A stretch of DNA of 34,177 nt from Ectothiorhodospiraceae bacterium (GTDB taxonomy: Bacteria > Pseudomonadota > Gammaproteobacteria > Nitrococcales > Aquisalimonadaceae): NCBI GenBank assembly GCA_003565775.1, contig PXAT01000077.1, forward strand, positions 1 to 34,177. Reading direction: 5' to 3'. Below the pieces are notes generated by a model. It did no database searches and was not told the origin of the DNA. It was given only the letters and a program-made list of their open reading frames with translations. Position 1 is the stretch's first letter; every line of letters starts with the position of its first letter. Of the stretch, positions 1 through 34,177 are shown piece by piece. The translations under genes were made by a program, and so were the position numbers.

Positions 1-70
1 GCTGGTTAATTTCCGAGGGTTCGAACCCCTCCCACGCTTTCCTCTGATACAAATGAAAAGGGGCTACCCA
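1..70. repeat. 70-bp direct repeat, copy A (T-arm-like plus half terminator)
   Basis: These 70 bases recur at 216-285 with one mismatch (A at 47, G at 262), giving a period of 215 bp. The unit contains a tRNA T-arm-like palindrome (GGGTTCGAACCC, 18-29) and the left arm of the terminator that follows the tRNA-Ser gene. In this copy the right arm stops after TGGGTAGC, so the hairpin is only partial. No D-arm or anticodon arm is visible, so it is not a tRNA gene. It may continue left of the window. Confidence 0.8.
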
Positions 71-215
71 TGCTGGGTAGCGTGAGCGGCCAGTCGGCCT
101 GCGAAATCTGCTGAGAATGGCTTCGCCCAGGTCGGTAAGGCGGCTGGTCGGGGAGGGATTGCCGCAGTCGCTGCGCTCCTGCGTCTTCCCTCGCTGCGCT
201 TGGGAATCGAACCCT
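71..215. other. Spacer of the 215-bp tandem unit, no gene seen
   Basis: No credible coding sequence is present. The stretch carries a GC-rich, internally repetitive part with TCGCTGCGCT and TCGCTGCGCT-like copies near 168-200, and another tRNA T-arm-like sequence (GGGAATCGAACCC, minus strand GGGTTCGATTCCC) around 201-213. An apparent 80-codon reading frame on the minus strand has the typical shadow peptide of tRNA T-arms and is not taken as a gene. Confidence 0.5.
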
Positions 216-262
216 GCTGGTTAATTTCCGAGGGTTCGAACCCCTCCCACGCTTTCCTCTGG

Positions 263-285
<23 letters not shown>
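216..285. repeat. 70-bp direct repeat, copy B
   Basis: This is the second copy of the 70-base unit at 1-70, with 69 of 70 positions identical. Here the left terminator arm is followed by a complete right arm. The loop reads GCA, where copy A reads TGC, the reverse complement, as expected if the hairpin tip inverted or the copies recombined within the hairpin. Confidence 0.8.
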
Positions 286-402
<117 letters not shown>

Positions 403-440
403 GGGGTGCGTTGGCCTGACGGCCGCGATCGCGGGCTGCG

Positions 441-469
441 AGGTTAAACCAGATGCCGGAATGGTGCAA
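441..469 (-). promoter_or_regulatory. Possible promoter of tRNA-Ser
   Basis: On the minus strand TTGCAC (464-469) lies 17 nt from TAACCT (441-446), about 38 bases upstream of the mature tRNA 5' end. A GC-rich stretch follows, as expected for a discriminator of a stable-RNA promoter. The -35 match is good and the -10 weak; a start site has not been shown. Confidence 0.35.
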
Positions 470-477
470 TTCGCCTG

Positions 478-506
478 GGGAGACACTGATGTATTCCCGC
501 GTTCGC
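478..506 (+). repeat. 29-nt dispersed repeat, copy 1
   Basis: The copy begins GGGAGACACTGAT and ends GCGTTCGC. It matches the reverse complement of 636-664 at 26 of 29 positions, so the two face each other across about 187 bp. A third copy lies at 31623-31651. The pair could be the ends of a small non-autonomous element; no transposase is encoded between them. Confidence 0.7.
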
Positions 507-635
507 ACTCGAGTCGATTCTGGCAGCCTGGCAAAGCGCGGTGCCGATTCGATAGCCGTCGCTACCGGGCCGGTGACGCAACACCGCCAGGCGTGAGAAC
601 GGCACTCGAGCGCGGCGGCGTGAAACGATGCCAAC
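507..635. other. Interior of a possible 187-bp MITE-like element
   Basis: No gene is supported. The sequence is bounded by inverted copies of the 29-nt repeat, and GCACTCGAG occurs twice inside it (near 504-512 and 602-610). It separates the tRNA-Ser promoter region from the 3' end of the DUF1820 gene. Confidence 0.35.
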
Positions 636-664
636 GCGAACGTGCGAATAAATCAGTGTCTCCC
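636..664 (-). repeat. 29-nt dispersed repeat, copy 2
   Basis: Reads GGGAGACACTGAT...GTTCGC on the minus strand. It starts exactly at the TAG stop codon of the DUF1820 gene (664-666), so the element sits directly against a coding end. It is inverted relative to copy 1 and in the same orientation as copy 3 at 31623-31651 (25 of 29 identical). Confidence 0.7.
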
Positions 665-1002
665 TATCGCTTTCCGGGCGAGCCGGGGCCGTAGCCGCCG
701 GGCGGGAACTGGGCAACGTTTCCCTTGGCGTCACTGATCTTGCCCTTGCCGGCCTTCTCGACCTCGTCAATCCGGACGATGGCGTGCATGGGCACCTGAA
801 TCCGGCGGACGCCTTCGAACTCGGCCTGCAGGCGCTCCTCGGCAGGGTCGACGACGATCTGGCTGCGTTCACCGAAGCGCAGACCGGTAATCTCAACGAA
901 TCCCATGAGATCGGCCTGACGCACCTCGCCGGCATAGATTTCATAGATCTGGCCCTGATTCTGGAAGATCACCCGAAAGATCCGTTCACGCGTCATACCC
1001 AT
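664..1002 (-). CDS. DUF1820 family protein
   Basis: A 112-residue soluble protein without signal peptide or membrane segment. It matches what I know of the DUF1820 family of gammaproteobacteria: an N-terminal FRVIFQNQGQIYEIYA strand pattern, the central FGERSQIVVDPAEERL, the PMHAIVRIDEVEK motif, and a C-terminal tail rich in glycine and proline. The family has no established function. The start ATG at 1000-1002 lies just after the divergent intergenic region shared with the gene at 1115. The C-terminal end abuts a dispersed 29-nt repeat. The length is normal for the family. Family assignment is confident, the role unknown. Confidence 0.85.
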   Translation of the reverse strand: MGMTRERIFRVIFQNQGQIYEIYAGEVRQADLMGFVEITGLRFGERSQIVVDPAEERLQAEFEGVRRIQVPMHAIVRIDEVEKAGKGKISDAKGNVAQFPPGGYGPGSPGKR

Positions 1003-1032
1003 AAAAACTGCCTGACCTCCGGTCTTAAGGAT

Positions 1033-1063
1033 GCGAAGGGTCCAGTATTTCCCTACCCTTCGC
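1033..1063. promoter_or_regulatory. Dyad in divergent intergenic region
   Basis: GCGAAGGGT (1033-1041) and ACCCTTCGC (1055-1063) form a perfect 9-bp inverted repeat around a 13-nt centre, between the divergent DUF1820 gene and the 166-aa gene. It could be an operator for both or a hairpin in a leader. No convincing -10/-35 pair was found, so the role is open. Confidence 0.4.
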
Positions 1064-1114
1064 TAATCACTTGCGATGGGGAAGCTCTGATCGCCTCCCT
1101 GAGGAAAGGATGCC

Positions 1115-1615
1115 ATGAACGCTGGCACGATGTTCGAATGGGAAGGCGCTGCGGTCGAAGAAGCGGCCCGGCTGGTCGCTGACCGGGATCCCCGACAGTA
1201 CCGGATCGGCATGCTGACCGTCGGGCCATGGCCCGACGGGCCGGCCTGTGCCCTGCAGTGGTTCGTGCGTCACACCGAACTGGCGCAGTTCCTGTTGCGG
1301 GTCGAACCGCGACGGGCCGGGCTCACCGGCGCCGATTTCATTGCCTTCAAGACCAACGCCCTGCCGACCGTAACGGCGATGGAGGTCACCGGTCTGAGCG
1401 AGGATTTACGGCAGCTGTTCAATGCCGTCAGCGGCCCGCATTTCGGCGTTCACTGGTGGGGCACGCTGGAAAGCCTGAAGGCGGGTGAGACGGAATGGGC
1501 GCGAAGCGTGCTGGCCAAGCTGGATGCCGAGGCGCCGCTGGCCAACACGCGTACCGGGGAACTGCTGGAGTTGCTGCGACGGGACTACCCGAGTCCCAAG
1601 CCCGTTCGGCCGTAG
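1115..1615 (+). CDS. Hypothetical protein, 166 aa
   Basis: I do not recognise a family. The start ATG at 1115 has a good ribosome site (GAGGAAAGGA at 1101-1110). The protein is acidic, soluble, with no signal peptide or membrane helix. It alternates hydrophobic strands and helices (RIGMLTVGPWPDG, QWFVRHTELAQFLLRVEP) and has a conserved-looking aromatic stretch FGVHWWGTLESLKAGE near residues 112-127. It contains a single cysteine (C46). The stop codon is embedded in a hairpin. It is divergently transcribed from DUF1820 and ends toward the flagellar cluster without any sign of being part of it. Reading frame and ribosome site support a real gene; the function is unknown. Confidence 0.7.
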   Translation: MNAGTMFEWEGAAVEEAARLVADRDPRQYRIGMLTVGPWPDGPACALQWFVRHTELAQFLLRVEPRRAGLTGADFIAFKTNALPTVTAMEVTGLSEDLRQLFNAVSGPHFGVHWWGTLESLKAGETEWARSVLAKLDAEAPLANTRTGELLELLRRDYPSPKPVRP

Positions 1616-1624
1616 CCGAACGGG
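1601..1624 (+). terminator. Hairpin at the end of the 166-aa gene
   Basis: CCCGTTCGGC (1601-1610), loop CGTA, GCCGAACGGG (1615-1624) is a perfect 10-bp stem that includes the stop codon. No T-run follows, so it is either an imperfect terminator or an RNA 3'-end stabiliser. Confidence 0.5.
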
Positions 1625-1693
1625 TGCGCCCGGCGCCAGGCTGTCGGCGCCCGGTAAAAGCTTGTTGGAACCCCCGCCATTCATGCCGGGCTC

Positions 1694-1785
1694 GTAGGGT
1701 GTGTTCGCCGGAAGCGAACGCACGCGGTGTCTGGGTGAGACGATAGCCGTTTCCGCGTGGGTCCGCTTCGCTCGACCCACCCTAC
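1694..1785. repeat. Palindromic dispersed-repeat-like element
   Basis: The outer arms GTAGGGTG and CACCCTAC (1694 and 1785 ends) face each other. Inside lie further near-inverted segments (GAAGCGAACGCACGCGG versus CCGCGTGGGTCCGCTTCG). The wording GTAGGGTGGGTCGAGCGAAGCGGACCCACGCGG on the minus strand is like short palindromic repeats scattered between genes in many gammaproteobacteria. It lies just beyond the flgL stop codon and may act as the 3' end of the flagellar transcript. Confidence 0.6.
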
Positions 1786-1811
1786 CCTTACTGCGAGCCG
1801 GTCTCTTTTTT

Positions 1812-3017
1812 CTACAAGAAATTGAAAAGACTCAAACCCTGAATCTGCAGATAACTCTGCTGCGCGGCCTGCAGACCGACCTGTCTTAGCTGCAGGTCGG
1901 CGATGGCCTCGGCGTAATCCAGATCCTCGATCTTGGACTTGGCGGATTTCAGGTCCAAGACACGCGCCTCGTTGGCGTCGCGTTCGGCGTCGATGGCATT
2001 CAGTCGCGCGCCCACTTCGGAACGCACGCGACCGATGTTGTTGAGCCCGGCATCCAGTCCACCGAGCACGTTGTTGCCGACATTGGCGAAGCGGGCCTGG
2101 GCGGCCGAATCACTGCCGCCTGCCTCCAGCGCGTCGGCCAGATTGCCGAGGGTGCTGAAGACACTGGCGGACCGGCTCTGTTCCAGCGTGAAACTGTCTC
2201 CGTCCGCAGGGGTGCCCTGAATGCTGAACTGCCGACCGTCGATCGTGATGCTGTCACCGGAATTGAAAGCCGTTGGCGCCACAACCTCGTCACCCGCGTC
2301 ATTGCTGACGCTGTACACCAGATTGCCGTCTTCGTCACCGAAGGTAATAGAATACGGCCCGGCAAAAGCCTGATTGCTATCGACAGTGCGGGCAGTGCTG
2401 ATGATACCGCTGCCGCTGTTGCCGCTACCCCCGGTGGTAATCAGATCGCTCTCGCTCTGCGGTACCCGCATGAAGACGTCGAGGCCGGTGTGATTGGTCG
2501 GCAACTGCCGGCTTTCGCTGGCCTGCAGCAGGCGTTCGGTCTGGTCTCCCAGGTACTGAACCTCGCCCTCATTGCGGACAAAGGGCTCGCTGCGCGAGCG
2601 GCTGCCGGCGAACAGGAATTCGCCGCTGCCATTGGTGGCATTGGCGACATCCAGCAACTGATCCTCGATTTGACGGATTTCGGCGGCGATGGCCTTGCGC
2701 GACTCGGCAGTCTGGGTGCCGTTCAGGGCCTGCACGGTCAGTTCCCGCACCCGCTGCAGCAGATTCGTCGCCTGATCCAGCGAGTTCTCCTCGGTCTGCA
2801 ACGCCAGTTCGGCGCGATCCATGTTGCGTGCGAACTGTTCCTGACTGCCGATGACCTTTTCCAGATTCAGCGCCCGCGTGGCGCCGGTGGGGTCATCCGC
2901 CGGGTTGACGATGCGCTTGCCGGTGGCAACCTGCTGCTGGATCTTCAGCAGGCGCGCCTGCTGCTCGAGGATCGAGTTGCTGCTGACATTGGAAAACTGG
3001 TTCGTGGAAACGCGCAT
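1812..3017 (-). CDS. flgL: Flagellar hook-filament junction protein FlgL (HAP3)
   Basis: FlgL is the second of two junction proteins that connect the hook to the flagellin filament outside the cell. The 401-residue product has the flagellin-like N-terminal helix (MRVSTNQFSNVSSNSI, then QVATGKRIVNPADDPTGA near residues 30-47) and a C-terminal helix (YAEAIADLQLRQVGLQAAQQSYLQIQGLSLFNFL), the coiled-coil D0/D1 parts of this family. The middle (about 150-320) is a variable exposed domain. It is the last gene of the flg operon, 3 nt after flgK, and likely translationally linked to it. Length is typical. A palindromic element follows. Confidence 0.97.
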   Translation of the reverse strand: MRVSTNQFSNVSSNSILEQQARLLKIQQQVATGKRIVNPADDPTGATRALNLEKVIGSQEQFARNMDRAELALQTEENSLDQATNLLQRVRELTVQALNGTQTAESRKAIAAEIRQIEDQLLDVANATNGSGEFLFAGSRSRSEPFVRNEGEVQYLGDQTERLLQASESRQLPTNHTGLDVFMRVPQSESDLITTGGSGNSGSGIISTARTVDSNQAFAGPYSITFGDEDGNLVYSVSNDAGDEVVAPTAFNSGDSITIDGRQFSIQGTPADGDSFTLEQSRSASVFSTLGNLADALEAGGSDSAAQARFANVGNNVLGGLDAGLNNIGRVRSEVGARLNAIDAERDANEARVLDLKSAKSKIEDLDYAEAIADLQLRQVGLQAAQQSYLQIQGLSLFNFL

Positions 3018-3020
3018 GGT

Positions 3021-5018
3021 CTACCTCTGCACCGCGCCGAGAATGGTCTGGAACAGGCTGTTGGCCACGGTGATGACCTGGGCATTGGCCTGGAACGCCT
3101 GCTGGAACTTGAGCATGTTGACGGCCTCTTCCTCGAGATTGACGCCGGAAACCGCCTCCCGATCGGCCTTGGCCTGCTCGAGGATCGAGCTTTGCGCGTC
3201 GGCATTGGTCTGAGCCCGCTGGGTCTCGGTACCGACTTTGCCGACGACGCTGCTGTAGAAGTCCTGATAGCTGGCCCGACCGCCGTTCAGCGCGCCGTCA
3301 TCGGCCAGTCCGGCCAATTGCAGGGCGTTGGCGTTGTCACCTTCGCCGGTCTCGTTGACGTCGACCACGAAACGATCACCATCTGCTGGCGTGCCTGAAG
3401 CGCGGACCGTGAAATCGAAACTCTCGAATCCATCAAGCTCGTTAACCTCGAGCGTGGTCCCGCCGCCCTGACTTGCAGGGTTGTACGCAGCGGATCCAAT
3501 GACTGTGCCCGGATCATTATTCGTCGTGATGTCGTAGCGGTTCGCGGCGGCATTGAAGGTAAACAACAGCCCTCCCGCTTCACGCAGGGCGGTCAGTTGC
3601 TCGCCGTCAATCTCCGTCACCGACGGCCGATCGATAATGCCGTTGCCGCTGTTCAGCACCTGGCCCGAGTCGTCCAGCACCTCTCCCGCTGTCAACGGAT
3701 TGGCGGCAGCAATCTGACCCGGTCGATTCAGTTCCACTGACAGGCTGGACGCCCCGGCTGCCGTGGGCCTGATCAGGAAACTGTCGCCTGCCTCGGCGTC
3801 ATTCGGGAACTCGAAGATCAGACCGTCAAGGCGGCCATCCTCGTCCGCGAGATCGGCTTCCGAGAACACGCTGTTGTCCGACAAGCGCCTGACCGACCAA
3901 TCAGTACCGTCGAACACGGCCCGGTAGTCGGAACTGGTCAGATTGCCCGGGTTATCCGGATCGAAACTCACCTGGACCTCGGCGTCGCCGTCATTGCCGT
4001 CCCGCGGGATCACCTGCGGCGTGCCAACCCCGAAGAAATCGCCACCCAGGGCCGCCGCTTCGCCATCGAACTGGACGCCAAGGCGGTGCTGCTGGTTGAA
4101 GGTCTCGCCGATGGTGACGGCCAGACGCCCCAGATCGTTGCGGGTCGGCTCCAGCACTTCGCGCCGGAAATCCATCAGACCGCCCAGTTCGCCGCCGCTG
4201 ATCTGTGCGTTGATGTTGACCGGGGCGCGGCCCGGGCGCTCGAAGGTGATGTCCTGGCGGGTCGGATCGTCGGCGTTGGGCTGGGTGCCCAGAGTGTTCG
4301 CCTGAGTTCCCTGCACCAGGCCCTGACCGTTGCCGATGAAGACATTGATGGAGCCGTCTGCCTGCGCCACGGTCCGGGTGCCGACCTTTTCGGACAGTTC
4401 CCGGATCAGCGTGTCGCGCTTGTCCAGCAGGTCGTTCGGCGGTTGCCCGGTGCGGCCTTTCGCCAGCACGATTTCCTGGTTCAGATTGGCAATGGAATTG
4501 GCCAACCCGTTTATGGCCTCGACGTTGCCGGCTATCTGCGCGTTGCTCTCTTCATCCAGCCCACGCAAGCGGTTGTCGATCAGCTGGAAACGGCTGACCA
4601 GACTGTCCGCCGCCGACAGCATGGCCTGACGGGCACTGGTCGAGGTCGGATCGTTGGCCACATCCTGGCTGGCGTCGAAGAACGCCTGCAGCGGTTTCGA
4701 CAGTCCCGCGGACTCGTCCGCCAGCAGGTTGTCGATGCGGCCGTTATAGCTGGCCAGCACGTCCTGGCGTGCGAAATCCGAAGTCGCCTGACGCAGGGCC
4801 AGTTCGCGGTTTTCGTCGAACATCCGGGTAATGGTGCTGGTCTGCACGCCGGTGCCGACAAAGCCCGCGCCGGTACCCATGGGCGGCCGCGCGGTCTGCT
4901 CTACCCGCTGGCGGCTGTAGCCCTCGGTGTTGACGTTGCTGATGTTATTCGACGTGGTTGCCAGTTGCCGCTGTGCGGCGAGCAACCCGGATCGGCTGGT
5001 GGAGAAGACGTCGACCAT
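3021..5018 (-). CDS. flgK: Flagellar hook-associated protein FlgK (HAP1)
   Basis: FlgK is the first junction protein between hook and filament and is exported by the flagellar type III system. At 665 residues it is longer than the enteric protein (about 547) and similar to Pseudomonas versions, the extra length being in the variable middle. The N-terminal flagellar rod/hook motif is clear (SRSGLLAAQRQLATTSNNIS, then NVNTEGYSRQ), as is the C-terminal helix (VNLEEEAVNMLKFQQAFQ, NAQVITVANSLFQTIL). The ATG at 5016-5018 is chosen because the family motif begins immediately. It lies 50 nt after flgJ. FlgN encoded at 15878 is the expected chaperone. Confidence 0.97.
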   Translation of the reverse strand: MVDVFSTSRSGLLAAQRQLATTSNNISNVNTEGYSRQRVEQTARPPMGTGAGFVGTGVQTSTITRMFDENRELALRQATSDFARQDVLASYNGRIDNLLADESAGLSKPLQAFFDASQDVANDPTSTSARQAMLSAADSLVSRFQLIDNRLRGLDEESNAQIAGNVEAINGLANSIANLNQEIVLAKGRTGQPPNDLLDKRDTLIRELSEKVGTRTVAQADGSINVFIGNGQGLVQGTQANTLGTQPNADDPTRQDITFERPGRAPVNINAQISGGELGGLMDFRREVLEPTRNDLGRLAVTIGETFNQQHRLGVQFDGEAAALGGDFFGVGTPQVIPRDGNDGDAEVQVSFDPDNPGNLTSSDYRAVFDGTDWSVRRLSDNSVFSEADLADEDGRLDGLIFEFPNDAEAGDSFLIRPTAAGASSLSVELNRPGQIAAANPLTAGEVLDDSGQVLNSGNGIIDRPSVTEIDGEQLTALREAGGLLFTFNAAANRYDITTNNDPGTVIGSAAYNPASQGGGTTLEVNELDGFESFDFTVRASGTPADGDRFVVDVNETGEGDNANALQLAGLADDGALNGGRASYQDFYSSVVGKVGTETQRAQTNADAQSSILEQAKADREAVSGVNLEEEAVNMLKFQQAFQANAQVITVANSLFQTILGAVQR

Positions 5019-5068
5019 GATGCGCTAGCTCCTGCGGCACGGGCCACGACGACCCGCACCCGCCATTG

Positions 5069-6097
5069 TCAGGTGGGTATCGGCATGAAGTCCGGGCGCT
5101 TGAGTTGCGGCAGCGCCGCCTGCATCACCTGGCCGTTCATGATCTGCTGAATCTTGCTGGCGTAGCGCGGATCCGTGGCATAGCCGGCACGCTGCAGTTC
5201 GTTGGTGAAGGCCACCGGATCATCCGTGACCTCCAGCGCCCGGCTGTACCGCGGGTTCTGCTGGAGGAAGTTCAGGTAATCGCGGAAGCTGTCCTCGAGC
5301 GAGTCATAGGCCCGGAACTCGGCCATTTCCCGTCCCGCGATGCCATCCCGATACTCCACGGTGGAGACGCGCACCCGTTCGCCTTCCCAGGTGGAGTGCG
5401 CCTTAATACCGAACAGGTTCTGGGCGCTGCTGCCGTCACCGCGCCGGATGACATGCTGGCCCCAGCCGGTCTCCAGCGCCGCCTGTGCCACCAGCGCCCG
5501 TGGGTCCGCGCCGATTTCCTCGGCGGCCTTGACCGCTGCTGGCCAGACCCCGCGGACAAAGTCCTCCGGGGTCTCCCAGGCATTGCCGCGATCACCGGCC
5601 GAAACCGGATTCGCGCCGATGGTCTTTTCCTTGAACCCGTCCGCTGGCGGCCGGGTGGCCTTGATACTTTCCACACTCGGCAGGCCACCCTTCTCGCGAC
5701 CGCCCTTTTCATGCGGCGCCGCAGGAGCCGCCGCCGGTAGCGGCAGATAATCGGCAATCCCCCGCCCTCCGTCAGGGCCACCACCGGATGGCTGCTGCCC
5801 GGACTGCTCCAGCAACTGGCGTTCGACCATCGCCGCGATGCCGAGCCCCTCGCCCTGACTGACGCTCATGCTCAGCTGCTGGTCATGCAGATCCTGGAAC
5901 TGTTCCATCTCGTTGCTGGAGAAGAGACCGTCACCCGGCGTCGCCTGGCGCATGCTCTTGAGCATGATCTGCACGAACAGCGATTCGAACTGCTTGGCCA
6001 CCTCGCGGATGCCGTCACCCGACGGATCCTGCAGGTCACGCCGCATGCGCGTGGCCTGGGTGCTGTCGAATATATTCGGTTGAGAAACGATGGTCAT
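5069..6097 (-). CDS. flgJ: Flagellar rod assembly protein / peptidoglycan hydrolase FlgJ
   Basis: FlgJ caps the growing rod and opens the peptidoglycan layer in the periplasm. The 342-residue protein has both expected parts: an N-terminal rod-binding domain (about 30-100, with VAKQFESLFVQIMLKSMR and LFSSNEMEQFQDLHDQQL), a low-complexity linker rich in Gly, Pro and Ala (about 100-165), and a C-terminal glucosaminidase domain (about 175-320). The probable catalytic glutamate is E209 in AQAALETGWG; NLFGIK follows at about 227-232. The dual-domain form is typical of beta- and gammaproteobacteria. It lies 11 nt after flgI. Confidence 0.96.
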   Translation of the reverse strand: MTIVSQPNIFDSTQATRMRRDLQDPSGDGIREVAKQFESLFVQIMLKSMRQATPGDGLFSSNEMEQFQDLHDQQLSMSVSQGEGLGIAAMVERQLLEQSGQQPSGGGPDGGRGIADYLPLPAAAPAAPHEKGGREKGGLPSVESIKATRPPADGFKEKTIGANPVSAGDRGNAWETPEDFVRGVWPAAVKAAEEIGADPRALVAQAALETGWGQHVIRRGDGSSAQNLFGIKAHSTWEGERVRVSTVEYRDGIAGREMAEFRAYDSLEDSFRDYLNFLQQNPRYSRALEVTDDPVAFTNELQRAGYATDPRYASKIQQIMNGQVMQAALPQLKRPDFMPIPT

Positions 6098-6108
6098 CTG
6101 CGCCCCCG

Positions 6109-7224
6109 TCAGATCACGATCAGCTCGGCACGCAGTGCACCGGCCTGTTTCAGGGCCTCGAGAATCGAGATCAGATCGCCCGGTGCGGCGCCGACCTGAT
6201 TCACGGCATTGACGATTTCCTGCAGTTCCACGCCCGGACCGAACAGGAACATTGGATTACGTTCCTCGACCACCTCGATCTCGGTATCCGGCGTCACGAC
6301 GGTCTCGCCGCGGCTGAAGGGAGCCGGCTGATCAACCCGGAAATCCTCACTGATGGTCACGGTCAGGCTGCCGTGGGTGACCGCTGCGGCGCGTACCCGG
6401 ACATGACTGCCGATGACCACGGTGCCGGTGCGCGAATTGACGATCACGCGCGCCGGCGCGTCACCGGGCTCCACTCTCAGGTTTTCGAGGAAAGCGACGA
6501 AGCCGACACGCTGGTCGGGGCGGTCCGGGGCCTGCACCGTGACCGAAACGGCATCCTGGGCGAGCGCGGTACCCTCGCCCAGCTCCGCATTGATGGCTTC
6601 TGCCAGGCGCTGCGCGGTCGTGAAATCCGCGGCATGCAGGTTCAGCACCAGGCGTTCGCTGGTATTGAAGTCGGTGGGCACCTCGCGCTCCACCGAAGCG
6701 CCGCCGGGAATGCGGCCGCTGCTCGGAATGTTGACAGAGATGCTGCTGCCATCGGCACCTTCCGCGCCGAAACCGCCGACGATGAGATTGCCCTGGGCCA
6801 TGGCGTAGATCTCGCCGTCGGCACCGCTCAAAGGCGTCATCAGCAGATTGCCGCCACGCAGACTGCGCGCGTTACCCAGCGAGGAGACCGTAATATCGAC
6901 CCGTTGGCCGGGCCGGGCAAAGGGCGGCAGTTCCGCGGTCACCATCACCGCGGCCACGTTGTCCGTCTGCAGGTTCTGGTTCGGCGGCAACTGGACCCCC
7001 TGGGCCGACAGCATGCTGCGGATGGCCTGCACCGTGAACGGGGTCTGCGTGGTGCGATCGCCGGTGCCGTCCAGGCCGACCACCAGGCCGTAGCCCACCA
7101 GCTGGTTGCTGCGCACGCCCTGCACATCCGCCAGATCCTTGATCCGTTCTCCGTTCTGCGCGACCGCCGGCATCGCGGCGATGGCAAACAGGGCGACCAG
7201 CAGCAAACCCGTAATGCGTTTCAT
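6109..7224 (-). CDS. flgI: Flagellar P-ring protein FlgI
   Basis: FlgI forms the P ring around the rod in the peptidoglycan layer. The ATG at 7222-7224 is chosen over an upstream in-frame ATG at 7332 because it gives a clean Sec signal peptide ([23 protein letters not shown]) and has GAGGAACTGACG in front of it. The 371-residue product has the family motifs [30 protein letters not shown] near the N-terminus, RSMLSAQGV, the [21 protein letters not shown] segment, and the C-terminal [26 protein letters not shown]. Length matches the family. FlgA (14760) is its assembly chaperone. Confidence 0.97.
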
Positions 7225-7234
7225 CGTCAGTTCC

Positions 7235-7900
7235 TCAGAACGGCCAGATGGGTGAGTTGAGGATGCGCTGACCCCAGCCCATGCGGTTGGAATCCGCCAG
7301 CGAGCCGCTGCCGGTGTAGGCGATCTGCGCATTGGCCACCCGGGTCGAGGACACCGTGTTGTCCGGGCGCACGTCGTCCGGCCGGATCAGTCCGGTCACG
7401 GTGACGTACTCGTCGCCGTGATTGATGGTGAGCTTCTTCTGGCCCTGCACCACCAGCACTCCGCTCGGATGGACCTCGAGCACGATCGCGGTCAGTGTCC
7501 CGGTCAGCGCGTTCTGCTGGTCGACGCCGCCGCCACCATTGAAGTCGCGGCTCGCGCTGGAACCGGCCGACAGCGGATTGCCACCGATCGTGATGTCACG
7601 ACCGAAGATCGAGGGTGCGCCGATATTCACATCGCTGTTCTTGCTGACGTTGGTGCTGGCCTGCTTGCTGGCACCGGTTTCCTCTTCCAGCAGAATCGTG
7701 ATCAGGTCGCCCGGGCGCATCGCCGTGCGGTTCTCGAACAGGCGCTGATCCCGGCCGGCCTGGAAGATCGAACCATTGGCCTCGCGCGGGATCTCCTGCA
7801 CCACCGGCTCCGGCAGCTTCGGCGGATCCTCGTAGTTCGGCGCGCTGGCACAAGCGGCGAGAAAACCGCTGAGCAGGATCACACCCGTTATCTTTTTCAT
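7235..7900 (-). CDS. flgH: Flagellar L-ring lipoprotein FlgH
   Basis: FlgH is the outer-membrane L ring that surrounds the rod. The 221-residue precursor begins with a lipoprotein signal peptide ending in the lipobox FLAAC, with the lipidated cysteine at residue 17. The family features follow: [31 protein letters not shown], the glycine-rich [19 protein letters not shown] segment, [38 protein letters not shown], and a C-terminal tryptophan-rich end ([14 protein letters not shown]). It stands 10 nt before flgI, downstream of flgG after a 43-nt gap. Confidence 0.97.
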
Positions 7901-7943
7901 GGCAGTGCCCTCGGGGTCGGTGCGGTCAATCGGACCGATCCGG

Positions 7944-8729
7944 CTAGACGTTATTGGTGATGAACTGCAGCATCTGGTCCGCTGACGAGATCGCCTTGGT
8001 GTTGGTCTCGAAAGCCCTCTGGGTCTCGATCATGTTCACCAGTTCCTCGGCAATGTTGACGTTGGAGCTCTCCAGGGCGCCCTGCATGATCTGTCCGAGT
8101 CCGTTCAGGCCGGGCACGCCCACCTGCGGCGTACCGCTGGCGGCGGTTTCGGCATACAGGTTCTGGCCCAATGGCTCGAGGCCGGCAGGATTGACGAATT
8201 CGGCGAGCTGTATGTTGCCGACCTGAATCGGCGCGGCCTGACCGGCAACGGATGCGGTCACGGTGCCGTCCTTGCCGATAGTCACCTGATCGGTATTCGG
8301 CGGCACCGTGATATTGGGCTGCAGCAACTGACCACCGGAGGTCACCATCTGACCGTCGGCATCCACCTGGAACGTCCCGTCGCGGGTATAGGCGAATTCG
8401 CCGTCCGACTGCAGGATCTGGAAGAAACCGCGGCCCTCGATGGCCATGTCCAGCGCATTCTCGGTCTGCACGATATTGCCCTGGGCATGCTGCTTTTCAG
8501 TGGCCACGACGCGCACCCCGGTGCCGAGATTCAGGCCGGTTGGCAACAAGGTGTCCTGGGTCGCCTGGCCACCGGCCTGGCGCACGTTCTGATAGATCAG
8601 GTCCTGGAACACCGCGCGGTCTTTCTTGAAACCGGTGGTGTTGACGTTGGCCAGGTTGTTCGACACCACCTGCATCCGGGTCTGTTGCGCGTCGAGCCCG
8701 GTCTTGGCCACCCATAGTGCTGGATTCAT
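7944..8729 (-). CDS. flgG: Flagellar distal rod protein FlgG
   Basis: FlgG forms the distal rod that crosses the outer part of the periplasm. The 261-residue protein is the usual length. The N-terminal rod/hook helix (ALWVAKTGLDAQQTRMQVVSNNLANVNTTGFKKDRAVFQDL) and the C-terminal helix (LESSNVNIAEELVNMIETQRAFETNTKAISSADQMLQFI) are both intact, as is the central region (GRGFFQILQSDGEFAYTRDGTF). The start ATG at 8727-8729 precedes these motifs by one residue. It is downstream of flgF, with a small GC hairpin in the 51-nt gap. Confidence 0.97.
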   Translation of the reverse strand: MNPALWVAKTGLDAQQTRMQVVSNNLANVNTTGFKKDRAVFQDLIYQNVRQAGGQATQDTLLPTGLNLGTGVRVVATEKQHAQGNIVQTENALDMAIEGRGFFQILQSDGEFAYTRDGTFQVDADGQMVTSGGQLLQPNITVPPNTDQVTIGKDGTVTASVAGQAAPIQVGNIQLAEFVNPAGLEPLGQNLYAETAASGTPQVGVPGLNGLGQIMQGALESSNVNIAEELVNMIETQRAFETNTKAISSADQMLQFITNNV

Positions 8730-8750
8730 TGTTCTGTCCTCATGTGTCCG

Positions 8751-8765
8751 GCGGCCGCAGGCCGC
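8751..8765 (-). other. Small hairpin between flgF and flgG
   Basis: GCGGCC and GGCCGC close on a 3-nt loop. No T-run follows; it may modulate mRNA processing inside the operon or be without function. Confidence 0.3.
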
Positions 8766-8780
8766 GACTCGAAAGCGTGG

Positions 8781-9524
8781 TCAGCCCTGCATCCGCAGCA
8801 GACGGCTGCTGGAGGCATCGTTTTCCTCGGCGGTACTCAGCATCTTCACGTAGGTTTCGAACTGCCGGGCGTTGTCGATCAGTTGCACCAGCGCCTCGAC
8901 CGAGTTGACGTTGCTGCCTTCCAGCGTGCCGCTGGTCAGGGTGACGCCGGCATCCGGTGGCAGATCCTCACCGGTGGTCTGACGAAACAGGCCGTCCGGC
9001 CCCTTGGCCAGCAGTGCCGTATCCGGCTCCACCAGCTTGATGCGGTCGAGCACCGCCATGGCCTCCGGCGGCTGTCCCGTGGGAACGATGGAAATGGTGC
9101 CGTCGGCCCCGATCTCGATCTTGTCCGCCGGCGGAATCGCCACCGGACCGTTCTCGCCCATGACCGGCTGGCCGGCACCGTTCTCCAGCAACCCCATGGA
9201 CGAGACCCGCAGATCTCCGCGCCGGCTGTAGGCCTCGTTACCGTCCGCGCCCTGCACCGCGATCATGCCCTTGCCGCTGACCATCACATCCAGATCCCGC
9301 CCGGTATCCATCGGTGTTCCGGCCCGGAAGTCGTGCCCGATCGAGGTCTCCGAGGAATACACCCGGCTGGCAAAACCCGGGCCCTGGACCGGCTGCGAAA
9401 TCAGCTGATCCAGGTCCTGCCGGAAGCCCGGCGTGTTGACGTTGGCCAGGTTATGACTCGTGTGCTGCTGCGCCTGCAGACTGTGCTTGGCGCCGGTCAT
9501 GGCCAGATAGACAAAACGGTCCAT
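8781..9524 (-). CDS. flgF: Flagellar proximal rod protein FlgF
   Basis: FlgF is one of the proximal rod subunits. The 247-residue product starts MDRFVYLAMTGAKHSLQAQQHTSHNLANVNTPGFRQDLDQL, the shape of this family, and ends with the conserved helix (TLEGSNVNSVEALVQLIDNARQFETYVKMLSTAEEND). Between lies the FlgE/F/G-like D1 part (GKGMIAVQGADGNEAYSRRGDL). Length is normal. It starts 5 nt after the flgE stop codon, so the two are probably coupled. Confidence 0.96.
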   Translation of the reverse strand: MDRFVYLAMTGAKHSLQAQQHTSHNLANVNTPGFRQDLDQLISQPVQGPGFASRVYSSETSIGHDFRAGTPMDTGRDLDVMVSGKGMIAVQGADGNEAYSRRGDLRVSSMGLLENGAGQPVMGENGPVAIPPADKIEIGADGTISIVPTGQPPEAMAVLDRIKLVEPDTALLAKGPDGLFRQTTGEDLPPDAGVTLTSGTLEGSNVNSVEALVQLIDNARQFETYVKMLSTAEENDASSSRLLRMQG

Positions 9525-9529
9525 GGCGA

Positions 9530-10756
9530 TTACCTGATGTTGAGGATTTCCTGGGTGACCTGATCCTGAGTCGAGATCATCTTGGCATTGGCCTGGAAAT
9601 TCCGTTGCGCGGTGATCATGTTCACCAGCTGCTCGGTGATATCCACGTTCGACTGCTCCAGCGCACCCGCCTGCAGGCCGCCCAGGCCGGACTGCCCCGG
9701 CGCAGCGACAATCGGCGCACCGGACTCGAAGCTCTCGGCCCAGCTGGTATCACCCAGCTGCGACAGCCGTTCCGGGTTGGGGAAGCGGGCCAGAGCCACC
9801 TGACCGAGGACGCGCGACTGGCCGTTGGTGAAGCGACCGAAGATGTTGCCGTCGTCGCCGACGTCCAGACCAGCGAACTGGCCGGCGGTGAAGCCGTCCT
9901 GGCGCAGCTCGGCGACGCTGAACGGCGTGCCGAACTGGGTCAGGCGAGCGAAGTCGATGTCGATTTCAAGATCATCACCATCGCCGGTGCCGAAGCTGCC
10001 GCTGAACACCGAACCGCCATCGCCATCAGGGCCCAGCCCCTCGAATCGACCATTCGAGCTGAAGTTAACCAGCGCGGGCCCTTCGGTCTCGTCACCGATT
10101 TCCGTGTAAACCTCCCATTGGCGCTCCGTGTCGGTCTTGCGGAAATACAACGTTGCCGACTGCGGGTTACCCAGCGAGTCAAACACCGTGGTCGAGGTGG
10201 ACTCGTTGAAGGTGCTGGGGTCGCTCGCATCGAAGTCGAGGGCGTCATCATCGAACGGCGTGCTGTTGCTGTTCAGGTTGGCGATCACCTGCAACTCACT
10301 GGTAGCCCTCGGATCCACGTCACCGGTATCCACGGTCAGCGGCCCGAGCGCACCGGTCAGTTCGCCGGCATCGTTGGCCTGATAGCCGGTCAGGCGCTTG
10401 CCCTCGGCATTGATGATCTGGCCGTTGCGATCCACTTCGAAGGCTCCGGCCCGGCTGTAGGCGATGTTGCCGCCATCATCCAGACGGAAAAAGCCGGTGC
10501 CGTTGACCGCCAGATCCAGACTGTTGTCGGTGAATTCGAACTGGCCCTGGCTGAACTGCTGGCGGACATTGCTGAGCTTCGCGCCCTGCCCCACCGCGTT
10601 CTGCGAGATGCCGAGCTGGCTGGAGGCAAAGACATCGGCGAACTCGGCGCGCGAGCCCTTGAAACCGACCGTGCCCGAGTTGGCGATGTTGTTGCTGGTG
10701 ACGTTCAGGTCCGACGATGCCGCGTTCAGTCCGGACAGGGAAATATTGAAACTCAT
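9530..10756 (-). CDS. flgE: Flagellar hook protein FlgE
   Basis: FlgE polymerises into the flexible hook. The 408-residue protein has the N-terminal motif MSFNISLSGLNAASSDLNVTSNNIANSGTVGFKGSRAEFADV, the hook signature around NSLDLAVNGTGFFRLDDGGNIAYSRAG, a central variable acidic domain (about 150-290, many Asp and Gly), and the C-terminal helix (ALEQSNVDITEQLVNMITAQRNFQANAKMIS). Length is close to the enteric protein. It lies 11 nt after flgD, the cap that scaffolds its assembly. Confidence 0.97.
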   Translation of the reverse strand: MSFNISLSGLNAASSDLNVTSNNIANSGTVGFKGSRAEFADVFASSQLGISQNAVGQGAKLSNVRQQFSQGQFEFTDNSLDLAVNGTGFFRLDDGGNIAYSRAGAFEVDRNGQIINAEGKRLTGYQANDAGELTGALGPLTVDTGDVDPRATSELQVIANLNSNSTPFDDDALDFDASDPSTFNESTSTTVFDSLGNPQSATLYFRKTDTERQWEVYTEIGDETEGPALVNFSSNGRFEGLGPDGDGGSVFSGSFGTGDGDDLEIDIDFARLTQFGTPFSVAELRQDGFTAGQFAGLDVGDDGNIFGRFTNGQSRVLGQVALARFPNPERLSQLGDTSWAESFESGAPIVAAPGQSGLGGLQAGALEQSNVDITEQLVNMITAQRNFQANAKMISTQDQVTQEILNIR

Positions 10757-10767
10757 GATCTGACTCC

Positions 10768-11445
10768 TTACTGAATATGCCGGACCGCAGATAGACTGCG
10801 ATCACCGAGCCCAAGCAAACTGAGGGTCGGGCTTTCGCCGTTCCTGCCCAGAGAAACGCTGCCGACGGTGGCACTGGCGAGAACGTCCAGGCCGGTCGAT
10901 CTGCCATCATTCACCGACTCGGCGCTCACCTTGTAACGCCCCGGCGGTGCCTGTTGACCATTGCGATCCAGCCCGTCCCAGGCGAACTCCGCCTGGCCAC
11001 TGCTCTGCTGACCCAGCGGCAGTTCCGCCACCAGCTCGCCAGCCTCGTTCTGGATCTTGACGTTGACCTCGGCGGCACCGCTGTCCAGCTTCACCGCACC
11101 CATCAACGGTTGCCCCTCGCCGAGATAGCCATGCCCGCTTTCCACCAGCACGTTGCGGCCGACCAGACCGGCGGCACGCAGCCCCTGGTCTGTGGCCATG
11201 CTGCCGGCAAACTTCTCGAAGGATTTCTGCAGATCACCGATCCCGCTGGCCGTGGTCAGATGCGCCAGCTGACCGAGAAACTCGCCACTTTCCATCGGCT
11301 CGAACGGATCCTGGTTCTGGAACTGGGCGATCATCAGCTTGAGAAAAGCATCGCCGCCGAGCTGGTCCATGCTCTGGCCCACGGCATCCTCGGGCTGTTT
11401 GCGGTCGGCGGTACGTACCGTGCTGTTGTTGATGGCATCGAGCAT
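10768..11445 (-). CDS. flgD: Flagellar hook capping protein FlgD
   Basis: FlgD sits at the tip of the growing hook and is needed to place FlgE subunits. The 225-residue sequence has the N-terminal FlgD signature (GGDAFLKLMIAQFQNQDPFEPMESGEFLGQLAHLTTASGI, about 30-70), then a FlgD Tudor-like and FnIII/Ig-like part (about 90-200, with AEFAWDGLDRNGQQAPPGRYKV). It has no signal peptide, as expected for a type III export substrate. The ATG at 11443-11445 begins 11 nt after flgC. Confidence 0.95.
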   Translation of the reverse strand: MLDAINNSTVRTADRKQPEDAVGQSMDQLGGDAFLKLMIAQFQNQDPFEPMESGEFLGQLAHLTTASGIGDLQKSFEKFAGSMATDQGLRAAGLVGRNVLVESGHGYLGEGQPLMGAVKLDSGAAEVNVKIQNEAGELVAELPLGQQSSGQAEFAWDGLDRNGQQAPPGRYKVSAESVNDGRSTGLDVLASATVGSVSLGRNGESPTLSLLGLGDRSLSAVRHIQ

Positions 11446-11456
11446 TCGGGCGACTC

Positions 11457-11879
11457 CTATTGCTGTCCAAGCCGCAGGGTCTGCAGCAGCAGATCCCGGG
11501 ACGTGCTCATGACTTCCACGTTGTTCTGGTAGGAGCGCGACGCCGACATCATGTTGACCATCTCCTCCACCGTGTTGACGTTGGAGCGGTACACGTAACC
11601 GTCGGCATCCGCTTCCGGGTGATCCGGCATGTGCAGCGCCTGGGGCGTGGCCTGACTTTCGACGATGCCGCGCATCTGCACGCCACCGTGGCCGCCGCCC
11701 TGGCCGGCCGCGGCCTGTTGCAGTGCCGCGGCGAACACGGGGTTGCGCGCGCGGTAGGCCTCTTCCGGCGAACCGGCCACTGTTTCGGCATTGGCCAGGT
11801 TGCTGGCGGTCATGTTCAGCCGCAGCGACTGCGCGTTCATGGCCGAACCGGCGGTATCAAACACCTTGAACATGGACAT
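11457..11879 (-). CDS. flgC: Flagellar proximal rod protein FlgC
   Basis: FlgC is a proximal rod subunit. The ATG at 11877-11879 is chosen over an upstream in-frame start at 11927 because the family begins M-S-(M)-F with the rod helix (FDTAGSAMNAQSLRLNMTASNLANAET), because GGAGAG lies just upstream, and because it starts 4 nt after the flgB stop. The product is 140 residues, the family norm. The C-terminal helix (NVNTVEEMVNMMSASRSYQNNVEVMSTSRDLLLQTLRL) is intact; a glycine- and histidine-rich loop (AAAGQGGGHGG) lies near 70-80. Confidence 0.96.
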   Translation of the reverse strand: MSMFKVFDTAGSAMNAQSLRLNMTASNLANAETVAGSPEEAYRARNPVFAAALQQAAAGQGGGHGGVQMRGIVESQATPQALHMPDHPEADADGYVYRSNVNTVEEMVNMMSASRSYQNNVEVMSTSRDLLLQTLRLGQQ

Positions 11880-11883
11880 GGGC

Positions 11884-12294
11884 TTACTCTCCGCGAATGG
11901 CGCCGATGAGACCGGTGATCCGGTCACCGAGAAAATTGAGACTGGCCTGGTAGTTCACCGCGTTCTCGGCGAACTTGGCCTGCTCGACCTGGGTCTCCAC
12001 GGTGTTGCCGTCCAGCGCCGGGTTGAATGGCACGCGATACTGCATGTTCATCGATGAACCACCGGCGGCTCCGCCGACCGGCAGGTGCGCGGCATTGGTC
12101 CGTTGCAGCGCCAGCGAACCGCCACTGCCGCCACCGGACGCCTGGGCCAGCGCCGCCTTGAAATCGAAATCGCGTGCCTTGTAGTTCGGGGTGTCGGCAT
12201 TTGCCAGGTTCTGGGACAGCACCTGATGCCGCTCGGAGCGCAACTTGAGTGCTGCCGCCGAAACGCCGAATGCCTTGTCGATGGAAAGAGTCAT
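11884..12294 (-). CDS. flgB: Flagellar proximal rod protein FlgB
   Basis: FlgB is a proximal rod subunit and the first gene of the flg operon. The 136-residue protein has the motif LRSERHQVLSQNLANADTPNYKARDFDF near the N-terminus and a C-terminal helix (VETQVEQAKFAENAVNYQASLNFLGDRI). A sigma-54 type promoter lies 46 nt upstream of the ATG (12340-12355). All genes from here to flgL (1812) are codirectional with short gaps, so one long transcript is likely. Confidence 0.96.
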   Translation of the reverse strand: MTLSIDKAFGVSAAALKLRSERHQVLSQNLANADTPNYKARDFDFKAALAQASGGGSGGSLALQRTNAAHLPVGGAAGGSSMNMQYRVPFNPALDGNTVETQVEQAKFAENAVNYQASLNFLGDRITGLIGAIRGE

Positions 12295-12339
12295 GTTGCG
12301 CTCCGCCGATCCAGTCCCGATTGACTGTGGCGAAAGCTT

Positions 12340-12355
12340 TGCGAAGAGCGTGCCA
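12340..12355 (-). promoter_or_regulatory. Sigma-54 (RpoN) promoter of flgB operon
   Basis: Read on the minus strand the sequence is TGGCACGCTCTTCGCA, one mismatch from the sigma-54 consensus TGGCACG-N4-TTGCW, with the invariant GG and GC spaced 10 nt. The distance to the flgB ATG leaves a leader of about 33 nt. Sigma-54 control of flgB is the known arrangement in Vibrio and Pseudomonas, where an activator of the FlrC/FleR type is needed; that activator is not in this window. Confidence 0.8.
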
Positions 12356-12396
12356 GAACGCGAAACCCGGCAGGAGACAGGATCTTTTTCTTTTCT

Positions 12397-12417
12397 GATT
12401 CATTGCGTTAACGAATC
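12397..12417. promoter_or_regulatory. Possible activator site upstream of flgB
   Basis: GATTC (12397-12401) and GAATC (12413-12417) form a short dyad in an AT-rich stretch about 70-85 bp upstream of the predicted flgB start site, where a sigma-54 activator usually binds. It lies directly next to the -35 of the plus-strand sigma-28 promoter. The assignment is inference from position and symmetry only. Confidence 0.22.
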
Positions 12418-12419
12418 GC

Positions 12420-12446
12420 TAAAGTGCTGATCCTGACTGCCGATAA
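12420..12446 (+). promoter_or_regulatory. Perfect sigma-28 (FliA) promoter, antisense to cheR
   Basis: TAAA (12420-12423), 15 nt, GCCGATAA (12439-12446) matches the sigma-28 consensus TAAA-N15-GCCGATAA without mismatch. It is on the plus strand, between minus-strand flgB and minus-strand cheR, so no annotated gene lies in its direction. Transcription would start near 12453 and run antisense into the 3' end of cheR at 12524. It is a better match than the sigma-28-like sites at cheV and flgM. Confidence 0.65.
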
Positions 12447-12465
12447 CCCGACCAAGCGCAACTCA

Positions 12466-12504
12466 TGCCGGAAAACCGGCAACCCCGGCGGCAAGCGCTT
12501 GCCG
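12466..12504. terminator. Two hairpins between cheR and flgB promoter
   Basis: TGCCGG-AAAA-CCGGCA (12466-12481) and the perfect palindrome CGGCAAGCGCTTGCCG (12489-12504) follow each other. They lie 20-58 nt past the cheR stop and could end or stabilise the cheVR transcript; on the plus strand they would fold at the 5' end of the transcript from 12420. Neither strand has a clear T-run. Confidence 0.4.
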
Positions 12505-12523
12505 GAATGACGCCGCGTCGTCC

Positions 12524-13357
12524 TCAGACGGTCGACTGCTGCCGGCGTCGATACATGACACCGCTGTCGCCACGCACCATTTCCAGATCATCCATGTGCC
12601 GGCTGAGGGATTCGGAGGCACCGACGATCAGGTAACCCCCGGGATTCAGTTGCCGACACATGCGGCGAAGAATGTCTTCCCGCGTCCTGGGCGAGAAGTA
12701 GATCAGGACATTACGGCAGAAGATCATGTCGAAGCGTCCCAGCGTGCCGAAAGGCTCCAGCAGGTTCTGTACCTGAGGCCGCACCCGCGCGCGAATCTCG
12801 GGCTTGACCTGCCAGCCGTCGCCCTGCCGCTGAAAAAACCGTTGCAGGCGATCCGGCGACAACCCCCGCCGGATCGCCGACTCGGGATAGACCGCATGAC
12901 GAGTCATCTCGACCATGGACGGCGCCAGGTCGGTGGCGATGATCTCCGCCTCCAGACTCAGGCCGCGCGTTCGCGACTCGTGCAGGGCCATGCTGATGGA
13001 ATAGGGTTCCTGACCCGAAGAACAGGCCGCCGACCAGATACGGATGCGCCGGCCAACGGTATCGGCGAGTGCGGGAAAGACGTGCTTCTGCAGGTTCTCG
13101 AACGGATAGACGTCACGAAACCAGCTGGTTTCGTTGGTGGTCATCGCCTCGATGACGCGCCCCCGCAGCACCCGTTCGGACGGCCGCTGCAGCCGCTGCA
13201 CCAGCATGCCGAGATCGGTCACCTCTTCAGCGGCCATCAACGGCCCCAGACGACTGGTCACCAGATACTGTTTGTTGTCGCCCAGCAGAATGCCGCAGGA
13301 ATCCTCCAGCAAGCGGCGAAAGGCCTGGAAATGCTCGGGCGCGATGGTCTTGTTCAA
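12524..13357 (-). CDS. cheR: Chemotaxis protein methyltransferase CheR
   Basis: CheR adds methyl groups from S-adenosylmethionine to glutamates of chemoreceptors. The 277-residue product has an N-terminal helical domain (FQAFRRLLEDSCGILLGDNKQYLV), the receptor-methylation signature EAMTTNETSWFRD, the SAM-binding loop IWSAACSSGQEPYS (about 107-120) and NVLIYFSPRTREDIL. I prefer the TTG at 13355-13357, since the family motif begins 8 residues later, as in Pseudomonas CheR. An in-frame ATG at 13438 overlaps the cheV stop as ATGA and would add 27 Arg/Pro-rich residues; this cannot be excluded. A perfect sigma-28 promoter points antisense into its 3' end. Confidence 0.93.
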   Translation of the reverse strand: MNKTIAPEHFQAFRRLLEDSCGILLGDNKQYLVTSRLGPLMAAEEVTDLGMLVQRLQRPSERVLRGRVIEAMTTNETSWFRDVYPFENLQKHVFPALADTVGRRIRIWSAACSSGQEPYSISMALHESRTRGLSLEAEIIATDLAPSMVEMTRHAVYPESAIRRGLSPDRLQRFFQRQGDGWQVKPEIRARVRPQVQNLLEPFGTLGRFDMIFCRNVLIYFSPRTREDILRRMCRQLNPGGYLIVGASESLSRHMDDLEMVRGDSGVMYRRRQQSTV

Positions 13358-13434
13358 GATCCGCTCTCTTTGATCATGACGCGGTCCGCGCGGCGGGCGC
13401 CGGATGGCAGCGGCATGAAACCGCACCCCGACCG

Positions 13435-14364
13435 TCATCCGGAAGCAAGGTCAAGCCGCTCCAGCACCTTCTCCGCCAGTTCGTCCGGCGCGAACTTCGC
13501 CAGAAAACCGTCGGCGCCGACACGGTCCACCATGCCCTCATTGAACACGCCGCTCAGTGATGTGTGCAGCAATACCGTCAACGATTTCAGTTTCTCCGCC
13601 TCGCGGATGCGCGCAGTCAGCGTGTAACCGTCCATGCGCGGCATCTCGATATCGGAAATCACCATCAGCAGGCTGTCAAAAACATGGCTGTCCTCGGCCT
13701 CACTCCACTCCACCAGTTTCGCCAGCGCCTCTTCGCCGTTCTGCGCCAGCAACACCTGAAACCCCATGCGGGCCAGCACGCCCTGGAGCTGACGCCGCGC
13801 GACCACCGAATCGTCCACCACCAGAATGGCCCGACCCGCCGCCCGGTCGCGAACGGACTGGTCGGCATCCTCGCCCTGGTCCATATCCAGCGCGTTGACT
13901 TCCGCCAGCACCTTTTCCACATCCAGCACCTGAACCAGACGATCATCCACCCGCGTCACGCCTGTCAGGTAGGCGCTGCCGGAGGCGCTGCTCGGCGGCG
14001 GCATGATGTCCTGCCAGTTCAGGTTGACGATACGGTCCACGGACGGCACCTGAAATGCCTGCACCGTGCGGTTGTACTCGGTGACGATGATCAGGCTCGG
14101 CTGATCCGCCGGTAACGGCATCGCGCCGGTGGCCTGCGCCAGATCCAGAATCGGAATGGTATTCCCACGAATCTTCGCAATGCCGCGTACTGCCGGATGA
14201 GCATGCGGCAGTCGGGCCAGCTTCGGCGTCGGCATCACTTCGCAGACCTTGAAGACGTTGATGCCGAAAAGCTGCTCGCCGGCCAGGCGGAACAGCAGTA
14301 GCTCGAGCCGATTCTGACCGGCCAGATTGGTGCGTTGATCGACCGTTTCGAGAATGCTGTTCAT
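13435..14364 (-). CDS. cheV: Chemotaxis coupling/response-regulator protein CheV
   Basis: CheV joins chemoreceptors to CheA through a CheW domain and carries a phospho-receiver domain used in adaptation. The 309 residues show CheW (about 20-155, ELLLFRLAGEQLFGINVFKVCEV and IRGNTIPILDLA) followed by REC (about 178-305) with acidic pair D184/D185, phospho-acceptor D238 in SDIEMPRMDGY and lysine K290. All key receiver residues are present. It overlaps the longer cheR frame by 4 nt and lies behind a sigma-28-like promoter at 14449-14475. CheV-CheR before flgB is a known arrangement in Pseudomonas and Vibrio. Confidence 0.95.
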   Translation of the reverse strand: MNSILETVDQRTNLAGQNRLELLLFRLAGEQLFGINVFKVCEVMPTPKLARLPHAHPAVRGIAKIRGNTIPILDLAQATGAMPLPADQPSLIIVTEYNRTVQAFQVPSVDRIVNLNWQDIMPPPSSASGSAYLTGVTRVDDRLVQVLDVEKVLAEVNALDMDQGEDADQSVRDRAAGRAILVVDDSVVARRQLQGVLARMGFQVLLAQNGEEALAKLVEWSEAEDSHVFDSLLMVISDIEMPRMDGYTLTARIREAEKLKSLTVLLHTSLSGVFNEGMVDRVGADGFLAKFAPDELAEKVLERLDLASG

Positions 14365-14448
14365 GGTGTCCTTCAGCCTCTGCCAGACCTGATGCTCGCG
14401 GCAACGCTACCCGCGACATGACAATCGCTGTCATTGAACTACTGAATG

Positions 14449-14475
14449 GTATCGGCAGGCCGGCCCACGACTTGA
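14449..14475 (-). promoter_or_regulatory. Sigma-28 (FliA) promoter of cheV-cheR
   Basis: On the minus strand TCAA (14472-14475), 15 nt, GCCGATAC (14449-14456): the -10 is 7 of 8 and the spacing exact. The predicted start lies about 75 nt before the cheV ATG. Late-class control of cheV by FliA fits its role in chemotaxis. Confidence 0.6.
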
Positions 14476-14526
14476 GGACGCGCACGGACATGGTGCGGAG
14501 AAACAAACGCGCCGGAAGACCGGTTC

Positions 14527-14542
14527 TGGCACCCGTCTTGCT
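14527..14542 (+). promoter_or_regulatory. Sigma-54 (RpoN) promoter of flgA
   Basis: TGGCACCCGTCTTGCT matches TGGCACG-N4-TTGCW with one mismatch and correct GG-N10-GC spacing. It is about 220 nt upstream of flgA, divergent from the sigma-28 site of cheV, 52 nt away. The long leader contains inverted repeats around 14561-14630 (GCCGGTTCC and CCGAACCGGC). Confidence 0.7.
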
Positions 14543-14759
14543 TCCCCTGCAGAAGCACTGGCCGGTTCCGGTCCCCGGCAGCGTTGCGCCGCCGGGCAGG
14601 CAGAACCACTGCCGAACCGGCACCGGGCCTTGCCGGATGAGCAAAACCGGTCTCCGGCGCAGACGCGAGAACAGGCCAGTTTTCCGTAATCAACGGCAAT
14701 CGTTGCCGGAGGGAATTGCCTTGCACAGTCAAGCAGACCGTCAGAAACAGGTCACCGGC
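14543..14759 (+). other. Long leader of flgA, no separate gene
   Basis: The intergenic stretch 14365-14759 holds the two divergent promoters listed and otherwise no gene. In this leader are imperfect GC-rich dyads (near 14561-14630) and a hairpin CGGCAA-TCG-TTGCCG (14694-14708). Directly after it, GGAGG (14708-14712) stands 8 nt before an in-frame TTG at 14721, an alternative flgA start. Confidence 0.45.
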
Positions 14760-15479
14760 ATGCGATGCTGCGCAGCATTCGTCAAAATGTCGACGTATCC
14801 GGTCCTGCTGGCACTGCTGGCCATCTCCTCCGTTGCAAACGCCGGCGGCATCCAGTCGCTGGACGATATTCGCGAGGCCATCGACCGCTACGCCATGGAA
14901 CATCTGGTGCAGAACGCGGAGCGCGACACGGTCACCATCGGACGCCTCGATCCGCGGCTGCGGTTGCAGGAATGCGATCAGGACATCGAGGCGTTCCGGA
15001 ATCCGGGCAATCGGCGCGGCGGCCGCAGCACGGTCGGCGTGCGCTGCCCGGGTAGTCAACCATGGACGATCTATGTCTCGGTTCAGGTTCAGAGCCATGC
15101 CAGCGCGCTGGCGTTGACCCGGGCCATGGGCCGGGGCGAACGCATCCAGGCCGGCGATCTGCGCGAGACCGAAATCAATGTCGCGGATCTGCCCCACGGG
15201 CACTACAGTGACCCGGAACGGCTGGTCGGCATGCAACTGCGGCGCTCGGTGCGCGCGGGCGAGGTTCTGAGTCCTTTGCTGGTGGAGGCTCCGGCGCTGG
15301 TCAACCGCGGCGAGACGGTGATTGTCATCGCGGCGGCCGGCGGCACCGAGGTCAGCATGCAGGGTGAAGCACTGGACAGCGGCGCACTGGGAGACCGGAT
15401 CCGGGTCCGCAACAGCGTGTCGAAACGGGTGATCGAAGGTGAGATCATCGAACGAGGCCGTATCCGGGTCATGCTTTGA
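14760..15479 (+). CDS. flgA: Flagellar P-ring assembly chaperone FlgA
   Basis: FlgA is a periplasmic chaperone for P-ring (FlgI) assembly. From the ATG at 14760 the product has 239 residues: a Sec signal peptide (hydrophobic run YPVLLALLAISSVANA), an N-terminal domain (about 30-120), and a SAF/ChapFlgA domain with RAMGRGERIQAGDLRETEI, MQLRRSVRAGEVL, RGETVIVIAAAGGTEVSMQGEAL and the C-terminal GDRIRVRNSVSKRVIEGEI. The start is uncertain: TTG at 14721 has the stronger ribosome site (GGAGG), ATG at 14787 gives the shortest signal peptide. It heads flgA-flgM-flgN, opposite to the flgB operon, and probably is driven by the sigma-54 site at 14527. Confidence 0.93.
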   Translation: MRCCAAFVKMSTYPVLLALLAISSVANAGGIQSLDDIREAIDRYAMEHLVQNAERDTVTIGRLDPRLRLQECDQDIEAFRNPGNRRGGRSTVGVRCPGSQPWTIYVSVQVQSHASALALTRAMGRGERIQAGDLRETEINVADLPHGHYSDPERLVGMQLRRSVRAGEVLSPLLVEAPALVNRGETVIVIAAAGGTEVSMQGEALDSGALGDRIRVRNSVSKRVIEGEIIERGRIRVML

Positions 15480-15510
15480 TTCTTTCGAAAGAAAATTTGC
15501 AGATGACCGC

Positions 15511-15537
15511 TAAAGAAACCTGTGATGCGGTCGACAT
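15511..15537 (+). promoter_or_regulatory. Possible sigma-28 promoter of flgM
   Basis: TAAA (15511-15514), 15 nt, GTCGACAT (15530-15537). The -35 and spacing are ideal and 5 of 8 bases of the -10 agree. FliA-driven flgM transcription is known in several gammaproteobacteria. The moderate match makes this tentative. Confidence 0.4.
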
Positions 15538-15570
15538 TCCCTTTAAGGAATGCACAAGGGGCAGATTGTT

Positions 15571-15888
15571 ATGACCAATCCGATCAATAACGGCAGCAAA
15601 CCGGCGCTGGATCGCAGCATCGGCGAACCCCAGCGCACCCGCGCCGATGGCGCGGGTGCCGATGCTGCCGGAAACCGTCAGGCCGAGAGCCGCCCGCAGG
15701 GCAGCGGTGACAGCGCCAGTCTGTCGCCGCGACTGCAGGCCGTACTCGATGGCATCCGGCAGACTCCGGATGTGGATCAGGCTCGGGTCGACGCTCTTCG
15801 CCAGCAGATTGCCGATGGCGACTATCCGCTGGATGCGGACAAGATCGCCAGTCGCATGATGGATCTGGAGCGCCTGCTTGAGCGGTGA
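15571..15888 (+). CDS. flgM: Anti-sigma-28 factor FlgM
   Basis: FlgM binds FliA and blocks late flagellar genes until the hook is finished and FlgM is exported. The ATG at 15571 (MTNPINNGSKPALD) is chosen; an ATG at 15550 in the same frame has its AGGA directly abutting the start and would add seven residues. The 105-residue protein has the usual unstructured Gly/Ser/Ala/Arg-rich first half and a C-terminal sigma-binding part (SPRLQAVLDGIRQTPDVDQARVDALRQQIADGDYPLDADKIASRMMDLERLL). Its last codons overlap the flgN start by 11 nt. Confidence 0.93.
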   Translation: MTNPINNGSKPALDRSIGEPQRTRADGAGADAAGNRQAESRPQGSGDSASLSPRLQAVLDGIRQTPDVDQARVDALRQQIADGDYPLDADKIASRMMDLERLLER

Positions 15889-16366
15889 GCAACACGCGAA
15901 AACCCTGACGACCCTGCCGCACCTGTTCCGGAACCTGGAGCAGGTGCTGGAAGCGTTGTGCCAAACGCTTGATGAAGAGCAGCGCTGGGCCATCCACCAG
16001 CCCACCGAACCGAATACCGCCCTGGTCGAGCGCAAGCTTGCCCTGTTGCAGTCTCTCGAGGCGCTGGATCAACAGCGTCAGCAACGCGTCACCGCCGCCG
16101 GACAGACCAACACACCGGCCGGCATGGACGCACTCCTCGCCAGCCTTGACGATCAGGATCTCACCGCCCAGTGGAAGGGTCTGCTGCAACAGTTACAGCG
16201 TTGCCAGGCATTGAACGAAACCAACGGCACGGTCATCCGGCAGGGCATCAATCGCAGCCAGCAACTGCTTGCAGCGCTGCGCGGTGAAGCGAATCCGGAT
16301 CAGACCAACTACCAGTCCGATGGTAGTCGCCCGTCCACCGGCGGCCGGGAACTCGGCCGCGCCTGA
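15878..16366 (+). CDS. flgN: Flagellar export chaperone FlgN
   Basis: FlgN is the cytoplasmic chaperone that delivers the junction proteins FlgK and FlgL to the flagellar export gate. The 162-residue product is almost wholly helical, with leucine- and glutamine-rich repeats (LFRNLEQVLEALCQTLDEEQRWAI, ALVERKLALLQSLEALDQQRQQR, LLQQLQRCQALNETNGTVIRQGINRSQQLLAAL). The last helix with NETNG and the NRSQQLL part is typical of FlgN. The start is TTG at 15878, overlapping flgM by 11 nt, with CTGGAG upstream. No in-frame ATG lies nearby. The tail is polar and probably disordered. Confidence 0.88.
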   Translation: MSGEQHAKTLTTLPHLFRNLEQVLEALCQTLDEEQRWAIHQPTEPNTALVERKLALLQSLEALDQQRQQRVTAAGQTNTPAGMDALLASLDDQDLTAQWKGLLQQLQRCQALNETNGTVIRQGINRSQQLLAALRGEANPDQTNYQSDGSRPSTGGRELGRA

Positions 16367-16389
16367 CACGGCGATCGGCGTCTCCTTAC

Positions 16390-17364
16390 CTACCCGTCGT
16401 TGATCTGGATCGGATTGAAAGTCGCAGGACCGCGTATGGCATCCGAAGCCTCCTCCACGCTGGCCTCGATGGCACCCCCCTCCCGCTGCAGAATCGCGTC
16501 TTCCGCCGCCTCGTTCAGAATGGTGATGCTGATCCGCCGATTGATCGGACTCTCCGGATCCTCGCGGTTGAACAGCACACGATCGGCCAATCCCATGACC
16601 TGGACCACCCGATCACTGTCGGTGCCTCCCCGCAGCAAAGCCCGCCGGGCAGCATTGGCGCGATCCGCGGACAACTCCCAGTTGTCATATTCGCCATTGT
16701 TCGAGAAGCCGACGGCGTCGGTATGCCCGGTAATGGCGATGCGGTTGGGAACCGCGTTCAGGACTTCGGCGAACTCCCGCAGAATGTCCTCGGCATAATC
16801 ACGGAGTGCCGCCGAGCCGAGATCGAACATCGGCCGATTCTTGCGATCCACGATCTGGATCCGCAATCCTTCCGGCGTAATGTCCAGGAACAGCTGGTCC
16901 TTGAACGGCTCCAGCGCCTGGCTCTTGCCGATGGCCTCCTCGAGCTGGACCTGCAAGGCTTCCAGCCGACGTTCGTTTTCCTCGCTCCAGCTTGCCGACC
17001 AGTCGGGCTGGTCGGCACGCTGCATGCCCCAGCCGGAGGTGCGCTCCATGACCGTGGCACCGTCGGAACGATTCTCCATCGGCACATTGCCCAGATCGAG
17101 GGCAACCTCGGAGCCACCCTCGAAATCGATCAACGATGGCGGTCCGCCACCCTGACCGGCCTCGACCATGGTCGGGTTGCGGAAATAATCGGCGATCCCC
17201 CGGCGCTGCGATTCGTCCATCGCCGTGACCAGCCAGAGGACCAGAAACATCGCGAACATTGCCGTCATGAAGTCGGCAAATGCCACCTTCCAGGAGCCAC
17301 CGTGATGGCCGCCCTTCACCTTCTTGACGCGTTTGACGATGATCGGGCGTTGCTTTTCCTGCAT
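16390..17364 (-). CDS. motB: Flagellar motor stator protein MotB
   Basis: MotB anchors the stator to peptidoglycan and carries the proton-binding aspartate. The 324-residue product has a short basic N-terminus, one membrane helix (about 27-47) with WKVAFADFMTAMFAMFLVLWL and the essential aspartate at D31, a plug/linker region (about 50-150, acidic and glycine-rich), and an OmpA-like peptidoglycan-binding domain (about 160-290) with ITGHTDAVGFSNNG and LSADRANAARRALL. Together with MotA this is the H+-type pair. A tail beyond the OmpA domain is acidic and low in complexity. It is 98 nt after motA and ends 23 nt from the end of flgN. Confidence 0.96.
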   Translation of the reverse strand: MQEKQRPIIVKRVKKVKGGHHGGSWKVAFADFMTAMFAMFLVLWLVTAMDESQRRGIADYFRNPTMVEAGQGGGPPSLIDFEGGSEVALDLGNVPMENRSDGATVMERTSGWGMQRADQPDWSASWSEENERRLEALQVQLEEAIGKSQALEPFKDQLFLDITPEGLRIQIVDRKNRPMFDLGSAALRDYAEDILREFAEVLNAVPNRIAITGHTDAVGFSNNGEYDNWELSADRANAARRALLRGGTDSDRVVQVMGLADRVLFNREDPESPINRRISITILNEAAEDAILQREGGAIEASVEEASDAIRGPATFNPIQINDG

Positions 17365-17462
17365 GACCTAGTCCGTCCGCCCGTGCCCGGTAATCGCCGC
17401 ACTGCACGCTGCCAGCCCCGGCAGAGCCCTCAGGCAGATGACATGGCCTGCGGCAAGTGCCA

Positions 17463-18338
17463 TCAGGCAGTCCCCTCACCTTCCGGTTTCCGCCCCTTGA
17501 CGTAGTCTTCCAGCTCGGAAAAGCCCGGCCGTTCCGCCTCGTACATGACCTTACGGCCGAATTCGATGGCCAGCACCGGCTTGTAGCCGTTGAGGATGGC
17601 GACGATGGTCACCTTGATGATGTGCAGAAACTTGGACTTCTCGCGAGCCTGGTGCTCGATCGCCGCCGATAGCGGCCCGACAAAGGAATAGCCGGCCAGA
17701 ATGCCGAGGAACGTGCCGATCAGCGCCGCCGAGACCAGCGCCCCGATAGTCGCCACCGGGCCATCGATCGAACCCATGGCAATGACGATCCCCAGAATCG
17801 CCGCGATAACGCCGAAGCCGGGCAGCGCATCCGCAACGCGATTGACCGCATGGGCCGCCTGCTCCTCTTCCTCGTGCAGGGTCTCCAGTTCGTGCTCCAT
17901 CAGGGCTTCCAGCTCATGGGGGTTCATGCTGCCACCGACCATCAGACGCAGATAATCCATCAGGAACTCCATCGCCTGGTGTTCCTTGGTGATGTTCGGA
18001 TACTTCTGGAACAACTCGCTGTTTTCCGGATCATCGATGTCTGCCTCAATCGCCAGCAGACCTTCGCGCTGCGATTTCTGGAACAGCTCGTACAGCATCG
18101 CCAGCAGGTCCATGTAGGTTTCCTTGCTGTAGGGGGAGCCCTTGAATACCAGTGGTATGAAGGCGAAAACCTGCTTGACGATCTTGCTCGGATTAGCGAT
18201 CAGGAAGCCGCCGAAGGCTGCGCCGAAGATGATCAGCAACTCGAACGGCTGCCACAGAATGGCCAGGTTGCCGCCATGAGCCATGTAGCCGGTGACCACC
18301 GAGAAGATCACTATGACGATGCCGGCCACGATCAACAT
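17463..18338 (-). CDS. motA: Flagellar motor stator protein MotA
   Basis: MotA is the inner-membrane stator subunit that turns the rotor. The 291-residue protein has four membrane segments (about 1-21, 31-49, 171-190, 198-220) and a large cytoplasmic loop. Prolines P173 (LPGFG) and P222, essential in the enteric protein, are at the same numbering, and E98 of the rotor-contact loop is present. It is the first gene of a motA-motB operon, divergent from the HDOD gene at 18465. I found no convincing sigma-28 site in the 126-bp space between them. Confidence 0.97.
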   Translation of the reverse strand: MLIVAGIVIVIFSVVTGYMAHGGNLAILWQPFELLIIFGAAFGGFLIANPSKIVKQVFAFIPLVFKGSPYSKETYMDLLAMLYELFQKSQREGLLAIEADIDDPENSELFQKYPNITKEHQAMEFLMDYLRLMVGGSMNPHELEALMEHELETLHEEEEQAAHAVNRVADALPGFGVIAAILGIVIAMGSIDGPVATIGALVSAALIGTFLGILAGYSFVGPLSAAIEHQAREKSKFLHIIKVTIVAILNGYKPVLAIEFGRKVMYEAERPGFSELEDYVKGRKPEGEGTA

Positions 18339-18464
18339 GCGGTGATTCCTCCTGCCTGCGTAACTGGTTGCGCCGCGCCATCAGTCGGTCGCATGCTGTG
18401 GACGGACCCGGCCGGGCATAAACTCATACGAGCCTTAACGGCCGCATAACAAGAAACTGAAGCC

Positions 18465-20012
18465 GTGAGCCAATCTTTATGGACACGCGGCGTTCGGGCA
18501 TGCCAGCAAACGGACAGCCAACAGACAGCCACCATGGATCAGCAACCTCTTCGAATGGGCGATTACGTCCGCCAACTGGGTGATATCGCTCTGCCCATTC
18601 AGGCCGGCACCCTGGAGACCCTGAAACGGATTGATGTCGAGGGGCTGACCAATACCGAACTTGCCACCATCATGTATCGCGATCCGGCGCTGTGCATCAG
18701 CCTGCTGGCGCGAGCCGCGTCCCTGCAGAAGCGTCCCGAGAATCGCATCGCCACGGTTGATCAGGCGATTCTTCTGCTGGGCACCCGCGGTAGCCTCCGC
18801 TGGGCGCTGGAGCAGCCGGTCGCGGAACAGCAACTCGGCCAGCACGATCTGCGTCTGTACATGGATTTCGTCGCCGACGCCATTCACGCCTCGTCGCAGG
18901 CCACGGCCTGGGCAACGTGGCGGCATGATGTTCTGCCGGCGGAGATTCGAACAGCCGGGCTGATTCGCCTGATCGGGCCCCTCGGCCTTCTGACCAGGCA
19001 CCCGACGCTGTTACACCAGGTGCTGGAGGCCGAGGACGAGCATCCTTATAGCCGGCATTGCGCGGCGTACGCTGTGCTCGGCTTCACATTGAGCGAACTG
19101 AGTGCCGGTCTGATTCAACACCTCAAGCTACCCATCGGGGCGCTGGAGCAACTGCTGCCGGACCGCATCGAAGGGCGGCGCATGCTGGGGCTCAGTCTGG
19201 CAGCCTCGCTGACGGATCTGAGCATCCTCGGCCCCCATCATCCGGATGTGAAGACCGTGATCGAGGCGATCGCCCGCTACAACGGCATGCACATCGCCCT
19301 GATGCTGCAGGACATCGGTATTCATGCCCGGGAAGCCGCCGCCCACCCCTGCGCCGGACACGTTCCGTGGCGCTGGCTGTGCCAGCCGCCTTCAGCCCTG
19401 GTGGACAATGCGCCCCGGCAACTGCCCGGAAAGCTCTGTCTGGCGCCACGCAAGGACATGGCGGAGCGCCTGATGGCGCTCTGCCGAAAGCCGCCGAATG
19501 AGCGCGCCGAGCAGGAACTGGCCCTGAAACACTCCCACACCGAACCGGTCGACAGCACGATCATGCTGGCCCTGAAGGCGCTGCATCACGGTCTCGGTCT
19601 GGCCCGGGTCATCTACTTCCGGCCGGATGCCGCGGACGAGAGCATCCGGCCCTACATCACCCTGGGTTGCAATGGCAATCCATTGCTGCCGGAGCTGGCC
19701 CTGACGGTTGTTTCCGGCTCGCGCCTGCGGTCGTATCTTCGCGATGGGCGCTGGATGAAACTGGATACCGCACACCTGCATGACCTGCTCGGCGTGATTC
19801 ACCACACCTCACACCGTCTTTTCTTCTGCGATCACGCCCTGATCGCACCGATCCGCAGTCCGGACGGGCTCCAGGGCATGCTGTATGCCGATCAGGGCAG
19901 CAACGACTGCCTGCTGCACGAAACGGCGGTGCAGGGATTTCCGGCGGTCTGCGATGCACTGGAGAGCGGCTTCAGCCACCTGCATCTGCCGGAAACACTG
20001 TCACTGAATTGA
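18465..20012 (+). CDS. HDOD domain protein with C-terminal GAF-like region
   Basis: HDOD proteins resemble HD phosphohydrolases but lack the metal-binding His-Asp and serve in signalling, often of motility or virulence. The 515-residue product has an N-terminal HDOD part (about 40-270; LETLKRIDVEGLTNTELATIMYRDPALCISLLARAAS, then VDQAILLLGTRGSLRWAL) and a C-terminal region (about 360-500; MLALKALHHGLGLARVIYF, LIAPIRSPDGLQGMLYAD) that looks like a GAF sensor fold. The start is a GTG at 18465; an in-frame ATG at 18534 is an alternative. It is divergent from motA, which makes a motility role tempting, but no residue evidence shows this. Confidence 0.75.
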   Translation: MSQSLWTRGVRACQQTDSQQTATMDQQPLRMGDYVRQLGDIALPIQAGTLETLKRIDVEGLTNTELATIMYRDPALCISLLARAASLQKRPENRIATVDQAILLLGTRGSLRWALEQPVAEQQLGQHDLRLYMDFVADAIHASSQATAWATWRHDVLPAEIRTAGLIRLIGPLGLLTRHPTLLHQVLEAEDEHPYSRHCAAYAVLGFTLSELSAGLIQHLKLPIGALEQLLPDRIEGRRMLGLSLAASLTDLSILGPHHPDVKTVIEAIARYNGMHIALMLQDIGIHAREAAAHPCAGHVPWRWLCQPPSALVDNAPRQLPGKLCLAPRKDMAERLMALCRKPPNERAEQELALKHSHTEPVDSTIMLALKALHHGLGLARVIYFRPDAADESIRPYITLGCNGNPLLPELALTVVSGSRLRSYLRDGRWMKLDTAHLHDLLGVIHHTSHRLFFCDHALIAPIRSPDGLQGMLYADQGSNDCLLHETAVQGFPAVCDALESGFSHLHLPETLSLN

Positions 20013-20029
20013 CATGATCCCGTCATGTC
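20011..20029. other. Small dyad after the HDOD gene
   Basis: GACATGA and TCATGTC close on a 5-nt loop directly at the HDOD stop codon. There is no T-run. It may be a weak hairpin or an operator for the small gene at 20083. Confidence 0.3.
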
Positions 20030-20082
20030 CCGGCAACCGCACGCGGACATCCTTGCGCTCAACGCTACCCAGGAGACGCATC

Positions 20083-20274
20083 ATGGCCCGCAAATCCCCG
20101 GTTGAACTGCATCGCATCGCGCTGTCCCTGCACGGACGAGGGCATGCCCCCTCGCTGATCGCCGACATGCTCGGACTGCACCCCGGCGCCCTGCGCAACT
20201 GGCTGTCGGAACAGGCCAGTCGGAATGACAGGACAGGCACACCGGTAACGGGTTCATCACGCTCGCGCGCCTGA
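20083..20274 (+). CDS. Small helix-turn-helix-like protein, 63 aa
   Basis: The ATG at 20083 has a good ribosome site (CAGGAGACG). The 63-residue basic protein is mostly one compact helical unit (VELHRIALSLHGRGHAPSLIADMLGLHPGALRNWL) resembling the N-terminal helix-turn-helix of transposases or small regulators, followed by a polar tail rich in Ser, Arg and Thr. I cannot name a family. It lies between the HDOD gene and cydA, on the same strand as both. It may be a small DNA-binding regulator or a remnant; no transposase core domain follows. Confidence 0.55.
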   Translation: MARKSPVELHRIALSLHGRGHAPSLIADMLGLHPGALRNWLSEQASRNDRTGTPVTGSSRSRA

Positions 20275-20333
20275 GCGAATTCGACAACGGATCCGCGCCT
20301 TCCGTCGCAACCCGAACTGCAGCGAACTATCCG

Positions 20334-20361
20334 TGCCCACCGGGCTCTACTGCGATATGAT
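20334..20361 (+). promoter_or_regulatory. Possible promoter of cydA
   Basis: TATGAT (20356-20361) matches the sigma-70 -10 at 5 of 6 positions. The -35 (TGCCCA, 16 nt away) is poor, so an activator would be needed. It lies in the 195-base space between the small HTH gene and cydA, which holds nothing else recognisable. Confidence 0.3.
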
Positions 20362-20469
20362 CGGTCAACCGGTCACAGGCGAAAAACGCTCACTCGGCTC
20401 TTCCTGCCGACGCGCTCCGCCTTTTCCTCCGCTCAAAAGCCCGCCCGGGCCGAACAGAGGTTGCTCGCA

Positions 20470-21861
20470 ATGGAGTTGGATCCGCTTCTCATTTCCCGCA
20501 TCCAGTTCGCGTTCGTCGTCTCTTTCCACATCATTTTCCCGGCTTTCACCATCGGTCTCGCATCGTTCATCGCGGTGCTGGAAGGTCTCTGGTTCAAGAC
20601 CGGCAACCCGGTCTACCTGCGACTCTCGAAAATGTGGATCAAGGTCTTCGCCGTCTCCTTCGGCATGGGCGTGGTCTCCGGCATCGTCATGTCGTTCCAG
20701 TTCGGTACCAACTGGAGCGAACTCTCGTACGCCTCGGCCAACTTCCTCGGGCCAATCCTGAGCTACGAAGTGGTGACCGCGTTCTTCCTTGAAGCAACCT
20801 TCCTCGGGGTGCTGCTGTTCGGCCGTAGCAAGGTCCCCCAGGGCATGCATCTGTTTGCCGCCATCATGGTTGCGGTAGGCACTTTCATATCCTCTTTCTG
20901 GATCCTGTCCGCGAACAGCTGGATGCAGACCCCGGCCGGTATCGAACTGATCAACGGTCGGGTCGAAGTGGTGAGCTGGCTCGAAGCCATCTTCAACCCG
21001 TCATTCCCTTATCGCTTCGCGCACATGGTGCTGGCGGCGTTCCTCACCACCGGCTTCTTCGTCATTGCCGTGAGCGCCTGGTACCTGCTGATCAACAAGT
21101 CGCGCGAATACGCCAAGATCATGTTCTCCATGACCCTGTGGCTGGTTGTCGTGATGGCCCCGCTGCAGGTGCTGGTCGGTGACATGCACGGCCTCGACAC
21201 GCTGGAACACCAGCCGGTCAAGGTGGCGGCAATGGAGGGCAACTGGGAAACCGGTACTCGCGTGCCCCTGCTGTTGTTCGCCATCCCCGACCAGGCTGCG
21301 GAGAGCAACCGGTTCGAGGTCGGTATTCCGGGCCTTGCCAGCTTCATCCTGAAGCATGATCTGGATGGCGAGGTTCCGGGGCTGAAGGACTGGGCGCCGG
21401 AAGATCGACCGCATGTGGCGACCGTGTTCTGGTCGTTCCGCGTGATGGTCGGTATCGGCATGCTGATGGTGCTTGTGGCCGGGCTCAGTCTGGTGCTGCG
21501 CTGGCGCGGCACCCTGTACGAGAATCGCGCCTTCCTGCGGCTGTGTACCTTCATGATGCCGCTGCCCTTTATCGCGGTCCTGGCCGGCTGGATCACGACC
21601 GAGATGGGTCGTCAACCCTGGGTGCTGTACGGCCTCATGCGGACCGAAGACGCGATCACGCCGTCGCTGACGGGAGGTGTGGCGCTGACGTCGCTGATCG
21701 TGTTCATCGTCGTCTATGCCGTCATCTTCGTCGCGGGTGGCTATTACATCAGTCGAATCCTGGTCGGCGGACCGGAAAAGGAAGACACACCGCTGGACGA
21801 GCTTCCGGAGCACAGGCGCCGTCCGTCGCGACCGATGTCGGCGGCTGACAGCCCCCTGTGA
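20470..21861 (+). CDS. cydA: Cytochrome bd-type ubiquinol oxidase subunit I (CydA/CioA)
   Basis: CydA carries the three hemes and the quinol site of the bd oxidase, which reduces oxygen to water in the inner membrane. From the ATG at 20470 it has 463 residues, against about 522 in E. coli, because the long Q-loop insert is absent; this and GWITTEMGRQPWVLYGLMRTEDA are as in cyanide-insensitive (CioA-like) enzymes. Heme ligands are visible: H20 (SFHIIF), H185 (RFAHMV), M379. Acidic residues E100 and E108 of the proton path and K251/E256 of the quinol site are present. Eight to nine membrane helices are seen. It is followed by cydB after 31 nt. A TTG at 20461 is a weaker start. Confidence 0.96.
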   Translation: MELDPLLISRIQFAFVVSFHIIFPAFTIGLASFIAVLEGLWFKTGNPVYLRLSKMWIKVFAVSFGMGVVSGIVMSFQFGTNWSELSYASANFLGPILSYEVVTAFFLEATFLGVLLFGRSKVPQGMHLFAAIMVAVGTFISSFWILSANSWMQTPAGIELINGRVEVVSWLEAIFNPSFPYRFAHMVLAAFLTTGFFVIAVSAWYLLINKSREYAKIMFSMTLWLVVVMAPLQVLVGDMHGLDTLEHQPVKVAAMEGNWETGTRVPLLLFAIPDQAAESNRFEVGIPGLASFILKHDLDGEVPGLKDWAPEDRPHVATVFWSFRVMVGIGMLMVLVAGLSLVLRWRGTLYENRAFLRLCTFMMPLPFIAVLAGWITTEMGRQPWVLYGLMRTEDAITPSLTGGVALTSLIVFIVVYAVIFVAGGYYISRILVGGPEKEDTPLDELPEHRRRPSRPMSAADSPL

Positions 21862-21892
21862 CGATGCCCCTAGCATTCGGAGTGAATTGATC

Positions 21893-22909
21893 ATGGACGG
21901 ACAATTGTTTGACCTGACCCTGATCTGGGCGGCCATTATCGCCTTCGGCGTCTTCATGTACGTGCTGATGGACGGATTCGACCTGGGCGTCGGCATCCTC
22001 TTCCCGTTCGCGCCGAACGAGGAGGCCCGGGACATCATGATGAATACCGTCGCACCGGTCTGGGACGGCAACGAGACCTGGCTGGTGCTCGGCGGGGCCG
22101 GGCTGCTCGGCGCTTTTCCGCTGGTCTACTCGGTCGTACTCCCGGCGGTCTATCTGCCGATTCTGATCATGCTGGCGGGGCTGATCTTCCGCGGCGTGGC
22201 CTTCGAGTTCCGCTTCAAGGCCAAGGATTCCAAGTGGCTGTGGGATATCTCGTTCACCGTCGGCTCCATGGTTGCAACCTTTGCCCAGGGGCTGGTCCTC
22301 GGCAGCTTCATTCAGGGCTTCGAGGTGGAAGGCACCCGTTTCGTCGGCACGCCATTCGACTGGGCCACGCCGTTCGCCCTGATGACCGGCTTCGGCCTGA
22401 TGGCCGGCTATGCGCTGATCGGTGGCTCCTGGGTCATTCTCAAGACCGAAGGTGAAGTCCGCGACTGGGCCTATCGCGTCGCCCCGGTGCTGCTGGGACT
22501 GGTGCTGCTGTTCATCGCCGTCGTCAGCCTGTGGACACCGCTGATGCGCGAAGCCATCGCCGAGCGCTGGTTCTCGACACCGAATCTGTTTTATTTCCTG
22601 CCAGTGCCGGTGGTAACCGGGCTGATCACGCTGCTGATGATCAAGGCGCTCCGCGACCGGGCTGACTATCTGCCGTTCCTCTGCTCGCTCGGCCTGTTTG
22701 CCCTTTGCTATTCCGGCCTTGCCATCAGCCTGTGGCCGAACGTTATCCAGCCCGACATCAGTCTCTGGGATGCCGCCGCATCGCCGGGTTCGCAGCTGTT
22801 CCTGCTGCTCGGCGTGCTGTTCATCATCCCGTTTATCCTGGTCTACACGAGCTGGACCTACTGGGTATTCCGCGGCAAGGTCACCAGAGATTCCGTGGGC
22901 TATCACTGA
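21893..22909 (+). CDS. cydB: Cytochrome bd-type ubiquinol oxidase subunit II (CydB/CioB)
   Basis: CydB is the second membrane subunit, structurally supporting the heme-bearing CydA. The ATG at 21893 has GGAGTGA upstream; the open frame runs further left but there it overlaps cydA. The 338-residue product has eight or nine helices and the family motifs ALMDGFDLGVGILFPF-like (MYVLMDGFDLGVGIL), the NTVAPVWDGNETWLVLGG segment, LPAVYLPILIMLAGLIFRGVAFEFR and the C-terminal PFILVYTSWTYWVFRGKV. No small CydX-like frame follows; in this type one is often absent. A strong hairpin lies after it. Confidence 0.96.
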   Translation: MDGQLFDLTLIWAAIIAFGVFMYVLMDGFDLGVGILFPFAPNEEARDIMMNTVAPVWDGNETWLVLGGAGLLGAFPLVYSVVLPAVYLPILIMLAGLIFRGVAFEFRFKAKDSKWLWDISFTVGSMVATFAQGLVLGSFIQGFEVEGTRFVGTPFDWATPFALMTGFGLMAGYALIGGSWVILKTEGEVRDWAYRVAPVLLGLVLLFIAVVSLWTPLMREAIAERWFSTPNLFYFLPVPVVTGLITLLMIKALRDRADYLPFLCSLGLFALCYSGLAISLWPNVIQPDISLWDAAASPGSQLFLLLGVLFIIPFILVYTSWTYWVFRGKVTRDSVGYH

Positions 22910-22917
22910 ACCGGTCT

Positions 22918-22953
22918 GCGCACTGCGTCGGGGGCTCTCCCGACGCAGTGCGC
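22918..22953 (+). terminator. Strong hairpin between cydB and cydD
   Basis: A perfect 15-bp stem (GCGCACTGCGTCGGG 22918-22932, loop GGCTCT, CCCGACGCAGTGCGC 22939-22953). There is no T-run, so it may terminate weakly or set the ratio of cydAB to cydDC mRNA. It starts 8 nt after the cydB stop. Confidence 0.55.
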
Positions 22954-23048
22954 GGGGCCCTGACTGATTCCCGGTTCTGCATGCGAATGGATCGGGACTT
23001 CCCTGGTCCGCAGCCTGCGACACCACTCCGACCACCCGCTGGACTCTG

Positions 23049-24743
23049 ATGCAGGCACCTCCGCAAAGCGATAGCCGCTGGCTGTTTTCACGGATCACAC
23101 CGACCAGCCGTCGCCTGCTGCTGCTGGCCACCGGTGGCGGTCTGGTTGCAGGCTGGCTGGGCATCCTGCAGGCCGGCCTGATCGCCTGGCTGGTCTACGC
23201 CACGCTGGTCATCGGTGCCGAACCGGCCACTCTCGCGACGGTCTTCGGCCTCTGGTTGCTGAGCATCCCGCTGCGCAGCGCCGGTCTGTCCCTGCGCGAT
23301 CAACTGGCACTGAAAGCCTCCCTGTCCATTCGCGAGCACCTGCGTCGGGACCTGATTCACGACACCCTGGAACTGGGCCCGGTGGGCGTCGCGCATTTCG
23401 GCAGTGCTCGCGCCGGCTCCGTGCTGCTGGATCAGCTTGATGCGCTGGAAGGCTACTTCGCACGCTTCCTGCCCCAGTGCCTCCTGGCTCTGCTACTCCC
23501 GCTGAGCATCATCGTGGTCGCGTTCTGGCTGGACTGGCTGGCCGCCCTGCTGCTGCTGTTCGCCCTGCCCCTGATCCCGCTGTTCATGGCCCTGGTGGGC
23601 ATGGGCGCGGAAAGCATCAACCAACGGCAGTTCCAGGCTCTGGAACGTCTCGGCAGCTTCTTTCTCGATCGTCTGCAGGGCCTGGAGACACTGCGCCAAC
23701 TGGGGCGCGGCGGAGAAACGCGCGAGGCCATGCGCGAGAGCACCGACAACTACCGCCAGCGCACCATGGCCGTGCTCCGGGTCGCCTTTCTGTCTTCGGC
23801 GGTCCTCGAGTTCTTCAGTGCCGTGGCCATCGCCATGGTGGCCATCTATGTCGGCCTCGGCCTGCTCGGATATCTGACCCTGGGACCGGCAGGAGATCTG
23901 ACGCTGTTCAGCGGGCTGTTCGTGCTGCTGCTGGCACCGGACGTGTTCGCACCCCTCCGGGAACTGGCACAGCATTATCACGACCGGGCGGCAGCGCTCG
24001 GCGCCGCCCGCGGCTTGCGCGATCTGCTCGACCAGCCCGCGACGGTCGTGGCGCGCCCGAGCAAGGGCCTCGGTGCGATTCGACAGGCACCGGAAGTCCG
24101 TGTGAATGGCCTGACCGTAACCTATCCGGGCGGCGACGCGCCGGCGATCCGGGATCTGTCGTTCCGGGTGGGCGCCGGGAGCAGCCTGCTGCTGACCGGC
24201 CCCAGCGGCGCCGGCAAGACCAGCGTCCTGCTCGCCCTGCTGGGACTGCTGCAGCCCAGGGAAGGCACCATCCTGCTGGGCGCCCACCGGATTGCAGAGT
24301 ATGCACCCGGCAGCATCGAAAGCGGCAGCGCCTGGCTGGGACAGAACCCTCGCCTGCTCCCCGGCAGCCTGCGCGACAACATCCTGCTGGGCCGCCCGGA
24401 TGCGTCCACGGATGCAGTCACGGACGCGGCTGCGAGAGCCGGTGTATTACGCTTTGCCGACAGCCTCCCCGATGGCCTCGACACCGTCATCGGTGAACGC
24501 AGCGCCGGCATCTCCGGCGGCGAGGCCCAGCGCGTGGCGCTGGCGCGCCTGCTGCTCAAGCAACCCGGCCTCGTGATTCTCGACGAGCCCACGGCGCGTC
24601 TCGATCCGGAAAGCCGCGCCATCATGCTGGCAACGCTGGAGACACTTGCCGGGCAGTGCACGATGATTGTCGCCAGCCACAATCCCGAGCAGTTCGCATG
24701 GATCGACCAGCGACTCGCGCTGGGCGGAGAGCCGGCGGCATGA
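23049..24743 (+). CDS. cydD: ABC exporter subunit CydD (cytochrome bd assembly)
   Basis: CydDC is a heterodimeric ABC exporter that is required for cytochrome bd assembly and is reported to export thiols or to bind heme. CydD has 564 residues: six membrane helices (about 20-300), then an ATPase domain with Walker A GPSGAGKTS near residue 384, signature SGGEAQRVALARLLL near 487 and Walker B LVILDEPTARLD near 508. All ATPase motifs are complete. It starts 139 nt after cydB and its TGA overlaps the ATG of cydC (ATGA), so the two are coupled. Confidence 0.94.
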   Translation: MQAPPQSDSRWLFSRITPTSRRLLLLATGGGLVAGWLGILQAGLIAWLVYATLVIGAEPATLATVFGLWLLSIPLRSAGLSLRDQLALKASLSIREHLRRDLIHDTLELGPVGVAHFGSARAGSVLLDQLDALEGYFARFLPQCLLALLLPLSIIVVAFWLDWLAALLLLFALPLIPLFMALVGMGAESINQRQFQALERLGSFFLDRLQGLETLRQLGRGGETREAMRESTDNYRQRTMAVLRVAFLSSAVLEFFSAVAIAMVAIYVGLGLLGYLTLGPAGDLTLFSGLFVLLLAPDVFAPLRELAQHYHDRAAALGAARGLRDLLDQPATVVARPSKGLGAIRQAPEVRVNGLTVTYPGGDAPAIRDLSFRVGAGSSLLLTGPSGAGKTSVLLALLGLLQPREGTILLGAHRIAEYAPGSIESGSAWLGQNPRLLPGSLRDNILLGRPDASTDAVTDAAARAGVLRFADSLPDGLDTVIGERSAGISGGEAQRVALARLLLKQPGLVILDEPTARLDPESRAIMLATLETLAGQCTMIVASHNPEQFAWIDQRLALGGEPAA

Positions 24744-26416
24744 GCGATCTTTTCTACTTCCTGCGACTGCACGGCAAGCGGTTGCCATGGCTGATGGCGG
24801 GCCTCGGGCTGATGCTGGCCTCGGCACTGGCCGGCATCGGTCTGCTGGCGCTGTCGGGCTGGTTCGTCACTGCAACCGGACTCAGCGGCCTGCTGATGGC
24901 CGCCGGCGTCGCCATCACGCTCGACATCTATCGCCCCGGCGCAGGCATCCGGGCCTTCGCCGTCGGCCGGGCGGTGACCCGTTACGGCGAGCGACTGATC
25001 AATCATGAAGCGGTCCTGCGGACCCTCGCGGACCTCCGGCTCTGGGTGCTGGACAGTCTGCTGCTGCAACCGTCGACGAAGCTGGCGATGTTGCGTGATG
25101 GCGAATTGCTGAACCGCATCACCACCGACGTCAGCGCCCTGGATCAGCTGTTCCTGCGGCTGCTGGCGCCGACCCTGGTGGCCATCCTGGCGCTGCTCGC
25201 GGCCTTCGCCTTCATCGCCTTCTGGACACCACTGCCGGCCTTGCTGGTGGCCGGACTGCTGTTGTCGACCACCCTGCTGTGCATCCTGCTGCTGGTGCGT
25301 TACGGCGCACTGCCCGGGCGGAATCTGGCCCACGGCCAGAGCCGCCTCCGCCAGCAACTGATCGGGCTGCTGGATAACCTGACCGAACTGCGGCTGTTCG
25401 ACCCGGCCCATCGCCAGGCGAATCAGATCCTCGATCTGGGCGCGGAGACCGCACGGCGACGTCTGCAGCTCGGGCAACAGACCACGATTGCCGACTGTCT
25501 GCTGCTGACCGCCTCGCAGCTTGCCGTCTGGCTGATGATGCTGCTGGGCCTCGGACTGTATGGCGCCGGCATCATCAACGGACCGGTGCTGGTGATGCTG
25601 GTGCTGGCGGTTTTCTCGCTGGGCGAGATCCTGAGACCGCTGCCCGTGGCCTGGCAACAGATCGGACGCCTGATCTGGAACGCACAGCGGTTGCGTTCGT
25701 TGCAGGCCGACCCGATACCGCAGCTCGATACAACAGCCGCAACGGCCCAGTGCGATGCGGCCGTGAAACTCGATGGCGTCTGGTTCCGCCACCGCACCGG
25801 TCAGCCCTGGTGCCTGCAGGACGTCTCGCTCCGCATCGAGCCCGGTGAACACATCGGCATCATGGGCCCCAGCGGCAGCGGCAAGAGCACGCTGTTCCAG
25901 TTGCTGCAGGGTGACCTGGCACCCTGCCGGGGCCGACTTCACGCCCCGTTTGGCCCGCGGTCCGGCACGACGGGGCGCGGTGATCCGCCGGGTATCGCCG
26001 TGCTCGGCCAGCGTACCGTGCTGTTCCAGGGGAGCATTGCCGATAACCTGCAACTGGCGGCCCCCGAGGCTGACAGCGAGGCCCTGTGGCAGGTGCTGGA
26101 AGAGGTCGAGCTTGCGGGACTGATCGATAGCATGCCGCGGGGTCTGGACAGCTATCTCGGGCCCGGAGGTCGCGGCCTCTCGGGCGGACAGGCCCGGCGC
26201 CTGGCGATGGCCAGAACGCTGCTCGTGCCTGCCGGACTGTTGCTGCTGGACGAACCCGCCGAGGGACTGGACCGGCAGCAGGGAATGCGGATTCTCGAGC
26301 GTCTGGCCGCAAACCGCCGCGAGCAGACGATTATCGCCATCGCCCATGACCGGGATCGACTGCCGCCGACAGATCGTATACTCGTATTACGTGACGGCTC
26401 CCTGATGGACACCTGA
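24740..26416 (+). CDS. cydC: ABC exporter subunit CydC (cytochrome bd assembly)
   Basis: The 558-residue partner of CydD. The ATG at 24740 overlaps the cydD stop by 4 nt; a longer frame upstream is not used because of this coupling. It has six membrane helices (about 15-300; the GLLALSGWFVTATGLSGLL stretch is typical of CydC), the ATPase motifs Walker A GPSGSGKST near 376, signature LSGGQARRLAMART near 480 and Walker B LLLLDEPAEGLD near 501. It is followed by a phosphatase gene 2 nt after the stop. Confidence 0.94.
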   Translation: MSDLFYFLRLHGKRLPWLMAGLGLMLASALAGIGLLALSGWFVTATGLSGLLMAAGVAITLDIYRPGAGIRAFAVGRAVTRYGERLINHEAVLRTLADLRLWVLDSLLLQPSTKLAMLRDGELLNRITTDVSALDQLFLRLLAPTLVAILALLAAFAFIAFWTPLPALLVAGLLLSTTLLCILLLVRYGALPGRNLAHGQSRLRQQLIGLLDNLTELRLFDPAHRQANQILDLGAETARRRLQLGQQTTIADCLLLTASQLAVWLMMLLGLGLYGAGIINGPVLVMLVLAVFSLGEILRPLPVAWQQIGRLIWNAQRLRSLQADPIPQLDTTAATAQCDAAVKLDGVWFRHRTGQPWCLQDVSLRIEPGEHIGIMGPSGSGKSTLFQLLQGDLAPCRGRLHAPFGPRSGTTGRGDPPGIAVLGQRTVLFQGSIADNLQLAAPEADSEALWQVLEEVELAGLIDSMPRGLDSYLGPGGRGLSGGQARRLAMARTLLVPAGLLLLDEPAEGLDRQQGMRILERLAANRREQTIIAIAHDRDRLPPTDRILVLRDGSLMDT

Positions 26417-26418
26417 AA

Positions 26419-27033
26419 ATGACTGGTAGGATCCTGGTCCTGTTGTGCTTATCCATTGCTCTGGGGGCCGTGAACGCGCCGGTCCTGAGCGCGGACGATG
26501 ACTATCAGTCCCTCTGGGAGGCCCTGACAGGCGGCGGTCATGCCGTGCTGATGCGTCACGCCACGGCCCCGGGTGACGACAACATTTCGCCCGACGATCT
26601 GAGCGACTGCAGCCAGCAGCGGCAGCTGTCCGAGCAGGGCTGGGACGAAGCACGACGCATGGGCGCCCTGTTTCGTCGCAACGGGCTCGAAGATGTCCCG
26701 GTATACACCAGCGAATACTGCCGCTGCCGGCAAACGGCCGAGGCGCTGGCACTGGGCGAGGTAACGCTGCTGCCGGCGCTGAACCGGTTTTTCTACGAGC
26801 GGGAACTGGCCGATGAAAGACTGGCGGCCGTGACGTCGAAACTGCGCGAGCACGCCGACGGTCCGTCCATCATTCTGGTGAGCCACAGCCTGACGATTTA
26901 CAACCTGACCGGCCAACGGATCGATTCCGGGGACATGCTGATCGTGCACCAGCCGAGCTACGGCAAGCTTGAAGTCGTCGGACGCATCAGCGCAGGGATC
27001 GGCAGTCGCTCCTATGGTCCGTCAGCGCCCTGA
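26419..27033 (+). CDS. Periplasmic histidine phosphatase family protein
   Basis: This family transfers phosphate to a catalytic histidine in an RH(A/G) motif. The 204-residue protein has a Sec signal peptide (about 1-25, MTGRILVLLCLSIALGAVNAPVLSA), catalytic R46-H47 in AVLMRHATAPG, LSEQGWDEARRMGALF, VYTSEYCRCRQTAEAL and the second histidine H156 in ILVSHSLTIYNLTG. All motif residues are present, so it is probably an active phosphatase or phosphomutase-like enzyme of the periplasm; the substrate is not predictable. It follows cydC by 2 nt and may be cotranscribed, though no link to bd oxidase is known to me. Confidence 0.87.
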   Translation: MTGRILVLLCLSIALGAVNAPVLSADDDYQSLWEALTGGGHAVLMRHATAPGDDNISPDDLSDCSQQRQLSEQGWDEARRMGALFRRNGLEDVPVYTSEYCRCRQTAEALALGEVTLLPALNRFFYERELADERLAAVTSKLREHADGPSIILVSHSLTIYNLTGQRIDSGDMLIVHQPSYGKLEVVGRISAGIGSRSYGPSAP

Positions 27034-27142
27034 TCATTTGACCCCGATTCCGTGATGCTGCACCCGCTCGACATGACCTCGCGGCCGGAATCGACGACCC
27101 GCCGGTTCCTCGCCGGGCGTGATCTCCCGACAGGCGGAAAGG

Positions 27143-30100
27143 TCAGGCCGGAGCATCTGATTCCCCCTCTCCCGCGGGCGGGAGCGGCGCCGGGAAGGGG
27201 ATCCCGAACAGGACCGCATAGAGCAGCGGCACGACCAGCAGCATGAGCAAAGACGCCAGCGCCAGCCCGAACATGATGGCGATGGCCATGGGCGCCCAGA
27301 AAGGTCCGGAAAGAGCCAGCGGCAGCATGCCGAGCACCGTGGTGGCAGCCGCCAGGAGCACGGGCCGCACGCGGCTCACCGCTGCCTCGACCAGGGCATG
27401 ATGCGCATCGTCGGATCGCTCCATCTCCAGGTCCACCTGCTCCACCATGACGATCGCGTTCTTGATGATCATGCCCGACAGGCTCATCAGCCCAAGGACG
27501 GCCATGAAGCCGAGAGGCTGCTTGAACAGCAACAGGCCCGCGCTCACTCCCACCACCCCCAGCGGCACCATGAGCAGGATGATCAGTGAGCGACGGTAGC
27601 TGTTGAACTGCGCCATCAGCACCAGGGCCATCAACCCCAGCACCACCGGCACCGGCTGCAAAACGCCGCGTTGCGCTTCCAGGGACTTCACGGGCTCACC
27701 GTCCCATTCGATACGGTAGCCTGGCGGCAGGTCCAGATCCTGAGCCAGCCGCCGAAGATCGGGAAGCACCTCGTGAGCAATGACGTCCGGCAGCAGATCC
27801 ATCTGCAGGGTCACGCTGCGTTCGCGGTCCATGCGCCAGATGGAGGCGTCATCCCAGACCACCGAGACGTCGGCCACCTGCAACAGGGGAACCGGGCGGT
27901 GACCCTGCTCCGGCCAGATCACCATCGTCTCCACCTGGGTGGGGTCGGTGCGATCCTCCAGGGGAAAGCGCCACATGATGGGAATGCGCTTGTCATCCTC
28001 AAGGTAGACACCGATGGACTGACCGGCAAAGGCGGTTGCCAGAGCCTCGGAGATGGCGGCACTGGAGACATTGGCCCGAAGTGCACGTTCCTGGTCAACG
28101 TCCACCTGGAATTGCGGCGTCCTGTCCCGCCAGTCCAGGCGCACATGGTCCAGGCGGGCGTCATCTGCCAGCATCTCCCGCCCCTGCTCGGCCACGCGCC
28201 GGAGGGTGTCACGTTCGGGACCGATGATGCGCATCTCGATGGGATATCGCACCGGATCCCCCAGTTGCATCGGCCGCACCCGGGGTTCGCCATCCGGAAA
28301 ACGCTGATTCATGAAAGCCCGGGTGGCTGCCATCATGGCATCCAGATCATCGACGGCCTCCAGGTTGACCAGGATTTGTCCGAAGGCCGCGTTGGGATTC
28401 TCGGGCAGCATCGGCAGATAGAACCGCGGCGCTCCTTCGCCGATAAAGGCGGTCGCGGATTCCACCTCGTCCCGCCCCTGCAGCCAGTCTTCGATGACGG
28501 CCATGTCCTCGGATGTCTGACTGATGCGACTGCCCTCCGGCAGCCAGTAATCCACCATGAACTGGGCCCTCTGGGCGGGAGGGAAGAAGATCCGTGGCAC
28601 CAGCATGAAACCGACAATCGAGATCACCAGCAGTCCGGCAACGATCCCCATACCGGTGCGGCGCCAATGCAGCACCCCGCCCAGCAGTCGGCGAAAACCG
28701 CGGTAAAGGCGCCCCCCGTACGGATCAGTGCGCTCGCTGCCCTCGATCGGCTCCTTGAGCCAGCGATGACACATCATCGGCGTGACGGTTATGGCCAGCA
28801 ACCAGCTGAGCAGCAGAGAAAAACCGACCACCCAGAACAGCGAGTTGGTGAATTCCCCGGTAGCGGTATCGGTGAGAGCGATCGGTGAGAAGGCCAGGAC
28901 GGCGATCAGAGTCGCCGAAAACAGGGGCCAGGCGGTCTCGCCCACGGCCTCCCGGGACGCCTGCAGGCGATCCAGCCCACGCTGCATCTTCACGAAGGTG
29001 AGCTCGGCGACCACGATGGCATTGTCCACCATCATGCCCAGGACGATCACCAGTGCCCCCAGCGAGACCCGGTGCAGGTCGATTCCCGTCACCCACATCG
29101 CAATGAAGGTGGCCAGGATGGTGAACGGTACGCCGGAACCGACGATCATCCCCGTGCGAAAGCCGAGGGCGAGGAGCAGGACTGCGATCACGATAACAAC
29201 TGCCGTCAGCAGATTGATCATGAACTCGCTCACAGCCACCTGCACCTCGCGGGGCTGGTTGGCGATGATGCCGAAGGTCATGCCCACGGGCAGGCTGGAT
29301 TCGATCTGCGACAGGTGCTCGCTGATCCGGTCCCCCAGGTCAACCACGTTCACGCCCTGGGTCGGGACGATGCCGATGGCCAGGGCCTCCTGCCCGCCAT
29401 GGCGCAGCAGGGTCTGGGGTGGATCCGAGAAGCCCCGCCGCACCTCTGCGAAATCGCGCAAATACACAAGGTTGCCGGTCACCGGACTGCGAATGGAGAG
29501 ACTGCGGATCTCCTCCAGAGATTCGAACACGCCACTGGCAAAAATACGCACCTGCCGGGGCCCCATCTCCACGAACCCGGACGGATCAACCACATTCTGA
29601 CGGTTCAGGGCCTGGACCACCTGGTGCGGCGTGAGGCCCATCTCGGCGATTTTCTCCCGGGAGGTCTCCACGAACACACGCTCACCCTGCTGGCCGAAAA
29701 GTTCGACCTTGGCCACACCCGGCACCCGCAGCAATTTCCTGCGCACGTCATCGGCGACACGGTCGAGAACGTCATAGGCGTAGCCCTCACCGGTGAGCGC
29801 GATCAACAGGGCGAAGACATCGCCGTAATCGTCATCCACGAAGGGCCCTCGCACCCCCGCGGGCAGTTCGAGCGCCGCCTCGTTCACCTTGTGGCGCAAC
29901 TCATCCCAGATCTGCCGCAGATTTTCGGCATCATGACCCTCCTGGATGTCGACGAAGATCACCGACACCCCGTCCCGGCTCTGGGACTGCACCTGGTCCA
30001 GTTCGCCCAGTTGCTGGATCTTGAGTTCAATGCGCTCGGTCACTTCCTGCTCTACGCGCAGCGCCCGCGCACCCGGATACTCGGTGTAGACCACAGCCGT

Positions 30101-30229
30101 ACGCACCGTGAATTCCGGATCCTCGAGTTGACCCAGTTGCGTGTAGCTGAAGATACCCACGAACACGATCAGGGCCACGAGAAAGCCCATCAGGCGGCCG
30201 CGCCGGATAGCCCAGACGGCGGCATTCAT
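27143..30229 (-). CDS. Efflux RND transporter permease
   Basis: A proton-driven inner-membrane pump of the RND (AcrB-like) superfamily. The 1028 residues have the two-fold repeat of a membrane helix plus large periplasmic domain, with helices at about 12-30, 333-480, 530-550 and 855-1010. The proton-relay segment GMMVDNAIVV carries D402 next to N403, where AcrB has two aspartates; one is therefore missing, as in many RND proteins. Lysine K923 in SGMIIKNAIVMVEQ is present. It starts 4 nt inside the membrane-fusion gene (ATGA), so they are coupled. There is no outer-membrane factor gene here, so a TolC-like protein from elsewhere is needed. The substrate cannot be told. Confidence 0.92.
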   Translation of the reverse strand: MNAAVWAIRRGRLMGFLVALIVFVGIFSYTQLGQLEDPEFTVRTAVVYTEYPGARALRVEQEVTERIELKIQQLGELDQVQSQSRDGVSVIFVDIQEGHDAENLRQIWDELRHKVNEAALELPAGVRGPFVDDDYGDVFALLIALTGEGYAYDVLDRVADDVRRKLLRVPGVAKVELFGQQGERVFVETSREKIAEMGLTPHQVVQALNRQNVVDPSGFVEMGPRQVRIFASGVFESLEEIRSLSIRSPVTGNLVYLRDFAEVRRGFSDPPQTLLRHGGQEALAIGIVPTQGVNVVDLGDRISEHLSQIESSLPVGMTFGIIANQPREVQVAVSEFMINLLTAVVIVIAVLLLALGFRTGMIVGSGVPFTILATFIAMWVTGIDLHRVSLGALVIVLGMMVDNAIVVAELTFVKMQRGLDRLQASREAVGETAWPLFSATLIAVLAFSPIALTDTATGEFTNSLFWVVGFSLLLSWLLAITVTPMMCHRWLKEPIEGSERTDPYGGRLYRGFRRLLGGVLHWRRTGMGIVAGLLVISIVGFMLVPRIFFPPAQRAQFMVDYWLPEGSRISQTSEDMAVIEDWLQGRDEVESATAFIGEGAPRFYLPMLPENPNAAFGQILVNLEAVDDLDAMMAATRAFMNQRFPDGEPRVRPMQLGDPVRYPIEMRIIGPERDTLRRVAEQGREMLADDARLDHVRLDWRDRTPQFQVDVDQERALRANVSSAAISEALATAFAGQSIGVYLEDDKRIPIMWRFPLEDRTDPTQVETMVIWPEQGHRPVPLLQVADVSVVWDDASIWRMDRERSVTLQMDLLPDVIAHEVLPDLRRLAQDLDLPPGYRIEWDGEPVKSLEAQRGVLQPVPVVLGLMALVLMAQFNSYRRSLIILLMVPLGVVGVSAGLLLFKQPLGFMAVLGLMSLSGMIIKNAIVMVEQVDLEMERSDDAHHALVEAAVSRVRPVLLAAATTVLGMLPLALSGPFWAPMAIAIMFGLALASLLMLLVVPLLYAVLFGIPFPAPLPPAGEGESDAPA

Positions 30230-31362
30230 CGGCGCGCTCCCCGCATCTCTTCCTCGGTCAGCACCCGCACCGTCTGCCCCTCTCTCAGGTGCTGAACGCC
30301 GGCCGTGACGACACGCTGCCCTGCATGCAGATCCCCGCGGACGCGCACCCCGTCACGCTCCAGCGGACCCAGGCTCACCGGCCGGCGCGTCACGCTCTCG
30401 CCGGCTTCTTCCATGATCCAGATGTGCGGCTGGCCCTCATGATCGAAGACCGCCGTCATGGGCACCATGAAATAGCCCTGCCCGTCGGATTCCGGCAGTC
30501 CGGCCCGAAAATCCAGGCGGGCGGTCATGCCGGGCAGAATGCTCTGGTCCGTGTTGTCCACCACGATACGCACCGGGTACGTTTGCGTATCCTCGTCCAC
30601 GTCCACGCCCACGGCCCGCACGCGCCCCTCGTACGTGCGGCCCAGGGCCGCGAAGTGGACATCCACGGCGATGAGCCGGTCCCGCTGCACCACCAGCGTC
30701 TCGGGCACGCCGACGCGCAATTCGATCTCGTCGAGATCGTCCAGAACAAAGACCACCCGCTCCGGACTGACCTGCTCGTGGGGTTCGATGTTGCGGCGGG
30801 CCACGTAAGCGTCGAAAGGTGCCCGCAGCACCGTGTCCTCGAGGGCGGCCCGGGCGGTAGCCAGACTCTCGCGGGTCGCGTCACGCCGACCCTGAGCCTG
30901 GCGGAAGGCCGAACGCAATCCATCGAAATCGGCGCGACTGATGGTCCCGTCCTGTACCAGATCCTGACCGCGTCGGTAATTGACCTCGGCCTCCTCCAAC
31001 TGCCCCTCGGCGGCCTCCAGTTGCCCCTCAAGTTCACGCGCCTTGAGTCGGTAATCCCGATCATCCAGCCGGGCCAGCACCTCATCCCGGATGACCCGGT
31101 CGCCCAGATCCGCACGCACCGAAAACACCTGCCCGGGCACGCGAAAGGCCAGGGCCGTGCGTTCGGCGGCCTCAGCGCGAGCACTGAACGTGCGGGAGGT
31201 CATGTTCTCGGGGGACTGAAGGGTAAGGGCCAGAACCGGGCGATCGGACGGCTCCTCGCGCATTTCCGCAGGTTGATCACAGGCAACCAGTAGCAGAATA
31301 GCGATCAGGAGCAGCCCAAGGCGCCAATGAGGATTTCTGAAAGCCATGGCGTGACTCGGCAT
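30226..31362 (-). CDS. Efflux RND periplasmic adaptor (membrane-fusion lipoprotein)
   Basis: The adaptor links the RND pump to an outer-membrane channel. The ATG at 31360-31362 is chosen because AAAAGGA lies 8 nt upstream; starts at 31371 and 31434 are less well placed. The 378-residue precursor has a signal peptide with a lipobox (LLLVACDQ). It has barrel-sandwich parts (FRVPGQVFSVRADLGDRVIRDEVLARLDDRDY), a coiled-coil hairpin (about 90-170, rich in Glu, Arg and Leu), and a beta-barrel and proximal part with PVRIVVDNTDQSILPGMTARLDF. It is the first gene of a two-gene operon, and its ribosome site is buried in a predicted hairpin. Confidence 0.9.
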   Translation of the reverse strand: MPSHAMAFRNPHWRLGLLLIAILLLVACDQPAEMREEPSDRPVLALTLQSPENMTSRTFSARAEAAERTALAFRVPGQVFSVRADLGDRVIRDEVLARLDDRDYRLKARELEGQLEAAEGQLEEAEVNYRRGQDLVQDGTISRADFDGLRSAFRQAQGRRDATRESLATARAALEDTVLRAPFDAYVARRNIEPHEQVSPERVVFVLDDLDEIELRVGVPETLVVQRDRLIAVDVHFAALGRTYEGRVRAVGVDVDEDTQTYPVRIVVDNTDQSILPGMTARLDFRAGLPESDGQGYFMVPMTAVFDHEGQPHIWIMEEAGESVTRRPVSLGPLERDGVRVRGDLHAGQRVVTAGVQHLREGQTVRVLTEEEMRGARR

Positions 31363-31371
31363 AGACAACAT

Positions 31372-31413
31372 CCTTTTGCTGCATCGCAATATATCCGGCG
31401 TTGCGACAAAAGG
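31372..31413 (-). promoter_or_regulatory. mRNA hairpin that may hide the ribosome site of the efflux operon
   Basis: In the minus-strand leader CCTTTTG-TCGCAA pairs with TTGCGA and, past a 5-nt bulge (TGCAG), with CAAAAGG. The loop is 11 nt. CAAAAGG is the presumed Shine-Dalgarno (its last base is at 31372, with the AUG at 31362). Folding would block translation of the adaptor and, through coupling, the pump. Confidence 0.45.
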
Positions 31414-31725
31414 CCATCCTGAAGGCCGCTTCACTGCCCACCGAGAGCCACTATCATGGAATCTGTAGTGTTCAGGTTAATCGTAGTGCATATCTGTCTG
31501 CTGCAACGGTGCCTGCCGAACAGGCGCCTCGCCTCCGGAACCGTTTTCAGGGTGGCGCCTGGTCTTGCCGGCGTCTGAATTGCGGCTCCGACATCGATCT
31601 CGAGACCGGTTCGATCCGCGGCGCGAACGCGCGAACAGATCAGCGTCTCCCTTGAAAATTTCGGAACATCGACGAAACCCGTTCCCGGGGCCTGTGCTCG
31701 GGAATTGCCAGGGACGGACAGCCGC
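31414..31725. other. Divergent intergenic region before lpxR-like gene
   Basis: About 310 bases without a supported gene. It contains the third copy of the 29-nt repeat (31623-31651). On the minus strand a weak -35/-10 pair (TTAACC-N17-ATGATA near 31460-31490) may serve the efflux operon. No clear promoter for the plus-strand gene is visible. Confidence 0.4.
31623..31651 (-). repeat. 29-nt dispersed repeat, copy 3
   Basis: On the minus strand it reads GGGAGACGCTGATC...GTTCGC and agrees with copy 2 (636-664) at 25 of 29 positions. It stands alone here; no inverted partner was found in the neighbouring 200 bases. Confidence 0.6.
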
Positions 31726-32718
31726 ATGCACCCGCTACACGCTCTGCTCCTCGGCCTCGTCCTCGCGGCAACCGCAGCCCTCCCCGGCGAGGTTGTTGCC
31801 GAGGACACCACGCTGATCCTCGAGTACGAAAACGATCTGTTCGCCGGCGATGACCGCTGGTATACCAATGGCGTGCGGGCCACCTGGATGCGCACCAGCC
31901 GCCCATGGCGCCATCATGACCTGATCACCCTGCTAAGCGATCTCGCCCCGCTGATCGATTCCGGACGACCTGTCAGCTACGGCCTCTCGCTGGGCCAGAA
32001 CATGTACACACCGAAGGACATCACGGACCCGGATCCCCCGGATGACGACCGGCCCTATGCCGGTTGGCTTAACGCCAGCGCGGGCCTGGGCCAATTGCGC
32101 AGTGCCAGCCTGACCCGGTTGGCGGTCACTGTTGGCGTGATCGGTCCCGCCTCGCTGGCGAAACGCACTCAGAAGGAGGTACACCGGCGCATCGGCTCGA
32201 ATGTGCCCAGAGGCTGGAGCACCCAGTTGCGTAACGAGCCCACACTGATGGTGAGCGTCGAGCGGATCGAGCGTCTCTGGGAGACAAGCCCCGTCGACGG
32301 TTGGGGCGCCGACCTCAACGGCCATCTGGGGATCGCCCTGGGCACACCCTTCACGCTGGCCGGTACCGGGCTGACCATGCGACTGGGACGATACATGCCC
32401 AATGACTTCTCTCCTCCCCGCATCCAGCCCGCCTTTCCCGGTTCCATGCGCTTCGTTCCGGCAGAGCGCTGGGGCTGGTACGTCTTCACCGGCGTCGATG
32501 GCCAGGGCCGCGCCCGGGACGTCTTCCTGGATGGCAATACCTATCGACGCAGCCGGAGCGTATCCCGCAAGCCCTGGGTGGGCGAGATCATCGTCGGCCT
32601 GGCGGTGGCCAATCAGCGGGCCCGCCTGGCCTATACGCACGCCTTCCGCAGCCGGGAGTTCAAGGGGCAACCGGAGGGCGCCGAGTACGGATCACTGAGC
32701 CTCAGCGTGCACTGGTAG
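31726..32718 (+). CDS. LpxR-like lipid A 3'-O-deacylase (DUF2219)
   Basis: LpxR removes the 3'-acyloxyacyl group of lipid A in the outer membrane. The ATG at 31726 is chosen over TTG at 31705 because AGGGACGGA lies upstream and a signal peptide begins there (MHPLHALLLGLVLAATAALP). The 330-residue precursor has the family N-terminus EYENDLFAGDDRWYTNGVR with the catalytic Asn-Asp pair, RPYAGWLNASAGL, the QKEVHRRIG histidine segment, WSTQLRNEPTLMVSVER, and alternating strands of a beta-barrel ending in aromatic W. Length fits. It is convergent with the YeeE gene. Family assignment is good; activity is inference. Confidence 0.83.
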   Translation: MHPLHALLLGLVLAATAALPGEVVAEDTTLILEYENDLFAGDDRWYTNGVRATWMRTSRPWRHHDLITLLSDLAPLIDSGRPVSYGLSLGQNMYTPKDITDPDPPDDDRPYAGWLNASAGLGQLRSASLTRLAVTVGVIGPASLAKRTQKEVHRRIGSNVPRGWSTQLRNEPTLMVSVERIERLWETSPVDGWGADLNGHLGIALGTPFTLAGTGLTMRLGRYMPNDFSPPRIQPAFPGSMRFVPAERWGWYVFTGVDGQGRARDVFLDGNTYRRSRSVSRKPWVGEIIVGLAVANQRARLAYTHAFRSREFKGQPEGAEYGSLSLSVHW

Positions 32719-32774
32719 CGGCTGCGGCCGCCGATAATGCGCCCCTTTTGGCGGCTCATGAGTCAGCACTCGTA

Positions 32775-33821
32775 TCACCCCTGCTGCAAGCGAAAGGCCA
32801 GCCGGGCGCCGGGTATGATGCCGGCAATGGCCAGAAAACTACTCAACGCCAGAGTGGAAAAGCCGGTCAGTCCCTGTCCCAGCGTGCAACCGAGGGCGAG
32901 TACGCCGCCGAAGCCCATCAGAAGGCCGCCGATGATGGCTTTGCCGAACTCGCCGGTCGACCGGAAACCCCGCCACCGGAAACGGTCGGTGAGCAGTGCC
33001 ATGGCAAGACTGCCCGCGACGATGCCATAGACGACAACCGTGCCGAACTGCAGACGCGTACCGGAGGAAAGCATCAGATATTCCAGGCTGTTGCTGATGG
33101 GCACGACAAACGTCAGTGAGGTCAGTTGCCGGAGATCGACGTCGTGACCACCGAACACGCCGGTGATCCACCACCCCGCCGGAACCAGCGTCCCGATGAC
33201 CAGACCACCAGACCAGTCGCGGGGAGCCATGTCCTTCAGGTTGGGCCGGAGTAACGCCACCAGCACCACGATCAGTATGCCGGTGGCGATGACGGTGGCT
33301 GCCATGGGGAGCAGTCCGGCCAGCATCAGACCTTCGGGCAGTGTTGTGCCGGGCAGCGGCAGGCGTGCGGCATCCTCCAGCCGGATGCGCAATGGTGCGA
33401 CCACCCCCGTAAGGGTCATCCCGGCAGCTATACCCAGTGAGAGCAGCACTACCAGCGAGCGCAGGCTACCCTCGCCCAGCAGCACCAGTGAGCGGGTGCC
33501 GCAGGCGTTGGCCAGGGTCATGCCCAGACCGAACAGCATGCCCCCCAGCGGCACCATCGCGATGGAAACGGATTGATCGGTGTAATGGGTGTCGTTGAGG
33601 TTCACATAGCCGACAACATGCAGCAGCTGACTCCCGGTAAGGGCAACGAGCATGGCGACGATGAAGCCTCCCAACCGGCCGCGATGGCCTCCGGACCACC
33701 AGTCCAGCAGCCCGCCCACAGCGCAGAAGCGGCTCCACTGACCGATGACGCCATACACCATTCCGAGCAGAGCCCCGCCCCACAGGACCGCCCTGGCCGG
33801 GTCGGATACCAGTTCAATCAT
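32775..33821 (-). CDS. YeeE/YedE family sulfur-compound transporter
   Basis: Members move thiosulfate or related sulfur species across the inner membrane, passing them between conserved cysteines. The 348-residue protein has about nine to ten hydrophobic segments and the cysteine motifs SRFCAVGG (about 31-38), LANACGTRSL (about 103-112) and ALGCTLGQGLTG (about 310-321), arranged as in two-repeat full-length (TsuA-like) proteins. The ATG at 33819-33821 is preferred over the GTG at 33824 just before it. No sulfurtransferase TusA-like partner is visible on either side. Substrate and partners are inferred from the family only. Confidence 0.88.
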   Translation of the reverse strand: MIELVSDPARAVLWGGALLGMVYGVIGQWSRFCAVGGLLDWWSGGHRGRLGGFIVAMLVALTGSQLLHVVGYVNLNDTHYTDQSVSIAMVPLGGMLFGLGMTLANACGTRSLVLLGEGSLRSLVVLLSLGIAAGMTLTGVVAPLRIRLEDAARLPLPGTTLPEGLMLAGLLPMAATVIATGILIVVLVALLRPNLKDMAPRDWSGGLVIGTLVPAGWWITGVFGGHDVDLRQLTSLTFVVPISNSLEYLMLSSGTRLQFGTVVVYGIVAGSLAMALLTDRFRWRGFRSTGEFGKAIIGGLLMGFGGVLALGCTLGQGLTGFSTLALSSFLAIAGIIPGARLAFRLQQG

Positions 33822-34123
33822 CACGCTTTACAACCTGTTCCCACGGCTCGGGTCAGATGCCATTCATGGGGCACACGAACAGACGCGAGAAGCAAGCGAA
33901 GAACATCTCGCCTGGCCCGGGCGTCTGCGCTGCATCAGCGAAGCTGCGCAAGGCAGTCCGCGCCGCGATCCCGAATGGGCCGATTGAGGTTGCCCGCTGA
34001 CCTGGCAGGTCGCCCCGCACCGCGGAGACGGCCCTGGAGACGAACACGCTTTTCGGACAACGATTTACCGTGATTCCGTCGCAAGCGACGGGCATACTGG
34101 AGCGGCACTTGAGCAAGCGCTGA
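33822..34123. other. Intergenic region, no supported gene
   Basis: About 300 bases upstream of the YeeE gene. A 93-codon minus-strand frame (33853-34134) exists, but it has no ribosome site and no recognisable domain, and I do not call it. Small inverted repeats such as CCGTCGCAAGCGACGG (34077-34092) are present and may be a hairpin. Confidence 0.4.
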
Positions 34124-34177
34124 ATGATCCGCACGCCTGCATTGGAGTCCGTATTGGAAACGCTGAAAATATTCGCA
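34124..34177 (+). CDS. Possible 5' end of a gene cut by the window edge
   Basis: From the ATG at 34124 (or from TTG at 34154, which has GGAG six nt upstream) the frame stays open to the last base. The last codons read LETLKIFA, the way many LysR-type regulators begin (an amphipathic helix before the helix-turn-helix). Eight to eighteen residues cannot establish this; the gene may be something else or absent. Confidence 0.25.
   Translation, partial: MIRTPALESVLETLKIFA

Follow-up and report, generated by a model that had tools for sequence, protein, structure and literature searches.

A family of Gammaproteobacteria carries, between flgB's sigma-54 promoter and a putative enhancer, a sigma-28-type promoter that faces the enhancer

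What could a promoter of the late flagellar sigma factor be doing upstream of a rod/hook operon, when it points away from that operon and antisense into a chemotaxis gene? The window, the whole stretch of 34,177 nucleotides analysed here, carries such a site (here denoted P28) in the 229 bp gap between cheR and flgB. The sigma-28 (FliA) consensus is TAAA-N15-GCCGATAA, and transcription usually starts about 7 nt past the -10. TAAAGTGCTGATCCTGACTGCCGATAA, at 12420-12446 on the plus strand, agrees with this consensus at 12 of 12 positions, with zero mismatches and a spacer of exactly 15; its -35 TAAA occupies 12420-12423 and its -10 GCCGATAA occupies 12439-12446, and the usual spacing places the predicted start at 12453 (+). 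The mismatch-free motif that the initial annotation had reported is thus present, and both neighbours are, as it stated, on the minus strand: flgB, the first gene of the rod/hook operon, at 11884-12294 (start at 12294), and cheR at 12524-13438 (stop at 12524; the ORF is taken from its first ATG, and similarity to relatives begins near residue 13-30). The gap also holds a predicted sigma-54 promoter of flgB, TGGCACGCTCTTCGCA at 12340-12355 (-), which departs from the consensus TGGCACGN4TTGCW by one mismatch in the -12 part, so that the two promoters share one intergenic region as the annotation had it. A sigma-54-type site was found in 82 of 85 cheR-flgB gaps, among the gaps listed. P28 is directed away from flgB, across the putative enhancer of the flgB operon and toward the 3' end of cheR, which its transcript would enter antisense.

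Pfam supports the identity of cheR, cheV, flgB, flgC, flgA, flgM, flgN, motA and motB around the gap. Upstream of cheV (13435-14364, minus strand; CheW and receiver domains) lies a sigma-28-like site at 14449-14475 (-) that matches 10 of 12 positions, and before flgM (15550-15888, plus strand), encoding the anti-sigma-28 factor, lie sites at 15487-15513 or 15511-15537 (+) that match 9 of 12; the earlier statement that P28 fits better than either is correct. The flgA ORF as listed (14418-15479) probably begins too early, its FlgA domain starting only at residue 151, and since the sigma-28-like site of cheV falls in the extra part, cheV and flgA may lie several hundred bases apart. Another site of 10/12, upstream of flgK at 5077-5103 (-), lies within the end of flgJ, and some relatives have sites in a similar position. 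The far part of the window (18465-34177) encodes an HDOD-domain protein, cytochrome bd subunits I and II, two ABC transporter subunits, an AcrB-type pump with a membrane-fusion protein, and a sulphur-transport protein.

The regulators that such a site calls to mind are encoded in the same genome. FliA is recognised by FliA_WhiG at 259.9 bits (cut-off 189.6), its gene sitting behind a frame read by eye as fleN, and FlgM is present. Fourteen sigma-54 activators were found, a FleQ-like and a FleR-like protein among them, and three of the fourteen were examined. The FleR-like gene (L196 943-2463, on contig C86 of the same assembly) lies immediately after the FleQ-like gene, without an intervening kinase gene, and the receiver domain of its product scores under the Pfam cut-off (24.2 vs 30.2 bits); judged by its sequence, this activator may be something other than a classical two-component regulator.

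Could P28 be a chance match? Across 100 dinucleotide-shuffled versions of the window, TAAA-N15-GCCGATAA occurred on average 0.00 times, and the window's own assembly (3.2 Mb, 96.8% complete) contains one exact match with spacers of 14-16 allowed, against 0 for the reversed-pattern control. At up to one mismatch, 68 matches were found in ten family genomes vs 60 for the reversed control, and the sigma-28 pattern alone is therefore unconvincing; this lack of genome-wide enrichment (4 vs 5 in the own genome) speaks for chance, as do isolated high scores elsewhere, such as 11/12 antisense at locus L050 (N16) and 11/12 sense at L094. The latter, from a sister family (G034), is TAAAG-N14-GCCGTTAA near base 390 of 531 in its cheR-flgB gap and points toward flgB. 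Around the flagellar loci the counts separate from the control: in the window and nine family loci (194 kb) 35 matches reached at least 10/12 (8 reversed) and 20 reached at least 11 (1 reversed). Besides P28, many of these precede flgM, cheV or flgK, or lie beyond flgL. The -35 in the family alternates between TAAAG and TCAAG, both at P28 and at other sigma-28-like sites.

The argument against chance is conservation in place. Fourteen genomes of the window's family were covered, and the same ten have both cheR (E <= 1e-60) and flgB, making a small sample of ten usable genomes from four genera; in all ten, flgB follows cheR. The best antisense N15 scores in these ten gaps were 12 (three gaps), 11 (two), 10 (four) and 8 (G012), while the sense strand of the same gaps reached only 6-8. 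When each gap was shuffled 2000 times, the shuffles reached 10, or the observed score where that was higher, 0-13 times. Of 112 loci, 22 without flgB downstream of cheR and two that repeated the own locus were dropped, and 78 of the gaps that remained came from outside the family; eight of these fell beyond 90-700 bp, and the other 70 were scored with N15 only. These gave a single antisense 10 and nothing above it, and two 10s and one 11 on the sense strand. With N14 and N16 also allowed, three further antisense sites of at least 10 appeared outside the family, at L050 (11/12, N16), L037 (10/12, N16) and L065 (10/12, N14). Thus, the motif, whose loss from relatives with conserved flanking genes would have spoken against it, is present at 10-12/12 in nine of ten family gaps, on the same strand, with N15 and between the same elements, and three of the seven exact matches in the ten genomes sit in this one gap. 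P28 is not chance, as the annotation had argued from the quality of fit, and the in-place conservation carries that conclusion where the pattern does not suffice; a coincidental match is very nearly out of the question. On its sequence, P28 is likely a genuine sigma-28-type promoter.

The DNA that P28 faces is rich in CGGCAA/TTGCCG hexamers. A dyad, CGGCAA-N4-TTGCCG, at 12489-12504 is a putative site for a FleR/FlrC-type activator, and a further hexamer of the putative enhancer lies at 12477-12482. The dyad occurs in ten of ten gaps of the window's family; in the longer form GCGGCAAN4TTGCCGC it is exact in eight and has one mismatch in the other two, the own gap included. The two hexamers together occur 38 times in the ten family gaps (3.3 in shuffled sequence), 41 times in 18 outside-family gaps from the search for relatives (4.8) and 115 times in 57 named gaps (11.9), an enrichment of about ten-fold in all three genome sets that extends to genomes without a sigma-28 site. 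Outside the family, TTGCCG forms same-direction repeats with commonest steps of 21, 7 and 14 bp, at distances from the -24 that peak at 57/58, 71/72 and 78-80 bp. Helical turns alone do not account for steps in multiples of 7. The hexamers are most frequent upstream of flgB (2.39 per upstream region), followed by flgF (1.21), flgK (0.77), flgG (0.69), flgD (0.49), flgA (0.41), cheV (0.38) and flgM (0.33); the sigma-54-like site of flgF had no hexamer upstream in 12 of 23 loci, among the loci listed, which speaks against a FleR motif of universal use.

The activator of flgB is FleR in Pseudomonas and FlrC in Vibrio. We infer from these distributions that the hexamer cluster is a putative enhancer of a FleR/FlrC-type activator of flgB. 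The part of one report available to us states that FleR recognises the flgBCDE and flgFGHIJKL promoters (PMC8335546); counting against the link between motif and FleR, the accessible text of another places FlrC sites in V. cholerae typically downstream of the start (PMC6504787). A literature search with the motif string returned no usable description of an FlrC or FleR site. Dyad copies elsewhere in the genomes were considered as further activator targets and set aside: at up to one mismatch they did not exceed the reversed control in several genomes. One exact dyad on the flagellar contig of G011 sits inside a frame read by eye as fliK.

In all nine P28-bearing gaps of the family the order from flgB outward is sigma-54 core, P28, enhancer and cheR. 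The distance from the -10 of P28 to the dyad is 31 bp in three genomes and 42-43 bp in six, two classes one helical turn apart that gain or loss of one hexamer could have produced, and the distance from P28 to the -24 box varies from 53 to 100 bp in the same gaps. P28 seems tied more to the enhancer than to the sigma-54 core, because the gap to the enhancer is fixed and the gap to the -24 is not; shared descent could be the cause of the fixed gap. Overall, the dyad centre lies 120-178 bp from the -24 in this family, with the sigma-28 promoter in between. The exception is G012 (L087), which has no P28 (score 8) and keeps the dyad, and the dyad therefore serves something besides a P28 RNA.

The predicted transcript itself might be the product. 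RNA from 12453 folds into stems at 12466-12481 and 12485-12505, and the 108-nt stretch is mildly more stable than its shuffles (z = -1.94; 7 of 200 equally stable), so that the two hairpins placed by the annotation at 12466-12504 hold as a folding prediction. A role as RNA structure finds less in their favour. Both stems are built of CGGCAA/TTGCCG, hexamers that look like a protein site and are enriched where the promoter is missing; the further hexamer overlaps the first stem, and the dyad forms the core of the second. Conservation of the hairpins in relatives, which the annotation had proposed to check, gave a divided result: in an alignment of the nine P28-bearing family rows (L087 from G012, which lacks P28, excluded) the six core pairs of the dyad arms are invariant, and the covariation score was reached by 138 of 500 shuffles. 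Two outer pairs are changed on both sides (six cells), a result reached by 40 of 500 shuffles. Between the -10 and the enhancer (12447-12476 in the window) lies a CGGAAnTTTGAC-like element that is conserved in part of the family and degenerate in the own genome. It was considered as a dispersed repeat and rejected: CGGAANTTTGACGG has only two exact matches in the ten family genomes, both in the cheR-flgB gap. Of the hints at an RNA function that are left, this element is the strongest.

On these grounds P28 might make a trans-acting sRNA from about 12453, whose conserved 5' part (approximately CGGAAnTTTGAC in several relatives) would pair with flagellar mRNAs while a stem guards its 3' end. 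The partly conserved segment, the confinement of CGGAANTTTGACGG to the gap and the two-sided changes in the outer pairs would fit, and sigma-28-dependent sRNAs are known from E. coli (PMC10578931) and Campylobacter (PMC4626219), as far as the available portions of these reports go. Against it stand the constant core pairs and unremarkable covariation, the departure of the own genome from the conserved 5' element, the lack of a counterpart to that element (by eye) in the second family described below, and the absence of terminator-like sites on the plus strand in 11800-13600 and 13400-15600, which leaves room for a processed 3' end. Rfam at the gathering threshold found only a tRNA in the window and no family at this place. 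We regard such an sRNA as unlikely.

A comparison beyond the family bears on which neighbour P28 might serve. When 369 genomes of the class were scanned for P28 together with the dyad, two had both: the own genome and G219. The G219 site is upstream of flgB with no cheV-cheR in between, and flgA and flgM come next in the direction of P28. A search of the taxonomic order to which G219 belongs yielded 43 matches, spread over 41 of 97 genomes, and the 30 with loci listed were read. In this second family the sigma-54/P28/dyad layout is present in five of seven flgB-bearing genomes, with P28 scores of 10-12, among the matches listed; one of the five dyads has one mismatch, and P28 is absent from the other two genomes. 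In the 23 genomes that were read from the other families of that taxonomic order, no site reaches 10 in the orientation of P28. The gaps between P28 and dyad in the second family are 14, 17, 26, 30 and 30 bp, and the tight spacing of the window's family is therefore not common to both. P28 is also dispensable, because G012 and the two second-family genomes without it keep the hexamers (one dyad with two mismatches). In a quick tree of FlgB and FlgC the window's family and the second family were not neighbours; the former was nested among sister families that lack P28, and the latter formed one clade of six rows, its seventh row (L220) being a long branch elsewhere. Independent origin of the layout in the two families is the simpler reading, with repeated loss as the alternative.

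These results bear on the proposal, made in the initial annotation, that the P28 transcript is an antisense brake, pairing with the 3' part of the cheR mRNA and lowering CheR. In each of the nine P28-bearing family gaps the transcript would indeed head to the 3' end of cheR. In a coarse test on 79 invariant-residue columns, identity at third positions was 0.47 over the final 30 columns of cheR vs 0.48 overall, giving no sign of extra synonymous constraint there, and cheR is unlikely to be the reason for P28 because the second family has the same layout without cheR at that place. The accessible part of a study of E. coli describes many FliA sites inside genes, for example in hypD, most of them without detectable RNA (PMC4183435). 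Together with the missing terminator-like site, this leaves the brake without the footing it was given, and we judge it quite improbable. Another gene ahead of P28 is flgA. In the second family P28 points at it and may simply be one more promoter of flgA; in the five genomes with P28, similarity to flgA begins 330-349 bp from the start of flgB, in the direction of P28. By this account P28 would be a promoter of flgA-flgM, direct in the second family and, in the window's family, either stranded or the source of a very long, excludon-like leader that runs antisense through cheR-cheV into flgA-flgM-flgN, genes that in the window do lie further along the plus strand. About 2 kb of antisense sequence separates P28 from flgA in the window, however, and the sister families in the window's taxonomic order also have cheR before flgB yet lack P28. 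In the second family, moreover, another sigma-28 site of 11-12/12 lies about 1.1 kb further on in seven of seven genomes (just before flgM in G219), and a sigma-54-like TGGCA-TTGCA site precedes flgA by eye. A main role as flgA-flgM promoter has, in our estimate, a small chance of being right. Sigma-28 holoenzyme might also simply park or be titrated at P28, as a decoy or as a site that passively keeps enhancer and promoter from looping together. The position of P28 between these two elements would suit a block, and the E. coli intragenic sites have been proposed, in the part of the report at hand, to alter the pool of available FliA (PMC4183435). A full -35 and -10 at correct spacing, in the same orientation in both families, is more than binding needs, and either role seems a poor prospect.

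What the comparisons establish is the arrangement: a sigma-28-type promoter, recognised by its sequence, sits between the sigma-54 core of flgB and the hexamer cluster and faces the cluster, is conserved in the window's family, and recurs in a second. The reading that we prefer, tentatively and at somewhat under an even chance, is that, after hook completion, sigma-28 polymerase runs across the enhancer and thereby dampens transcription of the rod/hook operon. Upon completion of the hook FlgM would be exported and FliA-polymerase would fire at P28. If a FleR/FlrC-type activator of flgB uses the hexamer cluster as its enhancer, the polymerase would reach it about 25-55 nt from its start and dislodge the activator; late firing would lower rod/hook transcription because the polymerase crosses the enhancer so near its start. 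Transcription from P28 would also oppose read-through from cheV-cheR into flgB, and the bound activator may conversely restrain P28 at an earlier stage. The outcome would be a hand-off from middle to late genes between opposing sigma factors, in which the act of transcription outweighs the RNA. Certainty falls along this chain, from the use of P28 by FliA, through the cluster as a FleR/FlrC-type enhancer, to the lowering of flgB by enhancer crossing. The absence of P28 from nearly all gaps outside the family counts against this reading. The broader proposal of an opposing-sigma switch, in which a sigma-28 promoter between core and enhancer lets hook completion shut the rod/hook operon by transcription, is possible but doubtful; such a switch may have arisen at least twice, beside different genes.

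Several known systems resemble parts of this arrangement. In the excludon, described for flagellar regulation in Listeria, a long antisense RNA over one gene is the mRNA of its divergent neighbour. The opposed flagellar genes and the antisense promoter at P28 are alike, but nothing here indicates that a P28 RNA reaches flgA-flgM. P28 shares with the intragenic FliA promoters of E. coli that it opposes the neighbouring coding strand and that its product is probably untranslated; unlike them, it is intergenic, conserved over four genera and placed inside the control region of another promoter. With the sigma-28-dependent sRNAs, which include MotR, UhpU, FliX and FlgO of E. coli (available part of PMC10578931) and CjNC1/CjNC4 of Campylobacter, whose predicted targets are sigma-54-dependent flagellar genes (available part of PMC4626219), it would have late-flagellar timing in common. 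It differs from them in having no terminator-like site and little RNA-like conservation, and the element downstream of it resembles enhancer DNA. The closest parallel in the operon itself is with the FleSR/FlrBC middle promoters of flgB and flgF in Pseudomonas and Vibrio, which have the same operon, sigma-54 core and activator type; the hexamers here lie upstream of the -24. The dyad centre at its distance of 120-178 bp from the -24, with a sigma-28 promoter between, sets the present arrangement apart from those promoters, as does the fact that we assign the motif to FleR/FlrC ourselves; the upstream position of the hexamers also contrasts with the typically downstream FlrC sites of V. cholerae (PMC6504787, in the part available). 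In the open-licence literature, at the level of titles and the first lines of abstracts, we found no description of a sigma-28 promoter that separates a sigma-54 flagellar promoter from its enhancer, nor of the cheR-flgB sigma-28 antisense arrangement.

In polar flagellates the shutdown of sigma-54-dependent rod/hook transcription after hook completion is usually credited to the kinase of the activator and to FlgM. P28, firing through the putative flgB enhancer, would offer a concrete cis-acting answer to how middle genes are shut down. The CGGCAA-N4-TTGCCG dyad and the TTGCCG repeats provide a candidate enhancer motif for the flgB operon in many Gammaproteobacteria, and the reason for an apparent antisense promoter may here lie in the DNA that its polymerase crosses, not in the gene that it opposes.
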